The translations under genes were made by a program, and so were the position numbers. Positions 1 through 64,000 of a stretch of DNA of 64,000 nucleotides are shown here, in pieces. The notes below the pieces were generated by a model. That model ran no database searches and was not told the DNA's origin. It saw only the letters and a list, made by a program, of their open reading frames with translations. Location of the stretch: positions 1 through 64,000 of the forward strand of contig JAHBYL010000002.1 of NCBI GenBank assembly GCA_019635955.1, in the 5' to 3' direction. Position 1 is the stretch's first letter; every line of letters starts with the position of its first letter. Source of the DNA: Parvibaculum sp. (lineage in GTDB: Bacteria; Pseudomonadota; Alphaproteobacteria; Parvibaculales; Parvibaculaceae).

Positions 1-1
1 A

Positions 2-316
2 AAGAAGGGCATCAACCGCCGCAAGATCAGCGACGAGGAAATTCTCGAACGCTGCATCTACCCGATGATCAACGAAGGCGCGAAGATCCTCGAAGAGGGC
101 AAGGCGATCCGCTCGTCCGACATCGATATCGTCTGGATCAACGGCTACGGCTTCCCGGTCTATCGCGGCGGCCCGATGTTCTATGGCGACACGGTGGGCG
201 CCGACAAGGTGCTCGCCAAGATGAAGGAATTCCAGGCGCAGATGGGCGACGACTTCAAGCCCGCCAAGCTCCTCGAAAAGATCGTCGCGGAAGGCAAGAA
301 GTTCTCGGACTTCTGA
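2..316 (+). CDS. 3-hydroxyacyl-CoA dehydrogenase (FadB/FadJ type), C-terminal end, 5' truncated by window
   Basis: The open frame enters from the left edge and ends at a TGA at 316, so only about the last 104 residues are visible. They match the C-terminal 3-hydroxyacyl-CoA dehydrogenase lobe of multifunctional fatty-acid oxidation proteins: an ERCIYPMINEGAKILEEG helix, then an SSDIDIVWINGYGFP segment and YRGGPMFYGD. In this family the lobe completes the NAD-dependent L-3-hydroxyacyl-CoA dehydrogenase of beta-oxidation. The enoyl-CoA hydratase part, if present, lies outside the window. A strong intrinsic terminator follows. The family is clear; whether the full protein is FadB, FadJ or a stand-alone enzyme cannot be decided here. 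Confidence 0.85.
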   Translation, partial: KKGINRRKISDEEILERCIYPMINEGAKILEEGKAIRSSDIDIVWINGYGFPVYRGGPMFYGDTVGADKVLAKMKEFQAQMGDDFKPAKLLEKIVAEGKKFSDF

Positions 317-336
317 TCCTTCACGCGGGAGAACAG

Positions 337-364
337 GGCGGCGCTTCCGGGCGCCGCCTTTTTT
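337..364 (+). terminator. Rho-independent terminator of the 3-hydroxyacyl-CoA dehydrogenase gene
   Basis: A perfect 8-bp stem, GGCGGCGC (337-344) and GCGCCGCC (351-358), closes a 6-nt loop and is followed by six T. It lies 20 bp past the stop codon of the upstream gene and separates it from the next one. Confidence 0.9.
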
Positions 365-436
365 CATGCGCGAATTGCATTCGCCCCCTCCGCACGGCAC
401 GATAGCGCCAACAAGAAGGAAAACGGGGAGAGCGCA

Positions 437-805
437 ATGAGCAACAACGAACAGAACATACGGGATTTCATCGATGCCTGGCCGAGCCTCGATGTGAAGA
501 AGATCGTGGGCTTCTTCGCGGAAGACGGCGTCTACCACAACATGATGCTCGAGCCGGTGAAGGGCCGCGAGGCGCTGACCGGCTTCATCGGCGGTTTCGT
601 GAACGGCTGGTCGGATGTGAAGTGGGAACTGTTGAATATCTCGTCCTCCGGTAACATCGTCTTCGCCGAACGCGTGGACCGCATGAAGGTGGGCGGCAAG
701 CCGGTCGCTCTCCCTTGTTGCGGCGTCTTCGAAATGGAAGGCGGCAAGATCAAGGTCTGGCGCGACTATTTCGATCTTGCGACATTCTCGAAGGCGGCAA
801 GCTAG
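437..805 (+). CDS. Limonene-1,2-epoxide hydrolase-like protein (SnoaL-like fold)
   Basis: This 122-residue protein has the length and motif order of the limonene-1,2-epoxide hydrolase family, a small cone-shaped alpha+beta fold. The known Arg-Asp/Asp catalytic set of that family appears to be kept: FAERVDR in mid-protein supplies Arg and Asp, and WRDYFDL near the end supplies the second Asp. That favours an active epoxide hydrolase over a generic SnoaL-like binding protein. The substrate is unknown. No signal peptide is visible, so it should be cytoplasmic. The start has an ACGGGGAGAGC ribosome site just upstream. It stands alone between a terminator and the acyltransferase gene. Confidence 0.8.
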   Translation: MSNNEQNIRDFIDAWPSLDVKKIVGFFAEDGVYHNMMLEPVKGREALTGFIGGFVNGWSDVKWELLNISSSGNIVFAERVDRMKVGGKPVALPCCGVFEMEGGKIKVWRDYFDLATFSKAAS

Positions 806-879
806 GCACCCGCTGTGCACGAGCGGTCTTTCGGCCTATGATCTTGCCAGTCATCTAGCCGGCAAGTGCGGGGATTTGA

Positions 880-2832
880 TTGCAGAAGTATCGTGCGGAT
901 ATCGACGGGCTGCGCGCGCTCGCTGTTGTTCCCGTGGTGTTGTTCCATGCTGGGATCCCCGGATTTACCGGCGGATATGTCGGCGTCGATGTCTTCTTCG
1001 TCATTTCCGGCTATTTGATTACATCCATATTGGTGGCAGAGATCGAGAAGGGTTCCTTCTCGATAGCGAAATTTTACGAACGACGGATACGCCGCCTTCT
1101 TCCAGCGCTTTTCACTGTTATCGCGGCATCGTCCATTGCGGCTTTCTTCTTTCTCCTGCCGGACGAGATGAAGGCATTTGGGCGAAGCGTAGTGGCCACA
1201 ATCCTGTTCGCCTCGAATTTCCTCTTCTGGAAAGAGGCTGGCTATTTCGACAGTGAAGCGGAGTCCAAACCCCTGCTTCACACCTGGTCGCTGGCCGTCG
1301 AAGAACAGTTCTATATCGTTTTCCCCATAGCGCTTCTGCTGTGCTACCGCCTCGCGCCGCGCCTCGTGCCATGGGCTATAGGCCTCGCCGGGCTCCTGTC
1401 CTTTGTGCTGGCTGTTGCCGGACAGACGCTTTGGCCGGAAGGCAATTTCTATCTCGCGCCGCCGCGCGCTTGGGAACTCATGCTGGGAGCCATTCTCGCA
1501 CTCAATATCGTTCCTTCCGTAAGGCACGAGCTCGCCAGGAGTGCATTGGCACTGTCTGGAATCATCGCGATCTGTCTCAGCATCTTCCTGTATGACAACC
1601 AGACTCCATTTCCCGGCCCAAGTGCACTTCTGCCAACTGTCGGAGCGGCACTGATTATCTATGCCGGTCTTGCCGGACAATCGTCGGTCGGCAGTTGGTT
1701 GGCCTTTCGGCCGCTGGTGTTCATCGGTCTCGTTTCCTACTCGTTCTACCTGTGGCATTGGCCTGTCCTCGTCTATGCAAGGATGTATGCGATCCGCGAC
1801 TTGACGCTGATCGAGTCGACGGCAGCCATCGTCGCTTCCTTTGTTCTCGCGGTCCTTTCATGGCGGCATATCGAACGCCCGTTTCGCGAGCGCACCGCAC
1901 TTCGAAACCGCCGGCACCTTTTTGCGACGACATTCGCCGGCATGGCCGCGATCATGGGCGCGGGCATTTTGGTAGTCACCGCAAACGGCCTGCCCTGGCG
2001 CATGCCGGAGGCGGCACACAACGCCCTTTTGGCCGCGACCGAAACGGAAGGCCAGCAGCGATATCGCTGCGCAACGGAACCTTTGCTGGAATCGTACATC
2101 TACGGCCCCTGCCCGATCGGTGCGGATAATGGAGAACCGCCGGCCGTCCTCATATGGGGTGACTCTCATGCCATGGCGCTCCAGACGCTTTATGACAACC
2201 TGCTCCGGAAAGAGGGAGAAAGTGGCGTGATGGTGGCGGTCCGGGGCTGCTCTCCGGTCTTCGATCTCGAACGCGTCGGATACGACATTCCTTGCTCGCG
2301 TCTCATAGAAAAACTTGAAGGGTACATTGAGCGGACCGGTATTCAGAAAGTCGTGCTCGTCGGTGCGTGGCGGGAAATTTTCTCCAGCAACAATACGACC
2401 TTTGAGGGCCACACCAGCTTTGACGACGAGACGAGATTTGAGAACGTTCGCGACGGGCTTCACTCGACGGTCGTTGAGCTGAAGGAAGAAGGAGTCGATG
2501 TCGCCATCATGCTGCCGGCGCCCGGGGCCAAACATCCGGTTCCCCATTCGCTGGTCCGCTCGATCCTTTTTGGACGAGAGGCCGATATCGAATATTCGGT
2601 GGAGGAGTATCGATCTCGATTGGCCCCCCTCGAGTCGATCATCGAGACCGCGCAACCGCCGTTCGATGTCGTCATAGAGGTCGAGCCTCTGCTGTGCGGG
2701 AGCGAGTGCGTGACCGACGACAAGGGTCAACCTCTCTACTACGATGCAGATCATCCAAGCCAGCATATGAACAGAGTCCTCCTGCCGTCGGTGTACGCGC
2801 AACTTCACGAATTTCTGGAAGACGTGCATTAG
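880..2832 (+). CDS. Acyltransferase 3 family membrane protein with C-terminal SGNH domain (OafA/YrhL type)
   Basis: This 650-residue protein is predicted to O-acylate a cell-surface glycan. Residues about 5-360 are a ten-helix AT3 domain opening with RADIDGLRALAVV and FHAG, whose His is the expected catalytic residue. The C-terminal half is a periplasmic SGNH-hydrolase-like domain with GDSH near residue 428 and a DADHPSQH block near residue 622, giving the Ser and Asp-His of the triad. The open frame starts at TTG; no better ATG keeps the conserved first helix. It may decorate LPS or the polysaccharide encoded further right, but nothing links it physically to that locus. The 74 bp upstream hold only a weak CTTGCC-N12-GGCAAG inverted repeat. 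Confidence 0.9.
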   Translation: MQKYRADIDGLRALAVVPVVLFHAGIPGFTGGYVGVDVFFVISGYLITSILVAEIEKGSFSIAKFYERRIRRLLPALFTVIAASSIAAFFFLLPDEMKAFGRSVVATILFASNFLFWKEAGYFDSEAESKPLLHTWSLAVEEQFYIVFPIALLLCYRLAPRLVPWAIGLAGLLSFVLAVAGQTLWPEGNFYLAPPRAWELMLGAILALNIVPSVRHELARSALALSGIIAICLSIFLYDNQTPFPGPSALLPTVGAALIIYAGLAGQSSVGSWLAFRPLVFIGLVSYSFYLWHWPVLVYARMYAIRDLTLIESTAAIVASFVLAVLSWRHIERPFRERTALRNRRHLFATTFAGMAAIMGAGILVVTANGLPWRMPEAAHNALLAATETEGQQRYRCATEPLLESYIYGPCPIGADNGEPPAVLIWGDSHAMALQTLYDNLLRKEGESGVMVAVRGCSPVFDLERVGYDIPCSRLIEKLEGYIERTGIQKVVLVGAWREIFSSNNTTFEGHTSFDDETRFENVRDGLHSTVVELKEEGVDVAIMLPAPGAKHPVPHSLVRSILFGREADIEYSVEEYRSRLAPLESIIETAQPPFDVVIEVEPLLCGSECVTDDKGQPLYYDADHPSQHMNRVLLPSVYAQLHEFLEDVH

Positions 2833-3369
2833 CGCCGCATCACGCAACCTCCAGGATCTGCAGTTCCTCGATCCAGCCATTGAAGGGATGGGCGAGGGAG
2901 AAACTCGAGCCGAGGCGAAGCGCGGCAGCGCCGGTGGAAAGCGTTTCGCTGCTTGAACTCGCCGCACCCGCGACGCCGGTGGCATCGAGCGCATAGGCGC
3001 CGGGCTTCGCGCGCCAGACGATTTCCTTCGGCCCCGGCTCTGCGATGGCGCCGCTCTGCAGCGTCAGGACATCCGTGCCGGACTTTCGCAGGATCAGCTT
3101 GAAGCGGTTGTCGGTGTCGAAGACGAGCCGCCAGAGATTGCTTGCATCGGCGCCTGCCCCCGCGATGAAACGGGCGGCAGATGCCGATAGTCGGTCGACC
3201 TGCAGTTTCACGATGCCGCCATGGGCAGCGTCGAGCCCGGCGATCTCCCACCCGGGAAAAGGCTCGGGCTGACCGTTCGACGGGCGAACGCCCGGCACGG
3301 CGCAGATGTCCGAGGCGAGAAGCGTGGCGGTGGCGCCCGCCGTGCGGATGGCGGCTTCCGGCGGATATT

Positions 3370-4951
3370 GTTGATTTAGTAGCTGCGAGATCGAGAGTTC
3401 GTCCGTGGGGCGATGATTTCAGGTCCGCTGACCTGCGTCCCGATCCAGATGGTCTTTATGACGGCGTGCCGGGTACCCCGCAGGGGCAGCTTCATGCCGC
3501 CGCGTGGCCGTGGCTCGGCATTGCTCGAAGCTTCGCCAGCTTCCTCAGATTCTGAGCGGTGGCTGCAAGGAGGAACTCGTCTCTGGCGCCCTTCGGTCCG
3601 CGCAGGCGCAGACGGCCGAGCTTGAGGATGCGCTTGAGATGGGCAAAGAGCATCTCGACCTTCTTGCGCCGATGCCGCGAACGCTCATAGGCCGGCGTGT
3701 TCGCCAGAGCCCGGGCGACATCGCGCGCATCCTCGTCTATGTCGCGCGGCACCTTGCGCTGTGGCGTGTTCGGACAGCACTTGATCTTGAGCGCGCAATT
3801 CTGGCAGTCGGACTTGCTCGACCGGTATAGCCGCGTTCCGTCTTTGGTGATGCCCGAACGCGGCGTCGCATAGGTCCGCCGGAACTGCACCAGCAGCTTG
3901 CCGCCCGGGCAGGTGTAGTGATCCTGCTCGGCATCGAAGACGAAGTCGGAGCGCGAGAAGGTACCGTCGGTCCGGTTCGATTTGTCGAAGACAGGGATGT
4001 GCGGGTCGATCTGCCGCTCCTTGACCAGCCAGGCGAGGTTCGCCGCCGATCCATAGGCGCTGTCGGCCGCCAGATGCCGGGGCTTGAGACCGAAGCGCTC
4101 ATTGGTCCTGTCGATCATCGTTCGCGAGGCGCCAACCTCCGCCTGCCGAATGGCGCGGCTGGCCTCGACGTCGAGGATGACCGCATTCTCGGTGTCGATC
4201 AGATAGTTGGTGGCGTAGGCGAAGAAGGCATGCCCCTTGTGAGCACCGGTCCACTGCGCGGCCGGATCCGAGGGCGAGACGAACTTCGGCCTCACCGCGC
4301 TGGCGGCGCCGAAGGCGGCGTCGTCCAAAGTCGCCAGATACTCGCGGACGGCCTGTCCTGCATCTGGACCAAGCTCGTCGAGGCACCACTCGTCACCCGG
4401 AACGGAGCGCTGCTTGTTGGCATCAGCGGCGATCAGACTCGCGTCGACCGCAAAGCCTTCGCCACCGACCAGCCCCTCGCGCAGGCACCGTTCCACTACC
4501 GTCTCGAACAGATGCCGAAGGATATCGCTCTGCCGGAAGCGGCCGTGCCGGTTGCGCGAGAAGGTGGAGTGGTCGGGCACCTTGCCGTCGAGCCCCAGAC
4601 GGCAAAACCATCTGTAGGCCAGGTTGAGATGGACCTCCTCACACAGGCGCCGTTCGGACCGGATGCCGAGGCTGTAGCCCACGATCAGCATCCGCATCAT
4701 CAGTTCCGGATCGATCGAGGGACGGCCGATGCTGCTGTAGAAGGGCTTCAACTCCCCACGCACCGTATCGAGATCGAGGAACCGGTCGATACGCCGGAGC
4801 AGGTGGTCGTCGGGAACATGATCGTCGAGACAGAAGTCATAAAACAGCTGCGCCGGCGCCACCTGTGTTCCCATCATCGCTCTGTCCTCCGATAAGCACA
4901 AAACGATGGAATCACGCACCGGAAGCCCGATCAACTGCCGACTTAATCAAC
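3370..4951 (-). mobile_element. IS1182-family insertion sequence
   Basis: A single transposase gene lies between imperfect terminal inverted repeats. Read inward, both ends begin GTTGATT (3370 rightward, 4951 leftward), and the outer 13 positions agree at 11; similarity then weakens over about 25 bp more. The length of about 1.58 kb suits the family. It sits inside the fibre-like gene. I could not find a convincing target-site duplication; the flanks are GCGGATATT on the left and ACAATCGGC on the right. IS1182 elements are known to vary in this respect, so the ends are given to within a few bases. Confidence 0.75.
3492..4877 (-). CDS. IS1182-family DDE transposase
   Basis: The 461-residue protein starts at ATG 4877 (MMGTQVAPAQLF), chosen because GGAGGA lies 7 nt upstream; an open frame continues further 5' without a ribosome site. 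The N-terminal third is a DUF772-type domain (PDHSTFSRNRHGRF). The DDE residues can be placed: Asp in FAVDASLIAADA, Asp in LAADSAYGSAANL and Glu in RRKKVEMLFAHLKRI. A Cys cluster (DCQNCALKIKCCP) lies before the last catalytic residue, as usual for this family. The frame is intact, so the element may still be able to move. Confidence 0.93.
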   Translation of the reverse strand: MMGTQVAPAQLFYDFCLDDHVPDDHLLRRIDRFLDLDTVRGELKPFYSSIGRPSIDPELMMRMLIVGYSLGIRSERRLCEEVHLNLAYRWFCRLGLDGKVPDHSTFSRNRHGRFRQSDILRHLFETVVERCLREGLVGGEGFAVDASLIAADANKQRSVPGDEWCLDELGPDAGQAVREYLATLDDAAFGAASAVRPKFVSPSDPAAQWTGAHKGHAFFAYATNYLIDTENAVILDVEASRAIRQAEVGASRTMIDRTNERFGLKPRHLAADSAYGSAANLAWLVKERQIDPHIPVFDKSNRTDGTFSRSDFVFDAEQDHYTCPGGKLLVQFRRTYATPRSGITKDGTRLYRSSKSDCQNCALKIKCCPNTPQRKVPRDIDEDARDVARALANTPAYERSRHRRKKVEMLFAHLKRILKLGRLRLRGPKGARDEFLLAATAQNLRKLAKLRAMPSHGHAAA

Positions 4952-5887
4952 ACAATCGGCGCAAAGCTCATTCCGTTCCCCGCAAAGGCATCGCGAACCA
5001 GCACGGTTTCGCTTTCCGCCGGGTTCCAGACAATCCCCGTCCCGCCGGGAACCTCGACCGAAGGATTGACCATCGCGAAGGAGAAACGCTGCGTCGTCGA
5101 GGAACCGGCCGCCGCCGAAGTCCAAACCCGGATCAGGTAGTCGCCGGAGGGCAGCTTTCTCACAGCGGCACCCGACAGGGCGGCGACGACGCTGCCCTCG
5201 CCGCTCAGTTCGAATATGGCGAGCGCGCCGGACTCGGCTGAGGCGTTGAGGCCGGAACTGAAGCCGAACTGGAACCGCGTCCAGTTCGCCGGCCGGACGA
5301 CGAGCCCCGCCGCGCGAAGGCCGCTGCTGGCGACGATCGACCCGCTGCTGCGCCGGAGGACAGGGGTAATTCCCGTGCCCGCCTGGGCTGTCAGAAGCGT
5401 GAAGCCATCGGATTTGGCGCCCACCGACAGATTGGTCTTCTCCCACCAGTTATCGGAAAATGTGTCGCTGTAGAGACAGAGATTCGCGATCTGGCCATTG
5501 GCATAGAGCCCGCAATCCGTCCGCGGCAGCGCATTGTTGCCGAGGGACTGGAGCGCGCCCGCGCCATCGGGCAAGAGAATGCCTGAAGACCGGGCAGCCG
5601 CGAGCAGAGTGGCTTCCGCGAGCTCCGTCCCGCCGCGCATATAGCGGCCTGCCCGGAAATCGCAGGCAAGCTGCGCATCTCCATGCCACCAGGGCACGGG
5701 GCCGAGGCTCGCCGGTGCTGCCGCCTGCAGGCCGCCGCGCCAGACAGGCCAGGCCGAGGCCGGCCAGGCGGCCGGGCCCGCAGCCGGAAAACTTGCCGTT
5801 CTTTCGCTTGGAGACATGGGCTCCTCCTTACCCGCGTGATCGAAGCGGGCAGTGTGGGGCCGGTGGAGGTACCCGGGGATAAGTTTT

Positions 5888-6631
5888 CTAGAATTCCCAG
5901 CCCGGGCCCGGAATCGTGCGATAGGCCTGGGTCAGCGCATCGGACCAGGACCGGCGCAATGCCTTGAAATATTCGTCCTCATCCTTGATTCGCCGCTGCA
6001 AGCCGACCTTGAGCGCATCCCGGCGATAGACCATGAGATCGATCGGCATTCCGACCGAAAGATTGGAGCGCATGGTCGAATCCATGGAGATCAGCGCGAG
6101 CTTCAGACCGTCGACCAGCGGCGTATCGTAGGAAAGCGCACGGTCGATGATCGGCTTGCCATATTTATGTTCGCCGATCTGGAGATAGGGCGTGTCTTCC
6201 GTCGCCTCGATATAGTTGCCGGCGGAATAGATCTGGAAGAGGCGCAACTCGCCATTGCCGACCTGCCCGCCCATCAGGATCGAGACGTTGAAATCTCCCG
6301 CCTGCGCCTCGAGCGAAGGCCCGTCGATCCGGTAGACCTCGCGCACGGCCTCGCCCATGAGCTGCGCCGCGCGCACCATGGTCGGCACGGTGTTGAGCGT
6401 CTCGAACTTGTCCGAGCCGCGCACCCGCACTCCCTGCTCCACCGCCATGTTGATCGCCGCCTGGCTGACCGCGAGATTGCCCGCCGTCATCAGCCCGATC
6501 ACCCGGTCGCCCGGATGCTCGATCACATTGAGCTTGCGGAAGGTGGAAATATTGTCCACCCCGGCATTGGTGCGGGTATCGGCAAGCATGACGAGGCCGC
6601 CTTCCAGCCGAAGTGCGACGCAATAGGTCAT
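5888..6631 (-). CDS. Anbu, proteasome-type peptidase (bacterial proteasome homologue)
   Basis: The 247-residue protein begins MTYCVALRLEGGLVMLADTR, the Anbu N-terminus; Thr2 would be the N-terminal nucleophile after Met removal. The start at 6631 is set by GGAG 7 nt upstream; a longer frame exists but lacks a site. Anbu proteins are cytosolic and related to HslV and 20S beta subunits, and form open-ring or helical assemblies; their substrates are poorly known. This is the last gene of a four-gene minus-strand operon with CP-ATP-grasp, alpha-E and transglutaminase-like genes, the standard neighbours of Anbu. A 48-bp gap separates it from the transglutaminase gene, the longest within the operon. 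Confidence 0.92.
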   Translation of the reverse strand: MTYCVALRLEGGLVMLADTRTNAGVDNISTFRKLNVIEHPGDRVIGLMTAGNLAVSQAAINMAVEQGVRVRGSDKFETLNTVPTMVRAAQLMGEAVREVYRIDGPSLEAQAGDFNVSILMGGQVGNGELRLFQIYSAGNYIEATEDTPYLQIGEHKYGKPIIDRALSYDTPLVDGLKLALISMDSTMRSNLSVGMPIDLMVYRRDALKVGLQRRIKDEDEYFKALRRSWSDALTQAYRTIPGPGWEF

Positions 6632-6679
6632 CGAGAATCTCCAGACATGGCCGGAACACCGGCTCAACTTGAGGCCGCT

Positions 6680-7501
6680 TTATTGCTGGCCGGCACCCGC
6701 ATCGTCGACCCTGAGGCGGACCTCCAGCGTCTCCTCGCCGCCGCCCCGCCGAAGCCCCCGGGCGGGCGCCGCCTCCAGATAATCGAGGCCGCAAGCAACG
6801 CGGATATGGGCGTCCGTCGGGCAGATGCGGTTGGCGATATCGAATCCGACCCAGCCAAGCCCATCAATATAGGCCTCGGCCCAGGCATGACTAGCCTCAT
6901 ATTCGGTGTCGCCCGGGTCCCAGAGATAGCCGCTGACATAACGCGCCGGGAGCCCCGCATGGCGGGCGGCGGATATGAACAGATGGGCGTGGTCCTGACA
7001 GACGCCATAACCATGGGCGAGCGCTTCGGCGGCGGTCGTCTCGGCCTGGGTTTCCCCGATCTGATAGTCCACGGCGTCACGCACCTTTTCCATGAGCCTG
7101 TGGGCAAGGTCGAGCGGGCTGCCGTCGGACGCGGCGGCAGCGGCGGCCGACAAAGCCTCGATCGCGGCGTCGGGCTCGGTGAGCGGCGTCTTCCGCAGGT
7201 AGAAGACGGGGGGAAAGGGCTCGGCCGCGCCGCGGAGAACCCCGCCCGTATCCACCGTCTCGATCTCGCCGCTGATCGAGAGCGAGATTTCGCTGTGGAG
7301 GCTCGAGAGATAAAGCGTTTCGGTGACGTTGCCGAAAGCGTCCTCCCCTCGCGTCAGTCGGGCCGAGGAAGGGATGGTGACGCTCCAGGAAAGGACCTTC
7401 TGCCCCTCATTGTCGCGCGGACGCACGCGAAGCACCTGCATCGAATAATTGGCGGGCGCGGCGTAGCGGTAGCTGGTCTGCTGGTTGATCCGGATTCGCA
7501 T
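6680..7501 (-). CDS. Transglutaminase-like cysteine peptidase of the Anbu operon
   Basis: This 273-residue protein has a beta-rich N-terminal region (Bact_transglu_N type, opening MRIRINQQTSYRYAAPANYS) and a C-terminal transglutaminase-like core. The catalytic triad is visible: Cys in HGYGVCQDHAHLF, His in EASHAWAEAY and Asp in WVGFDIAN. No signal peptide is seen, which suggests cytoplasmic action. In this gene set it is proposed to be an amidase or peptidase acting on a tag made by the ATP-grasp partner; that is inference from gene context in the literature. It begins 9 bp after the alpha-E gene stop, so the two are probably cotranscribed. Confidence 0.92.
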   Translation of the reverse strand: MRIRINQQTSYRYAAPANYSMQVLRVRPRDNEGQKVLSWSVTIPSSARLTRGEDAFGNVTETLYLSSLHSEISLSISGEIETVDTGGVLRGAAEPFPPVFYLRKTPLTEPDAAIEALSAAAAAASDGSPLDLAHRLMEKVRDAVDYQIGETQAETTAAEALAHGYGVCQDHAHLFISAARHAGLPARYVSGYLWDPGDTEYEASHAWAEAYIDGLGWVGFDIANRICPTDAHIRVACGLDYLEAAPARGLRRGGGEETLEVRLRVDDAGAGQQ

Positions 7502-7510
7502 GGGGTGAGC

Positions 7511-8455
7511 TTACCCCAAAAGGTAGCTGCGGCTGATTTCCAGACCGAGCTTGTTGTTCAAATCGATATGTTCGGCGAGGAACTCGTGCAGTCCCTGCCG
7601 GAACACGTCCTCCACCTTGCCGAAGCGCAACCGCGAATGGATCTGCCCCGCGATCCGGTGGCATTCATGCCGCTGGCCATATTCCTCGCCCAATCGGTCG
7701 AGGCAGTTCCTTATTTCCGCCGCGCAACTGATGAGAGAGCGGGGCATTTCCTCCCGCATGATGAGAAATTCCGCGATGAGCCAGGGCTTCAGGCCCTCGC
7801 GATAGAGGGCATTGTAGCTGCGGTGTCCGGACACGGCCCGCAGGATGGACGCCCATTGGTAATAGTCGATGCCGCCGCCGACCTCGGCATGTTCCGGCAG
7901 CAGCAGATGATATTTCACGTCGAGAATGCGCGCCGTGTTGTCGTTGCGCTCGATAAAGGTGCCGAGACGCGTGAAATAATAGCTGTCGCGGCGGAGCATG
8001 GTGGCGACCGTGCCGCCGGTGAAGAGCAATGAGCAATCCTTCACCCAGTCGAGAAAGCGGTGAAGCCCGCTGCCGCGCACGCGGGATTCGTTCCAGCCCG
8101 GCAGCGCAAGCCAGGCCGCATTGAGGCATTCCCATTGCTCGATGGTGAGCGCCGTGCGCACGGCGCGCGCATTGCGTCGCGCCGTCTCGATGCAGGTGCG
8201 GATGCTCGACGGGTTCTCCGGATCGAAGGCGAGGTAGGAGATGACGTTTTCAGGCGTCGCCTCGTCGTATTTCTCGTAGAAGGCCTGCTCGCAACCCGAA
8301 ACGACGACCGTCGAGTGCCATTCATTGCCGTCCGTATCGGCGCCGGAAGGCATCAGGGACAGACGGTCCGTCACGCGGAGCGTGCGCGCAAGATTCTCCG
8401 CCCGCTCGATATAGCGGGCAATCCAGTAGAGACTGTCGGCGGTGCGCGAAAGCAT
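7511..8455 (-). CDS. Alpha-E domain protein of the Anbu operon
   Basis: The 314-residue protein is the all-helical alpha-E family, opening MLSRTADSLYWIARYIERAE, with conserved Arg/Glu/Asp-rich helices along its length (WIARYIERAENLAR, FIERNDNTARILD). Its biochemical role is not established. The family almost always accompanies a circularly permuted ATP-grasp protein and a transglutaminase-like protein, as here. Only 7 bp separate it from the ATP-grasp stop and 9 bp from the transglutaminase start, which points to one transcript and a shared process. Confidence 0.92.
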   Translation of the reverse strand: MLSRTADSLYWIARYIERAENLARTLRVTDRLSLMPSGADTDGNEWHSTVVVSGCEQAFYEKYDEATPENVISYLAFDPENPSSIRTCIETARRNARAVRTALTIEQWECLNAAWLALPGWNESRVRGSGLHRFLDWVKDCSLLFTGGTVATMLRRDSYYFTRLGTFIERNDNTARILDVKYHLLLPEHAEVGGGIDYYQWASILRAVSGHRSYNALYREGLKPWLIAEFLIMREEMPRSLISCAAEIRNCLDRLGEEYGQRHECHRIAGQIHSRLRFGKVEDVFRQGLHEFLAEHIDLNNKLGLEISRSYLLG

Positions 8456-8462
8456 GTCGATC

Positions 8463-9881
8463 TCAGTCCTTCAGCACCCAGGTGTCCTTGGTTCCGCCGC
8501 CCTGGCTCGAATTGACGACGAGCGAACCTTCGCGCATGGCGACGCGCGTGAGGCCGCCCGGCACCACGCGGATTTCGCGGCCCGAAAGAATGAAGGGTCT
8601 GAGATCGACGTGACGCGGCGCGACGCCTTCATCGACGAATGTCGGGCAGGTCGAGAGCGCGAGTGTCGGCTGCGCGATATATTTTTCCGGTGCGATCTTG
8701 AGCCTTTCGCGGAAGACGGCGATTTCCTCGCGCGTGGCTTTCGGCCCGACCAGCATGCCATAGCCGCCGGAGCCGTGAACTTCCTTCACCACGAGTTCCG
8801 GCAGGCGGTCGAGCACATAGGCGGCGTCTTCCACATCAGCACAGCGCCAGGTCGGCACATTCTTCAGGATCGGGGTCTCGCCGAGATAGAACTTCACCAT
8901 GTCCGGCACATAGGTGTAGATCGCCTTGTCGTCGGCGATGCCGGCGCCCACGGCATTCGTGAGATTCACATTTCCCGCGCGATAGGCGTTCATCAGCCCC
9001 GCCACACCAAGCGCGGAATCGGCGCGGAAGGCCAGCGGATCGAGAAAATCGTCATCGACGCGGCGGTAGATCACGTCGACGCGCTTCGGCCCCCGCGTCG
9101 TGCGCATATAGACGATATCGTCCATCACATAGAGGTCGGGACCTTCGACGAGCTCGGCGCCCATCTGATCGGCAAGGAAGGAATGTTCGTAATAGGCGCT
9201 GTTGTAGATGCCTGGCGTGAGCACGACGACCGTCGGTTCACCGATGCAGTTGCGCGGCGCGACGGAGATGAGCGTGCGCATCAGCTCGTCGCAATAATGA
9301 TCGACCGGCGCGACATTGTAGCGTGAGAAGAGATCCGGAAAGAGCCGCATCGTGATCTCGCGGTTTTCCAGCATGTAGGATACGCCGGATGGCGTGCGGC
9401 AGTTGTCTTCCAGCACGTAGAATTCTTCCGGGCCCACGCGCACCATGTCGATGCCCGCTATATGCGTATAGACGTTCTGCGGAACGGAAACGCCCTGCAT
9501 CTGGTAGCGGTAGGTCTCGTTCAGGATGACCTGGTCGCGCGGCACGATGCCCGCCCGCAGGATTTCCTGCCCGCCGTAGACATCGGCAATGAAGGCATTG
9601 AGCGCTTTCACGCGCTGAACGAGCCCCTCCGAAATCTGCCGCCATTCGGCCGCTTCGAGAATGCGGGGGATGATGTCGAAGGGGATGATGCGTTCGGGAT
9701 CGCCGCCCTCGCCATAGACGGCGAAGGTGATGCCAATGCGGCGGAAGACCGTTTCCGCCTCCTCGCGCCGGAGCGTCAGGATGTCATGCGGCGTCTCGTC
9801 GAGCCATGCCTGCAAGATGCGGTAAGCCCGGCGCACATCATCGCCCGGCTTGCCCATTTCATCGAAGATGGCCTCGGCCAT
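8463..9881 (-). CDS. Circularly permuted type-2 ATP-grasp protein of the Anbu operon
   Basis: The 472-residue protein belongs to the CP_ATPgrasp_2 (DUF404/DUF407) family. Family blocks include AVYGEGGDPERIIPFDIIPR near the N-terminus, then EDNCRTPSGVSYMLENRE, and VHGSGGYGMLVGP followed by VDLRPFILSGREIRVVPGG in the C-terminal half. The start at 9881 has AGGAG 5 nt upstream; a longer frame exists but would add a non-conserved tail. ATP-grasp enzymes join a carboxylate to an amine through an acyl phosphate, and this subfamily is predicted to make a peptide or peptide-like tag. It is the first gene of the Anbu operon, so the operon promoter should lie in 9882-10061. Confidence 0.92.
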   Translation of the reverse strand: MAEAIFDEMGKPGDDVRRAYRILQAWLDETPHDILTLRREEAETVFRRIGITFAVYGEGGDPERIIPFDIIPRILEAAEWRQISEGLVQRVKALNAFIADVYGGQEILRAGIVPRDQVILNETYRYQMQGVSVPQNVYTHIAGIDMVRVGPEEFYVLEDNCRTPSGVSYMLENREITMRLFPDLFSRYNVAPVDHYCDELMRTLISVAPRNCIGEPTVVVLTPGIYNSAYYEHSFLADQMGAELVEGPDLYVMDDIVYMRTTRGPKRVDVIYRRVDDDFLDPLAFRADSALGVAGLMNAYRAGNVNLTNAVGAGIADDKAIYTYVPDMVKFYLGETPILKNVPTWRCADVEDAAYVLDRLPELVVKEVHGSGGYGMLVGPKATREEIAVFRERLKIAPEKYIAQPTLALSTCPTFVDEGVAPRHVDLRPFILSGREIRVVPGGLTRVAMREGSLVVNSSQGGGTKDTWVLKD

Positions 9882-10061
9882 CGAAACTCCTGCCTCTGCG
9901 GTGTTGGTCCCGCGTTTTCCACGCCTCAAGCCTAATGCGAGAGCAAAAGCGATGCCATGCCGCAAAGGCAGGCAGAGGCGGCATTTGCGCGCCAAACAGG
10001 CGGCGCAGTGATCGTATTTTCATCTCAATGCACACGGATCGCCGCAAAAAGCGGCAGACGC

Positions 10062-11345
10062 TTACCCGCGGCGAAGCCGGGCGAGAAGGTCCGGCGTCGG
10101 ATAACCATCCGCCGGCAGGCCGATGCTCTGCTGATAGGCACGGACGGCCTTGCGCGTGTTGAAACCGATGACGCCGTCCACGCCACCCGTGTCATAGCCG
10201 CGGGCGGTGAGGAGTTCCTGCAGGTCGTGCCGCTCCTGCCGCCCGAGCGGGCGCTCGTCGCGCGGCCAGCTCCCGGCAATCTCGCCCCGGCCGCGGAAAC
10301 GGTCTGCGAGGAGATGGACGGCGAGCGAATAGGAGGTCGCCGCGTTGTAGGAAAGCACGGTGCGGAAATTGTTGAGCACGATGAAGGCGGGGCCACGATG
10401 CCCTGCCGGGAGGAAGATCGACGCCTTCTCGCCCGCTTCGCCGCCCGGGAAGGGCCGCCCGTCCATGCGGGTGACGCCCGCCGCCGACCATTCGCCGACG
10501 GTGCGCGACTCCGACATGTCGGCAACCGCATAATCGAAGCCCTGCGGCAGCTTCACCTCATAGCCCCATGTGCCGCCGGTCTGCCAGCCGGACTGCGAGA
10601 GGTAATGCGCGGCGGAGGCGAGCGCATCCGCCTGCGAGTTCCAGATGTCGCGCTTGCCATCGCCGTCGAAATCGACGGCATGGGCGTTGTAGGTCGTCGG
10701 AATGAACTGCGTCTGTCCCATGGCGCCCGCCCAGGAGCCGGTCATGCGATCAGGCGCGATATCGCCGTTCTGAATGATCTGGAGCGCGGCGATGAGCTGC
10801 GTGCGGCCATAATCCATGCGGCGGCCCTTGTAGCCGAGCGTCGCGAGCGAGCGGACCACGCTCTTCGTGCCCTGGAAGGAACCGAAATTCGATTCGAGCC
10901 CCCAGATCGCAACCAGCACATGGCGGTTCACCCCGTAGCGCTGCTCGATGCGGCCGAGGAGCGCATCGTTCTCGGCGAGCAGCGCCTTGCCGCGCGTAAC
11001 GCGCGTTTCGGAAAGCGCTCCTTCGAGATATTCCCAGACCGGACGCGTGAACTCCGGCTGGCTTTCATTGGCCGCGATCACCTCTTCATCCGGGCGGAGG
11101 CCCCGCATGGAACGGTCGAAGGTCGAACCCGTGACGCCGGCCTTCAGCGCATCCTCGCGAAAGGCGGTGAGCCAGTCGGCAAAGGCCGGCTCGTCCGCGG
11201 CCGATCCGGGCGGGGCAAGCGGCAGCCGGGCGGCGCCGGGCGCAGCATCCGCCGCGCAGCCGCTCAGGCCGAGCAGCATGAGGGCGAGAAGCGAAAGAAG
11301 GGAAAGCCGGACGGGAAAGTCGCCGTACGGACGGAAGGCAGGCAT
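10062..11345 (-). CDS. Lytic murein transglycosylase, MltB-like lipoprotein with peptidoglycan-binding domain
   Basis: The chosen start at 11345 gives MPAFRPYG, then a hydrophobic stretch and a lipobox LSGC about 30 residues in, so the mature protein should be a lipoprotein. GGAG lies 8 nt upstream. The central domain is SLT_2/MltB, with the catalytic Glu in IWGLESNFGSF and the GAMGQTQFIPTTY block. The C-terminus is a PG_binding_1 repeat (LQELLTARGYDTGGVDGVIG). It should cleave the MurNAc-GlcNAc bond of peptidoglycan with 1,6-anhydro product formation. An ATG at 11369 is an alternative start. It is divergent from the PAP2-like/PopT gene. Confidence 0.9.
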   Translation of the reverse strand: MPAFRPYGDFPVRLSLLSLLALMLLGLSGCAADAAPGAARLPLAPPGSAADEPAFADWLTAFREDALKAGVTGSTFDRSMRGLRPDEEVIAANESQPEFTRPVWEYLEGALSETRVTRGKALLAENDALLGRIEQRYGVNRHVLVAIWGLESNFGSFQGTKSVVRSLATLGYKGRRMDYGRTQLIAALQIIQNGDIAPDRMTGSWAGAMGQTQFIPTTYNAHAVDFDGDGKRDIWNSQADALASAAHYLSQSGWQTGGTWGYEVKLPQGFDYAVADMSESRTVGEWSAAGVTRMDGRPFPGGEAGEKASIFLPAGHRGPAFIVLNNFRTVLSYNAATSYSLAVHLLADRFRGRGEIAGSWPRDERPLGRQERHDLQELLTARGYDTGGVDGVIGFNTRKAVRAYQQSIGLPADGYPTPDLLARLRRG

Positions 11346-11581
11346 CGATTGCGCTCCGGACTTGATCATGGACGAGACGCTAGCACGCCTCCCGCGAGAT
11401 TCGCAGATGGCCGGCGGGCGATCTCGCGTTTCGGTTAACCGCCGCATCGCTCGCCTTCTAGCGGCGAATTGAGGCGAGATGTCGGCGCGGGGCGCGGGAG
11501 CGGCGCTTTCGGGTGTCCTTGGACCGGGGCAGCGCCTAGACTCGGTGCCACGATTCTCTCGAGGCGGGCAAGGAGACGGAT

Positions 11582-13270
11582 ATGACGGGAAAGGGTGAAA
11601 TGGCGCCTGTGGCGGAATGGCGCTGGCGCCCCTTTCTGCTCTGGGCGGGCGCGGCGGCGCTGCTCGCTCTCTCTTTCGTGGCGCCACCCGCCCTCGCGCT
11701 CTGGCGCGCGCTCGATACCTCGCTCTTCACCGCATTGAACGGAAGCATCGGCTGGGGCGAAGGCGCAGCGCTGTTCTGGGCGGCGGCGAATGAAAACCGC
11801 TTTCGAGTGCTTGCGCTGCTTGTGCTCACCTTCGCCTGGCTCGTGCATCTGGGCGGCGAAAAGGGAACGGCGCTCCACCGCGACATGGCGCTCGGTCTCG
11901 TCACCCTCGCCGTGACGCTGCTTCTGCTCGCACTCGCCGCCGCCCTGCCCGCCCAGATCCGCGATGCGCCGATCGTGGTGTGGACCGGGGCAAATGTTCT
12001 GGGCGACCTGGTCTCCTGGTCGGATGCCGGCCGGAGCGAAACGGCGAGGCTGCCCGCCCTCGCTGCCGTGGCGGCGGGAGCCCTCACAGCACTGCTCTGG
12101 ACGGGCTTCGGCCGTGGCCTCGGCCTGGGCGGGCTCGCGCTCCTCCTCGCCCTCGCCCTGCCGCGCATCGCCTCCGGCGATGAATGGGCGAGCGATCACA
12201 TCGCGGGCGGCGGCATTGCCGCTCTTGCCGCATTGGCGCTGGCACGGGGCACGCCGCTGCTTCACTGGGTATACCGCGCGGCGCTGGTTCCCACCGATGT
12301 GCTGCTGAACCGGTGGGACAGGATCGTCGAGCGCTTCAGCATCGAGGGCCGGGAGAATTTCCATCCGGCAAGGCAGGTGCTGCGCGGCATGTGCGTCGGC
12401 GCGGCCGATCTCGTGCCGGGCGTGAGCGGCGGCACCATGGCGCTCATCCTCGGTATCTACCAGCGCCTGATCGGCGCCATCGCCCATTTCGACGCGAAGC
12501 TGCTTGGGAATCTGAGGCGCCTCGAAATCACCGCCGCCGCGCGTCATGTGGACATTCTGTTTCTTATTCCCATCGGCATCGGCGTGCTCCTCGCGCTGAT
12601 CATTTTCAGCCGCGTCGTGCCGCTTTCCGTGCTCATCACGGAATATCCGGAAATCATGTTCGGCTTCTTCTTCGGGCTGATCGCCGCCTCGATCGTCGGC
12701 CTTCTCGCCCACGTGGAAACCGGCGGGATGAAGGGCCTCGTCTGGCTCGCGCTTGGCGCAGGCTTCGGCCTTGCCGCCGCGACGCTCGTGCCGGTGCAGA
12801 CGCCGGATGCAAGCTGGTTCATCTTCCTCGCCGGCATGGCCGCCATCGCCGCCATGCTGGTGCCGGGCATTTCCGGCTCCTTCGTATTGCTGATCCTCGG
12901 CAAATATACCGATGCGATCGACGCGCTCGGCCGCCTCGACTTTTCATTCCTGCTGCCGCTGCTCGGCGGTGTCGTTTCCGGCGCGCTCGTTTTCTCCCGG
13001 GCGATTTCCTGGCTGCTCGGGCGCTTCTACCGCCAGACCATGCTGACCGTGATCGGCATTCTCGCCGGGTCGCTGCTAGCGGTCTGGCCCTTCAAGGAGC
13101 GGCACTACGAGACGATCGGCGGCAAGGAGCGGCTGGTCTCGGCCGATGCCTATGTCCCGCTGAACCTCGACGCGACCGTCGCCGGCGGCGTCATCGCCAT
13201 TCTGGCGGGCATCCTGCTCTACCGCTTCCTCGACAGGCTGGCACAACATTCCGGGGACGAGGCAGCTTGA
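11582..13270 (+). CDS. Fusion of a degenerate PAP2-like domain to a DUF368 (PopT) polyprenyl-phosphate transporter
   Basis: The 562-residue membrane protein starts after a clear AAGGAG site. Residues from about 255 on are DUF368: the two related blocks VPGVSGGTMALILG and VPGISGSFVLLILGKY mark its internal repeat. DUF368 proteins (PopT) are known to return undecaprenyl phosphate across the membrane for reuse. The first 230 residues are six or so membrane helices with the layout of a PAP2 phosphatase, ending GDEWASDHIAGG, which resembles the last PAP2 motif. The key PAP2 residues are poor: no clear PSGH is present and the His before W-x-SD is Glu. A phosphatase activity is therefore doubtful. 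The fusion itself is unusual. Confidence 0.8.
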   Translation: MTGKGEMAPVAEWRWRPFLLWAGAAALLALSFVAPPALALWRALDTSLFTALNGSIGWGEGAALFWAAANENRFRVLALLVLTFAWLVHLGGEKGTALHRDMALGLVTLAVTLLLLALAAALPAQIRDAPIVVWTGANVLGDLVSWSDAGRSETARLPALAAVAAGALTALLWTGFGRGLGLGGLALLLALALPRIASGDEWASDHIAGGGIAALAALALARGTPLLHWVYRAALVPTDVLLNRWDRIVERFSIEGRENFHPARQVLRGMCVGAADLVPGVSGGTMALILGIYQRLIGAIAHFDAKLLGNLRRLEITAAARHVDILFLIPIGIGVLLALIIFSRVVPLSVLITEYPEIMFGFFFGLIAASIVGLLAHVETGGMKGLVWLALGAGFGLAAATLVPVQTPDASWFIFLAGMAAIAAMLVPGISGSFVLLILGKYTDAIDALGRLDFSFLLPLLGGVVSGALVFSRAISWLLGRFYRQTMLTVIGILAGSLLAVWPFKERHYETIGGKERLVSADAYVPLNLDATVAGGVIAILAGILLYRFLDRLAQHSGDEAA

Positions 13271-13309
13271 CCTCCGCCGGGCGAATGCTGAAAGCACGGT
13301 TTCACATCC

Positions 13310-13326
13310 CTTAAGCAAGGCTTAAG
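13310..13326. repeat. Short inverted repeat before the MHYT kinase gene
   Basis: CTTAAGC (13310-13316) and GCTTAAG (13320-13326) form a perfect 7-bp inverted repeat around AAG, 23 bp before the kinase start. It could be an operator. It has no T-tract and so is not a terminator. Confidence 0.4.
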
Positions 13327-13349
13327 CCTGGCCGTGTTTCAGTGCGCTC

Positions 13350-14918
13350 ATGCTGACGGTATATACCTGCATCATCGTCGAACACGATCTGAGGCTCGTG
13401 GCGCTCGCGGCCTTCATTTGCATGTTCGCGAGTTTCTCCTCGCTCAACCTGCTGATCCATGCGGGCCGGGATGCCGCGTGGCGCCGCATGCTCTGGGTGC
13501 TTGGAGCGGGAACGGTTGCCGGTTGCGGTATCTGGGCGACGCATTTCATCGCCATGCTTGCCTTCCGTCCGGGCGGACAGCTGAGCTACGACCCCGGCAC
13601 GACGGTGCTTTCCTTTTTCGTCGCCATCGTTTTCTCCACCATCGGTTTCGCCATCGCAGCGCGCGTGAAGCCTGCGGGCATTGGCGGCGCGGTGGTCGGC
13701 CTCGCCATCGGCGCCATGCATTATATCGGCATGGCGGCGGTGAACACCCATGGCTACATCGTCTGGGATCGGGACTTCGTCGCAGCCTCGATCATACTCG
13801 GCACGCTCTTCGCCGCCGCTGCGACGCAGGCGGCCTTTACGCTGAAGGGCCTCTGGCGCATTCATGCCGGCTGGATGCTGCTCACGCTCGGCATCTGCAG
13901 CCTGCATTTCACCGGCATGTCCGCCATCAGCATCGCAAACGATCCGACGGTTCCGGTGTCGGTCAACGCGCTGGACAGTTTCTTTCTCGCCATCGCGGTT
14001 GCGGCCGTCTCGCTCCTTATCGTGATCCTCGCCTATGCGGGCATTGCCGTCGACAGGCACCTCTCTCTTCGCGCGGTGCAGGAAACGAAACGCCTTCGCG
14101 CCCATGTGACGGAGCTCGAGGCGACCAAACGGCAGCTCGAACAGACATCGGCCGATCTTCTCGTCGCGCTGAAGACGGCATCCGCCGCCGATCAGGCGAA
14201 ATCGAAATTCCTCGCCACCATGAGCCATGAGCTCAGAACGCCGCTGAACGCCATTCTCGGCTTTTCGGAGATCATGAAGGCCGAAACCTTCGGCCCTCTC
14301 GGCAGCAGTCACTACAAGGAATACTCGCAAGACATATTCAACAGCGGCCGGCACCTCCTCTCGCTCATCAACGACATTCTGGACTTCACCCGCGCGGATG
14401 CGGGCGAGCTCCAGCTGCATGAGGAAGAGGTGGACGTAGCCGACGCCATCGCCGATGCATTGCGCATGGTCGAGGCGCAGGCCGAGGCACAGAAGATCAG
14501 GCTCTCCACGAATTACGACCGGACCTTGCCCCATCTCAGGGCCGATCACCGCCGCGTGCGGCAGGTGCTCCTGAACCTGCTCTCCAATGCGGTGAAGTTC
14601 ACGCCCGACGGCGGCGCCGTGGCGGTGGAAGCCTTTGGCGGGCCGGCCGGGGTCACCATCCGCGTCATCGACAATGGCATCGGCATGGCGCCTGAGGATA
14701 TTCCGGTCGCGCTGGAGCGCTTCGGCCAGATCGATTCCGACCTTGCCCGGAAATATGAGGGCACGGGGCTCGGCCTCCCCCTCTCCAAATGCCTGATGGA
14801 GCATCATGGCGGCACGCTCGAAATCGAGAGTACGCCCGGCCGCGGCACACGGGTGAGCGTGGCCTTCCCCGCCGAGAGGGTCATCCTCCGGACGGACCGG
14901 GCAGCCGCCTCTTTTTAG
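13350..14918 (+). CDS. MHYT-domain sensor histidine kinase
   Basis: The 522-residue protein has an N-terminal MHYT sensor domain of about 230 residues with three signature blocks, ATHFIAM, AMHYIGM and SLHFTGM, each followed by a membrane helix. MHYT domains are proposed to bind copper and sense a gas or redox signal. A coiled linker (about 240-280) leads to a HisKA domain, with the phospho-acceptor His in FLATMSHELRTPLNAILGF, and then a HATPase domain with an N-box, DNGIGM and GTGLGL. No receiver domain is attached and no response regulator is adjacent, so its partner must lie elsewhere. No strong ribosome site precedes the ATG. Confidence 0.93.
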   Translation: MLTVYTCIIVEHDLRLVALAAFICMFASFSSLNLLIHAGRDAAWRRMLWVLGAGTVAGCGIWATHFIAMLAFRPGGQLSYDPGTTVLSFFVAIVFSTIGFAIAARVKPAGIGGAVVGLAIGAMHYIGMAAVNTHGYIVWDRDFVAASIILGTLFAAAATQAAFTLKGLWRIHAGWMLLTLGICSLHFTGMSAISIANDPTVPVSVNALDSFFLAIAVAAVSLLIVILAYAGIAVDRHLSLRAVQETKRLRAHVTELEATKRQLEQTSADLLVALKTASAADQAKSKFLATMSHELRTPLNAILGFSEIMKAETFGPLGSSHYKEYSQDIFNSGRHLLSLINDILDFTRADAGELQLHEEEVDVADAIADALRMVEAQAEAQKIRLSTNYDRTLPHLRADHRRVRQVLLNLLSNAVKFTPDGGAVAVEAFGGPAGVTIRVIDNGIGMAPEDIPVALERFGQIDSDLARKYEGTGLGLPLSKCLMEHHGGTLEIESTPGRGTRVSVAFPAERVILRTDRAAASF

Positions 14919-14977
14919 CCGCCCCTCCCCCGCTGCCCGGGCTTTTTCCCCAAAATCCGCCGCCTCGCGCTATCATG

Positions 14978-14993
14978 GTTAACGCGCCGTTAG
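14978..14993 (-). promoter_or_regulatory. Candidate CtrA box upstream of pseB
   Basis: Read on the minus strand this is CTAA-N7-TTAAC followed by CAT. It matches the alphaproteobacterial CtrA consensus TTAA-N7-TTAAC at eight of nine positions, and the TTAACCAT half-site is exact. It lies about 47 bp before the pseB start, a suitable place for control of that promoter. Binding is inferred from sequence only. Confidence 0.55.
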
Positions 14994-15009
14994 GGTTGCC
15001 ATGGCATGA

Positions 15010-17209
<2,200 letters not shown>

Positions 17210-17213
<4 letters not shown>

Positions 17214-17902
17214 AGATCGCGGTGATCCCGGCTCGCGGCGGTTCGAAGCGCATTCCGCGCAAGAATATCCGCCCCTTTCTCGGCAAGCCGATCATCGCCT
17301 TTCCGATCGCGGCGGCGCGGGAGGCCGGCATCTTCGACCACGTGATCGTTTCGACGGATGACGAGGAAATCGCCGAAGTGGCGCGACGATACGGAGCGGA
17401 GACACCCTTTCTCCGCCCGGCCGAAATTTCCGGCGACCAGACGGCAACCGTCGATGTGGTCCGCCACGCCGCAGACTGGACCGCAGGCCATCTCGAACCT
17501 ATCGATTTCATCTGCTGCATCTATGCGACCGCCATCTTCATCGACGGCGCGACGCTGAAACGAGGCTTCGACGAGATGCGCACTGCAAACGCCGACTATG
17601 CCGTGAGCGTGGTGCGCTACCCGGCACCCATCGAGCGCGCCATGCGGATCGGCGCGAACGGGCGGCTCGCCGCCGTGAACATCGCCGGCATGGCCATGCG
17701 TTCGCAGGATATCGAGGATGCCTGGCACGATGCCGGGCAGTTCTATTGGGGAAGCCCGGCCGCTTTCGCCGCGACGCAGGCCGAGCGGATCGCCCGCGCC
17801 GTGCCGGTGATCCTGCCGAAGGGCCAGGTGCAGGATATCGATACAGAAGAGGACTGGCGCTATGCCGAGCTTCTCTACCGCTCGCTGCATGAGGGCAATT
17901 AG
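17210..17902 (+). CDS. pseF: Pseudaminic acid cytidylyltransferase
   Basis: The 230-residue protein has the CMP-nonulosonate synthetase signature VIPARGGSKRIPRKNIRPF at its N-terminus and STDDEEIAEVARRYGAE after it. It should activate pseudaminic acid with CTP to give CMP-Pse, the donor for glycosyltransferases. It closes the pseBCF plus-strand unit, and its last codons overlap by 4 bp the end of the convergent ATP-grasp gene. No separate terminator is visible between the two converging units. Confidence 0.93.
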
Positions 17903-19092
17903 CCCGCCTGCACCTCGAACCGCACCGCATCGGCAATCGCGCGGGCAAGCACCTCCGCCTCGGCGGCGGTCTTTCCCTTCGTCACGATCTTCCCGATCCG
18001 GTCCGTGCCCTTGCGCAGGCGGCTCACATGGTCACCAGGCGAGGCCGTCACCTCGAATTCCAGAACATCCGGATGCGAAAGCATCTCTTGCGGCAGGCCG
18101 ACGCTCGTTAGCACGCCATCCGCAGGCGCCTGCAGGATGAAGGCGGCGCAAGGCTGATGATGACGGGATGTGAGGTCGCAAGGCTTTCCGAAAGCGGCCA
18201 GCACCGCCGCCGAGACCCAGTCGACGCCCGTGTAACAGGTGACGAGCTCCGGCAGGCAGGTCGCGCCAAGCCGCGCGCCGACCTCGATGATCGCCGGCGT
18301 TCCATCTTCCCGCAGAATGAGATCGATATTGGACGGCCCCCATGAAATCCCGAGCGCGTTGACGCAACCGGCAACGGCCTCCTCCACGCGCGCTAGCACG
18401 GGCGCAGGCAGAGAAGACGGGAAGGAATGTCCGACCGGAATCATGAAAGGCGGCGGCGACATGAAATCGTCATGGACCTGCACCGAGACGCAGGCGCCAT
18501 CGTGCGAAAAGGCCTGCGCGCCGGTCTCGAAACCCGCAATGAACTCCTCCACCAGCACGAGGCCGATGCGTGAATGGCGCTTCGCTTCGGCATAGGCCCC
18601 GGCGACGTCGCCCGCACCCCGCGCTTTCACAACGCCGCGGCTTCCCGAGCTGTCCGGCGCCTTGACGACGCAGGGAAAGCCGATGCGCCGCGCGGCGTCG
18701 ATCGCTTCCGCCTCGCTCGCCGCCACGGCATAGCGCGGCTGGGGAACGCCTGCGGCGGCAAGCGCGTGGCGCGTCTCGATCTTGTTGCTGCAGCGCTCCG
18801 CGACTGCACGGCCATTACCCTTGAGACCGAGCGCATCGACCACCGCGCCGACGGTCGGCACGCCTATATCGCTTTGCAGCGTCATCGCCGCCCCGACGCC
18901 ATGGCGCCGCGCCACATCCACCACCGCTTCCACATCGACGATATCGACAGGCTCTGCGATATCGGCAAGCGCCATGCCCATCGCATCCTCACTCCGATCC
19001 ACGACGACGCTGCGGATGCCGAGCCGGCGGGCAGCCTCGATGGCGGGCACCTGCCCGAACCCGCCGCCGCATATGAGGATCGGGTCACTCAT
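17899..19092 (-). CDS. ATP-grasp ligase of the nonulosonate locus (unknown substrate)
   Basis: The 397-residue protein starts MSDPILICGGGFGQVPAIEA at 19092, overlapping the acyltransferase gene by 8 bp; a longer frame is not conserved in character. It has a PurK-like pre-ATP-grasp domain (to about 100) and a biotin-carboxylase-like ATP-grasp fold: FPCVVKAPDSSGSRGV binds ATP, LVEEFIAGFETGAQAF follows, and NIDLILREDGTPAIIEVGARLG supplies metal ligands. Such enzymes form an amide or thioester through an acyl phosphate. Placed between pseF and pseG, it may add an acid or amino acid to a pseudaminic-type sugar. The substrate is inference only. Confidence 0.85.
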   Translation of the reverse strand: MSDPILICGGGFGQVPAIEAARRLGIRSVVVDRSEDAMGMALADIAEPVDIVDVEAVVDVARRHGVGAAMTLQSDIGVPTVGAVVDALGLKGNGRAVAERCSNKIETRHALAAAGVPQPRYAVAASEAEAIDAARRIGFPCVVKAPDSSGSRGVVKARGAGDVAGAYAEAKRHSRIGLVLVEEFIAGFETGAQAFSHDGACVSVQVHDDFMSPPPFMIPVGHSFPSSLPAPVLARVEEAVAGCVNALGISWGPSNIDLILREDGTPAIIEVGARLGATCLPELVTCYTGVDWVSAAVLAAFGKPCDLTSRHHQPCAAFILQAPADGVLTSVGLPQEMLSHPDVLEFEVTASPGDHVSRLRKGTDRIGKIVTKGKTAAEAEVLARAIADAVRFEVQAG

Positions 19093-19633
19093 CGGTGCGA
19101 TGGATGTTGCCGGCATCGTCGAGATGGCCGATGACTTTCGCGGGCACGCCGCCGATGACGAGCCTGTCGCCGAAATCGCGCGTGACGACGGCGCCCGCCG
19201 CAACAAGCGAACCCGCGCCGATGCTGACGCCTGCCGTGATGCAGGCATGGGCCGCGATCCATGTGCCCCGGCCGATGCGGACTTCCTTCAGTTCCGAGCC
19301 GCCGAAGCGGAAGGACCGGTCCTTTTCCAGATGATTGGCCGCCGTGATCGACACGTGATTGCCGATCAGGACTTCATCGTCGAGGGTGATGGGCCCGTTG
19401 CCGAGATAGCTGCAGAAGCCGACATAGACATGGTTGCCTGCGCGAAGTTTCTCCGGGCTGTAGATGAAGGCCTGCTCCGCCACCTTGAAATTCTCACCGC
19501 ATGAAAGGAGATGCGGCCGGTAGAGAGCACCGCGACGCGCATCGCCAAAGGGCCCCGGCGGGATCAACAGACCCCGGAGCTTCATCGAAAGGCGCTGGCC
19601 GCCGGTGAGCGGTGTCCGTTCCTTCTGCGTCAT
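19085..19633 (-). CDS. Left-handed beta-helix (hexapeptide-repeat) acyltransferase
   Basis: The 182-residue protein starts MTQKERTPLTGG at 19633, where its ATG overlaps the pseG stop (ATGA). From about residue 60 it shows hexapeptide repeats (AGNHVYVGFCSYLGNG, DEVLIGNHVSITAANHLEKD, RIGRGTWIAAHACITAGVSIGAGSL) and ends with the VIGGVPAKVIGHL cap of the Maa/NodL group. His in TAANHLEKD is the likely catalytic base. A GNAT-type PseH, normally needed for N4-acetylation, is not visible in the window, so this enzyme could fill that step or O-acylate the product. Which of the two is not decided by sequence. Confidence 0.85.
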   Translation of the reverse strand: MTQKERTPLTGGQRLSMKLRGLLIPPGPFGDARRGALYRPHLLSCGENFKVAEQAFIYSPEKLRAGNHVYVGFCSYLGNGPITLDDEVLIGNHVSITAANHLEKDRSFRFGGSELKEVRIGRGTWIAAHACITAGVSIGAGSLVAAGAVVTRDFGDRLVIGGVPAKVIGHLDDAGNIHRTDE

Positions 19634-20664
19634 GCCGCCTCCCGCCAGCCGAGCATGCTGTCCGCGACGCGCGATGCGCCGAGCCCGTCGACCAGTGCCA
19701 TTCCCTTTGCCGCCATCGCCTGCCGCTCCCCCTCCGCCTGCCACAAGGCGGCGATCTGCCGGGCGAGCTTGTCCTCATCGAGCGCCACCATCTCGCCTGC
19801 GAAACCGCACATCCCGTCCGCCGCAAGCGCCTTCACGGCGAGCGACTGGTTCTCGGCGATGGACACGACAAGCGAGGGCAGCCCGATGCAAAGCGCCTCG
19901 AAAAGCGTGGCGCCGCCGCCGCATATGGCAAGCCCTGCGCCCGCCATCAAATCCGCGAGGCGGGGCGGCGCGACATGGAGGTGGAGGTAGGGCATATCCG
20001 CCCGCAGCGCCTCGAGCGCAGCACGATGCGGATTGGCCGGTCCGATCACCGCATCGACGGGCACGCCGGGGCACGCCTTGGCCAGCGCTCGCAAGGCAAG
20101 CTCTGTCGCGTTCGGTGCATCCGCACCGCCGAAGCTCACGAAAATCCGGGCGCCTGCCTGCGTCCGCGCCTCGCGCGCGGCCCGGAACTCCGGCCGGAGC
20201 AGGGCGAAGCGGGGGCCGAGCAACAACAAGGCGGCAGGCGGCACGAGCGGGCGCCACAGCGCCTCATGGTCGGGAAAATAATTCTGGTCATGGAGCACGT
20301 CGCAGCGATGCTGCCGGTCCGCCGGCCCGCCAATGACGCAGATGCGCCGCGCGGCGGGTGCGACCGCCGCCTCCCAATGCCGTTCGATCCCGTAATGATC
20401 GGTAACGAGCCAGTCGGCCCTGCCCCCCTCCGCCGCAATGTCGCGGGTCGCCACGGCATCGGCCCCCATGTCCATCTCGGGCGGCAGCAGGCGCAGGCCA
20501 TGCCCCCGGGCGCGGATCGTCTCGCCCATATGGCCCTTGAGTTCGCGGCAGACGAAAAGCGAGGCCCCGCCCCGGGCGCCAAGCGCATCCGCCAGCGTCA
20601 GGCAGCGCATGACGTGACCGGCACCGATCTTGGCCGAAGCATCTGCGCGAAAGACGATGTTCAT
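19630..20664 (-). CDS. pseG: UDP-2,4-diacetamido-2,4,6-trideoxy-beta-L-altropyranose hydrolase
   Basis: The 344-residue protein starts MNIVFRADASAKIGAGHVMR, the PseG signature, whose His in GAGHVMR is the catalytic residue in the studied homologue. It belongs to the GT-B/MurG-like fold and removes UDP from the bacillosamine-like altropyranose, giving the free sugar for PseI. The C-terminal half has the nucleotide-binding block ICGGGATLFEALCIGLP. Start 20664 was chosen over an in-frame ATG 15 nt further 5' because the motif then begins directly. It is divergent from pseI, and 113 bp separate the two starts. Confidence 0.93.
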   Translation of the reverse strand: MNIVFRADASAKIGAGHVMRCLTLADALGARGGASLFVCRELKGHMGETIRARGHGLRLLPPEMDMGADAVATRDIAAEGGRADWLVTDHYGIERHWEAAVAPAARRICVIGGPADRQHRCDVLHDQNYFPDHEALWRPLVPPAALLLLGPRFALLRPEFRAAREARTQAGARIFVSFGGADAPNATELALRALAKACPGVPVDAVIGPANPHRAALEALRADMPYLHLHVAPPRLADLMAGAGLAICGGGATLFEALCIGLPSLVVSIAENQSLAVKALAADGMCGFAGEMVALDEDKLARQIAALWQAEGERQAMAAKGMALVDGLGASRVADSMLGWREAA

Positions 20665-20777
20665 GGGCCCGCTTGGCATTTCGTAAAGATTTCCGTGGCA
20701 ATGTAAGGTTAACGGATCAACAACCCGTAAACAGCCGGGATTTGCCGGCAAGGGTCCGGGGAGCGCAGAAATCAGCC

Positions 20778-21821
20778 ATGAAGATCGCAAACCGCCCGAT
20801 CGGCCGGAGCGAGGCCCCTTTCATCATCGCGGAAATGTCCGGCAACCATAACCAGTCGCTGGACCGGGCGCTCGCCATCGTGGATGCGGCGGCGGATGCG
20901 GGCGCCCATGCGCTGAAGCTCCAGACCTATACGGCCGACACGATGACGCTCGATCTGACGACGGGCGAGTTCTTCATCGACGATCCGAAAAGCCTCTGGA
21001 AGGGGCATACGGCGCATGGGCTCTACCAGCAGGCCTATACACCCTGGGAATGGCACGGGCCCATCTTCGAGCATGCGAAGAAGCGCGGCATGATCGCCTT
21101 TTCCTCGCCCTTCGATGACAGCGCGGTGGACTTCCTCGAGACGCTCGACGTGCCCTGCTACAAGATCGCCTCCTTCGAGGTGACGGACCTGCCGCTGATC
21201 CGCAAGGCGGCGAGGACGGGCAAGCCTCTCATCATGTCGACCGGCATGGCGAGCATCGCCGATCTCGGCGAGGCGGTGGAAGCCGCGCGGAGCGCGGGCT
21301 GCAGGGATCTCGTGCTGCTGAAATGCACGAGCACCTATCCCGCGACGCCCGACAACACGAATATCGCAACCATCCCCCATATGCGCGACCTCTTCCAATG
21401 CGAGGTCGGCCTCTCCGACCACACGATGGGGATCGGCGTGGCGGTGGCCGCGGTGGCGCTCGGCGCAAGCGTCATCGAAAAACATTTCACGCTGGCCCGC
21501 GCCGATGGCGGCGTCGATTCCGCCTTCTCGATGGAACCTGCGGAGATGGCCGCGCTCGTCGCGGAAACGGAACGCGCCTGGCAGGCGCTGGGAGAGGTGC
21601 GCTACGGCCCGACGGATGCGGAAGCCCGCGCCGTCACGCGCCGCCGCTCGCTCTATATCGGCGAGGACATGAAGGCGGGCGACATACTGACCGAGAAGAC
21701 GCTCCGCCGCATCCGCCCTGGCCTCGGATTGCCGCCGAAATTCTACGAGGAGCTGCTCGGCCGCCCCGTGACGCGCGATGTCGCCAAGGGCACGCCGGTG
21801 AGCTGGGATATCGTCGGATGA
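20778..21821 (+). CDS. pseI: Pseudaminic acid synthase
   Basis: The 347-residue protein is a NeuB-family synthase: FIIAEMSGNHNQSLDRALAI opens a TIM barrel, KLQTYTADTMTLD follows, and the C-terminal SAF/antifreeze-like domain is seen as SLYIGEDMKAGDILTEKTLR. It condenses the hexose released by PseG with phosphoenolpyruvate to give pseudaminic acid. The ATG at 20778 removes an upstream open stretch without family similarity. Its TGA overlaps the methyltransferase ATG. The intergenic region with pseG holds a GGTTAAC sequence that fits the CtrA consensus only poorly. Confidence 0.95.
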   Translation: MKIANRPIGRSEAPFIIAEMSGNHNQSLDRALAIVDAAADAGAHALKLQTYTADTMTLDLTTGEFFIDDPKSLWKGHTAHGLYQQAYTPWEWHGPIFEHAKKRGMIAFSSPFDDSAVDFLETLDVPCYKIASFEVTDLPLIRKAARTGKPLIMSTGMASIADLGEAVEAARSAGCRDLVLLKCTSTYPATPDNTNIATIPHMRDLFQCEVGLSDHTMGIGVAVAAVALGASVIEKHFTLARADGGVDSAFSMEPAEMAALVAETERAWQALGEVRYGPTDAEARAVTRRRSLYIGEDMKAGDILTEKTLRRIRPGLGLPPKFYEELLGRPVTRDVAKGTPVSWDIVG

Positions 21822-22735
21822 GCTTCGACGATTATTTCACGCGCCGCCGCGAGATGGCAGCACTCGCCGTCTCTGCTTTCGGCAAGGGCGAGAATGTGGT
21901 GAACACGCTTCTCGCGCGCTTCCCCGGCGCGAAGCAGGAGGCGATCGAGCTTGCCTATGAACTTCAGGCCGGAACCTATACCGCGAACCGCGACAAGGAG
22001 ACGGCGCGCGCTTATCGCCGCGAGCAGCATGCAATTCTCCTGAAGGAGGTAATGCCGCGTGCCGCCGCGCAAGAGGGCGCCTCCCTGCTCGATGCCGGCA
22101 CGGGCGAAGGCACCGGCTGGTACGGTTTCGACTTCGCCGCCTCGCCGGTCACAATGCTTCACGCCGTCGATATCAGCCTCAACAGGCTTTCCTTTGTGCC
22201 GGAGAATGTGACCGCACCGCCGGCCTCACTGGTGCCGGTGCGCGCCGATCTTCGCGACATGCCGTATCATCCGCATTCCTTCGACCTCGTCGTGACCATG
22301 CATGCGATCGAGCCGAATGGCGGCCATGAGCATGAGATCGTAGCTTCGCTCGCCGCGCTCTCCTCCGACCTTCTCTGCCTCTTCGAGCCCGACTACCGGG
22401 CCGCTTCTCCGGAAGGAAAGGCGCGGATGGAAAAGCTCGGTTATGCGCTGGAGATTTTCGAAGCGGCGGCGGCCCTCACCGATTTCGAGGTGCTGTTCCG
22501 ACGGCCGTTCGACGCCTCCCCCAACCCGCTGAATCCCACCTCGGTGCTCTGCCTGAAGCGCAAAGGGGGCGGCCGTGCCGGGCTCCGCCGCAAGTCGCCG
22601 CTCTCCGGCCTCGATCTTGCTCACAAGGGCGACCATCTGGCCGAGCAAGGGGCGGGCGCAAGCGCCGTCTTCCCAATTCTTTCCGGGGTCGAATGCCTGC
22701 GCCGCAGCGATGCGGTGATGAAGATCATCCGCTGA
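21818..22735 (+). CDS. SAM-dependent class I methyltransferase of the nonulosonate locus
   Basis: The 305-residue protein starts MSFDDYFTRRREMAALAVSA and is coupled to pseI by an ATGA overlap. The SAM-binding motif I is LLDAGTGEGTGWYGF near residue 90, with an acidic DIS at motif II and FDLVVTMHAIEPNGGHEHE at motif IV. The C-terminal 60 residues carry PLNPTSVLCLKRK and an extra domain whose role I do not recognise. Coupling to pseI suggests it methylates the nonulosonic acid or its precursor. O- or N-methylation cannot be told from the sequence. Confidence 0.85.
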   Translation: MSFDDYFTRRREMAALAVSAFGKGENVVNTLLARFPGAKQEAIELAYELQAGTYTANRDKETARAYRREQHAILLKEVMPRAAAQEGASLLDAGTGEGTGWYGFDFAASPVTMLHAVDISLNRLSFVPENVTAPPASLVPVRADLRDMPYHPHSFDLVVTMHAIEPNGGHEHEIVASLAALSSDLLCLFEPDYRAASPEGKARMEKLGYALEIFEAAAALTDFEVLFRRPFDASPNPLNPTSVLCLKRKGGGRAGLRRKSPLSGLDLAHKGDHLAEQGAGASAVFPILSGVECLRRSDAVMKIIR

Positions 22736-22748
22736 AGGACGAATTCCG

Positions 22749-22764
22749 GTAACCCGGAATTAAC
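22749..22764 (+). promoter_or_regulatory. Candidate CtrA box upstream of the first sugar-phosphate transferase gene
   Basis: GTAA-N7-TTAAC (22749-22764), followed by C, matches TTAA-N7-TTAAC at eight of nine positions. It lies in the short gap after the methyltransferase stop and about 90 bp before the likely GTG start of the next gene. This supports a promoter here and a start downstream of the TTG at 22770. Confidence 0.45.
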
Positions 22765-22853
22765 CACGATTGCCCGCTCAAAACGGGACATCGCAGGCTG
22801 GCGCACAACTTGCGCTCTCACGAACCAACTGTCGCAATCGGATACAAGTTGGC

Positions 22854-24419
22854 GTGAGTATCGTGACCGCAATCGAAAACCACATTCCGGCCTTCAGCAC
22901 GGCGACCCCCGTCGCCGCCCCCTCCGTCGAAGGCCTCCAGGGCGCCTATCGCGAGGTGGAGAGCAAGGGCACGCGGCTCACCCCGCTTGCCGACCGCTTC
23001 ATGCTGCTGGTGGGCGACCTTAGCGCGCTGGCGCTTGCCCAGCTTCTCGCTGCCTCCATCGCCTTCGGCGTCAATGTGCAGATTTTCAATACGGAATTCG
23101 GCGCATTCCAGACCGAAGAGCTGATTTCCCGCATCCTCACCATCGGTTTTCTCGTGATGCTGCCAATCCTCTGGTGGGCGGCGAAGGGGCACTATTCGAA
23201 GCGCACGCCCTTCTGGTCGGAGGCCAAGGAAATCGTGAAGGCCGTGGCGCTTGTGGCCCTGGTGGACGGCTTCCTGCAATACATCACCAAGGATTATTTC
23301 TCCCGCCTCTGGATGCTTCAGGCCTGGGCCTGGGCGCTGCTGTTCCTGCCCATGACCCGTATCGGGATGAGACATGTCCTGAAGCGGTACGGCAGCTGGA
23401 CCGCGCCCGTGCTGCTGATCGGCTCGAAGGAGAACACCGACGACGCCGCGCAAGTGCTCGAGGACGAGCCCTATCTGGGCTACGAGATTGCCGGCGCGAT
23501 CGACCTCGGTGAACTGACGTCGGAGGAAAACGCCGCGCGCCCCACCAGCCTGCTCTATCAGGCCGGCGGCCAGCTCTCCGCCGCGCTGAAGCTCGCCTGC
23601 GACCGCCATGGCGCCCGCTTTGTCGTGCTCGCCCCCTCGCCCGAGGAGATGGGCCGCCTCGATCACATCCTGCGCGCGCTGCACCGCGCCCGCATCGCCT
23701 TCTCGATCATCCCGCCGGTGAAGGGCATCGGCGTCATGGCGCTCGAGACGGGCAATTTCTTCAGCCACGACCTCGTGATGCTGACGCTGGCCGATAATCT
23801 GAACCGGCCCATGTCGCGCATCGTGAAGCGGAGCTTCGACCTCGTTGTGGCAAGCCTTGCGCTCGCCGTGCTTGCACCCTTCTTCTGGATCGTTTCCATG
23901 CTGATCCGTCTCGATGACGGTCCGGCCTTCTTCGCCCATCGCCGCGTCGGCGAGAAGGGCCGCGAATTCATGTGCCGGAAATTCCGCACCATGCATGTCG
24001 ACGGCGATGCAATCCTGAAGGCACATCTGGAGAGCAACCCGCAGGCCGCCGCGGAATGGGCGCGCGACCAGAAGCTCCGCGACGATCCTCGCGTGACGGC
24101 GGTCGGCGAATTCCTGCGCAAGACGAGCCTCGACGAGCTGCCGCAGCTCATCAATGTGATCCGCGGCGAGATGAGCCTTGTGGGGCCCCGCCCGGTGACC
24201 TATTCGGAAGTGCTGCGCTATGGCGAGGACGCGGAATATTACCTCTCCGCGAAACCCGGCATCACCGGCCTCTGGCAGGTGAGTGGCCGCAACGAGACGA
24301 CCTATATGCGCCGCGTCGAGCTCGACGCCTGGTATGTGAAGAACTGGTCGCTCTGGCAGGACATCGCCATCATGTTCAAGACGTTTCCGGCCGTTCTGCT
24401 GCGCCGCGGCGCCTGCTGA
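22854..24419 (+). CDS. Polyprenyl-phosphate sugar-1-phosphate transferase (WbaP/WcaJ-like)
   Basis: The protein (about 521 residues from GTG 22854; TTG 22770 and GTG 22863 are other possible starts) initiates a lipid-linked oligosaccharide. It has four to five N-terminal membrane helices, a CoA-binding-like central domain (VLLIGSKENTDDAAQVLEDE), and a C-terminal catalytic bac_transf domain with KRSFDLVVASLALAVL, the KFRTMHVDG block and SLDELPQLINVIRGEMSLVG. This core attaches a hexose-1-phosphate to undecaprenyl phosphate. A second such enzyme is at 38777. Its closeness to the nonulosonate genes suggests a separate glycan, but it could also serve the polysaccharide locus. Confidence 0.92.
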   Translation: MSIVTAIENHIPAFSTATPVAAPSVEGLQGAYREVESKGTRLTPLADRFMLLVGDLSALALAQLLAASIAFGVNVQIFNTEFGAFQTEELISRILTIGFLVMLPILWWAAKGHYSKRTPFWSEAKEIVKAVALVALVDGFLQYITKDYFSRLWMLQAWAWALLFLPMTRIGMRHVLKRYGSWTAPVLLIGSKENTDDAAQVLEDEPYLGYEIAGAIDLGELTSEENAARPTSLLYQAGGQLSAALKLACDRHGARFVVLAPSPEEMGRLDHILRALHRARIAFSIIPPVKGIGVMALETGNFFSHDLVMLTLADNLNRPMSRIVKRSFDLVVASLALAVLAPFFWIVSMLIRLDDGPAFFAHRRVGEKGREFMCRKFRTMHVDGDAILKAHLESNPQAAAEWARDQKLRDDPRVTAVGEFLRKTSLDELPQLINVIRGEMSLVGPRPVTYSEVLRYGEDAEYYLSAKPGITGLWQVSGRNETTYMRRVELDAWYVKNWSLWQDIAIMFKTFPAVLLRRGAC

Positions 24420-24422
24420 CGC

Positions 24423-24707
24423 CTAGAGAACCTCGCCATTGCCGGATGCGCCGTCCTTTGCCGGGCGGCGCATTCGCCTTTTCGCCTGCCAGCCCTGCCA
24501 GCGGCGGCCGACCCGCACGATTGTGACGCGCCGCCAGCGCCGCCCGCGCGGATTGTCGATGGTAAGGATGGTCAGCCCGATGGGAATGGCCGCAGGCCCC
24601 GGTGGCCCCGGAATGAAGCCGAGGATAAAAAGGGATACCCCGACCCCGATCCGTCCCGTGCGGCTTTTCGGCACGGGGATCCGGTATTTGCCGAATCTTA
24701 TCTTCAT
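24423..24707 (-). CDS. Small membrane protein, arginine-rich C-terminus
   Basis: The 94-residue protein starts MKIRFGKYRIPVPKS at 24707 with AGGTG 8 nt upstream; a GTG three codons earlier is possible. A single hydrophobic stretch, VGVSLFILGFIPGPPGPAAIPIG (residues about 22-44), is rich in Pro and Gly, and the tail is basic (NPRGRRWRRVTIVRVGRRW). I do not recognise a named family with confidence. The layout suggests an inner-membrane protein with a cytoplasmic basic tail. It converges on the preceding sugar-phosphate transferase gene with only 3 bp between stops. Confidence 0.55.
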   Translation of the reverse strand: MKIRFGKYRIPVPKSRTGRIGVGVSLFILGFIPGPPGPAAIPIGLTILTIDNPRGRRWRRVTIVRVGRRWQGWQAKRRMRRPAKDGASGNGEVL

Positions 24708-24831
24708 CCATGACACCTGTTGAGCGGCGGGAATCCGCCATCGTTACACGGAGAGAGCGGAACCTTATACGCTCCGGAACGCCGGAACCGGCGCGCCGAT
24801 ATGTGGGGCGCCAAACAAACTAATTGAAGAA

Positions 24832-24858
24832 GACGCCATGTTGACAAAATATGGTGTC
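24832..24858. promoter_or_regulatory. Inverted repeat over a TTGACA element, before the di-iron hydrolase-like gene
   Basis: GACGCCAT (24832-24839) and ATGGTGTC (24851-24858) are inverted with one mismatch around a spacer that contains TTGACA (24841-24846). It lies 33 bp before the next start codon. A repressor site overlapping a -35 element is a plausible reading; no good -10 is evident. Confidence 0.35.
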
Positions 24859-24890
24859 CTGAAACGGGAATTCATGGATTGGGGCGAGAG

Positions 24891-25751
24891 ATGACCGCCG
24901 AGAACGCGACCCCGAGCCAAAGCCGGAGCAGGCTCACATTCACTGCGAGGAACATCCGCTTCGAGGGGGGCGAGCATCGCTATTGGTACAATGGCGACCC
25001 TGCGGTTTCCGCTTATTTCAACGCGCTGTCGGCGCTCTTCCCCGCGGGTGAGACCTTCTTCTGCGATTCCGTGCGCGCGCTGCGCCACGAAGCGAAGGAC
25101 CCGAAGCTGCAGGCCGAGATCAAGGAATTCCTCGCGCAGGAGGCGATCCATTCCCGCGAGCACCATCTCTACAACAAGCGCATTTCGGGTTTCGGCTATC
25201 CGATGGAGAAGCTCGAGCAGCGTTCGGCGGACATGCAGAAGATCGGCTACATGCTGCCGAAGAAGCTGCAGCTCGGCCTGACGGTTGCGCTGGAGCACTA
25301 CACGACCATCATCTCGGACTGCCTGATCGGGGTACGAGATCATCTGCGCGAAAGCGTCGCGCCAAAGGACTATGAGTTCTGGATCTGGCATTCCATCGAG
25401 GAGACCGAGCATAAATCGGTTGCCTTCGATTTGCTGAAATCGACGACCTCGCCACTGGGCTTCTACCTCATCCGGGTCTTTTCGCTTTTTGCGACCACGC
25501 TGAGCTTCAACGCGATCCTGATGTGGCATATCTGGACCCTGTTGAAGGTGGACGGGCTGCAATGGAACCCGAAAATGTGGGGTCGCGTCTTGCGCTACCA
25601 ATGGGTCTTTCCGGGCGCCTGGCGCGTCTGTGCCCCGGCATGGTTTGCCTGGTTGAAGCCCGGCTTCCACCCTTGGGACCACGATAATCGCGAGCTCGTC
25701 GCCGTATGGAAGGCAGAGCACGGCGAGACGGACACGACCACTGCCGCCTGA
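24891..25751 (+). CDS. Predicted metal-dependent hydrolase (PF10118 family)
   Basis: The 286-residue protein starts MTAENATPSQS. It matches the PF10118 family of predicted metal-dependent hydrolases, with ferritin-like helices that carry the metal ligands: FLAQEAIHSREHH, VALEHYTTIISD and WHSIEETEHKSVAFD give a Glu/His set suited to a di-iron centre. A membrane-like segment (LIRVFSLFATTLSFNAILMWHIWTL region, about 200-222) and a WFAWLKPGFHPW block follow. The substrate of the family is not known. It sits next to the metallo-beta-lactamase-fold gene, convergent with it. Confidence 0.8.
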   Translation: MTAENATPSQSRSRLTFTARNIRFEGGEHRYWYNGDPAVSAYFNALSALFPAGETFFCDSVRALRHEAKDPKLQAEIKEFLAQEAIHSREHHLYNKRISGFGYPMEKLEQRSADMQKIGYMLPKKLQLGLTVALEHYTTIISDCLIGVRDHLRESVAPKDYEFWIWHSIEETEHKSVAFDLLKSTTSPLGFYLIRVFSLFATTLSFNAILMWHIWTLLKVDGLQWNPKMWGRVLRYQWVFPGAWRVCAPAWFAWLKPGFHPWDHDNRELVAVWKAEHGETDTTTAA

Positions 25752-25754
25752 GCC

Positions 25755-26522
25755 TCAGCCGCGGAGCAGAAGCCATGCATTGCAGATCTCGATCATCCGC
25801 TCCCGCCCGAAACTCGGATCATGCCCGCCATGAACGGTCGCGACCTCCATGTCGCGCAGCCGTTTGATCGTCCGCCGGTAGGCCGCGATGTCGGAACCCG
25901 GCAGATCATCGAGCAGCGGCCCGTCATAGATCGCATCGCCCGAGAAGAGCGTGTTGGTCGCCGCCTCATATAGCCCGATCGAGCCCGGCGAATGACCCGG
26001 CAGATGAAACACCGAAAAATGCCGGTCGCCGAGATCGATCAGGTCGCCCTCCCCCACCGTTCCCGTCGCCTCGACGGAGCGCACCTTGTAGGCGGCGATG
26101 TCGTAGCCCTCATGCGGCAGCGCATCGACAAGCGCGCCCGCGCCTTGCGAAAGCCCGTAGCCCGCAAGGCTCTCCCGGATATCCGCCGGAAAGCGCGCCA
26201 TATCGAGCGCCGCGAACTCGCGATAGTCGCGCATGAGTGGCGCCTCGATCTCATGCATGAGACGGCAATCGAACTCATGGAACGAGCCCACATGGTCGTA
26301 ATGGATGTGGGTCGCGACCGCCGTGACCGGCTTTGACGTGAGTTTGGCAACCTCCGCCCGGAGCGAGGCGACGCCCGTGCCCGTATCGATAAGAAGGTCG
26401 CGGTCCCGGCCCGCCACATGCCAGATGTTGCAGCGAATGAAGGGATGGACATGGGGCTCGTAAAGGAGCGTCACCCCATCGCCGAAGGACTGCGTCTCGA
26501 ACCAGCGATCGGCGATTTTCAT
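25755..26522 (-). CDS. Metallo-beta-lactamase-fold hydrolase
   Basis: The 255-residue protein starts MKIADRWFETQSFGDGV at 26522, with AAGGGA upstream. The metal-binding motif is THIHYDHVGS (residues about 82-91), with further ligands in FHLPGHSPGS, LFSGDAIYDG and VHGGHDPSFG. This is the glyoxalase II or quorum-quenching type of arrangement, so candidate substrates include thioesters and lactones. The HxHxDH motif has Tyr between the two parts, as in several lactonases. That it lies 1 kb from an acyl-homoserine-lactone synthase locus may be chance; no operon link exists. Confidence 0.85.
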   Translation of the reverse strand: MKIADRWFETQSFGDGVTLLYEPHVHPFIRCNIWHVAGRDRDLLIDTGTGVASLRAEVAKLTSKPVTAVATHIHYDHVGSFHEFDCRLMHEIEAPLMRDYREFAALDMARFPADIRESLAGYGLSQGAGALVDALPHEGYDIAAYKVRSVEATGTVGEGDLIDLGDRHFSVFHLPGHSPGSIGLYEAATNTLFSGDAIYDGPLLDDLPGSDIAAYRRTIKRLRDMEVATVHGGHDPSFGRERMIEICNAWLLLRG

Positions 26523-26664
26523 GGGGCATCCCTTGCTCACGGCGGAAATCCGGCCCGGGAAGTCTGGGCGCCCCCCGCCCCGCCGTCAATTCGCGTGCAG
26601 AACGCCGGTTGGCCGGACAGCAGAGGCTGCCGCCCGGCCGACGCATACAGGCGAAGCGGAAGGA

Positions 26665-27255
26665 TCAGAGGAAGAGGGAGGCAATCCCCATCGAGCCGAC
26701 CGCCAGGAAAACGCCATAGGCGACAGGCACGAGCTTCCGGAACTTCCGCTGCTTCCAGAAACGGCGCGCGGCCTTGGGCGGGAGGATTGCCGAAAGACCG
26801 AGCATGCCGTCCTGATCGTCTTCCTCGTCGTCGAGAATGCGCACCTGCGCCGCAATGACCGCGCCGCGATGCGTGACGAGCCTTGCGCATTTGATCTCGC
26901 CCGCGATGCGGCTCGACGAACGCAGGATGACCTCTCCCGCGCAATCGAGCGAGCCGTCGAATGTGCCCGCGATTTCGGCGCGCAAGACGGAAGCCTGACC
27001 TTCAACGCGGCCGGTCGCACCGATCGAGAGTTGAGTGGCTCTCAGATCGGCATTCACTGCCGCGCCATCGACGAACATCGCCCCCTGAGTCTCGAAGGAA
27101 CCTTCGAGCACGCTGTTCTCGCCGATGGTGATGTCTTCATTGCCCGCGCGCAGTAGCCGGACCGGCATGTCGCTCCGGCGCTGATTCGCCGCCTCATGCT
27201 TCGTACCCGGCTGATCGGCCGAAACCGATGCCTTGATCGTTTCGCTGAGTGACAC
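26665..27255 (-). CDS. Bactofilin-like polymer-forming protein with C-terminal membrane anchor
   Basis: The 196-residue protein uses a GTG start at 27255, set by GAGGAG 7 nt upstream. Its central region has regular beta-helix repeats (ITIGENSVLEGSFETQGAMF, GRVEGQASVLRAEIAGTFDG, GEVILRSSSRIAGEIKC), the bactofilin fold that self-assembles into filaments. Unusually it has an acidic linker (ILDDEEDDQDG) and a C-terminal hydrophobic helix (VPVAYGVFLAVGSMGIASLFL), which would fix it to the inner membrane. Classical bactofilins have their short membrane-associating segment at the N-terminus. A role in shape or envelope organisation is inferred from the fold. Confidence 0.8.
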   Translation of the reverse strand: MSLSETIKASVSADQPGTKHEAANQRRSDMPVRLLRAGNEDITIGENSVLEGSFETQGAMFVDGAAVNADLRATQLSIGATGRVEGQASVLRAEIAGTFDGSLDCAGEVILRSSSRIAGEIKCARLVTHRGAVIAAQVRILDDEEDDQDGMLGLSAILPPKAARRFWKQRKFRKLVPVAYGVFLAVGSMGIASLFL

Positions 27256-27554
27256 GTTTCATCTCCTCTTCGCATGTATCGCAAACCGTCATGCGACCGA
27301 AGCCGATCGCATGCGTGCAAGCCTGCGCCCATGTCGCTGTAAATTCTCTTGCCAGAAACAGGAGATGGGTCCGGAACGGCGTGAAGTGTGGCGCAGTCCC
27401 GGCCGGAATGGAGAGAATGAGCGGAGCCCGTTTACTCGGCTATCGGTCTCTTCCGATATAGGTAACGAGCTGCTTCTCCATTTACTTCGGATTTCTGACA
27501 GAACAAGGACCGCGTGAAACACAAGAGTGCAGCCATTGTCTAATCCTGCCCCTC
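27256..27554. other. Intergenic region, no gene seen
   Basis: About 300 bp between the bactofilin-like gene and the 69-codon ORF. It holds the GAGGAG ribosome site of the former and small antisense-type frames without family character. I see no RNA gene or clear terminator. Confidence 0.5.
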
Positions 27555-27764
27555 CTATTCGCCATTCTCTTCCGCTAAGAGTGACACTTCACGAGCTGCC
27601 GTCGCCAATAGGCGACGGCAGTAGAGGAGATCCTCAAACGGCACCGCATCTTCAAGTGCGATGAGACGGCACTGGACAGTAAGGAGATCTGACAAGACCT
27701 CCTGGACGACAGAGCGCGTTTCAGCATCTCTGGCAGCACGGCGCCTTTGACGGCGGGTCGTCAT
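27555..27764 (-). CDS. Small hypothetical protein, coupled to the oxygenase gene of the quorum-sensing operon
   Basis: The 69-residue ORF has its ATG overlapping the oxygenase stop (ATGA at 27764-27761), which points to translational coupling and supports it as a real gene. The protein has a very basic N-terminus (TTRRQRRRAARDAETR) and then amphipathic helices with Leu repeats (VLSDLLTVQCRLIALED, FEDLLYCRRLLATAARE). No signal peptide or membrane helix is seen. I do not recognise a family. It could be a partner subunit or regulator of the oxygenase, or a DNA-binding helix pair; none of this is shown by the sequence. Confidence 0.6.
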   Translation of the reverse strand: MTTRRQRRRAARDAETRSVVQEVLSDLLTVQCRLIALEDAVPFEDLLYCRRLLATAAREVSLLAEENGE

Positions 27765-28630
27765 CCCCTGGCCGCCTTGAGCTGCTCTTCCTGATCAGGC
27801 GTCAGGAAGTCCCGCGCCTGGAGGTCGCCACGCCAGTGAGGCGTGAGGAGAAGCTGCGGGTCATTGCATTCGTGGAGCCCGAGATTGGGCCGATGCACGG
27901 TATAGCCGATGAGCCGCTGCACTTCCGGCCGGAAGAAGCGTGCGACGTCCGGCGGGTAGGCGAGGTACTGGTTCTCCCCCTGACGCAACCAACCGAGGTT
28001 GTAGCCGCATATGAGACCGGTACGCGGCTCGTTCGAACGATTGGCGCCGCCGCCGTGAATGAGAGAGCCCCGATAAATGAGCACCGACCCCCTCGGCATG
28101 ACAGCGCTTACGACCTCATGGGGTTCTGGCAAGCGATCCCGGGGCCAAAGATGGCTGCCCGGCACCACCTGGGTCGCCCCGTTCTCTTCCGTGAAGTCGC
28201 ACAGCGCCCACATGGCGTTCGCCATCATCTCGCCGGTGAACGACCGGCAGGGGAAGAGTTCATCGTCGCGATGAAGGATCTGCGCCTTCTCCCCCGGATG
28301 AATGGAGATCGCCTGAGTGAGGTTGAGCTGGATTCGCTCGCACCAGGGTGTCAGGAGATTTTCCATGGCCGAGACGACGACGGGTGCGGCGAGCAATTGC
28401 ATCGCGGAACCGGATTTCCGAAGGACCGACCCCAGGCGTTTGGTGCGAAAGCCGACGAACCCGCCGCGCCCGAATTCTGCATCGCGAAAGAAGCTTTCGA
28501 GTTCGCGCGCGACCCGGTCGGCGGTCGCGGCGGGCAGCAGGCCCTCGATCACGACGCATCCATCGCGGTTGAGGATTTCGTCTATGTCCTGAAGGCCGGA
28601 GGAGGCGTCCAGATGTTGAATGATGTGCAT
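27761..28630 (-). CDS. Phytanoyl-CoA dioxygenase (PhyH) family oxygenase, output gene of the quorum-sensing operon
   Basis: This 289-residue Fe(II)/2-oxoglutarate-dependent oxygenase keeps the full metal triad: His120 and Asp122 in ILHRDDELF and His192 in SLIHGGGANRS. Arg203 in EPRTGL is the expected 2-oxoglutarate ligand. GGAG lies 8 nt before the ATG. PhyH-family enzymes hydroxylate acyl-CoAs, free acids or small secondary metabolites; the substrate here is unknown. It follows luxI by 75 bp on the same strand, so it is probably transcribed with it under cell-density control. A role in making or altering a signal or a metabolite is inference. Confidence 0.88.
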   Translation of the reverse strand: MHIIQHLDASSGLQDIDEILNRDGCVVIEGLLPAATADRVARELESFFRDAEFGRGGFVGFRTKRLGSVLRKSGSAMQLLAAPVVVSAMENLLTPWCERIQLNLTQAISIHPGEKAQILHRDDELFPCRSFTGEMMANAMWALCDFTEENGATQVVPGSHLWPRDRLPEPHEVVSAVMPRGSVLIYRGSLIHGGGANRSNEPRTGLICGYNLGWLRQGENQYLAYPPDVARFFRPEVQRLIGYTVHRPNLGLHECNDPQLLLTPHWRGDLQARDFLTPDQEEQLKAARG

Positions 28631-28705
28631 TTGATAGCTCCAATAGTGAAGGTGGAAGGTTGCCGCACCGCATGGGAACGGTGCGGCCGGCGCGGCCCGT
28701 CCCGC

Positions 28706-29395
28706 CTAGTCGGCGGCAGCGGGGACGCGCTGCATCTCAGCCGCGCATGCCGCGATCGAGCCGAAGGTCTCGCGATGCCAGCGCACGAAGGCCGGCTCCA
28801 TGAGCCGCGGGTGGTAGTTGCGGGTGAAGTGATAGACCTGCGAGACCTGGCGTTCGCTCACGGGGACGCGCACGGCCAAATGCGCATCGCGCCCCTCGCC
28901 GACCGGAAAGCCCATCGCATAGGCCTCGACGCCCCATTGGAGGACGGTCGCAAGAAAGTGAGGGCTGATCACGGCCGTAAAGGCATCAAGACGTTCCGCA
29001 ACCCCATACTCGAGAATTGCGGCGATGATCTCAGCACCATGGCCGCCCATCCGTGTCGTATCGTTCACGTAAGGTGAGACCATGAAGCGCGAGAGGTCGA
29101 CCGTTCGGGGACCCTCGGGAACCGGCTCGAATTCCACGAGATGCGGAAAGACCTCGGACAGGAGCGTGGGGCGGTCCATCGTATGGAGACGAACCGAGGC
29201 GACCACCTCGCCGTCCTCGACCATCACGATGTAGCGCGCACCCGGTACGTCATAGCCGTCATACTCGCGGCCATCCCGCGAGGTGAGATCCTTCCACCTA
29301 AGCTGTTCGACGAAGACCTCGTGGCGGAGCCTGTGCATGCGGTCGAGAACATCGGCGTGTTCCGCCTTGTTCTGGTCGGTGATGAGCAGAAACAT
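28706..29395 (-). CDS. Acyl-homoserine-lactone synthase (LuxI family)
   Basis: The 229-residue protein keeps the LuxI catalytic set: Arg24, Phe28, Trp34, Asp46, Asp49, Arg69, Phe83 and Arg103, at close to canonical spacing. The usual Glu in the E-L-S-R motif is Asp100 here (VDLSRFMV). It should make an N-acyl-homoserine lactone from SAM and an acyl-ACP or acyl-CoA; chain length cannot be read from the sequence. GGGGAG lies 8 nt before the ATG. It is downstream of luxR on the same strand, and two inverted repeats fill the gap between them. The C-terminal 30 residues are longer than in many homologues. Confidence 0.93.
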   Translation of the reverse strand: MFLLITDQNKAEHADVLDRMHRLRHEVFVEQLRWKDLTSRDGREYDGYDVPGARYIVMVEDGEVVASVRLHTMDRPTLLSEVFPHLVEFEPVPEGPRTVDLSRFMVSPYVNDTTRMGGHGAEIIAAILEYGVAERLDAFTAVISPHFLATVLQWGVEAYAMGFPVGEGRDAHLAVRVPVSERQVSQVYHFTRNYHPRLMEPAFVRWHRETFGSIAACAAEMQRVPAAAD

Positions 29396-29434
29396 ATTTT
29401 TATCTCCCCTGTGTTGAACGAAACCAGAGGAGAC

Positions 29435-29450
29435 TGGCGCTTAGGCGCCA
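29435..29450. promoter_or_regulatory. 16-bp inverted repeat upstream of luxI
   Basis: TGGCGC (29435-29440), TTAG, GCGCCA (29445-29450) is a perfect inverted repeat that directly abuts the larger one at 29451. It lies 40-55 bp before the luxI start, in its likely promoter or leader. Confidence 0.5.
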
Positions 29451-29486
29451 AACCTGTCTCTCCGCTACTTAGGGGAGAGACAGGTT
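29451..29486. promoter_or_regulatory. 36-bp perfect inverted repeat between luxR and luxI
   Basis: AACCTGTCTCTCC (29451-29463) and GGAGAGACAGGTT (29474-29486) are perfect inverted arms around 10 nt. The outer CCTGT/ACAGG ends recall lux-box half-sites, but the spacing is too long for a normal 18-20 bp lux box. There is no T-tract on the minus strand, so a simple luxR terminator is unlikely. It could be an operator or a leader-RNA hairpin for luxI. Confidence 0.65.
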
Positions 29487-29520
29487 GAATTTGCCTCTAT
29501 TCAATTACATCAAAGACCGC

Positions 29521-30258
29521 TCAAGCCACAGGCGCATCCGCAATCAGGCCGAAGCGATGCGCTACCATGACCGCTTGAACGCGTGAGGCGACCCCTAAGG
29601 TCCGCTTGGCGCTTTCTATATGAGAGTGAACCGTGGACTGCCCGATATTCATGATGGCGGCGATGTCCCATTCGCTTTTGCCGGCCGCGACCCATTGCAG
29701 ACATTCCCGCTGACGCGGCGTGAGGTAAGGCACGCCTGTTTGAGGCGTACAGGTCGTTAGTTGTTTGTACTTGCTGTACATATAGATCGATATGAGATGC
29801 ATGGCGGGCCGCATTTTCGGGTCCCGTTCGACGCGATCGGAGCAGAAGGACGTGAGAGCCGAAAATCCCTGAAGGTCGCAGATGAGATGTGCGTAACCCT
29901 GCTGCAGGCCGAAAGTCGCGCCCTCGTGAAACACCCGGGCATTCTGTCCTCGCAACACGCCCTCCTCGCGCAAGACCTGCTCATCCCAGAAAATGCCTTG
30001 TCGGTCCCGGAATAATTTTTGCGCAACGGGATCGCGATATTCATAGCGCCGCTCGGCATAGCGCGCGCCCCATTCGGTCGGGTAATTGCCGAGGGCCCCC
30101 TTCTCTGTCGAGCCGGTAAACTCGTAGAGCGTGAAATAACGCACCCCGAAGGATTTGAGCGTTACCTGCATGAGCTGGAGCAATGCATCGGTCGTCTCAA
30201 CCGCCTGAACGGCTTCAATGAAGTCCGCGGTTGCATCGGATATGAACGAGCTCGTCAT
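29521..30258 (-). CDS. LuxR-family quorum-sensing transcriptional regulator
   Basis: The 245-residue protein starts MTSSFISDATADFIEAVQAV at 30258, with an AAGGGGGG site 3 nt upstream; a longer frame 5' is not supported. Residues about 20-165 form the autoinducer-binding domain (YEYRDPVAQ with the conserved Tyr/Asp, and WDEQVL with a Trp). The C-terminal GerE-type helix-turn-helix begins LTPRQRECLQWVAAGKSEWDIA. It is followed by luxI, so it is the cognate receptor of its AHL. The 295-bp region before it is AT-rich and carries an inverted repeat. Confidence 0.93.
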   Translation of the reverse strand: MTSSFISDATADFIEAVQAVETTDALLQLMQVTLKSFGVRYFTLYEFTGSTEKGALGNYPTEWGARYAERRYEYRDPVAQKLFRDRQGIFWDEQVLREEGVLRGQNARVFHEGATFGLQQGYAHLICDLQGFSALTSFCSDRVERDPKMRPAMHLISIYMYSKYKQLTTCTPQTGVPYLTPRQRECLQWVAAGKSEWDIAAIMNIGQSTVHSHIESAKRTLGVASRVQAVMVAHRFGLIADAPVA

Positions 30259-30353
30259 GTTCCCCCCTTTCAAGAGACAAAGAAGAACATGGTTAACGTC
30301 TAAAACATTGCTTTCAACAAGAGCCTTGTTTGGATGCTTGTTCTGCGTAAGTG

Positions 30354-30388
30354 AAATATAGATTCTGCGAATATGCGATTCTATATTT
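30354..30388. promoter_or_regulatory. AT-rich inverted repeat in the luxR upstream region
   Basis: AAATATAGA (30354-30362) and TCTATATTT (30380-30388) are perfect inverted arms around 17 nt; the next inner three bases pair at two positions. It is about 100 bp before the luxR start. The whole 30259-30450 stretch is clearly richer in A and T than its surroundings and also holds a TTAACCAT half-site near 30290. Confidence 0.45.
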
Positions 30389-30553
30389 AGTATTGCTTCG
30401 ATGAAGGAGCCACAATTCGCCCATTTCCGGCGGTGATGCGAGCGCATTTTTCTGAGTGATAAAGGGCCGCGGGAACGAGGGGGAAAGCGCCGTGCATCAT
30501 CGGCGGGAATGTCCCGCCAACGCCGATCAAAGCGGGCGCAGGCCCCCGGCCTG

Positions 30554-30931
30554 CTATCCGAGCCAGGCGAGAAGCGGCCGGCGCAACACGAGCCCGACGA
30601 GACTTCCCAGCGCCACACCGAGCGCGTTGGCAGCGAGGTCGTCGAAAGAACCCGACCGGCCGGGAATGAAGGTCTGAGCGACCTCTATGAGGGCGCTCGC
30701 TACCAGAAGGGCGGAGGGGATAGCGAGCCGGTTATAGCGTCCGGCAAAGGCCAAAAAGGCGAGGCCCGATAGCGTCGCCCAAGCGCCGAAATGGAATAGC
30801 TTGTCTGCGTAAGGAAAAAGCGCGGGCGGTCCAACCGACGTCGAGAGCGAACCGAACAGGGTGGCCGCGAAAATGACGAGCCAGAGTGTCCGGATGAAGA
30901 ATGTGAGTTGACGAGAACGCTCAGGAGTCAC
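30554..30931 (-). CDS. VanZ-like membrane protein
   Basis: From GTG 30931 (AAGGCG upstream) the protein is 125 residues with four membrane helices. The VanZ-like motifs are ADKLFHFGAWATLSGLAF and ALIEVAQTFIPGRSGSFDDLAANALG. The frame is open further 5' but with a basic, unlikely leader. VanZ-like proteins are often found with polysaccharide genes; their activity is not settled. It is the last gene after manC on the minus strand, with a 107-bp gap. Confidence 0.8.
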   Translation of the reverse strand: MTPERSRQLTFFIRTLWLVIFAATLFGSLSTSVGPPALFPYADKLFHFGAWATLSGLAFLAFAGRYNRLAIPSALLVASALIEVAQTFIPGRSGSFDDLAANALGVALGSLVGLVLRRPLLAWLG

Positions 30932-31038
30932 ACGAAACGCCTTGCAACGATGAGTTTGAATTCGGCCTCCGGGCGACCGCGCGCGCCGGGATCGCAAGGG
31001 CTGCAACAAGCATCAGATATGAGGCAGCACTATGGCCC

Positions 31039-32472
31039 TTACTCCGCCGCCGGCTTTTTTACCTCGCGGCCATAGACGTCGTCGAAGCGAACGATGTCGT
31101 CCTCGCCAAGATAAGCGCCTGACTGAACCTCGATGATGCTGAGCGGCTCGGCCCCCGGATTGGCGAGGCGATGCGTCGTGCCGAGCGGTATATAGACGGA
31201 CTCGTTTTCTTCTAGAAAACTGATCTTGTCGCCGACCGTCACCTCAGCGCGGCCCTTCACGACCACCCAATGCTCGGCGCGGTGATGATGCATCTGGAGC
31301 GAGAGAGCCGCGCCCGGATGCACCATCAGGTGTTTTACCTGGTGCCGCTCCCCGGCATCGAGGCTCTCATAGTAACCCCAGGGCCTGTAAACGCGCGTAT
31401 GGAGCTGGTGCTCGGTCCGGCCCTGCGAGGCCAGCCGGTCGACGATCGACTTCACCTCCTGCACCCTGTCGCGCGAGGCGACGAGGATGACATCGCCTGT
31501 TTCGACGATGATGAGATTCTCGACACCGACCGTCGCCACAAGACCGTTTTCGGCGCGGACATAGCAGTTCTTCGTATCGGCGGCGATGACATCACCCGAG
31601 AGGACATTGCCCTGCACATCCTTGCCGCCGATCTCCCAGAGCGCGCTCCACGAGCCTATATCGCTCCAGCCCATATCGACGGGGACGACCGCGACATTGG
31701 AGGCGTGCTCCATCACCGCGTAATCGATGGAGTTCGAGGGACAGGCCGCGAAGGCATCGGCATCGAGCCGCAGGAAATCGAGATCGCGGGCACCTTTCAG
31801 AACGGCTTCGCTGGCGCGTGCGGCGATCTCGGGACAGTGGCGGCGCATTTCCTCAAGGATCGTGTCGGCGCGGAACATGAAAATCCCCGCATTCCAATCA
31901 TAACCGCCTTCGGCCAGATAGGATTTCGCGGTCTCGAGATCGGGCTTCTCCACGAAGCGTTCGACGGCAAAAGCCTCGCCCGAGGCAAGCGCCGCCCCGC
32001 GCTTGATATAGCCATAGCCGGTCTCGGGGCCGGAGGGCAAGACGCCGAAAGTCACGAGATGGCCTGCTTCGGCAAGCTTCTCACCCTTGGCCAGGGCCTC
32101 GAGAAAGCGCGCCACATCGGCGATGTGATGGTCCGCCGGCAGAATGAGGAGGATGCCCTTCGGATCGATGGCCTGCACAAAGGCGGCGGCGGCGGCAGCG
32201 GCCGGCGCGGTGTTCCGCCCCTGCGGTTCCAGAATATGGGCAAGCGGCGCGATGCCCGCCTCCCGCATCTGCTGCGCGATGATAAAACGGTGCTCGTCAT
32301 TCGAGACGATGAGGGGCGCTGCAAAGCGTGCTCGGTCGCTTACCCGGAGCGCGGTCTCGAGCATCATGGCGCGGTCGGAGACAAGCGGCAGGAGCTGCTT
32401 TGGATAGAGCGAGCGCGAGATGGGCCAGAGGCGCGACCCGACGCCGCCTGAAAGTATCACTGGATAGATCAT
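31039..32472 (-). CDS. manC: Mannose-1-phosphate guanylyltransferase / mannose-6-phosphate isomerase
   Basis: The 477-residue bifunctional enzyme starts MIYPVILSGGVGSRLWPISR at 32472, whose LSGGVGSRLWPISR is the nucleotidyltransferase signature. The N-terminal 350 residues are the GDP-mannose pyrophosphorylase, with FVEKPDLETAKSYL. The C-terminal cupin is the phosphomannose isomerase: RPWGYYESLD, LQMHHHRAEHWVVVKG and PLGTTHRLANPG contain the metal-binding His/Glu residues. It makes GDP-mannose, the substrate of the gmd product encoded in the same minus-strand group. CAGGTG precedes the ATG. Confidence 0.95.
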   Translation of the reverse strand: MIYPVILSGGVGSRLWPISRSLYPKQLLPLVSDRAMMLETALRVSDRARFAAPLIVSNDEHRFIIAQQMREAGIAPLAHILEPQGRNTAPAAAAAAAFVQAIDPKGILLILPADHHIADVARFLEALAKGEKLAEAGHLVTFGVLPSGPETGYGYIKRGAALASGEAFAVERFVEKPDLETAKSYLAEGGYDWNAGIFMFRADTILEEMRRHCPEIAARASEAVLKGARDLDFLRLDADAFAACPSNSIDYAVMEHASNVAVVPVDMGWSDIGSWSALWEIGGKDVQGNVLSGDVIAADTKNCYVRAENGLVATVGVENLIIVETGDVILVASRDRVQEVKSIVDRLASQGRTEHQLHTRVYRPWGYYESLDAGERHQVKHLMVHPGAALSLQMHHHRAEHWVVVKGRAEVTVGDKISFLEENESVYIPLGTTHRLANPGAEPLSIIEVQSGAYLGEDDIVRFDDVYGREVKKPAAE

Positions 32473-32628
32473 GGCACCTGCCGTTCCGCCCGATATCGCC
32501 TGTTTTGCCCCCGGAAAGAGCGGGTGCCGCAAATTCTAGTCCATGGCAACCGGGAATTCACCAAGGGCCCGGATTTTGGGTTAACCGCCGCCGGAAGGGC
32601 CCGGAATTGAAAGGATGGCGGGCCCGGC

Positions 32629-33975
32629 CTAGAGCTTGAAATAGCCGAGCAGTGTGCCGACCGCGGGGTCGAACCGGTCGGGGTCCCGGTCGATGATCAT
32701 GTGATATTCGGCGACGCCCCAGGCCGATATACCGAGGAGCACCGCCAGCGCCACATTGGTGCTCATGCGGAAGCGCAGCCAGTCCCGCCCGGCCGGCACG
32801 GGCTCACCCGCCGGCGCGAGATCGGGCCGGTCGAGCGGCATGCGGAGCTCCAGAGGTCCCTTCCCGGGAAGCGGAACCCCCTCCGTCCCTTCGATAACGA
32901 GGACGATATCGATCGCAGGCGAGATCCCGAGCTGCTGCTGGCGCGCCCACATGGAGGCGCGTGCCTTGCCGACCAGCGAGCGCCATGAGATGCGCATGGT
33001 CTTCGGGACCCGGATCAGATCGAGATCGCAGGGCCTGTCGGCGAGTGTCCGTGCATAGGCGATCCGGTCGTCGACAGAGAAGTGGCGGAGGGCTCCGGGT
33101 TCCCTTTGCTCGACCCCGCCCGATGACAGATCGAGACGATCGCCCGGTGCAAGCTGCAACAGCCGGTCGGGCGAGAGCCCGGCTTCCGCCCATAATTCCT
33201 CGATCCGTGCCGGCACCGCCTGGCACTGATAAACCGCGAGCGGTGCCGCCTTGCCGCCGAACACGAAGGACCCCGCCGCCGGGATCGACTTGCGAGCCCC
33301 CATTGCAACGGCAAGCTCGCGGAATTTCGCGACGCGGCCCGTCATCAAGGCTTCTACCCGGCGCATTTTTCCGTCGTGGGTGTATTGGCCGAACATCGCC
33401 GGAAAGACGCTCACCGATGCGTAAGGCAGGATCGCTGCATCGATGGGACCGAAGCGGCGGCCGATTTCCTCGGCGTGGCGCAACTGAATCGGATTATCGA
33501 CATTGTGGAAGAGGCTCGTGCCGTCGCTGTCCCGGATGAATATCGAGGTATCGATGGGCAAGTTCGTCTCGTTTTCGAGATCGTCATTCGACCCCGAGAA
33601 TTGATCGAAAATGCAAAGCTCGATCCCGTCGACATTCGAAAGCTCGCCGAAGGGCAGCTCGCGTATATCGGTGAACCCCAGGCTCCGGATCGCATTCGAA
33701 AGCGCGGGCGTCGGAAATTTGCCGATCAGGACGGGCGTCTCTTTCGAAAAATGCGCAAGCGTCGGCGGATCGAAATGATCACCGTGAATATGGCTCACAT
33801 AGATGTAGTCGGGACGGCCTGAAAGGATACGTGCTTTAAGACTTTCCGGTATCGGCGGATAGTTGAAGATGATGCCGTGATAGATGCCGTCTGAATACCA
33901 GGGGTCGGTGAGAATCGTCCGCCCGTCGGCAAGCTCGACATTGAATGAGGCGTTGGTGATGAATTCGATTTTCAT
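32629..33975 (-). CDS. MBL-fold metallohydrolase of the polysaccharide locus, unknown function
   Basis: The 448-residue protein starts MKIEFITNASFNVELADG and has a metallo-beta-lactamase fold in its first 240 residues: TDPWYSDGIYHG, then VSHIHGDHFDPPTL with the metal ligands, and later DAAILPYAS. This is closest in style to the UlaG/CMP-sialate-hydroxylase-like branch, not to glyoxalases. The C-terminal 200 residues are a separate region ending in a weak hydrophobic helix (VALAVLLGISAWGVAEY). It starts 6 bp after the methyltransferase stop, so the two work together or are at least cotranscribed. I cannot assign a substrate. Confidence 0.75.
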   Translation of the reverse strand: MKIEFITNASFNVELADGRTILTDPWYSDGIYHGIIFNYPPIPESLKARILSGRPDYIYVSHIHGDHFDPPTLAHFSKETPVLIGKFPTPALSNAIRSLGFTDIRELPFGELSNVDGIELCIFDQFSGSNDDLENETNLPIDTSIFIRDSDGTSLFHNVDNPIQLRHAEEIGRRFGPIDAAILPYASVSVFPAMFGQYTHDGKMRRVEALMTGRVAKFRELAVAMGARKSIPAAGSFVFGGKAAPLAVYQCQAVPARIEELWAEAGLSPDRLLQLAPGDRLDLSSGGVEQREPGALRHFSVDDRIAYARTLADRPCDLDLIRVPKTMRISWRSLVGKARASMWARQQQLGISPAIDIVLVIEGTEGVPLPGKGPLELRMPLDRPDLAPAGEPVPAGRDWLRFRMSTNVALAVLLGISAWGVAEYHMIIDRDPDRFDPAVGTLLGYFKL

Positions 33976-33981
33976 GGCGCC

Positions 33982-34887
33982 TCACGCCGGCCGTCGCGCG
34001 ATGATGCAGGCCTCGCGTCCGAGACCGGCATCGGCGAATGAGCGGTAGAGCGCCCGCCGTGTCGCCGCGAGGCCGGACGCCTCGAAAAGCGTCTCCATCC
34101 GCACACGCCTCAAATGGCTTTCACGGCCAAGCGCGGGCGTCTCGACATAATTGTCGCCCATCGCAAGGAAGAGATCGATCGGATAGCTGCAGAAGCGCGA
34201 AAGGGGCTCGAGCCCGTGTCGCGCGGCGAGCCGCTCGAGACTTTCGAAATCGAAATAATTGAGGTGATGCTTCACCGCGACCCACCAGGGCCGGTAACCC
34301 TCATGGTCGCGCAACGCCTTCTGGATCGGATTGTAATCGTTCGGCACGATGGCGAGGAGAAGCCCGCCCGGAGCGAGCAGACCGGCCGCCCTCGCGATCA
34401 TCGCCGAGGGATCCGGCACATGCTCAAGCACATTGCGCATATGAACGACGTCGAAGGGCGCCGGTAGCCCGGGTGCCGCGCCGTCGAATGTGTCCTGCAG
34501 GACGTGGAGCCCTTTCGAGCGGCAATGCTCGACCGCCGCCCGGCCGGGCTCGACGCCGAGCACCTGCCAGCCCTCGGCCTTCGCTGCTTCAAGGAAGAGC
34601 CCGCCACCGCAGCCCACATCGAGCAATCGCCGCCCCGCGCCGGGCGCCATCCGGTCCGTGATTTCCGCCAGCACATCGCCATGGGAAATCATCCACCAGT
34701 CGCGGTCCCGCTCGTAATAGGCAAGCCGGTCCCGCGCTTCGTCTTCGTAGTAATTGTCGCGGTAGTCGCGCTCGAGCGCTTCAGCATCGGGCAAAGGCTG
34801 GATATGGATGAAGCCGCAACTCTCGCATGCGATGACGTCGATCCCTTCGGACCTGTCGATCACCCGGCCTTCATGCTTGCCGCCCAT
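33982..34887 (-). CDS. SAM-dependent methyltransferase with N-terminal zinc-ribbon-like segment
   Basis: The 301-residue protein starts MGGKHEGRVIDRS at 34887, with GGAGGT 7 nt upstream. A CESCGFIHIQPLP segment resembles the start of sugar C-methyltransferase-like proteins. The SAM site is LLDVGCGGGLFLEAAKA (near residue 90), followed by EPGRAAVEHC and VVHMRNVLEHVPDP. The enzyme belongs to the type common in O-antigen and capsule loci, where it methylates a sugar or its nucleotide precursor. It lies between gmd and the MBL-fold gene on one strand. Confidence 0.85.
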   Translation of the reverse strand: MGGKHEGRVIDRSEGIDVIACESCGFIHIQPLPDAEALERDYRDNYYEDEARDRLAYYERDRDWWMISHGDVLAEITDRMAPGAGRRLLDVGCGGGLFLEAAKAEGWQVLGVEPGRAAVEHCRSKGLHVLQDTFDGAAPGLPAPFDVVHMRNVLEHVPDPSAMIARAAGLLAPGGLLLAIVPNDYNPIQKALRDHEGYRPWWVAVKHHLNYFDFESLERLAARHGLEPLSRFCSYPIDLFLAMGDNYVETPALGRESHLRRVRMETLFEASGLAATRRALYRSFADAGLGREACIIARRPA

Positions 34888-34982
34888 CCGCCGCACCTCC
34901 GCCCCTGTCCAACCTGCCCCGGACCTATTGTCCTATATTAGCGGACCGGGAGCGGCTGCGGCAAAGTGACTCGGCGGTAGTG

Positions 34983-36044
34983 TCAGCGCGCGGCGGCAGC
35001 GGCACCCGCGCCCATGCGGCGGAGATCCGCCTCGACCATTTCCGCGACCAGCTCCTTGAAGCTCGTCTTGTGCGTCCAGCCGAGTTCGTCCCGCGCCTTG
35101 GCCGCGTTGCCCACCAGCGAGTTCACTTCCGCCGGCCGGTAATAGGAGGGATCGACCTCGATCAGCACCTGGCCCGACTTCCGGTCGATGCCCTTCTCCT
35201 CAAGCCCGGTTCCTTCCCACTCGATCGGACGGCCGACCATATCGAAGGCGAGTTCGGCAAAATCGCGGACCGAATGTTCCTCGCCTGTGGCGAGAACATA
35301 ATCGCCCGGTATTTCCTTCTGGAGCATGAGCCACATGCCCTCGACATAGTCGCGGGCATGGCCCCAGTCGCGGCGCGAATTGATATTGCCGAGATAGAGG
35401 CGGTCCTGGAGCCCGTGATGGATCGCGGCGACGGCGCGCGTGATCTTGCGGCTCACGAAATTCTCGCCGCGGTTCGGCCCCTCGTGATTGAAGAGAATGC
35501 CATTCGAGGCATGGAACCCATAGGCCTCGCGGTAGTTCACCACCGTCTGGAAGGCAAAATGCTTGGAAATCGCATAAGGGCTGCGCGGCCGGAAGGGCGT
35601 CGTCTCGCTTTGCGGGGTTTCCTGCACATTGCCGAAGAGTTCGGAGGTCGACGCCTGATAGAAGCGCACGTTCTCGCCCATATCGAGGAGACGGATCGCC
35701 TCGAGGAGGCGGAGCACGCCGGTCGCGTTCACGTCGGTCGTATACTCGGGCTTGTCGAAACTCACCTTCACATGGCTCTGCGCGGCAAGATTATAGACCT
35801 CGTCCGGCTTCACATCCTTCAGCACGCGGAAAAGGCTGCCGCCATCGGTCATGTCGCCGAAATGCATCCGGATGCCGGAACCCGCCTGGTCTTCATTGTA
35901 GAGATGATTGACGCGGTCGGTATTGAGCGACGAGGACCGGCGCATCAGCCCGTGAACCTCATAACCCTTGGAGACGAGCAAATCGGCCAGATAGCTGCCA
36001 TCCTGACCTGTGACACCCGTAATCAGCGCGACCCGCTTCGTCAT
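34983..36044 (-). CDS. gmd: GDP-mannose 4,6-dehydratase
   Basis: The 353-residue protein starts [20 protein letters not shown] at 36044. It has the NADP-binding TGVTGQDG, the catalytic [10 protein letters not shown] Tyr-x3-Lys and [21 protein letters not shown], all typical of Gmd. It makes GDP-4-keto-6-deoxy-D-mannose, the branch point to GDP-rhamnose, GDP-fucose or GDP-perosamine. None of the enzymes completing those routes is evident nearby, so the final sugar is open. It is divergent from galU; 256 bp separate the two starts. The C-terminus ends in a short Ala run. Confidence 0.95.
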
Positions 36045-36077
36045 ATTCCGGTATTCTCCCGAGATGGACACTCAAGG

Positions 36078-36096
36078 GCCGGCTTCATACGCCGGC
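36078..36096. repeat. Short hairpin in the gmd-galU divergent region
   Basis: GCCGGC (36078-36083), 7 nt, GCCGGC (36091-36096) is a self-complementary pair that can form a hairpin. It lies 34 bp before the gmd start. Its role is unknown. Confidence 0.3.
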
Positions 36097-36300
36097 ACAC
36101 TGCCCCCGACCGGCCCGTGAAACGCCTCGGGTCCGAAGGCGTCTCTAGATACATGGATTTTACCCCAACGGGAACAGGGGCTGTGCCGGTTACTTGCGGC
36201 GAACCGCCGCCCGTGCCAAAAACCCTTGCGTGGGGCTAAATTCCCCACTGAAATGAGTTACTTAGCTGTCACATCCTGCCACACACCGGTTGATCCCCCC

Positions 36301-37182
36301 ATGCCCCTGATGCCCCGCAAAGCCGTCTTCCCCGTCGCCGGCCTCGGCACCCGCTTCCTGCCCGCGACCAAGGCGGTCCCGAAGGAAATGCTGACCGTGG
36401 TGGACAAGCCCGTCATTCAGTACGCGGTCGAGGAGGCGGTGGAAGCCGGGATCGAGCATTTCGTCTTCGTGACGGGGCGCGGCAAGGGCGCGATCGAAGA
36501 TCATTTCGACCTCGCCTATGAGCTGGAAGCGACGCTGAAGGCGCGCGGCAAGACGGCCGAAATCGAGATGCTGAAACCGAGCCGCCCGGCAGCGGGCGCG
36601 GCAAGCTTCGTCCGCCAGCAGGAGCCCTTGGGCCTCGGCCATGCCGTCTGGTGCGCGCGCGACATCGTGGGCGACGAGCCCTTCCTGCTTGCGCTGCCTG
36701 ATATGCTGATCCATGCCCCCCGGGGCTGCTTTGCGCAGATGATGGACGTCTACAAGGCCCATGGCGGCAATGTGATCGCGGTGGAGGAAGTGCCGCACGA
36801 GCATGTGAACCGCTATGGCGTGGTCGCGCTCGACCAGAAATTCGACGACCGCACCAGCCGGATTACTGGGATGGTCGAAAAGCCGAAACAGGAGGATGCG
36901 CCCTCCAATCTCATCATTTCGGGCCGCTATATCCTGCAGCCGGAAATCTTTGCGAAACTCGCGACCCAGAAGCCGGGCGCCGGCGGTGAAATCCAGCTCA
37001 CCGACGCCATGATCGCGCTGATGGGCGAGCAGGATTTCTTCTCATACATTTTCGAGGGCACGACATATGATTGCGGCGACAAGATCGGCTTCCTGTCGGC
37101 CAATGTCGCCCTTGCCCTTTCCCGCGCCGACATTGCCCCGAAGTTCCGGCCTGTCGCGGAAGCTTTGCTGAACGGCAAGTAA
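36301..37182 (+). CDS. galU: UTP-glucose-1-phosphate uridylyltransferase
   Basis: The 293-residue protein has the GalU signature [25 protein letters not shown] at the start, split here as [17 protein letters not shown] and [24 protein letters not shown] and [10 protein letters not shown] confirm it. It makes UDP-glucose from glucose-1-phosphate and UTP. Two in-frame ATGs (36301, 36310) compete and neither has a strong ribosome site. The UDP-glucose 6-dehydrogenase gene follows by 36 bp, so the pair supplies UDP-glucuronate. Confidence 0.95.
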
Positions 37183-37218
37183 TATTCATCCGGATATTGA
37201 ACCGAAGAGTTTTCCTCC

Positions 37219-38535
37219 ATGAAAATCGCTATGATCGGTACGGGCTATGTGGGCCTCGTCTCCGGGACCTGCTTTGCGGAGTTCGGGCATGATGTCGTCT
37301 GTGTGGACAAGGATGCGGGCAAGATCGAGCGCCTGAAGCGCGGAGAAATCCCGATATTCGAACCGGGGCTCGACACCCTGGTGCGCGACAACGCCAAGGC
37401 CGGGCGTCTCACCTTCACCACCGACATAGCCGAGGCCGTGAAATCGGCAGAGGCGATCTTCATCGCTGTCGGCACGCCGAGCCGGCGCGGCGACGGACAT
37501 GCGGACCTTACTTACGTGTTCGCGGCGGCGGAGGAGATTGCCGATAATCTCGATGGCTATGCGGTGATCGTGAACAAGTCGACCGTGCCCGTCGGCACCG
37601 GCGACCGCGTGGAGGAACTGGTGCGCAAGCGGCATCCCGACCTCGAATTCGACGTCGCCTCCAATCCCGAGTTCCTGCGCGAGGGCGCCGCCATCGACGA
37701 TTTCATGCGGCCGGACCGCGTCGTCGTCGGCACGGATTCCGAACGCGCACGAGAGGTGATGCGGCGAATCTACCGGCCCTTGTTCCTGAATGAAACGCCT
37801 GTTCTCTTTACCGACCGGCGCACATCGGAACTCACGAAATATGCGGCGAATGCCTTTCTCGCCACCAAGATCACCTTCATCAACGAGATGGCGGACCTTT
37901 GCGAGGCGACCGGCGCGAATGTGCAGGACGTGGCGCGGGGCATCGGCCTTGACGGGCGTATCGGCAAGAAGTTCCTCCATGCGGGCCCCGGCTATGGCGG
38001 CTCTTGCTTCCCGAAGGACACGAAGGCGCTGCTGCAGACGGCCAATGATTTCGGAACGGCGGTTTCAATCGTCGATGCCGTCGTCCACGCGAACGACACC
38101 CGCAAGAAGCGCATGGCCGAGCGTATCGCCCAAACCTTGGGCAACGACCTCACGAACAAGCGCATCGCCGTGCTCGGCGTGACCTTCAAGCCGAACACCG
38201 ACGACATGCGCGATGCGCCGAGCCTCGACATCGTCCCCGCACTTCAGAAGGCGGGAGCCGCGATCGCCGCCTTCGATCCGGAGGGCATGCACGAAGCGCG
38301 GCAGCTGCTGCCTCATGTGAACTGGGCCGATGACGCCTATGGCACGATGGAGGGCGCGGAAGCGCTCGTGATCCTCACCGAGTGGAACGAGTTCCGGGCG
38401 CTGGACCTGAAACGCGTGAAATCGCTGCTCCGCCGCCCGCTCATCATCGACCTGCGGAACATTTACACGCCTGCCGAAATGCAGGATGCAGGCTTCGAGT
38501 ATCACTCGGTGGGACGGCCGGTTGTGAGATCATAA
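37219..38535 (+). CDS. UDP-glucose 6-dehydrogenase
   Basis: The 438-residue protein starts MKIAMIGTGYVGLVSGTCFA, with the NAD-binding GTGYVG. The catalytic Cys is in PGYGGSCFPKDTKALL. Ugd oxidises UDP-glucose twice to UDP-glucuronate. The protein is the common TuaD/Ugd length with a C-terminal UDP-binding domain (VLGVTFKPNTDDMRDAPSL). It is cotranscribed with galU and upstream of the second sugar-phosphate transferase. Its product is also the substrate of the epimerase at 42260. Confidence 0.95.
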   Translation: MKIAMIGTGYVGLVSGTCFAEFGHDVVCVDKDAGKIERLKRGEIPIFEPGLDTLVRDNAKAGRLTFTTDIAEAVKSAEAIFIAVGTPSRRGDGHADLTYVFAAAEEIADNLDGYAVIVNKSTVPVGTGDRVEELVRKRHPDLEFDVASNPEFLREGAAIDDFMRPDRVVVGTDSERAREVMRRIYRPLFLNETPVLFTDRRTSELTKYAANAFLATKITFINEMADLCEATGANVQDVARGIGLDGRIGKKFLHAGPGYGGSCFPKDTKALLQTANDFGTAVSIVDAVVHANDTRKKRMAERIAQTLGNDLTNKRIAVLGVTFKPNTDDMRDAPSLDIVPALQKAGAAIAAFDPEGMHEARQLLPHVNWADDAYGTMEGAEALVILTEWNEFRALDLKRVKSLLRRPLIIDLRNIYTPAEMQDAGFEYHSVGRPVVRS

Positions 38536-38641
38536 GTCCCGTTCTGAAACCTGGGTTAAATGGCAACCATTACAATCCTTATTTCAGCAATTGCGTGTGT
38601 GACGCAAATGCACCGCAGAATGAGTGACGCTCAAGATAAAA

Positions 38642-38665
38642 TGTGAATTATTCGGTTAATTCACA
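38642..38665. promoter_or_regulatory. Perfect 24-bp inverted repeat (9-6-9) before the second sugar-phosphate transferase gene
   Basis: TGTGAATTA (38642-38650), TTCGGT, TAATTCACA (38657-38665) is a perfect inverted repeat. It lies in an AT-rich part of the 241-bp gap and just upstream of TATATT (38671-38676), a good -10. A regulator bound here would cover the -35 region. The TGTGA/TCACA ends recall CRP/FNR-type half-sites but the spacing is 14, not 6. Confidence 0.6.
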
Positions 38666-38776
38666 AAAACTATATTGCACTCGCACACTGGACGGTCTTT
38701 CCTAGACCAAGGCGGGGCAAGACTGCGTTTTCATCCCAAGTAGAACCTGGGCGGCCAAGAGGCGGCGCGGGGCTCA

Positions 38777-40123
38777 GTGAGCATGTTGAACACAAGCGCA
38801 CATATCGAAGATAGCCCTGAGGACTCTGCGCCGAAAGCTTCAGCGCAGGAGCGCCGCTCTTTCCGCCAGTTCCTGCAGGAAGCACTGCTGCGAAACCGGG
38901 TGCAATTGCTCGGCGGAATTCTCTTTGCGATCGGCGTGCCCCTGATCGTCAGGTTCGGTTTCGACGATCTGCCGATCGGCCGGAACGTGATTTCGAATAC
39001 GGTTGCCGGCTCGATTGTCGCCCTCGTATTTGGCTATCTGTTCTTCCGGCGGCTGATTAATTATCCGGGCACCGAAGGCATCGCCTATTCGGTTCCCGTT
39101 TTCGCCGCAACCTTCGGCGCCGTCCTCATCCTCTTCCTGTTTCTCCGCCTGGACTACAGCCGCTATTTTTTCGGCGCGAGTTACCTTCTGTCGGTGGTCT
39201 GGTTTACTGTCATGTCGATCGTCATGGTCCGGACTCGAACCCTGAATATCGGCATTGTGCCGGGCGGCAACGCCAACCGCTTGCTCTCGCTGCGCTCTGT
39301 CCAATGGCACGAGATAAAGGCGCCCGGACCGATTACCGCGAAGGTCGACGCGATCGTCGCCGACCTGCGGCACAATTTCCCGCTCGAATGGGAACGCTGT
39401 ATTGCCGAGGCAGCCGTCTCGGGCACCCCGGTCTATGACGTGAAGCATTTGCGGGAGACCCTGACCGGACGCCTAGAGATCGAGCATCTCTCCGAGAATA
39501 CGCTCGGCTCGCTGAACCCGAACGACATGTACCTGAAGGTAAAGCAGGCAATCGACTGGCTGCTGGCTCTTGTGGTCATGATCCTGCTGATGCCCTTCTT
39601 TGCGCTCATTGCACTTGCGATAAGGCTTGAATCGCCGGGTCCGGCAATTTTCCGTCAGAAGAGAATGGGCTACCGGGGCGAAGTCTTCACGCTCTACAAG
39701 TTCAGAACCATGCGTATGGCGGAAGATACCGCGGGTGACGAGCGGGACCGCGCCATCACCAAGGCGGAAGACAGCCGGATTACACGGCTCGGACATTTCC
39801 TCAGACAGACCCGGATCGACGAGTTGCCGCAGATCATGAACATTCTGCGCGGCGAGATGAGCTGGATCGGTCCCCGCCCCGAAGCCGTTCCCCTATCCGA
39901 GTGGTACGAGAAGGAACTTCCCTTCTATCGTTACCGCCACATCGTGCGGCCGGGGATTTCAGGCTGGGCGCAGGTCATGCAGGGCCATGTCGCCTCGCCC
40001 GACGAAGTGCTGGAGAAGCTCCATTACGACTTCTACTACATCAAGCATTTCTCGCCCTGGCTCGATCTTCTGATCGTCCTGAAGACGATCAGGACGATGC
40101 TTACGGGATTTGGCGCGAAGTAG
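38777..40123 (+). CDS. Polyprenyl-phosphate sugar-1-phosphate transferase, second copy
   Basis: The 448-residue protein starts at GTG 38777; an ATG two codons on is an alternative. Four membrane helices (about 45-155) precede a short linker and the catalytic domain: QAIDWLLALVVMILLMPFF, FRQKRMGYRGEVFTLYKFRT, TRIDELPQIMNILRGEMSW and GPRPEAVPLSEWYEKELPFY. It transfers hexose-1-phosphate to undecaprenyl phosphate to start the repeat unit. The N-terminal half lacks the CoA-binding-like domain and five-helix layout of the 22854 enzyme. It heads the polysaccharide region and a likely operator precedes it. Confidence 0.93.
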   Translation: MSMLNTSAHIEDSPEDSAPKASAQERRSFRQFLQEALLRNRVQLLGGILFAIGVPLIVRFGFDDLPIGRNVISNTVAGSIVALVFGYLFFRRLINYPGTEGIAYSVPVFAATFGAVLILFLFLRLDYSRYFFGASYLLSVVWFTVMSIVMVRTRTLNIGIVPGGNANRLLSLRSVQWHEIKAPGPITAKVDAIVADLRHNFPLEWERCIAEAAVSGTPVYDVKHLRETLTGRLEIEHLSENTLGSLNPNDMYLKVKQAIDWLLALVVMILLMPFFALIALAIRLESPGPAIFRQKRMGYRGEVFTLYKFRTMRMAEDTAGDERDRAITKAEDSRITRLGHFLRQTRIDELPQIMNILRGEMSWIGPRPEAVPLSEWYEKELPFYRYRHIVRPGISGWAQVMQGHVASPDEVLEKLHYDFYYIKHFSPWLDLLIVLKTIRTMLTGFGAK

Positions 40124-40161
40124 CGGACCTGTGCCTTACGGCAGCAGCGGGACTTACGGCA

Positions 40162-41151
40162 TTACTCGGTGAAGAAAATTTCCCGGTCCGCCGCAGGAGA
40201 GATGAACTCGCTGTTCAACGTCCGCTCTATGCCTTCCTCGATCGGGAACGGCGCCCTGAAGCCTTCGCAATCATGGGCGGCGGAAGCGAAAGTCGTGGTC
40301 GCCGTGAATTTCCGGACGCGGATCGAACTCAGCGGAAACGTCCTGCCCGTTGCGCGCGCAGCAATGTCGAGCAGCCCGCCCGCCGCCAGGCCCGCCCAGA
40401 CCGGAAGGCGAAATCCCACCGACCCCTTGCCGAAGAGGACACCCCTCGTGAGCGCCACAAGCTCGTTCATCGAGAAATCGGGCTTGTCCACATAGTTGTA
40501 GATCTGCACGCCCGGCCCGGCATTCAGCACATGATCGAGAAAAGCGGCGACATTGCCGACATAGGCCATCGACTTCCTGTTCTCGCCCGACCCCACCATC
40601 AGGAAGGCACCGCTGTGTATCTGCCTAAGCAGATTGTAGACGTTTCCGCGATTGCCCTCGCCGAAGACAACCGTCGGCCGGATGATGACAAGACATCGCG
40701 ACGCCGGGTCCTTCGCCTGCCATGACCGCAGGATCTTTTCCGCTTCGTATTTCGTCCGGCCATATTCGTTGAACGGATTTATCGCGCCGCTTTCAGGGGT
40801 TTCGGGGTCCGTGAAACCATAGACGGCTACCGAGCTCGTGAAGACGATCTTGTTGATCCCCTTCTCTTCGGCAATCGAGCAAAGAACTTCGGTGCCCCTG
40901 ACATTCACATCCGCATAGAGACTGAGCGGACGGACATCGTCGCGATGCACGGCGGCAAGATGCACGATCGTCTCGCCGTTCAAAGCGCGGCGAAGGCCGT
41001 CGGCGTCTCGTATGTCGGCTTCGCGGGTCCGTCCGGCATGCTTGCGGCGCGTCACGATGTCGACGATTTCGAATTCCCTGCCGCTTTCGGCGAACCTGTC
41101 GCAAAGGCGCGTACCGATAAATCCCGAACCGCCGACCACGCATATGGACAT
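40162..41151 (-). CDS. NAD-dependent epimerase/dehydratase
   Basis: The 329-residue extended SDR starts MSICVVGGSGFIGTRLCDRF, with NAD-binding GGSGFIG, VFTSSVAVYGFTD and catalytic NEYGRTKYEAEKIL. It resembles the WcaG/GalE-like group of nucleotide-sugar epimerases or 4-reductases. In lipid-linked-sugar loci similar enzymes reduce or epimerise an undecaprenyl-linked sugar. The exact reaction is not decided. It follows the glycosyltransferase gene by 3 bp on the same strand and converges on the sugar-phosphate transferase gene. Confidence 0.88.
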   Translation of the reverse strand: MSICVVGGSGFIGTRLCDRFAESGREFEIVDIVTRRKHAGRTREADIRDADGLRRALNGETIVHLAAVHRDDVRPLSLYADVNVRGTEVLCSIAEEKGINKIVFTSSVAVYGFTDPETPESGAINPFNEYGRTKYEAEKILRSWQAKDPASRCLVIIRPTVVFGEGNRGNVYNLLRQIHSGAFLMVGSGENRKSMAYVGNVAAFLDHVLNAGPGVQIYNYVDKPDFSMNELVALTRGVLFGKGSVGFRLPVWAGLAAGGLLDIAARATGRTFPLSSIRVRKFTATTTFASAAHDCEGFRAPFPIEEGIERTLNSEFISPAADREIFFTE

Positions 41152-41154
41152 CGA

Positions 41155-42141
41155 TCAAGCCCTGCCTTTTCGTACTGCCTGTGTGAGTAGCTCAACATAG
41201 GATCTGTTCACGGTTTCGGCCGTGACCGAGCGCCGCGCTTCCTCGGGGACCTCAAGCTGGCTCCACCCGTCGCAAACGGGAGTGAGACGGCACCCGAGCC
41301 GATGCAAGCCGTACCTCAAATATTCCATGTCGGAAATCAGAATCGCCATGCGGCTTGTGATCGCATCCGCAAGAGCGTGCGGGAACCCCTCGCCATAGCC
41401 GCCGGGCTGCAGGAATATCCCGCCATGCCTGAAGATGTCGGACGATGGAAGGTAGCCGACGACGTCGACCGGGATACCCGGCAGAGTTGCGGCGACTGCC
41501 GCACTATCCGTGCAGCCCACGACAATGAGTGGATGCGTCAGCTGCAAGGAGCCGAGCAGGCGGCGCAGATCCGCCGCGACGGAGGCGAGCTTGTCGTCTC
41601 TCTGCACGACGAGATAAACGCCTGGCGGTCCGCATTCCTTTTTCGTCCCGCCCGAGCCGGGCACCCATCGCAGTGCAGGACCGCGCCCGTACCGGCAAAA
41701 ATAGCGATAGTCGGCATAGTTCTGAACAGCAACCCGCTTGCGGTGGCTGACCGCGAGCAGAAGGAGAACCAGCCGTCTCAACAGAGAAGACTGCCGATGG
41801 CGGCCCAGGCCATTGAGGATCACCAGCCCACGGCGCCAGAAGCACGCCAGGGCGAACAGGTTTGTTCTCATGTTCGACGACAGGAGCGCAGGCCCGAACC
41901 CCAGCGCAATGCCGAGCATCGTCTTCAGCCGGGGTCTGCCATTCTCGAAAAGGCCATCGCTTTCCAGCGCCCAACCCTCCGCTTCAAGCGCGGCCATGAG
42001 GCTGGAGCGATAGCGCGTGTTGAGCTTCGCTTCGTCGTTAACGAACCTGATGGAACGCAATATCGAAACCCGGTACTTGCGACAATTCCAAGACACTCTG
42101 AAACGGCGTCCCCCTGCTTTCCGCAGCAACAGCACTTTCAT
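41155..42141 (-). CDS. Glycosyltransferase-like protein (GT-B fold, divergent)
   Basis: The 328-residue protein is taken from ATG 42141 (MKVLLLRKAGGRRFRVSW), though its ribosome site GGAG is only 3 nt away, so the start is uncertain. The C-terminal half is GT4-like: PLIVVGCTDSAAVAAT, VDVVGYLPSSDIFRHGGIFLQPGGYGEGFPHALADAI, of which GEGFPHALADAI is the donor-binding E-x7-E-like block. The N-terminal half shows little similarity. It should transfer a sugar in polysaccharide repeat assembly. It is divergent from the UDP-glucuronate epimerase gene and followed by the SDR gene. Confidence 0.7.
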   Translation of the reverse strand: MKVLLLRKAGGRRFRVSWNCRKYRVSILRSIRFVNDEAKLNTRYRSSLMAALEAEGWALESDGLFENGRPRLKTMLGIALGFGPALLSSNMRTNLFALACFWRRGLVILNGLGRHRQSSLLRRLVLLLLAVSHRKRVAVQNYADYRYFCRYGRGPALRWVPGSGGTKKECGPPGVYLVVQRDDKLASVAADLRRLLGSLQLTHPLIVVGCTDSAAVAATLPGIPVDVVGYLPSSDIFRHGGIFLQPGGYGEGFPHALADAITSRMAILISDMEYLRYGLHRLGCRLTPVCDGWSQLEVPEEARRSVTAETVNRSYVELLTQAVRKGRA

Positions 42142-42259
42142 ACACTCCGGCACGACATTACAATTATAAAGTTGTATCGAAGATTGGCTTTCCCGCGCCT
42201 CCCTTCGGAGCGGTCTGGTTTTCGGCCGGTCATAACCGGCACTCGTCAGGATCATCCTT

Positions 42260-43273
42260 ATGCAGAAAGTACTGGTCACAGGCTCGGCGGGCTTTATCGG
42301 CTATCACCTGAGTCACCGTCTCCTGTCGATGGGCATTGAGGTTATCGGCCTCGACGCCATGACCGATTATTACGACGTGGAACTGAAGCGCCGACGCCAT
42401 GCCTTGCTCCGGAATTCCGCAAGTTTCAGCGCCATCGAGGCCCGCCTTGAGGAACCTGGTCTGCTGAAGCGCCTGCTCGAGACGGAACGGCCATCGGTCG
42501 TCGTGCACCTCGCTGCTCAGGCAGGCGTGCGCTATTCGATCGATGCGCCCCGCTCTTATGTCGAATCGAACCTTTCCGGCACGTTCGAGCTTCTGGAAGC
42601 CGCGCGGGCGGTCCCGCCCGCCCATCTGCTCTTTGCATCGACCTCGAGCGTGTATGGCGCGAATACGCGCATGCCCTATGTCGAGACCGACAAGGCCGAT
42701 CTGCAGATGTCGTTCTATGCCGCCACAAAGAAGGCGAATGAGGCAATGGCGCATAGCTATGCTCATCTCTACGGCCTGCCCTGCACCATGTTCCGCTTCT
42801 TCACCGTCTACGGCCCCTGGGGCCGGCCCGACATGGCGCTCTTCAAGTTCACCCGCGCCATTCTCGATGACGAGCCCATCGACATCTACAATCACGGCGA
42901 CATGAAGCGCGATTTCACCTATGTGACGGATCTTGTTGAAGCGATCGTGAAACTGATGCCGGTCGTTCCCGTGCTTCCGCAAACGGCGGATGAAATCGAG
43001 CCGGGCGACAGCCTCTCGCCCGTCGCGCCATTCCGCATCGTCAATATTGGCAATGGCCAGCCCGTCCAGCTCATGGCCTTCGTGGAAGCGATCGAGGAAG
43101 CGACGGGGCGCAAGGCGAAGAAGAATTTTCTCGACATGCAGCCCGGCGACGTGCCCGCGACCTGGGCGGACAACACGCTGCTGCAACGCCTGACGGGCTA
43201 TCGCCCGCAAACCACGCTGAAGGACGGCGTCACCGCTTTTGTGGACTGGTACCGCGATTACTACCGCGTTTGA
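42260..43273 (+). CDS. UDP-glucuronate 4-epimerase (LpsL-like)
   Basis: The 337-residue extended SDR starts MQKVLVTGSAGFIGYHLSHR. TGSAGFIG binds NAD; AAQAGVRYSIDAPRSYVESN and SSVYGANTRMPYVETD are LpsL-type blocks, and YAATKKANEAMAH carries Tyr-x3-Lys. MFRFFTVYGPWGRPDMALF is shared with UDP-glucuronate epimerases. It should convert UDP-glucuronate (from the 37219 enzyme) to UDP-galacturonate, giving the polymer an acidic sugar. It is a single-gene unit, convergent with the sulfotransferase gene at 43261. Confidence 0.92.
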   Translation: MQKVLVTGSAGFIGYHLSHRLLSMGIEVIGLDAMTDYYDVELKRRRHALLRNSASFSAIEARLEEPGLLKRLLETERPSVVVHLAAQAGVRYSIDAPRSYVESNLSGTFELLEAARAVPPAHLLFASTSSVYGANTRMPYVETDKADLQMSFYAATKKANEAMAHSYAHLYGLPCTMFRFFTVYGPWGRPDMALFKFTRAILDDEPIDIYNHGDMKRDFTYVTDLVEAIVKLMPVVPVLPQTADEIEPGDSLSPVAPFRIVNIGNGQPVQLMAFVEAIEEATGRKAKKNFLDMQPGDVPATWADNTLLQRLTGYRPQTTLKDGVTAFVDWYRDYYRV

Positions 43274-44079
43274 CCGGCCTTGAAGGCCCGGAAGAATGCA
43301 CAGTCTTCGGCGTGAATGCGCTCAAGCAGGGCGCGCTCATCGGGCGATGCATGCAGCCGGGTCAGATCGCCGCCATCGAACACTTTCTTGAGCCCCATCG
43401 CCTTGCCCGCCTCGACAAGCCTGTCGAGCCCGGCGCGGCGCATGGCAAGCGCCAGCGCGGTGGCGGTCTTCGCCAGAAACCGGAAGCGAGGCACCTTGCC
43501 TTCGCCGAACTTCTCGCGCCGCTCCTCCGGCAGCGGTACGCGGCCGGCACCGAGGAAGTCGAACACGGCCGCAATTGCGCCTTCGGGGTCGGTGGCGATC
43601 CGGTCATTGTCCAGCAGCAGCACATTCTCGCTGCCGAAATCGTCCTGCCAGGCCTTGCAATGGAGGGCATAGCGCCCGGACTCGACAATCTCCGGATTGA
43701 GATCGATTGCCTGCTGGAGATCGTCCGGGCTGCGCCCCTTGGCGACCTCGTGCCGGAAAAGGGAGAAGGTGCGGGCGGCCGGTTCGCGCACGAGAATGAC
43801 GATCCTGAGATCGGGGAAAAGCTCCTTCAGCCTGCGGCGGGCAGCGGCGCAGTGAAAATAGGTCGGCCCGACTTCGCCGAGAAGCTGGCCGGGCGCCGCG
43901 TCCGGAAAGTAGCGCGCGAAATAGGCGGCCGCCGGGTCCTCATGCGTGCGCTGGTCGAAGAAGAAGGTCTCCTTGGTGAACTTCGGCAACAAAAGCCCAG
44001 GATGAACCCTGAGCGCCTTGTCGAGCCAGGAACTGCCCGTCCGCTGCGGGCCGACAACGACGAAGGATAGACGGTTCAT
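43261..44079 (-). CDS. PAPS-dependent sulfotransferase (1 of 4)
   Basis: The 272-residue protein starts MNRLSFVVVGPQRTGSSWLD at 44079, with GAGAGGG upstream; an ATG at 44094 overlaps the glycosyltransferase stop and is an alternative. VGPQRTGSSWLDKAL is the 5'-phosphosulfate-binding loop of sulfotransferases, and ILVREPAARTFSLFRHEV the 3'-phosphate-binding block. The protein should transfer sulfate from PAPS to a sugar hydroxyl. It is the last gene of the minus-strand operon beginning at 51380. Its sequence differs clearly from the other three, suggesting a different acceptor position. Confidence 0.88.
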   Translation of the reverse strand: MNRLSFVVVGPQRTGSSWLDKALRVHPGLLLPKFTKETFFFDQRTHEDPAAAYFARYFPDAAPGQLLGEVGPTYFHCAAARRRLKELFPDLRIVILVREPAARTFSLFRHEVAKGRSPDDLQQAIDLNPEIVESGRYALHCKAWQDDFGSENVLLLDNDRIATDPEGAIAAVFDFLGAGRVPLPEERREKFGEGKVPRFRFLAKTATALALAMRRAGLDRLVEAGKAMGLKKVFDGGDLTRLHASPDERALLERIHAEDCAFFRAFKAGQTR

Positions 44080-44090
44080 GGCCGGCCCTC

Positions 44091-45284
44091 TCATGTTTCT
44101 GCGCCGCTCCTTGCGGCCGCATCGCGCAATGCGCCGAGAAAGGCCTTGCGGCGGCTTGTCAGTTCATCCATCGCATAGTCCTTCGCGGCATTCCAGTTTC
44201 GCTCCGCCTGCGCCCGCTTCCATTCCGTATCGTCGCCGTACCGCAGCAGCAGCCGCGCAAGCCCCTGTGCATCTCCCGGCTCGCACAGCATATTCTCGTC
44301 GAGGAGTTCGGGAATGCCCGCGCAACGCGACGCGATGGCAGGGCACCCCCGGCTCATGGCCTCGATCAGGGCGCGCGGCAGACCTTCCTTGAGGCTCGGC
44401 TGAAGATAGATGTCGATGCCGTCAAGCCAGTTCATGACCGGCGCGCCGGAGGGAAGCGAGCCCTCGAGTACAACCTGCCCCCCGAGCCCCAGCTCATCCG
44501 CCATCTTGCGCCAGGGCGCTGCATCGCCGCCGCCCAGCACGCGAAATTCGAACGGCGGAAGCCTGTCCTTCACCTGCGAAAACGCCGCGAGCGCGATGTG
44601 AACGCCCTTCACCTGCGTTTTCAGGCTGCCGATCAGGCCGAATACGACAGGACTGCGAGATTCCGCGATACGGCGAAGACGGCGCGCCAGAACATCCGGC
44701 TCGGGCGCCGCGATCTCGACATTCGAGATCGACGCGGTAACGGCGCCGGGGCTCGGATATCGCCGCTGCAGAAAATGCTGCGTGACATACCAGACGAAGC
44801 GCGCGCGCCGCGCTGCCCGCCTCACCCGCCAGGCCATGATGGGCGCATAAAGCTTGCCCGCGAAGCGCCCGTGATTCCACAAGCCGTCCCACGGACAGCC
44901 CGTCAGCATGATCGCGCAGGGGCGGCCAAGCTCGCGCGCCACGCGAATGGCAAGGAGACCGTTCTCGCTCGGAAGCCGCACCACCACGGCATCGCCTTGC
45001 GCGATAGCCTCGGCCATCTGCCGCCGGATGCGCCGCCGCCCGAGCGCCTGCCCCTTGAGCGAGGACAGATTGTCGAGCAGCCGGAAGTCGACACCCTCGC
45101 GGCTGCTCAGGTTGAACCGGTCGACACGCGCGCCCGGCGGCAGCGTGCCGCGCCGCGCCACGACCGTGACGGTATCGAACACATCGAGGAACCGCTGCCA
45201 GTAGGATTGCGGAAACTGGTCCTGCGCATAGACGCCATCGTCGCGCAGATAGAACCGGCTATCGAGAACAAAGGTCAGGCGCAA
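44091..45284 (-). CDS. Family 4 glycosyltransferase
   Basis: The 397-residue GT-B protein starts MRLTFVLDSRFYLRDDGVY. The C-terminal donor domain has FGLIGSLKTQVKGVHIALAA, FRVLGGGDAAPWRKMADELG, and YLQPSLKEGLPRALIEAMSRG with the E-x7-E motif. It transfers a sugar from a nucleotide donor to the lipid-linked repeat unit in the cytoplasm. It lies between two sulfotransferase genes, 13 bp after the one at 45298. Confidence 0.92.
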   Translation of the reverse strand: MRLTFVLDSRFYLRDDGVYAQDQFPQSYWQRFLDVFDTVTVVARRGTLPPGARVDRFNLSSREGVDFRLLDNLSSLKGQALGRRRIRRQMAEAIAQGDAVVVRLPSENGLLAIRVARELGRPCAIMLTGCPWDGLWNHGRFAGKLYAPIMAWRVRRAARRARFVWYVTQHFLQRRYPSPGAVTASISNVEIAAPEPDVLARRLRRIAESRSPVVFGLIGSLKTQVKGVHIALAAFSQVKDRLPPFEFRVLGGGDAAPWRKMADELGLGGQVVLEGSLPSGAPVMNWLDGIDIYLQPSLKEGLPRALIEAMSRGCPAIASRCAGIPELLDENMLCEPGDAQGLARLLLRYGDDTEWKRAQAERNWNAAKDYAMDELTSRRKAFLGALRDAAARSGAET

Positions 45285-45297
45285 GGTCTACCCCGTC

Positions 45298-46191
45298 TCA
45301 TGGCTTGAGTGACGCAGTCGAAGATGGCCGCAACCGCTCGAGATGCGAATGCAGGAGCGCAAGATCGGCCTCGAAGGCGCCGGCGATGCGCTTCTTGTCT
45401 GCCTCGGGCATCTCGGTTTTCTCCTGCTCGCGCTCATTGAAGCGCGCGAGGCCCCAGCCGCGATGCAGCCCGATGGACCGCTTCAACCGCACCCCCAGTC
45501 TGATCATCGCCTGAAGCGCCAGGCTTCGGCGGCCCCGGGCCTGATTGGCCACTGGAAAGCTCTGCCTTCCATCGTCAGGAACACCGAGAAAGCCAAGGAC
45601 CCGCAGGTATTCCTGCCGCGGATTCTCCTGCATGCTCTCGAGCGAGATATGCAATATCCGGCTGGGCTCGACCCGCCCAAGCAACCGGCCCACCTGCTCG
45701 CCAAGAGAGCATGCCGCCAGATATTGCAGAAAGGCTGCTTCCTTGCATTTTGGCGGAATGGATTTCCCGGTTTGGCGCGCCGGCTGCAATTCCCAGGCGC
45801 GCATGAAATCGGGCTCGTCCTCGTTCATTTTCCTGAGATTGTGATGATGGAGGGATATCGCCATCTCCACCGGATCGCGGCTCATGATGATGAATTTGGC
45901 GTCAGGGTTGTAGGCAAGGATGTTCGCCAGCGCATCTCGGGAATAGAGATACCAGGTCGATGCCTCTCCCACCGCGATATGCGACGGCCTTACCTCGCTA
46001 AACAGCCTTTCATATTCTTGCCGCGACTTCACATTCCGGTTGCCGAGATCGGTGCTGAAGAAATGCGGCTCCTTGACCGGCGAAACATATACGGCCGGAT
46101 TCTCGGACAGCCACTGGGCGAGCGACGTCGTCCCGCATTTCGGGGCGCCCAGAATGAAGAAGTTCGCCCTCTTATCCACTTCATCGCGCAA
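45298..46191 (-). CDS. PAPS-dependent sulfotransferase (2 of 4)
   Basis: The 297-residue protein has the 5'-phosphosulfate loop FILGAPKCGTTSLAQWLSEN at the start, KEPHFFSTDLGNR after it, and the 3'-phosphate site FIIMSRDPVEMAISLHHHN. These are features of the carbohydrate sulfotransferase family (heparan-sulfate-like). The start overlaps the end of the GT2 gene by 11 bp. It is close in style to the copy at 47080 (APKCGTTSL, same PHFF block), which suggests duplication. Confidence 0.9.
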   Translation of the reverse strand: MRDEVDKRANFFILGAPKCGTTSLAQWLSENPAVYVSPVKEPHFFSTDLGNRNVKSRQEYERLFSEVRPSHIAVGEASTWYLYSRDALANILAYNPDAKFIIMSRDPVEMAISLHHHNLRKMNEDEPDFMRAWELQPARQTGKSIPPKCKEAAFLQYLAACSLGEQVGRLLGRVEPSRILHISLESMQENPRQEYLRVLGFLGVPDDGRQSFPVANQARGRRSLALQAMIRLGVRLKRSIGLHRGWGLARFNEREQEKTEMPEADKKRIAGAFEADLALLHSHLERLRPSSTASLKP

Positions 46192-47083
46192 GGGTCAGCC
46201 TCACAAATCGCCGGACGGAGGAAGGAACAATCCATGGCCGCAATGCGAGGAGGAATGTCTTCAGTCCCGTGGGTTTCAGATGCCACAGTTCACGGAATAT
46301 CCATGGAACGGCTGCCAGGCGCCCGTCATATGCAGCCTTGCGGCTCAAAATTCCCGCCACGAAACGCGCGCGGCCCTTCGGGGTCATCAAAGTCTTTCGC
46401 TTTTCATACCAACTCTGCGTATTGGCAAATCCACCGGGCCTGCTCAGCCCCTCACCGGGCTTCAAATGCCTCTCACATATGACCGCTCGGCTCACGACAA
46501 GCGGCACAACGGTGGTGGCACGCATCAACCAATCCCAGTCTTCATGCCGCTCGAGGGTTTCATCCAGCGGAAACTCGCCGAACACACGCGCAGGCGCCAT
46601 CAAGGTCGAGGTATGAAGCCCCCCTGCACCACCAAAGAGAATCTGGTCGACCGGCGTACCGTCGGGCATAATTTTCCGCGGGCGCTTCGAGAGGAATTTT
46701 TCGTTCGAAAAGACCGCCTCTACTCCCGCAATCACGGCCTCTGCCTTGCCCGACTTGTCCAGCGCCTCGAACTGTGCCGCCAGTTTTTTCGGCAGCCAGA
46801 TATCGTCGTCATCGAGCAGCGCGATCCAGTTGCCTTTCGCTTGCCTTATGCCGAAATTTCTGGTGGCCGAAGCGTTCTTTCTCCGCGGCGCTTCGAGAAA
46901 CCTTACCGATGGCTCGCTCAACTCGCCGATCAAGCGTGCCTTTTCCGCATCCGGACCGTCATTGACCACGATCACCTCAAGGGGGTGCAGGGTCTGCGAC
47001 AAGGCGGAGCGGATAGCGCGGATTACTTCCTCGTGCCGCTGATAGGTCGGTATCACGACCGATATGGAGCGTTCATTGATCAT
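46181..47083 (-). CDS. Family 2 glycosyltransferase
   Basis: The 300-residue protein starts MINERSISVVIPTYQRHEEV at 47083, where its ATG overlaps the upstream sulfotransferase stop (ATGA); an ATG 21 nt 5' is less likely. It has the GT-A fold with VVIPTYQRHEEV, EVIVVNDGPD and the DXD-type WIALLDDDDIWLP. ETLERHEDWDWLMRATTV is the likely catalytic base region. It should add a sugar to the lipid-linked repeat. No membrane helix is seen. Confidence 0.93.
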   Translation of the reverse strand: MINERSISVVIPTYQRHEEVIRAIRSALSQTLHPLEVIVVNDGPDAEKARLIGELSEPSVRFLEAPRRKNASATRNFGIRQAKGNWIALLDDDDIWLPKKLAAQFEALDKSGKAEAVIAGVEAVFSNEKFLSKRPRKIMPDGTPVDQILFGGAGGLHTSTLMAPARVFGEFPLDETLERHEDWDWLMRATTVVPLVVSRAVICERHLKPGEGLSRPGGFANTQSWYEKRKTLMTPKGRARFVAGILSRKAAYDGRLAAVPWIFRELWHLKPTGLKTFLLALRPWIVPSSVRRFVRLTLAR

Positions 47084-47979
47084 GGGCGGAGGGCCGGATT
47101 CCATCGGCGCAGGTCACGGCCGGTCAGCTCCTGCAGAAGAGCGATATCCGTTTCGAATTCACGATAGAGCTCCATCTTGAACTCATCCGAAATTTCCTTG
47201 TTCGTCTTTTCGACCCGTCCATGCCGCTTGAGAAGCGCATATGCTCCGATGCCCGGAAGGCCGAGACGCCGCCGCAAGCCCCCGAAAACCCTGAACAGGC
47301 GATTCAACATCGGAAAGCGATGCGTCTTTGCCTTGTTCAGAACCGGAAACTCTGTGCGCCCGTCATCTTTGACACCGAGAAATTCCAGCACGCTCAGATA
47401 GGCCTTTCGCGGATCGGCAATCATGTCGCCGAGGTAAAGCCAAAAGACGTTCTCCCGGCCGGCAACATCGAGAAGATTGCGAAGCGCCGCACCAAGCATC
47501 GCCTGATCCTTGTAGAGGAGCGACGAAGGGCTTTTGCAGGATGGAGGAATATGGCGACCTTGGCGCCGCTCATCCTGAAGCTTCCAGGCGGCCTCGAAAT
47601 CTTCCACATTTTCCCGCGCGAGAAACAGGCATTCGGAATGCCATGAACGTACCAGCTCGACGGGATTTCTCAACATGACAACGAATTTGGGCGCGCTTGT
47701 CGCTTCGACAATCCGGGAGATGGATTCCTTCGACGTGAAGTAACTGGTGGAACCATCGAGCAGTATCTTTTTGCTCGCAGGGCAACCCTCGTACAGGCTG
47801 AGATAAGAGGCAAAGCTGCCGCAATTATTCAGCTCTGCATTGAAAAAATGCGGCTCCTTCTTCGCGGGAAGAAAGATATCCGGATGTTCAGACAACCAGT
47901 TTGCAAGCGAGGTCGTTCCGCATTTCGGGGCGCCGGCAAGAAAAGTATTAGGTATCGGAACCGGTTTCGTGACGGACAT
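47080..47979 (-). CDS. PAPS-dependent sulfotransferase (3 of 4)
   Basis: The 299-residue protein shows the PAPS-binding loop FLAGAPKCGTTSLANWLSEH, PAKKEPHFFNAELNN and the 3'-phosphate site FVVMLRNPVELVRSWHSE. It pairs with the copy at 45298 by sequence style. It starts 3 bp after the flippase stop, so the two are tightly linked. As a soluble protein it would act on the cytoplasmic nucleotide sugar or on the lipid-linked unit before export. Confidence 0.9.
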   Translation of the reverse strand: MSVTKPVPIPNTFLAGAPKCGTTSLANWLSEHPDIFLPAKKEPHFFNAELNNCGSFASYLSLYEGCPASKKILLDGSTSYFTSKESISRIVEATSAPKFVVMLRNPVELVRSWHSECLFLARENVEDFEAAWKLQDERRQGRHIPPSCKSPSSLLYKDQAMLGAALRNLLDVAGRENVFWLYLGDMIADPRKAYLSVLEFLGVKDDGRTEFPVLNKAKTHRFPMLNRLFRVFGGLRRRLGLPGIGAYALLKRHGRVEKTNKEISDEFKMELYREFETDIALLQELTGRDLRRWNPALRP

Positions 47980-47982
47980 GAC

Positions 47983-49308
47983 TCACCTTCCGAAAGCTGA
48001 AGGTTCGATATTGATACGGGAGATGACCGCAAAGCGCATCATGACATTCCAGATCACCAGGGATACCGCCGTCGCGATGGCAGCTCCTGTCATACCGTAA
48101 GACGGCACGAGAACGAAGTTCAGCAGAATGTTGACGGAGGCCGACACAAGGACCGACACAAGCGTGTCGCGCTCATGCCCCGTCATGTTCAACAGGAAGC
48201 CGACCGATCCCATGGCTGCATTGACCAGCTGCCCGGCAGCAAGGATGGCCAATGCCAGACTTCCCTCCCGATAGGCCTCCCCGAAGACGAAGCCAAGAAT
48301 GGGAGCGCCGAACAGAACAAAGACGATAACCGGCGGCAAGGCGAGGAGGAGAATGATACGCGCGCTGAGCGTGACCAGCCTCTGCAACCGTTTCATGTCT
48401 CCTTGCCGGTAGAGCCGCGCGAAATGCGGCTGCAGCACAAGGTTCATGGCCTGCAGGCCGAAAATCACGAGCAGTCCGATCTGGTAGACGACCTTGTAGA
48501 TCCCGACTTCTTCATCGCTGCGAAAAATGCCGATTGTGATTATGTCTGCCTGGTTGTTGATCAGCTGCAGTCCGGCAATCAGGGCGAGCGGTATCATCGC
48601 TCCGATCCACTCGCGCGGCATCTGCCGCGACGTGCGTGTCTGCCGCACTTCTGCAGGACTGAACCTGTAAAGCAGCACTGCCCCTAAGAAAAACGACACG
48701 ACCGCCGCCAGCACATACCAGCCCATCACCTTTTGCGGCGTGCCGATCGGCCCGAAAGTGCCGGCGGCGGCGAGCACAAGCAGAACGAGAAGAAGCGCCA
48801 GCGGGCGAATGATGCTTTCCGGCAATTGGCCGAACACGACCATCCGAAGGCCTCGCAGGCTCGCCGATCTGAGATTCCCCAATGCAATGAACGGCACCAG
48901 CACAGCGCCGACGACAAGCGTCTCAAGTCTCGGCGAACTGTCCAGCAGCAGATATGCGACGCCAAGGCCGGCGAGACACACAGCGGAAAGCGCAAGGACC
49001 ACGAGGGACGCCCAGCGCCACAAGCCGCGCATCAGCGGCCAGTCGGCATCTGCCTGCGCCTTGGCAGTTTCACGGACCACGAGCTGCGGCAATCCGACCT
49101 GCACCGGCAGCGCGACGATGGTCAGAACGGCCAGGGCGAACGAATAGACGCCATAGCCTGCTGGACCGAGCAGACGGGCCAGCGCGACCGATACGCCGAA
49201 GGCGAGACCCACGCTGGCGATCTTGACCGCCATGCTTCCCACGCCGCCGCGCAGCAGCAGGGCACGCAATCCATCGCCTTCGAACAGACGCCGGAGATGC
49301 CTAGCCAA
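47983..49308 (-). CDS. Wzx-type polysaccharide flippase
   Basis: The 441-residue protein is a MATE/MOP-superfamily membrane protein with about 12-14 helices and no signal peptide. The N-terminal SMAVKIASVGLAFGVSVALA and GPAGYGVYSFALAVLTIVAL blocks are typical of Wzx/RfbX. It is predicted to flip the undecaprenyl-linked repeat across the inner membrane. Its start overlaps the end of the polymerase gene by 8 bp. This gene and the polymerase in one operon with sulfotransferases show that the sulfated unit is Wzx/Wzy-handled. Confidence 0.92.
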   Translation of the reverse strand: MARHLRRLFEGDGLRALLLRGGVGSMAVKIASVGLAFGVSVALARLLGPAGYGVYSFALAVLTIVALPVQVGLPQLVVRETAKAQADADWPLMRGLWRWASLVVLALSAVCLAGLGVAYLLLDSSPRLETLVVGAVLVPFIALGNLRSASLRGLRMVVFGQLPESIIRPLALLLVLLVLAAAGTFGPIGTPQKVMGWYVLAAVVSFFLGAVLLYRFSPAEVRQTRTSRQMPREWIGAMIPLALIAGLQLINNQADIITIGIFRSDEEVGIYKVVYQIGLLVIFGLQAMNLVLQPHFARLYRQGDMKRLQRLVTLSARIILLLALPPVIVFVLFGAPILGFVFGEAYREGSLALAILAAGQLVNAAMGSVGFLLNMTGHERDTLVSVLVSASVNILLNFVLVPSYGMTGAAIATAVSLVIWNVMMRFAVISRINIEPSAFGR

Positions 49309-50497
49309 ACCGGGTCCCCATCACGGGTGTCCGCGCCACTGCCGGCCGCTTGACGACCCTGTGCGCAGCGCGCCCCCCGTAGGACAGGACCAGCGCCAGG
49401 AATATCCAGAGGAAGGTCGTGCGGAGCCCCTGATGCGTGACCTGATAAAGCGCCGGACCGACTGCAATGGCCAGAACATGGAGCGGTACGCGGCGGAACA
49501 CGGCGATCACCAGAACGAGGACGAGAAGGATCCCGACGATACCGTATGAGAAAACAATCGTGCCGAAGGACGAGTGAAGCTCGATCGTCGTGCCGAAGCG
49601 CCACAGACCCTTCTCGCCCGCGCCGAAGAGCAGGTAGTAGTCGTAGTCGAAGATACGGTCGTATCCCCGGAAACCTTCCATGTTCACTTTGTTGTCAAAT
49701 CTCGCCGAGCGCTGTATCGCCGCCTGGAACCGCGTGACCATGAAGTCGCCCAGCACGAGACCGAATACGGCGACAAGGGCAAAGGCGCCCAGCAGAAGCT
49801 GGGTCACCGTCTTGAAAGGGTTGCCCCTGAGGATTTTCAGGGCAGCGCCGCCGAGAACGGCAAGAAGCGCCGCGATGGCACCGAACGACACCGAGCCCAT
49901 GACGCCGAAGATGCAGCACACCGCGACGACAAGCCCCGAGATACCGAGCATCTCGCGCCTGTCCGCAATCACGGCAAAGGACGCAAGCAGCAGGACCGAG
50001 AAATATCCGAGCTGGTTCGGATTGTTGAACCCGCCGAGCTGGCGCATGCGCTCCGCATCATATCCCGTCACGACGAGGAGGAAGAGCACCGACGCGCAAA
50101 GCATGAGAGCGAGCACCAGCAGGCGCCGGAAGCCTTCGTGGTCCTGGGCCGCCTTGATGGTGAAAGCGGTGAAGACAAGGAAGTTGAAGGTGTAGAAAAG
50201 GGGCGCGAACGCGATACCCGCATCCTCATGAATAATCCCGTTGACCAGCGAAACGGTCCAGACCCAGACGACGAATGCGAGATAGGCAAGCACGGCGAAT
50301 TTGGCGTCAGGAGAGATAGCGACGCGGGAGCCTTGCCTGCTCATCGTGAAGAATGTCACGACAATCCACAGCACCATCAGAAAATCACCGGGCTGCGGCA
50401 GCCCGCTCGGGAACACATAGACGGGCGCAAGCGCGATCGCCGCGATCAGGAGCAGTGCGTACGGTCCGATTTTCGGGATCCTGATTCTGATCCTCAT
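49301..50497 (-). CDS. Wzy-like O-antigen polymerase/ligase family membrane protein
   Basis: The 398-residue protein has 10-12 predicted helices and starts MRIRIRIPKIGPYALLLIAA. The features of the Wzy/WaaL fold are a GGFNNPNQLGYFSVLLLAS block and a late, large periplasmic loop with SARFDNKVNMEGFRGYD and FGAGEKGLWRF, then LHSSFGTIVFSYGIVGIL. Sequence is too variable in this family to tell polymerase from ligase. It lies directly upstream of the flippase and 4 bp after a sulfotransferase gene, which favours polymerase. Confidence 0.82.
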   Translation of the reverse strand: MRIRIRIPKIGPYALLLIAAIALAPVYVFPSGLPQPGDFLMVLWIVVTFFTMSRQGSRVAISPDAKFAVLAYLAFVVWVWTVSLVNGIIHEDAGIAFAPLFYTFNFLVFTAFTIKAAQDHEGFRRLLVLALMLCASVLFLLVVTGYDAERMRQLGGFNNPNQLGYFSVLLLASFAVIADRREMLGISGLVVAVCCIFGVMGSVSFGAIAALLAVLGGAALKILRGNPFKTVTQLLLGAFALVAVFGLVLGDFMVTRFQAAIQRSARFDNKVNMEGFRGYDRIFDYDYYLLFGAGEKGLWRFGTTIELHSSFGTIVFSYGIVGILLVLVLVIAVFRRVPLHVLAIAVGPALYQVTHQGLRTTFLWIFLALVLSYGGRAAHRVVKRPAVARTPVMGTRFG

Positions 50498-50501
50498 GAC
50501 G

Positions 50502-51380
50502 TCACCGGCCCTCCCAAAGAGGAATCGGCCGCCCGAGATAGGCCTCCACGGCCGTCCGGTCCACTTCGAAATCCCGGGAAAACTTCTCCGTCTCTGCAGG
50601 CGTCACGCCACTGCCGCCTTCCTTCTTGAGAAAGACGCTGCGGTCGATGCCGATACGGCGCAACCAATCCGTCAGCCATTCCAGGTCATGGTCGCGCAGC
50701 TTCCGTCGGACCTTCTTTGCAAATCGCGTCAGGCCGGGCGAGCGCGCCGCTCCTTTCGTTTCGCGGACACGGCCCTCCGGCCGTGCGGCCAGCATCGCGG
50801 CGGCATCGACATTCAGAAATCCTGCAAGCTCCGTCAGGAATTTTTCCTGCGCGGCATCGCTCGAAAAAATTTCCTCATATATGGCGACGAATATGCGGTC
50901 GCGGCGGAAATTCCGGGCGACCGCCGCAAGGCGTTCCGAGTAGCGGCTGTATTCGATCAGATGAGGATGCGCTTCGACCACCTCGGTCAGGCTTCCATCG
51001 GCCACCGCATTCTCGAGCAGCATCCGGTAATGCGAAACCATGCGCCGGAAAGGATCGCGCAGAAGAATGATGATGCCCACATCCGGATTGTAGGCCGCGA
51101 TCCGCGCCAGCGTTTCGTCATGGCCGATATAGTTCGTCGATATTTCGCCGGTGGCACCGCCTTCGCCGCGGGGCTGGAACAGACCCTCATACCAGTCCCG
51201 GCCGCGATCATGGTAACGGCTGAAGAAGAACACCTCTTTCTGATGTTCCGGCATGACGATCTGCGGATGGTTCCGCAGCAGCAGGTCGAGCCATGTCGTG
51301 CCGCATTTCGGCGGGCCGATGCCCAGGAAATTGACCACCGGCAAGCGATCCTGAGTAGGCCTGATCGCTTCTTGATGCAT
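50502..51380 (-). CDS. PAPS-dependent sulfotransferase (4 of 4)
   Basis: The 292-residue protein is the first gene of the minus-strand polysaccharide operon. FLGIGPPKCGTTWLDLLLRN is the 5'-phosphosulfate loop and IIILLRDPFRRMVSHYRML the 3'-phosphate site. HQKEVFFFSRYHDRGRDWYE is a substrate-binding block. The start ATG lies at the edge of a 300-bp divergent region shared with the ligase gene. It is more divergent from copies 2 and 3, so a different acceptor hydroxyl is likely. Confidence 0.9.
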   Translation of the reverse strand: MHQEAIRPTQDRLPVVNFLGIGPPKCGTTWLDLLLRNHPQIVMPEHQKEVFFFSRYHDRGRDWYEGLFQPRGEGGATGEISTNYIGHDETLARIAAYNPDVGIIILLRDPFRRMVSHYRMLLENAVADGSLTEVVEAHPHLIEYSRYSERLAAVARNFRRDRIFVAIYEEIFSSDAAQEKFLTELAGFLNVDAAAMLAARPEGRVRETKGAARSPGLTRFAKKVRRKLRDHDLEWLTDWLRRIGIDRSVFLKKEGGSGVTPAETEKFSRDFEVDRTAVEAYLGRPIPLWEGR

Positions 51381-51680
51381 GTCGGAGAACCTCTTGAGCC
51401 GGTGGGCAGAGTTTAGTTCGCGGCCGGGCTCATTGCAAAGCCCCGCCCTTCCGTAAGCCGTATTTTCCCGGCAGGTGTGTTCCCGTCCCGGTTAACCAAC
51501 GCCCGGACCGCGCCGGCATCGGAGCTCAATAAAAGGTGTCTATCGGGAGCGGACTTCGCGGGATATTCTGCGCCGGTTCAACCAGGGCATGACGATCTGG
51601 CATGCCGGTTGAAGGGTAATGGTTGACCATTCACACAGGCTCAAACCCATGACGCTGATCGCAGGCCCGCAGGACGGCAC
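51381..51680. promoter_or_regulatory. Divergent promoter region of the sulfotransferase operon and the ligase gene
   Basis: This 300-bp region has no gene. It contains an imperfect hairpin-forming repeat at 51577-51613 (TTCAACC-AG-GGCATG, 9-nt loop, CATGCC-GGTTGAA; 13 paired bases with a 2-nt bulge) and a GGTTAACC sequence near 51490. Promoters for both directions should lie here. Confidence 0.55.
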
Positions 51681-53138
51681 ATGTCCGATAAATTGACGGA
51701 CCGTCTGGCCGGCCTGCTGTTTGCCATCCTGATATTGATCCTCGCGCTGGCGCCCCTGCCGCTTGGCAGCAACAGGCCGCTCCCCGCCAACCTTATCGGC
51801 GTGGCAACCGGACTGCTGGTTGCGATCGGGGCGGCGCTTTCAATCTTCAACGAAAGGCGTGCACCGTTTCTGCCGGTACCGGGCCTCCGGCTCCCCGCGA
51901 TCCTGTTTGGCGTGACCATTCTTTGGGCATTCATCCAATGGATGCCGCTGCCGTTTGCCGGTCTCTCCCATCCCTTGTGGGACGAGGCATCTTCGGCGCT
52001 AGGCGAGCCACTGGCGCATCGCATCTCGCTCGACCCGGGGCGAACCCTGAGCGCCCTCGTCAATCTTCTGTCATATGCAGCGGTTTTCATGGCTGCGCTC
52101 TGGATGACGCGAAAGACGGAGCGCGCCCAGGCGGCGCGGCTCTGGATTGTCGCCATCGGCGCAGTCTATGCAGCCTATGGCGTAATCAATCTTGCCGCAG
52201 GCCCCGGCTGGCTGCCCGGGCAGATCATCGCGAGCCACGGGAAATCCCTGGTTTCGACTTTCGTGAACAGGAACAACTTCGCGACCTTTGCTGGCTTGTG
52301 CCTGTTATGCGCCTTCTCGGTTTTGCTGGACCGCGTCTGGCACATCCTCTCGACCTCACGCCCGGCTCGGCAGAAGGCAGCGCTCGTCATCGAATCTCTG
52401 GTGCTCCAATCGGGAATTGCGACGGCGAGCACACTGGTGCTTGCCTTGGCCCTCTTCTTGACCGCATCGCGGGGCGGCATCGCCGCGACCCTGTGTGCCT
52501 TGATGCTGCTGACATATCTGCGAATGCGCGGATCGGCTCAGGGAGGACCAGGCCGGTTCATCATGCCGCTCTTGCTGGTCATTGCCGTGAGCATCGGCTT
52601 CATTGCCGGTGGCGACCGTTTGATGACGCGAATTGAGCGAGGCGGCGTCTGGATCACCGAGGACATGAGCCGCTACCGGGTGTTCACGACAACGGCGGAG
52701 GCAATCGCCTCCGCGCCGCTCACCGGCACGGGTCTCGGAACATATGAAGGTGCAATCGAGCTCTATCGTTCAAATGACACAAGGCTCTTCACGATCTGGC
52801 AGCGGGCGCACAATTCCTATCTGGAAAGCACGATGGAGCTCGGCATACCGGCCGCTCTCTCGTTGCACGTAGCGATCCTGCTGCTGGCGGGAATTTGTCT
52901 TCGCGGATTGCGTGTCCGCCGGCGCGGGCGTTCCTTCCCGGCTCTGGGGCTCGCCGCCACGCTTCTGGTGGGATTGCACGCCCTTGTGGACTTCAGCCTG
53001 CAGATCCCCGCCGTGGCGCTGACCTATGCCTTCATCATGGGGTTCGCCGTCGCGCAGTCCGCGCCGGGCACTTCCCGGCGGCAGCAAAAGGAAGGCGCCG
53101 CTTCAACGCCTGCGCCGCCGCGGGAGCTCCTCGCCTGA
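51681..53138 (+). CDS. O-antigen ligase / Wzy_C-domain membrane protein
   Basis: The 485-residue protein starts MSDKLTDRLAGLLFAILILIL with AGGAC upstream. It has about 12 helices and the Wzy_C core: FVNRNNFATFAGLCLLCAF, LFLTASRGGIAATLCALML, and a periplasmic loop with RAHNSYLESTMELGIPAAL in which His is the ligase-type catalytic residue. This pattern is closer to O-antigen ligases than the 49301 protein. It may polymerise or attach a second glycan. Its 3' end overlaps by 36 bp the end of the convergent gene. Confidence 0.88.
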   Translation: MSDKLTDRLAGLLFAILILILALAPLPLGSNRPLPANLIGVATGLLVAIGAALSIFNERRAPFLPVPGLRLPAILFGVTILWAFIQWMPLPFAGLSHPLWDEASSALGEPLAHRISLDPGRTLSALVNLLSYAAVFMAALWMTRKTERAQAARLWIVAIGAVYAAYGVINLAAGPGWLPGQIIASHGKSLVSTFVNRNNFATFAGLCLLCAFSVLLDRVWHILSTSRPARQKAALVIESLVLQSGIATASTLVLALALFLTASRGGIAATLCALMLLTYLRMRGSAQGGPGRFIMPLLLVIAVSIGFIAGGDRLMTRIERGGVWITEDMSRYRVFTTTAEAIASAPLTGTGLGTYEGAIELYRSNDTRLFTIWQRAHNSYLESTMELGIPAALSLHVAILLLAGICLRGLRVRRRGRSFPALGLAATLLVGLHALVDFSLQIPAVALTYAFIMGFAVAQSAPGTSRRQQKEGAASTPAPPRELLA

Positions 53139-53900
53139 CAGCATCAGATGGTCGAACTGCTCCAGTAACGCGGGCTCCTGCCCGAGTTGCGCGCGGAAAG
53201 CAGCTCGCGCCGGCAACCCCGCCCGGAGATAGACATCGACAAGATGCCGCCTCAACTCACGTTGCTGCCAGAACTCCGAAACATGCCTTACCCCGTATGC
53301 GCGAAACTCTTGGGGCATCGCCTCCCAATGCAGCATCGCGATCCGGAATTGAACGAGCAATGCCGAGGCTCGGTTGGGCGTCGTCAGGCGCGAAAGACGA
53401 AGCGCCGGGAGTACCTCGCTGGCCGGCTTTCCGAGTTCCAGTCCGGCGTCTGCATAGAGAGCCCAGGCGAACCCGTTGGATGGCGCCGCCGCAACGGTTC
53501 GGCGCAGATACTCATATGCCTCCGCGCGCAGACAGTCGGCATCGCAGGATTGGCCGCCCTCACCTGCGGGACCGGCCGCGCGGCCAGAAATCGCCGCAAG
53601 CCGTCTCGAAATCAACGCGCGCGTGATCAAAAGGGACGCGTCGTTGGGCGCGATTTCGACAGCCCTGTTATAAATGTCCCTCGACAGCCAGAGCCGCTCC
53701 GGAGCCAGCTCTCTCCCGGACGAAAGGCCCTCACGCACATCGCCCAGGGAAAGCACGGCAATCTGCGCCCGGACGCGGGGCGATGCGACGGCAATCAGCA
53801 CAAGTGCGAGCCCCAGGACGGCAAGATATCCGCCCCAGTGGCCGTTCCTTGAAGTTCCGGAGCGGGAGCTTCTCTCCCGCATACCGCCGCTAATTGACAT
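53103..53900 (-). CDS. Membrane-anchored helical protein following wzc (function unknown)
   Basis: From ATG 53900 the protein has 265 residues. This start overlaps the wzc stop by 11 bp; an ATG at 53882 is an alternative. A single membrane helix (GGYLAVLGLALVLIAVASPR, residues about 23-42) is followed by a helical region that resembles tetratricopeptide-like pairs (IYNRAVEIAPNDASLLITRALI, FAWALYADAGLELGKPAS). A Cys pair (QSCDADCLRAEAY) lies in the middle. The tail is basic (LPRRRRR). Such genes often follow Wzc in alphaproteobacterial exopolysaccharide operons; no activity is known to me. Confidence 0.65.
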   Translation of the reverse strand: MSISGGMRERSSRSGTSRNGHWGGYLAVLGLALVLIAVASPRVRAQIAVLSLGDVREGLSSGRELAPERLWLSRDIYNRAVEIAPNDASLLITRALISRRLAAISGRAAGPAGEGGQSCDADCLRAEAYEYLRRTVAAAPSNGFAWALYADAGLELGKPASEVLPALRLSRLTTPNRASALLVQFRIAMLHWEAMPQEFRAYGVRHVSEFWQQRELRRHLVDVYLRAGLPARAAFRAQLGQEPALLEQFDHLMLSGEELPRRRRR

Positions 53901-56163
53901 AGTAGCGGCTGTATTTTCCGTAGTAATAGCCGCCATCGCCATAGCCATACTTTGCCTGCCGCGCCGTATCGACGACGGCCAGGACGACGCCCGCGATGCT
54001 CGCGTCGAACAGGCGGAGTTCACGGAGCGCGGCCTGGGCGGCATCTCGCGGCGTCGCGTTCCAGCGCACCACGAAGACCGTCTCGTCCGCGATGCGGGCA
54101 AGCACACGGCTGTCCGACACGGGCAGGACCGGCGCACTGTCGAGCACCACAAGGTCGTAGTTTTCACGAAGCCGGTCGAGCAGCAGGCGCATCTGTGTCG
54201 AGGCGAGGAGATCCGGCGGATTGGCCGTGCCGGTCGCGATGGGCAGGATATCGAGACCCGTCTTCTCGTCCTTCACCGTGACATTCGCCACATCGAGCCG
54301 CTCGGCGAGAAGCTCCACAAGACCGGTCTCCGGCCGGCTGAGGCCGAAGGCCTTGTGAACGCTCGGGTGCCGCAAGTCGCAATCGACGAGAACGACCTTG
54401 AGGCCGGAGGCCGCAGCCGCGCGCGCAAAGCCCGAAGCTGTCGTGGTCTTGCCTTCGTCGGGCAGCGCAGAGGTGAAGAGGATCACCTTCGGCGGATTAT
54501 CGACATTCGAAAGCTGCAACACGGAGCGCAGGCTTCTGAGTGCCTCCGAGAAGGCAGAGAGCGGCTTCGCCACCAGATAGTCCTGCGGACTCATCACTTT
54601 CCGGTCCGGCCCTTTCTCGGCGGGCGTCGCGGGAACGGAAACGAGATGCGGCAGACCCAGTTGCTGTTCAACATCGCTGCCGGATTCGATCCCGTTATCG
54701 AGATGCTCAAGCAGGAAGGCGAGACCGACGCCGAGTATGGTCGAAAGGACCAGCGCCAGCGCAAAAGCCAGAGCCTTGCGCGGATGCGAGGGCGCCAGCG
54801 GCGCCGTAGCGACGGAGATCACGCGGCTGTCCGGCGCCTGCAAGTCTTGCTGCTGGGAAGTTTCCTTGAAGCGGTTGAGGAAGCTCTCATAGACGGCGCG
54901 GTTCGCCGCCGCTTCGCGTTCAAGCTCGCGGAGCTGAACCATGGCCTGGTTCCCCTCGCCCGTTTCGCCCCGAATTTCCCGAAGGCTCTGCTGAAGCGAG
55001 GCAACGCGCGTTTCCGCCACCGACACATTGTTCTGCAGGCTGCCGATGATGCGGGAAATTTCCGCACCGATCTGCACATCGATATCGCGGCGCTGCGCTT
55101 CGGCGTTCACGACCTCAGGATGCCGGGGGCCATAGCGCGAAGACAGATTGGCAAGCTCACGCGCGAGTTCGGCCTGTTTCTGGCGAAGGCTCGAAATCGT
55201 GCCCGACTGCACCACATCGGCCATGCTCTCGATTGCCCCTCCGGAAGTCCGGATCTGGCGGGCCCGGTCATATTTGGCGCGTGCTTCCGCCAGCGACGTC
55301 CGCGCCAGAATGAGCTGCGCATTGAGCTCCGAGAGCTGCTGCTCAGATACGGTGACGCCAGATCCGAGAGACTCAAGGCCCTGCTCCGTCCGGAAGATTT
55401 CGACGGCGCGCTCGGAATCCTGAACCTGCTGGCGGAGCTCGCCAAGGCGCTGCGACAGCCATTCATTCGCCTGGCGCGTCGCATCGAACTTCGCCTCGAG
55501 CTGGTCGAGGATATAGTTTTCGGCAAATGCATTGGCGATTCGGGCGGCCTTGCCCGGGTTTTCGGAAAGGACCGAAACGTTGATGACATAGGTGAGGCGC
55601 TGGCGGGTAACCTCGAGGCGGGAAAGCACCGTGTCGATGACCGCATCCCGCTCAGCCCGGGCGCGCGCTTCCTCGCTCACCGGAGCGGGCGAAGCCGAGA
55701 CCAGTGCAATCGCCTCGCGAATCCACAGACGCGGATCGAGCCAGCGGATGGCCGAGGGCTCCCGGAGCGCTGCGTTGAACTCCGTATCTTTCATGAGGTC
55801 GAGCCGGTCGACGACCCGTTCCGCAAGCGTCCTCGAAAGCAGAATCTCGACTTCACTGTCGACCGTGGCGGAATCCGCCGGAAGGCCGGACATGACGGCT
55901 TCCATGTCCGTGACCTGCATCTTCTGCCGGTCGAGAAGCACCTGTGCATTCGCGGTGTAGAGTGGCGTCTGCTGAAACACGACCGCCATCACCAGGGCAG
56001 TGAGCCCGAAGGTCACGCTGAGGATCAGCCAGAGCCGTTTGCGCAAGGTCCGGTAAAGCGCCTTCAGGTCGAATTCAAGGAAGCCTTCGCCTTCATCGCC
56101 CTCACGGCCTTCGTATGCAGGCATTCCTCCTTGGGAGGCCGAGCCCTTCACCGGTGCATTCAT
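53890..56163 (-). CDS. Polysaccharide co-polymerase / BY-type tyrosine autokinase (Wzc-like)
   Basis: The 757-residue protein has a Wzz domain near the N-terminus, two membrane helices, a long coiled-coil periplasmic region, a GNVR block and a C-terminal BY-kinase. Walker A is SALPDEGKTTTASGFARAAA (near residue 565), Walker A' is VVLVDCDLRHPSVHKAF, and Walker B is LVVLDSAPVLPVSD. The tail holds eight Tyr in the last 20 residues (such as GYYYGKYSRYY), the autophosphorylation cluster. It controls chain length and export with Wza. It follows the outer-membrane barrel gene after a terminator. Confidence 0.95.
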   Translation of the reverse strand: MNAPVKGSASQGGMPAYEGREGDEGEGFLEFDLKALYRTLRKRLWLILSVTFGLTALVMAVVFQQTPLYTANAQVLLDRQKMQVTDMEAVMSGLPADSATVDSEVEILLSRTLAERVVDRLDLMKDTEFNAALREPSAIRWLDPRLWIREAIALVSASPAPVSEEARARAERDAVIDTVLSRLEVTRQRLTYVINVSVLSENPGKAARIANAFAENYILDQLEAKFDATRQANEWLSQRLGELRQQVQDSERAVEIFRTEQGLESLGSGVTVSEQQLSELNAQLILARTSLAEARAKYDRARQIRTSGGAIESMADVVQSGTISSLRQKQAELARELANLSSRYGPRHPEVVNAEAQRRDIDVQIGAEISRIIGSLQNNVSVAETRVASLQQSLREIRGETGEGNQAMVQLRELEREAAANRAVYESFLNRFKETSQQQDLQAPDSRVISVATAPLAPSHPRKALAFALALVLSTILGVGLAFLLEHLDNGIESGSDVEQQLGLPHLVSVPATPAEKGPDRKVMSPQDYLVAKPLSAFSEALRSLRSVLQLSNVDNPPKVILFTSALPDEGKTTTASGFARAAAASGLKVVLVDCDLRHPSVHKAFGLSRPETGLVELLAERLDVANVTVKDEKTGLDILPIATGTANPPDLLASTQMRLLLDRLRENYDLVVLDSAPVLPVSDSRVLARIADETVFVVRWNATPRDAAQAALRELRLFDASIAGVVLAVVDTARQAKYGYGDGGYYYGKYSRYYVN

Positions 56164-56324
56164 CGTCTTGATCCTTCAGGCGTTGAAGCCTGCAAACTGC
56201 CGGGAAAACGCCCCGGTCGACCTGTCTTCAAATTCGGATGGCACTTGCCGAACCCGCCCGGCATCAAATTAGCTCAAACGCCGTATTGCTGGGTTAACGG
56301 AGGGCCACAGCCGGACACTACACG

Positions 56325-56355
56325 AAAAAAGGGCAGCCGGTCTCCCGCGCTGCCC
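56325..56355 (-). terminator. Rho-independent terminator between the outer-membrane barrel and wzc genes
   Basis: On the minus strand GGGCAGC and GCTGCCC (56349-56355 and 56331-56337 on the plus strand) form a 7-bp stem around 11 nt, followed by six T. It lies 35 bp after the stop of the outer-membrane protein gene, so wzc probably has its own promoter or depends on read-through. Confidence 0.85.
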
Positions 56356-56389
56356 CCCTTCCTTCATCCTGTTCTGCGCATCCGCGAGA

Positions 56390-57673
56390 TCAGAGGCCCG
56401 CCCGCAGCGTGAGCCCGATCTGGTTCGCCGTATAGTCCCGCGCATTCACGTTGGAATCGCGTTCCGTATAGTCGTAGCCGAGCTGCAGCGAGAAATTGCG
56501 GTTAAGCAGGTAATCGACCGACAGGCCGGCCCGCATCACATCGTCCTCACGGGTAATGCCCTCGTAATCATTGTTGGCATAGCTCGCCCGCGCGCCGAGG
56601 ATCACATTGCGCATCAGCTCATGATCGATACGCAGCCCCACGGAATTTTCCGTGTACCCCGAGGCACCGGCATTGATCGTTTCCTCGATCGAGGAGGCGG
56701 CCTCGAAGCGCACCGTGGTCAGCGGCGTTACGAACCAGTCAACGCTCGCGCCATAGGCAAGGCCATCGATCTCCGGCAGGGTCGGATCGTCATAATCCTG
56801 GGAGTGGTAGCCCACATAGACACCGCCCTGAGCGAGGTTGGTCAGGCGGAATTCCGAACCGACAACGACCGCATAGCCGTCAGAGTCGCGGTTCAGAGGA
56901 ACAGCCGGCGGCTGCTGGTCATACTTGCGCTGGTTGATCGTGCCCTGGACATAGACATTGGTATCCGGGGAAACATCATAGCCAAGCCGCAGGAACTGGG
57001 TGAATTCCTCGCGATCGCGGAAATCCTGGTCGATCGCCGGACCGCCGCCGATCGCCGGCGTGTCGTCATAGTCGAAATCGGAGTAGGTGGCACCAAGACG
57101 CGAAGTAACGCGGTTGAAGCGGTGGTCGAGCGCCACATTGGCCTGAAGGAGCGAATACTCAGTCGGCTCGGCGGCGAAACCTATGCCGGCGGCGTTCGGC
57201 GCGCCGCGATCTTCAGTGAGCTCGGCATAGGAAAGTCCGGCCGAGATATTGGTGTCGCGGGTGATGTCGATCCGGCCATCGCCGCCGACATTCCAGTCCA
57301 GCCGGTCTTCATCGTCATTGTCCGCATAGAGCTGCTGCGCGACGCCCGCCCGGAGATTGAGCGCGTGGCGGCTCCAGTTCGACGCCGCGGAGACGCGGGC
57401 ACCGAGCGTCGTGATGAAGTCGCTCTCGGTGTTCGTGTCTGTCGCATAGATGTTGTCGTTGTAGGCACCGGTGACCGAGACTTCCGGGAACACCGTAAAG
57501 GCGCCGGCACGGACGCCGACCGCGTCATAGCCCGGACGCGCTCGTTCGCGGACGCTGACATTGCGGTTGTCCACGATTTCGTCGGTCTGCGCCGAAGCGA
57601 TCTGAACCGGCACGGTGTAGAAGGCCGTCACCGCGACAGCGGCGATCAGCGCTTTGGAAACGATGGAAGACAT
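56390..57673 (-). CDS. Outer-membrane beta-barrel protein of the exopolysaccharide locus (BBP2-like)
   Basis: The 427-residue protein starts MSSIVSKALIAAVAVTAFYT with a signal peptide ending at or near IASAQ. GGGGA precedes the ATG. The rest is beta-strand-rich with alternating hydrophobic residues (FPEVSVTGAYNDNIYATD, TRLGATYSDFDYDD, LGYDYTERDSNVNARDYT) and a C-terminal LTLRAGL ending in a hydrophobic residue, typical of outer-membrane barrels. It matches the outer-membrane beta-barrel proteins found beside Wza in alphaproteobacterial exopolysaccharide operons. It may be a porin for the polymer or a structural partner. Confidence 0.85.
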   Translation of the reverse strand: MSSIVSKALIAAVAVTAFYTVPVQIASAQTDEIVDNRNVSVRERARPGYDAVGVRAGAFTVFPEVSVTGAYNDNIYATDTNTESDFITTLGARVSAASNWSRHALNLRAGVAQQLYADNDDEDRLDWNVGGDGRIDITRDTNISAGLSYAELTEDRGAPNAAGIGFAAEPTEYSLLQANVALDHRFNRVTSRLGATYSDFDYDDTPAIGGGPAIDQDFRDREEFTQFLRLGYDVSPDTNVYVQGTINQRKYDQQPPAVPLNRDSDGYAVVVGSEFRLTNLAQGGVYVGYHSQDYDDPTLPEIDGLAYGASVDWFVTPLTTVRFEAASSIEETINAGASGYTENSVGLRIDHELMRNVILGARASYANNDYEGITREDDVMRAGLSVDYLLNRNFSLQLGYDYTERDSNVNARDYTANQIGLTLRAGL

Positions 57674-57830
57674 CAATCTTTCCCCTGACAATTCTGCATT
57701 TAAGCAATTTGGAAACGGACGCTGCTATCTGGAGGGGGCAGCAACTCTCACTTCCGGCAAACGGATGGCGCTCTCAAGGCCACCGAAATACCGCCGGAAC
57801 CCTGCCGTCCCGGCGGTATTCAGGTACTGA

Positions 57831-58352
57831 TTAGTTGTCGCTCAGCGGCGTTTCGGGCGTCGTATCCTGCTGCAGCGGGTCATCTTCACGCTGCTGCTGA
57901 AGCTGGATCGAGGCCGTCCGTTCGTTGTAGCCGTCGGTTACCGCTGCCGTCAGGGTGGTATCGCCTGAGGCTTCGACCTTGGCCAGCAATGTCGCCGCCA
58001 GTTCCGGATTGGTGATGCCGATCTGGGCAATGGCCGCACCGAGCCCGATGCCCGCAGCCGTCTTCAGGCCCGGATTGCTTTCCAGCAGCAAACGGACCTC
58101 GTCGTTCTTCGGGTTGGTGAGCACCGCGATCACGGCATCGGTCGCAAGCTCTGCATCGGCGGCTGCAAGAACAAACGCCTCGATGGCCGCGGCGAGCGCA
58201 TCCGGATCCTGCGCATTGTCGATGACCAGCTGCTCGACCGCCTGCTCCAGTTCCTGAGCGGTCTGGGCTGCCGCCGGCGTTGCCGTCATCATCATGGCAG
58301 GCGCAAACGCCACTGCCAGAGCAAGGCAAACTGCGGAAAGAAACTTCTTCAT
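57831..58352 (-). CDS. Small secreted alanine-rich protein of the exopolysaccharide operon
   Basis: The 173-residue protein starts MKKFLSAVCLALAVAFAPAM at 58352, a Sec signal peptide cleaved near TPAAAQ. GGGGAG lies 7 nt upstream. The mature part is helical and Ala-rich (ELEQAVEQLVIDNAQDPDALAAAI, VLAAADAELATDAVIAVL) and ends in a Gln/Asp/Pro-rich tail (QQQREDDPLQQDTTPETP). I do not recognise the family. Its place between wza and the outer-membrane barrel gene suggests a periplasmic role in export. The 450-bp gap before it holds a probable promoter. Confidence 0.75.
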   Translation of the reverse strand: MKKFLSAVCLALAVAFAPAMMMTATPAAAQTAQELEQAVEQLVIDNAQDPDALAAAIEAFVLAAADAELATDAVIAVLTNPKNDEVRLLLESNPGLKTAAGIGLGAAIAQIGITNPELAATLLAKVEASGDTTLTAAVTDGYNERTASIQLQQQREDDPLQQDTTPETPLSDN

Positions 58353-58802
58353 ACTCAATCTCCCCGATTGAGGAACGCGGCGTGCAGGAATTGCCCGCGC
58401 ATCTCCCCTCGAAATAAAACCGGCACGCGCGGCTGGATTACTTGCTTGTCCAGCCTGAAAACGACCCGCTCGAAACCCTTGATTCCAGGGAAACATCCAC
58501 AATGACGCAACATCCTGTGGATTCCGCGCAGGTTCCCGTCTGCCGTAGTTCCCAGACGATAGACCCGATCAAGCGACCTGCCCACGCCAAAAATATGTTT
58601 AACAAATAGTTTCCCGAGTCCGTGGCACAAATACATCGCCATTGACTCATTTTAAAACGGTCGTTCTGGATTCGGGTGGTTGATTATGAATACTTGCGTC
58701 AACTTCAAGACAGCGATTTGTTCCTGTCTCGCCAGAAGGAAGCGCCCAGTGTGATTCAGGTTTGATTCGCCGCCCGCGTCCGGGCAACGACGAATACTAT
58801 AT
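58353..58802. other. Long intergenic region between wza and the secreted-protein gene
   Basis: A 450-bp AT-richer stretch with no convincing gene. It contains the GGGGAG ribosome site of the next gene and possible promoters such as TTTTAAAATGAG on the minus strand near 58650. A GCCCG-GACG-CGGGC hairpin lies soon after the wza stop without a T-tract. Confidence 0.5.
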
Positions 58803-59450
58803 CTAGAAGAACCGCTCCGGCACACGCACAACATCTCCCGGCAACACCTTCACGGCCTGGCTCGCCGGATAGGCCTGCTCGGCGCCCTCGCCGCGGGTGA
58901 TGTAGATCTGGTTGGTATTGGCGCGGTAGGTATAGCCCCCAGCAACGGCGATCGCGTTCAGCACCGTCATGCCGTTTGTGTACGGGTACTGGCCCGGATT
59001 ACCAACCTCACCATAGATATAAAAGGGCCGGTAATTCATGACCTCCACGCTGACGCGCGGATTGTTCAGATAGCCGTCCATGAGCTTGGCGATCATGGCA
59101 GCCTCGAACTGGCTGACGGTCAGCCCTTGGGCTTCCACCTGCCCGACCAGCGGCAGGGCGACCTTGCCCGAACCGCTTACATCGAATTCGCCGGAGAGGT
59201 TCGGCTCGCCGAACACGATGACCCGCAGCTTGTCGCCCGAGCCGAGACGGTAGTCGATATCGGCATCGGGCGGCAGCGGCACGGTGCTTTCCGAGCTGGT
59301 GGCAGCCGGGCTGCTCGCAACTGCCGGCAGGTTTTCCCGCGGCCCGTCGGCGCAGGCCGCAACCATCAGCATTGCCAGGAAAATCGCAGCAATACGGCCC
59401 GCGGCAGGACGAAACCCTTCGCGGAGAGTCTTTGCGGCAAGCTGGATCAT
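58803..59450 (-). CDS. Polysaccharide export lipoprotein (Wza-like)
   Basis: The 215-residue protein starts MIQLAAKTLREGFRPAAGR at 59450, with AGAGGG upstream. The lipobox VAAC (residues about 30-33) marks an outer-membrane lipoprotein. The Poly_export domain is DYRLGSGDKLRVIVFGEPNL, followed by a SLBB-like region, IYGEVGNPGQYPYTNGMTVL and AVAGGYTYRANTNQIYITR. It is shorter than Wza of E. coli (about 380 residues) and lacks the C-terminal membrane-spanning helix, like many alphaproteobacterial forms. It would work with the Wzc-like protein and perhaps with the barrel protein. Confidence 0.93.
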   Translation of the reverse strand: MIQLAAKTLREGFRPAAGRIAAIFLAMLMVAACADGPRENLPAVASSPAATSSESTVPLPPDADIDYRLGSGDKLRVIVFGEPNLSGEFDVSGSGKVALPLVGQVEAQGLTVSQFEAAMIAKLMDGYLNNPRVSVEVMNYRPFYIYGEVGNPGQYPYTNGMTVLNAIAVAGGYTYRANTNQIYITRGEGAEQAYPASQAVKVLPGDVVRVPERFF

Positions 59451-59635
59451 CGGAAATCGCCCTCTTGGAAATGCCCTGTCAAAAGTGCCGCCGGCCGCGC
59501 CGGATAGCCATGCGGCGGAACAGCACAATCGATATCGGTCCGCGCAGCACGCCGGAACCTGCCGGATTATTTATCACCAATCATGGCAGTATTTCAGCGG
59601 AAAGCCCGGTACCCACACAAAATTACGCGACCTGG

Positions 59636-60439
59636 TTAACCCGCCGCGGCCTTCCGCAGCGGCATTTCGCCCGTCTGAATGAAGCGCTGCTCCTTACCCT
59701 CGAGCACAAGCGCGGTCAGCACGCCGGTCATATATGCCCCAGTATCTATGCCGATCCGGTTCGGCCGGACCACCACTTCTTCATTCGGCGTATGGCCGTG
59801 AACGACGACCTTGCCAAAGGAAGCACCTGAATCGACGAACTCGTCGCGGATCCAGAGCAGGTCTTCCTCGATCTGCCGATGCAGCGCGATCCCGGGCCGA
59901 ACGCCCGCATGAGCAAAGAAGTAGCCGCCGAATTCTCTCGATATTTCAAGGGTTTCGAGGAAATGACGATGACTTTCCGGCATCACTTCGATCAGATGCT
60001 CGCGCGCCTGCACAAAGGCCGCCGGATCGTCCGTCCGGGTCAGCTCCTTCACGCCATAGGAATGTAGCGTCTCGAGCCCGCCGTAATACTTCCAGGTCTT
60101 GCCGAAAGCCGGGTCGGCCAGGAATTGCAGCAGGGCCTGTTCGTGATTGCCCTTCAGGAAAACATGCTCGAAACCGGCGGGCCGCGCCCCCGTCAGCCGG
60201 TCAAGCACCTGCTTCGATTGAAGTCCGCGATCGACATAATCCCCCAAATAAATCAATATGTTAGAGGATACGGGCGACGCGGCGGCATCCGCCTCGACCT
60301 GCGCGAGAAGCTCGGCGAGCAGATCATCGCGCCCATGGATATCGCCCACGGCATAGATGCGCATGCCCTCGGGCACGCCGCCTTCCTTCGGGGCGCCGCC
60401 AAGCGCAGCCTTCATCCGGTTCAGAAATCCGCCAACCAC
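59636..60439 (-). CDS. Metallophosphoesterase (serine/threonine protein phosphatase type)
   Basis: The 267-residue protein has all calcineurin-like motifs: YAVGDIHGRDDLL, YLGDYVDRGLQSK, FLKGNHEQALLQF and VVVHGHTPNEEV with the metal ligands. No signal peptide is seen. Homologues next to exopolysaccharide genes are common in alphaproteobacteria, where a role in removing phosphate from the tyrosine autokinase has been suggested but is not shown here. It is divergent from the KpsF/KdsD gene. Confidence 0.9.
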   Translation of the reverse strand: MVGGFLNRMKAALGGAPKEGGVPEGMRIYAVGDIHGRDDLLAELLAQVEADAAASPVSSNILIYLGDYVDRGLQSKQVLDRLTGARPAGFEHVFLKGNHEQALLQFLADPAFGKTWKYYGGLETLHSYGVKELTRTDDPAAFVQAREHLIEVMPESHRHFLETLEISREFGGYFFAHAGVRPGIALHRQIEEDLLWIRDEFVDSGASFGKVVVHGHTPNEEVVVRPNRIGIDTGAYMTGVLTALVLEGKEQRFIQTGEMPLRKAAAG

Positions 60440-60646
60440 ACAAAACCTCTTGCGGCGCTGCCGCAGGCCAGCCCCAGACTTTCACCCCGCCGGAGAGATT
60501 AGTGGAAATACATTTGGGCACAAGGATTTAGGAATTCCCTTGTCCGGCAAATCCGCCCATTTGCCGGAAAACTCCGCTCATCCGGGGCCTTCACTTGTTA
60601 TATAAGGAAGCAAATCAACGAGGGCCAAAACGCCCGGGGAGCAGCA

Positions 60647-61645
60647 GTGGCAAGAACCTCTTCGGATCAGGATCGCGGAAACAGTCCGGGCGTCGACCAC
60701 CTCGCCTCCGCGCGGCGGACCATTACCCTCGAGATCGAAGGCCTGAAGGCGCTGATGACCTCGCTCGACGGTCCCTTTTCGGCGGCCGTCGAGGCCCTGG
60801 GCGGGGCGACCGGCCGGGTGATTGTGACCGGCATGGGCAAGTCCGGCCATATCGCCCGCAAGATGGCCGCGACCCTCGCCTCCACCGGAACGCCGGCCCA
60901 ATATGTCCATCCCGGTGAAGCTTCCCACGGCGATCTCGGCATGATCACCGCAGGCGATGTCATTCTCGCGCTTTCTTGGTCGGGCGAGACATCGGAACTC
61001 TCCAGCATTATTTCTCATGCGAAACGATTTGCCATTCCGCTCATCGCCATGACATCGGTCGAGGCGAGCGCACTCGGCCGCGCGGCCGACGTGGCGCTGG
61101 TCCTCCCCCGCGCGGAGGAAGCCTGTCCGAACAAGCTCGCGCCGACGACCTCGACCACCATGCAGCTGGCGCTCGGCGATGCGCTCGCCATAGCGCTTCT
61201 TGAGATGAAGGGCTTTTCGGCGAAGGATTTCGGCGTCTTCCATCCGGGCGGCAAGCTCGGTGCCATGCTGAAACTCGTGCGCGAGGTCATGCATACGGGA
61301 GAGGAGCTGCCGCTGACCGGTCCCGCGACTCCCATGTCGCAGACACTTCTTATTATGTCGCAGAAGAGTCTCGGCTCGGTCGGCATCGTGGATGAGGCGG
61401 GCCGCCTTGTCGGCATGATCACCGATGGCGATATCCGCCGACATTCGGGCGCCGAGGGCCTGCTCGCCAGGACCGCGGGCGAGATCATGAACCGGGCCCC
61501 GAAAACGGTCGCCCCTTCCATGCTCGCCTCGGAAGCGGTGAAGCTCCTGAACGACAAGAAGATCACGAGCCTTTTCGTGGTCGAGGAAGACCGCCCGGTC
61601 GGTCTCGTCCATATCCATGATTTCCTGAAGGCAGGCGTGATCTGA
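60647..61645 (+). CDS. D-arabinose 5-phosphate isomerase (KpsF/GutQ/KdsD family)
   Basis: The 332-residue protein uses GTG 60647, with GGGGAG 5 nt upstream. The SIS domain is seen as VTGMGKSGHIARKMAATLAS and ILALSWSGETSELSSI, with HPGEASHGDLGM; two CBS domains follow (MHTGEELPL, SVGIVDEAGRLVGMITDGD and IMNRAPKTVAPSM). It converts ribulose-5-phosphate to arabinose-5-phosphate, the Kdo precursor. Its place beside polysaccharide genes hints at a capsule-linked copy (KpsF-like), but it may also be the only LPS copy. Confidence 0.93.
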   Translation: MARTSSDQDRGNSPGVDHLASARRTITLEIEGLKALMTSLDGPFSAAVEALGGATGRVIVTGMGKSGHIARKMAATLASTGTPAQYVHPGEASHGDLGMITAGDVILALSWSGETSELSSIISHAKRFAIPLIAMTSVEASALGRAADVALVLPRAEEACPNKLAPTTSTTMQLALGDALAIALLEMKGFSAKDFGVFHPGGKLGAMLKLVREVMHTGEELPLTGPATPMSQTLLIMSQKSLGSVGIVDEAGRLVGMITDGDIRRHSGAEGLLARTAGEIMNRAPKTVAPSMLASEAVKLLNDKKITSLFVVEEDRPVGLVHIHDFLKAGVI

Positions 61646-61788
61646 CGCTCGCTCAACCGGTGTGAGAACACTTTCAGGAAATTGAACGCCAGGCGGCCAT
61701 TGCCGCGTTTCCGCCGGAAACCCATGCTAGCTTTCGTTTGATAGGCGGATCGCCCCCGACCGGGGCCGGCAGAACGGAGCTGGCGCTC

Positions 61789-63144
61789 GTGACTTTCGAC
61801 AGGGAAACCGAACGGCTGACGGCAGGTGTCCGCTACGGACTCGGCGCCAGTGCGGCCGACATCGACGCTATGGGAAGCGATCCGCGCGGCTGGCTGCTCG
61901 ACCAGATCGAAGTCACGGCGCTCCTGGCGAGAAGCGCCTCCGGCGCGCTCCCGAAGACCGGCAAAATATATCGCGTCGACGCCGAGGCCTTGGGGCCGGA
62001 GGATGCTCGATTGGCCGTCCAGCAGGTGCGCAAGCAAATTTCCAGCAATTTTTCCGCCGCCGGCCTCGACGGGGTCGCCGAGGCCGTCACGACGACGCTG
62101 CCCTTCCGGGAGCGGCTCATCCGCTTCTGGAACAATCACTTCGCGGTCGGCACAAAGAACCGGAAGGGCAAGGCCACCCTGCCCGCCCTCACCGACGATG
62201 CCATCGCTCCCTTCGTTTTCGCACCCTTCGAGGAAATGCTTCTCGCTGTGAGCCGCCATCCCTCGATGCAGCTCTATCTCGACAACATTCGCTCGATCGG
62301 GCCCAATTCCGAGGTGGGCCTGTCGAAAGGTCGCGGCCTCAACGAAAACCTCGCCCGGGAAATCCTCGAGCTTCACACTTTGGGTGTCGATGGCGGTTAC
62401 ACCCAGGCCGACATCAAGGAGTTGGCCGCTGCCCTGACCGGATGGAGCACTGGCAACACGACCGAATACGCCACCGGCTGGCATTTCGTATTTTATCCCG
62501 AGTATCACGAGCCCGGAGGCGCGACGGTGCTCGGAAAGACCTATTCCGAAGGAGGCGAGGAGACGGCTGAGCAGATCCTTCGCGACCTTGCCCGCCACCC
62601 CTCGACCGCCCGGCACATCGCGATGAAGCTTGCCCGTCACTTCGTCGACGACGATCCGCCGGAATCGGCAATCCGGAAACTTGAGCGGCGCTGGCTTGAA
62701 ACCGATGGCGACCTTGCCGAAGTGTCCCGCACGCTTGCCGGCCTCGATGAGGCGCGTGCCTCCCTCTTCTCCAAATTGAAGCAACCTGGCGACCTCGTCG
62801 TTTCGGCGCTCCGCGCGCTCGACCTCGACATGACGCCGCGCCTTGCGGAACTCGCGGTCGCATTCCAGGGAGCGATGGGCCAACCGGTGATGCGTCCGCC
62901 CGGACCGCAGGGCTGGTACGACACGGCTGCCGACTGGAGCGATCCCGGTTCCCTCGCGCGCCGCGTGGACTGGGCCGTGGCACTTGCCGCGGAGGCTGGA
63001 GACAAGGTCGATGCGCAGGCGGCCATGGAGCGAAATTTCGCCTCCCTGGCGCCCCGCGACACACGGATTGCAATCGAGCGCGCGGCATCGAGGCAGGAAG
63101 CGGCGGCCATTCTCGTGGCGTCGCCTCTCTTTCAGCGGAGATAG
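61789..63144 (+). CDS. DUF1800 domain protein
   Basis: The 451-residue protein starts at GTG 61789 (GGAG 9 nt upstream); a TTG at 61738 is an alternative. The DUF1800 blocks are PFRERLIRFWNNHFAVGTKN, RGLNENLAREILELHTLGV and GGYTQADIKELAAALTGW. The function is unknown. It lacks an obvious signal peptide, whereas its partner has a Tat signal, which suggests co-export as a complex. The DUF1501 gene starts 4 bp after its stop, an arrangement that is common across bacteria. Confidence 0.9.
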   Translation: MTFDRETERLTAGVRYGLGASAADIDAMGSDPRGWLLDQIEVTALLARSASGALPKTGKIYRVDAEALGPEDARLAVQQVRKQISSNFSAAGLDGVAEAVTTTLPFRERLIRFWNNHFAVGTKNRKGKATLPALTDDAIAPFVFAPFEEMLLAVSRHPSMQLYLDNIRSIGPNSEVGLSKGRGLNENLAREILELHTLGVDGGYTQADIKELAAALTGWSTGNTTEYATGWHFVFYPEYHEPGGATVLGKTYSEGGEETAEQILRDLARHPSTARHIAMKLARHFVDDDPPESAIRKLERRWLETDGDLAEVSRTLAGLDEARASLFSKLKQPGDLVVSALRALDLDMTPRLAELAVAFQGAMGQPVMRPPGPQGWYDTAADWSDPGSLARRVDWAVALAAEAGDKVDAQAAMERNFASLAPRDTRIAIERAASRQEAAAILVASPLFQRR

Positions 63145-63148
63145 GAAC

Positions 63149-64000
63149 ATGGCAGCGATGTCTCTCGACCGGCGGCGCTTCCTCGCTCTTGCGGGCAGCT
63201 CGACGCTTGCCGCACTCGCCGGAACGAACTTCTCCTTCGCCGCAGGCGCCGATGGCGGCCCTTCGCTCGTTGTCGTCAATCTGCGTGGCGGCATGGACGG
63301 GCTTTCGCTCGTCGTGCCTTACGCCGACCCGCATTACGTCGGCCACCGCCGCGGCCTTGCCCTGGCGGCGCCCGGCAAGGAGAACGGCGTCTTCGATATC
63401 GACGGATTTTTCGGCCTCCACCCTGCGCTCGCCTTTTGCAACAAATGCCGGACGCAAGGCGAACTGCTTTCCTTCACGGGCGTCGCATCGCCCTACCGGT
63501 CGCGGTCGCATTTCGATGCACAGGACATGCTCGCGAACGGCACCAACGAGGCCCGGGCCCGAAGCGGCTGGCTGAACCGGTCGCTGCCTTTCCTCGGCAA
63601 TGAAGGCGAGGCCGTGGCGGTGGGAACGCTTGTTCCGCTGCTCCTTCGCGGCGAAGCGCCGGTTACCTCGTGGATTCCTCCCATCAGCGAAGCGCCGGAC
63701 GAAACATTCCTTGTGCTGATGGATCAGCTCTACGCCGAAGATGCGTTGCTCGGCAATGTCTGGGCGCAAAATCGTCAAAGAGAGATGGAGAAGGCCGATT
63801 CAATACAGAAGGGCGACAAACCCTTCGTTCAGGCCTGCAGCGTGGCAGCCGAGATGCTGAACGCGGATGGCGGGCCGAGGGTCATCTCTCTCGAGCTTCC
63901 GGGTTGGGATACGCATGCCAAACAGGGCGCCACCGATGGCCGCCTTGCCGTTCAGTTCAGCCTTCTCGACGAAGGACTCGCACGCCTTGCCGGCGAGCTG
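63149..64000 (+). CDS. DUF1501 domain protein with Tat signal, 3' truncated by window
   Basis: About 284 residues are visible before the right edge. The N-terminus MAAMSLDRRRFLALAGSSTL has a twin-arginine motif, a hydrophobic region and AGADGG, so it is exported folded. The core blocks VVVNLRGGMDGLSLVVPYAD, FFGLHPALAFC, SRSHFDAQDML and SLELPGWDTHAKQG identify DUF1501, related to sulfatase/phosphatase-like (alkaline-phosphatase-fold) proteins. Its role is not known. It is cotranscribed with the DUF1800 gene just upstream. Confidence 0.9.
   Translation, partial: MAAMSLDRRRFLALAGSSTLAALAGTNFSFAAGADGGPSLVVVNLRGGMDGLSLVVPYADPHYVGHRRGLALAAPGKENGVFDIDGFFGLHPALAFCNKCRTQGELLSFTGVASPYRSRSHFDAQDMLANGTNEARARSGWLNRSLPFLGNEGEAVAVGTLVPLLLRGEAPVTSWIPPISEAPDETFLVLMDQLYAEDALLGNVWAQNRQREMEKADSIQKGDKPFVQACSVAAEMLNADGGPRVISLELPGWDTHAKQGATDGRLAVQFSLLDEGLARLAGEL

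Follow-up and report, generated by a model that had tools for sequence, protein, structure and literature searches.

A Parvibaculum operon encoding four predicted sulfotransferases, part of a locus that probably makes a sulfated Wzx/Wzy-dependent exopolysaccharide

We analysed a stretch of 64,000 nucleotides from Parvibaculum sp. (contig JAHBYL010000002.1, positions 1 to 64,000; the window) and found a relative of the cyanobacterial synechan system, an operon that very probably makes a surface polysaccharide and has four separate enzymes to sulfate it. We put the probability at about three in four that its product is a sulfated, Wzx/Wzy-dependent exopolysaccharide (or capsule), whose unit would receive its sulfate in the cytoplasm, while still attached to the lipid carrier, before being flipped and polymerised. 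Gene content, catalytic motifs, homology, conserved gene order and the PAPS genes of the genome are the observations behind this reading.

Eight open reading frames occupy positions 43261–51380, all on the minus strand, encoding four sulfotransferases (ST1 to ST4), a GT4 and a GT2 glycosyltransferase, a Wzx flippase and a probable Wzy polymerase. The spacing between them, in the order of transcription, is 4, −8, 3, −25, −11, 13 and −4 bp, and their GC3 (minus strand) ranges from 0.62 to 0.80. Promoter and terminator scanning was uninformative (2 promoter sites versus 2.7 in shuffled sequences), so co-transcription of the operon rests on the spacing. The original prediction of four sulfotransferases interleaved with two glycosyltransferases and a Wzx, with small gaps or overlaps throughout, is borne out by the family scores and by this −25 to +13 bp spacing.

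Family scores and motifs mark all four enzymes as putative PAPS-dependent sulfotransferases, each lying above the cut-offs of PF13469 (27 bits) and PF00685 (22 bits). ST4 (50502–51380), the first gene of the operon, scores 52 and 37 bits, respectively, and carries the motifs GPPKCGTT, KEVFFF and LRDP....S. The corresponding values are 34 and 32 bits for ST3 (47080–47979; GAPKCGTT, KEPHFF, LRNP....S), 51 and 45 bits for ST2 (45298–46191; GAPKCGTT, KEPHFF, SRDP....S) and 55 and 51 bits for ST1 (43261–44094; GPQRTGSS, KETFFF, VREP....S). In an alignment of 123 sulfotransferases, the PAPS loop with its 5'-PSB Lys/Arg, the 3'-PB Arg and Ser, and the Glu base are kept in ST1–ST4; the roles of the PSB Lys/Arg, the PB Ser and the Glu/His base follow the available part of PMC11625862. 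Degeneration of the enzymes is ruled out by the intact catalytic motifs in all four.

This Glu is the residue used as a base by heparan-sulfate N- and 3-O-sulfotransferases, and in an alignment the Glu of ST1 faces that of HS 3-OST-3. The best solved relatives by sequence of ST1 and ST4 are HS 3-O-sulfotransferase 3, with ST1 the best match among the four (1t8t, E 6e-16), while ST2 and ST3 best match 3rnl, an entry named 'Sulfotransferase' with its substrate unstated. The animal enzymes, which share the PAPS loop, Glu base and Arg/Ser, are Golgi enzymes that act on polymer chains, whereas those described here would be cytosolic and act before polymerisation. The glycosaminoglycan likeness originally proposed holds for enzyme family and residues; for the polymer itself it would be a prediction.

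All four sulfotransferases match XssA of the synechan system by local blastp (E 4e-10 to 6e-19), with ST4 30% identical (E 6e-19) and ST1 27% (E 6e-18), although XssA falls outside the clades of all four in our tree. There the four occupy separate places, which indicates that they are no recent duplicates; a recent tandem duplication of one gene is further ruled out by identities of 25–38%. ST4 has its partner in genome G174 (support 99/87), ST3 is sister to a Salinisphaera sulfotransferase in the same gene position (100/99; 46% identity), and ST2, 38% identical to ST3, lies within a clade of 10 rows (100/100), with 51–56% identity to Halomonas, Salinisphaera and Rhodobacteraceae sulfotransferases.

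Among the remaining operon genes, the GT4 (44091–45284; PF13692, 87 bits), the GT2 (46181–47104; PF00535, 90 bits) and Wzx (47983–49308; PF01943, 63 bits) are clear. The GT2 is 57% identical to its counterpart in a Halomonas MAG (locus L055) and 50% to that of Salinisphaera (L057); for Wzx these values are 59% and 56%. The Wzx and Wzy pair of the original prediction thus stands for Wzx, and Wzy is only probable: the protein at 49301–50497 (Wzy1) has no match in Pfam, NCBIfam or PHROGs, a plasmid search was also empty, and its assignment as the operon's probable polymerase draws on context. A crude hydropathy scan gave six TM-like segments for Wzy1, compared with 11 each for Wzx and for a Wzy_C protein described below. 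A homologue of 25–27% identity in a Halomonas MAG lies between a Wza–Wzc pair and a GT4 gene, and itself has a sub-threshold Wzy_C match (E 0.01); in locus L148, a relative of Wzy1 adjoins Wzc.

At lower coordinates, on the plus strand, lie GalU (36226–37182; TIGR01099, 349 bits, over cut-off), a nucleotide-sugar dehydrogenase (UGD, 37219–38535; PF03721, 232 bits; TIGR03026, 467 bits, over cut-off) and a priming polyprenyl-phosphate glycosylphosphotransferase (38777–40123; PF02397, 209 bits; TIGR03025, 296.1 bits against a cut-off of 295.6). The dehydrogenase appears most like a UDP-glucose 6-dehydrogenase, scoring 566 bits against the TuaD model, under its cut-off of 700. The plus-strand gene at 42260–43273 encodes a sugar-nucleotide epimerase/dehydratase (PF01370, 182 bits) whose best NCBIfam match is galE (147 bits, under the cut-off of 262). 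Its best structural match is 5u4q (E 8e-116), named a dTDP-glucose 4,6-dehydratase, followed by 6zl6 (E 8e-47), named an epimerase domain protein and part of a structure set (6zl6/6zla) that we take to be UDP-glucuronate 4-epimerase. A 63% homologue adjoins UGD and a sulfotransferase in locus L059, and the gene product may be a UDP-glucuronate 4-epimerase. Of the flanking UDP-glucuronate and UDP-galacturonate genes originally named, UGD-type and epimerase-type genes are thus in place, and UDP-galacturonate would be a presumed product.

Several genes in the window extend the first list. EPIa (40162–41151, minus strand; PF01370, 121 bits) is an SDR of the NDP-sugar epimerase/dehydratase type; its 44% homologue in G174 lies beside a GT4 and about 3 kb from a Wzy1 homologue. 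GTx (41155–42279, minus strand; GC3 0.70) is a possible third, GT4-like glycosyltransferase with a weak family match (PF00534, E 0.15), 30% identity over 73 aa (E 7e-4) to the GT4 adjoining the EPIa homologue in G174, and no match in PHROGs or, at E up to 1, in the PDB; its true start is perhaps at a later ATG. The Wzy_C/O-antigen-ligase family protein (51681–53138, plus strand; PF04932, 62 bits) would be a second polymerase or a ligase, and a 29% homologue adjoins Wzc in Thalassospira (L085). On the minus strand at 53.9–59.5 kb follow a Wzc-type co-polymerase with a tyrosine-kinase-type domain (53890–56163; PF02706, 54 bits; TIGR01005, 422 bits, over cut-off), a BBP2 outer-membrane beta-barrel (56390–57691; PF10082, 427 bits) and a Wza-type export protein (58803–59528; PF02563, 80 bits; SLBB, 45 bits). 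Of the genes expected in a synechan-type Wzx/Wzy locus, a priming transferase, glycosyltransferases, Wzx, PCP and OPX are present, and a Wzy is probable.

Outside the locus, the genome encodes an APS kinase (239 bits) for PAPS supply and CysQ (295 bits, over cut-off) for the removal of PAP. Since matches to these are common in control genomes (APS kinase in 11 of 14; CysQ in 14 of 14, over cut-off in two), PAPS supply is permissive only.

Part of the operon recurs elsewhere. Salinisphaera halophila YIM 95161 has the run Wzx–ST3–GT2–ST2 with its gene order unchanged (46–56% identity); two sulfotransferases were found there, and the other neighbouring genes differ; the Halomonas MAG shares Wzx, GT2 and ST2. 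We further compared 79 named loci around ST2 and ST3 relatives, with flanks of up to 10 kb (full in 34). A glycosyltransferase or Wzx was present in 70 of these, Wzx in 51, and a sulfotransferase within 300 bp of Wzx in 36; where flanks were full, Wzx occurred in 28 of 34 and a glycosyltransferase in 30 of 34. Loci with this sulfotransferase type beside Wzx come from several phyla. Homologues above 200 bits of UGD and of the epimerase appeared in 2 and 5 of the 79, respectively, counts that miss genes beyond the flanks. Of the original prediction of sulfated, uronic-acid-containing units, the presence of PAPS-type sulfotransferases in a Wzx/Wzy operon is supported; uronic acid in those units is possible, but gene neighbourhood does not tie it to the sulfotransferases, as the genus member G011 described below also illustrates.

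These data allow us to propose a pathway, in which we infer the acceptor, the order of steps, the number of sulfates and export as EPS. The priming transferase would load the first sugar phosphate onto undecaprenyl phosphate, and GT2, GT4 and possibly GTx would lengthen the unit until it has about four sugars. The four sulfotransferases, acting in the cytosol, would use PAPS as sulfate donor and the KExxFF Glu as base; given that they come from different parts of the family tree, their acceptor positions probably differ. GT2 lies between ST3 and ST2, and the three are seen again together with Wzx elsewhere; the most likely target of these two sulfotransferases is therefore the residue added by GT2, or its neighbour. 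Wzx would flip the sulfated unit, a Wzy would polymerise it, and Wzc and Wza, perhaps with BBP2, would export it. PAPS is cytosolic and Wzy acts in the periplasm, and ST1–ST4 have no membrane-like segment (maximum 19-residue hydropathy 0.72–1.37, versus 2.07–2.97 for Wza, Wzx and Wzy1), which argues for sulfation before polymerisation, as had been suggested.

A different fate for the unit, ligation to lipid A-core as a sulfated O-antigen, would make the Wzy_C protein a ligase. PF04932 is named for O-antigen ligase and covers both ligases and polymerases. Sulfation of O-antigen by a sulfotransferase near Wzx has been proposed in Vibrio sp. KMM 8419 (PMC11641403, in the portion available). However, a Wza and a Wzc that scores above the EPS-transport cut-off are encoded 2.5–8 kb away, and relatives of both the Wzy_C protein and Wzy1 adjoin Wzc elsewhere, which makes the O-antigen unlikely; the exopolysaccharide originally predicted is the likelier product. 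It is less probable still that the sulfotransferases act on a lipid, a Nod-factor-like oligosaccharide or a secondary metabolite, their position in this locus being a coincidence. Glycolipids are acceptors of some bacterial sulfotransferases (PMC11625862, available part), and ST3 weakly matches NoeE (E 3e-5; 23 bits against a cut-off of 500) and the polyketide-synthase chain 4gox (E 2e-4), but the sulfotransferase genes overlap and interleave with glycosyltransferase and Wzx genes, and a glycosyltransferase or Wzx accompanies them in most of the 79 loci.

Within the favoured exopolysaccharide reading, one or two of the four enzymes may be active and the others redundant or relics, giving one or two sulfates per unit. 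Deletion of XssA in Synechocystis abolished bloom formation and suppressed EPS, and deletion of XssE did not much alter EPS accumulation (PMC8205485, available part), so four sulfotransferase genes need not mean four sulfates. The 38% identity of ST2 and ST3 fits such redundancy, but catalytic motifs are intact in all four and each groups with its own distant partners, and we consider it rather unlikely.

The kind of locus is already known, as the comparison originally called for confirms. Synechan (xss, on pSYSM of Synechocystis PCC 6803) is likewise a Wzx/Wzy system with a PCP and sulfotransferases among glycosyltransferases, but with two sulfotransferases, eight glycosyltransferases and a measured two sulfates per eight sugars (PMC8205485, available part), compared with four, two to three, and a priming transferase here. 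XssE belongs to another subfamily, with no blastp match to ST1–ST4 at E 0.01, although a broad sulfotransferase profile reaches it, and no regulator like XssQ/R/S was seen among the ORFs scanned, in a scan not aimed at these. The wps-1 cluster of the actinomycete Actinoplanes missouriensis combines Wzx, Wzy and Wzz with two sulfotransferases of different families, one of heparan-sulfate type, and a sulfated polymer is suggested (PMC13390465, available part). The capsule loci of Vibrio sp. KMM 8419 (PMC11641403) and Cobetia marina KMM 1449 also hold sulfotransferase genes, with sulfated structures established by NMR, but follow an ABC-transporter route, contain PAPS genes and span about 80 and 70 genes, as far as the available texts describe them; the Vibrio locus has three sulfotransferases, one assigned to O-antigen.

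What is unusual here is density, four such enzymes so tightly packed. More than two such sulfotransferases within 10 kb occurred in none of 288 other sampled genomes of the class, and more than three in none of the 79 named loci, of which 34 had both 10 kb flanks complete; no title or abstract opening among the literature matches listed names a four-sulfotransferase Wzx/Wzy operon.

Tentatively, sulfation may follow a modular code, in which each sulfotransferase clade sets one acceptor position, cassettes such as Wzx–ST3–GT2–ST2 are swapped between Alpha- and Gammaproteobacteria, and a unit bearing roughly as many sulfates as sugars is completed on its lipid carrier before the matching Wzx flips it. 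If so, bacteria would reach a charge density like that of heparin in the reverse way to animals, where sulfate is added to polymer chains. Bacterial sulfated polysaccharides are said to come only from cyanobacteria in the available parts of PMC8205485 and PMC13390465, and they have been shown in Vibrio (PMC11641403, available part) and Cobetia. This locus, and the frequent placement of its sulfotransferase type beside Wzx across several phyla, suggest that sulfated Wzx/Wzy polymers extend far outside the cyanobacteria. One operon here offers four related yet distinct, apparently soluble, predicted carbohydrate sulfotransferases, useful for studying regiospecificity and making glycosaminoglycan-like polymers.

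Conservation of the locus in this form across Parvibaculum is rejected: the sulfotransferase profile matches 7 of 27 genus genomes, this one included, and only this one has four together. A looser tendency for a sulfotransferase to lie near GalU is likely: by hand count, 7 of the 23 other genomes that have GalU carry a sulfotransferase on the contig of the GalU orthologue, no more than 21 kb from it. These are G011, G007, G013, G018, G001 and G024 over the PF13469 cut-off and G019 by profile A1 only; G010, below the cut-off, is left out. PF13469 alone under-counts, ST3 of this genome being unlisted at E 0.001. G011 keeps GalU, UGD, the priming transferase and Wzx, with a sulfotransferase of another kind. 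In G024, four sulfotransferases (by our own profile) are spread along 43.5 kb that also encode large GT2 proteins and include a match to Wza, and no Wzx was found in this stretch; it is a second multi-sulfotransferase region in the genus, looser than the operon described here, and G008 has a similar one.

The reverse-strand operon at 43261-51380 comprises, in transcription order, the sulfotransferase ST4 (50502-51380), the polymerase candidate Wzy1 (49301-50497), the flippase Wzx, ST3 (47080-47979), a GT2 glycosyltransferase, ST2 (45298-46191), a GT4 glycosyltransferase and ST1 (43261-44094). These are the eight genes expected from the original prediction, with intergenic spacing of -25 to +13 bp, and all four claimed sulfotransferases exceed the Sulfotransfer_3 cut-off as well as that of Sulfotransfer_1. 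The claimed GT4, GT2 and Wzx were also clear, and the weak link is the polymerase, for which no protein family match was obtained in the libraries searched. The draft genome carrying the operon is 3.26 Mb and 86.8% complete.

The sequence motifs of the four enzymes were evaluated by alignment. The PAPS loop is kept in each (GAPKCGTT in two, GPPKCGTT and GPQRTGSS in the others), as is a Lys-Glu pair followed by aromatics (KEPHFF in two, KEVFFF and KETFFF), and the 3'-phosphate site has its Arg...Ser in all four. The Glu of this motif occurs in 114 of 123 aligned sulfotransferase rows and, when ST1 is paired with HS 3-O-sulfotransferase 3, faces the Glu of GAEPHFF. According to the review PMC11625862, HS3ST1 and NST1 use a Glu as base, and the PSB Lys/Arg and PB Ser are conserved. 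Among solved structures, HS 3-OST-3 is the closest in sequence to ST1 and ST4, and 3rnl, labelled 'Sulfotransferase' without a stated substrate, to ST2 and ST3. All four enzymes match XssA of the synechan cluster, with E values from 4e-10 to 6e-19 at 27-30% identity. None gave a blastp match to the second synechan sulfotransferase, XssE, at E 0.01, although a broad sulfotransferase profile does reach it.

A profile search of genome contigs with a three-sequence alignment found at least 532 relatives, from which the best 79 loci were kept; their titles come from Proteobacteria, Bacteroidetes, Planctomycetes and others. Among these best 79, a glycosyltransferase is found in 62, Wzx in 51 and either in 70, and a sulfotransferase lies within 300 bp of Wzx in 36, counts in which the profiles miss divergent sulfotransferases and glycosyltransferases and part of the Wzx calls are weak. 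Two or more sulfotransferases occur in 22 of the 79, three in one and four in none. Sixteen of the loci are shorter than 10 kb; the 34 of at least 20 kb hold one sulfotransferase in 20 cases, two in 13 and three in one, with Wzx in 28 and a glycosyltransferase in 30. In the gammaproteobacterium Salinisphaera halophila the order Wzx-ST3-GT2-ST2 is identical to that of the operon (56, 46, 50 and 52% identity). Halomonas MAG T1Sed10_69 retains Wzx, GT2 and ST2 (59, 57 and 54%), with two other ORFs, one methyltransferase-like, at the place expected for ST3, and a Rhodobacteraceae MAG has UGD, epimerase, sulfotransferase and a weak Wzx match in succession. The step at 46001-48000, covering ST3 and GT2, has the lowest GC of the window's 32 steps of 2 kb (0.564), which would fit an exchanged cassette without proving one.

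Pairwise identity among the four sulfotransferases is 25-29%, with ST2 and ST3 at 38%. In a tree of 114 sulfotransferases, well-supported branches force four label changes among them. ST2 belongs to a 10-member clade (100/100) that includes enzymes of Rhodobacteraceae, Halomonas and Salinisphaera, and ST3 groups with a Salinisphaera enzyme (100/99). ST4 groups with an enzyme of G174, a distantly related genome of this class (99/87), ST1 with those of loci L133, L106 and L066 (100/89), and a wider clade of seven holds both ST1 and ST4 (100/97); these two are long branches, and the bootstrap of the tree had not settled. XssA lies outside the clades of all four. The loci of ST1's three relatives and ST4's partner also contain a sulfotransferase from the ST2/ST3 side of the tree. 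In G174, relatives of ST2/ST3, ST4 and Wzx share one contig, and those of Wzy1 and the SDR EPIa, together with a GT4, another.

The density of sulfotransferases in this genome is unusual among those sampled. A profile of seven sulfotransferases matched 55 of 289 class genomes, this one included, at E 1e-8; with up to eight candidates scored per genome and the listed positions read by eye, only this one had more than two within 10 kb. Within the genus, profile A1 matches in 7 of 27 genomes, with four in one place only in this genome, and a PF13469 protein occurs in all 27; most of the top scorers are long frames (about 600-970 aa). G024, of the same genus, has four sulfotransferases dispersed over 43.5 kb (C1:1842996-1886522; L143, L153, L154) with large GT2 proteins. 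A second congener, G008, has several PF13469 proteins at C6:15436-66994, like G024 a sparser multi-sulfotransferase stretch (about 43-51 kb). A third, G011, keeps GalU (84%), UGD (67%), the priming transferase (62%) and Wzx (40%), with a different PF13469 sulfotransferase (74 bits) after Wzx, near a contig end. The locus type is therefore shared while its sulfotransferase content varies, which, we infer, would resemble serotype-like loci.

A Wzy1 homologue was found in one of 384 other class genomes at E 1e-6 and in one of the 16 genomes behind named loci at E 0.001, the Halomonas MAG; no plasmid matched at E 0.01. The Halomonas homologue has Wza-Wzc on one side and a GT4 gene on the other, and it matches Wzy_C below threshold, which favours Wzy1 as a putative Wzy polymerase. 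Genes beyond the operon limits encode a priming transferase, GalU, a UGD-type dehydrogenase (37219-38535, +), an epimerase-type protein (42260-43273, +), the SDR (40162-41151, -), a possible further glycosyltransferase (41155-42279, -), a Wzy_C protein, Wzc, BBP2 and Wza. The polymer could be an O-antigen, with the Wzy_C protein acting as ligase; however, Wzc and Wza argue against this, and an exopolysaccharide is favoured.

The uronic acid content of such an exopolysaccharide fared less well. A UDP-galacturonate gene had been proposed beside the operon; the epimerase-type gene is present, but its best-named relatives are galE (below cut-off) and a dTDP-glucose 4,6-dehydratase chain, so UDP-galacturonate is an inference. 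The proposed tie between uronic acid and the sulfotransferases is not established, with homologues of UGD in 2 and of the epimerase in 5 of the 79 best loci, within flanks of up to 10 kb. Mannose or a deoxyhexose is as plausible, given the ManC-type (31039-32532) and GDP-mannose 4,6-dehydratase (34983-36071) genes. These bound a consecutive run (31039-36071) of ManC with an isomerase domain, a metallo-beta-lactamase-fold protein, a methyltransferase and the dehydratase.

PAPS is found in the cytosol, and Wzy works on units that have already been flipped. Given this, and since no TM-like segment was found in any of the four sulfotransferases, sulfate would most likely be added to the lipid-linked repeat unit or its precursors. 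Other parts of the genome encode an APS kinase (714 aa frame) and CysQ, which many control genomes also have. For synechan, PMC8205485 has eight glycosyltransferases and two sulfotransferases fitting the measured eight sugars to two sulfates. Counting likewise would predict a repeat unit of about four sugars with up to four sulfates, a ratio weakened by the dispensability of XssE.

Comparison with known sulfated loci, as the original prediction had advised, showed that sulfotransferases in Wzx/Wzy loci are already known. Synechan (PMC8205485) and Actinoplanes wps-1 (PMC13390465) have two each, in contrast to four here, and the sulfated capsules of Vibrio and Cobetia, also already known, use ABC export, unlike this Wzx/Wzy-type locus. 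A putative sulfated GAG-like cluster is known in Pontiella, and sulfotransferase, glycosyltransferase and export genes are reported in Shark Bay mat MAGs, including two alphaproteobacterial orders. New here are the compact four-sulfotransferase operon and the cassette common to two classes.

The window also encodes a transposase (DUF772/DDE; 3492-4934) and ATP-grasp genes (8463-9995 and 17899-19248). A second priming transferase, of WbaP type (22770-24419; TIGR03022 above cut-off, 84% identity in G011), may mean that the region holds another polysaccharide pathway or offers an alternative start. The genes for a LuxI-type autoinducer synthase and a LuxR-type regulator lie side by side at 28706-30618, a few kb away from those for the polysaccharide, and may place the polymer under quorum control.
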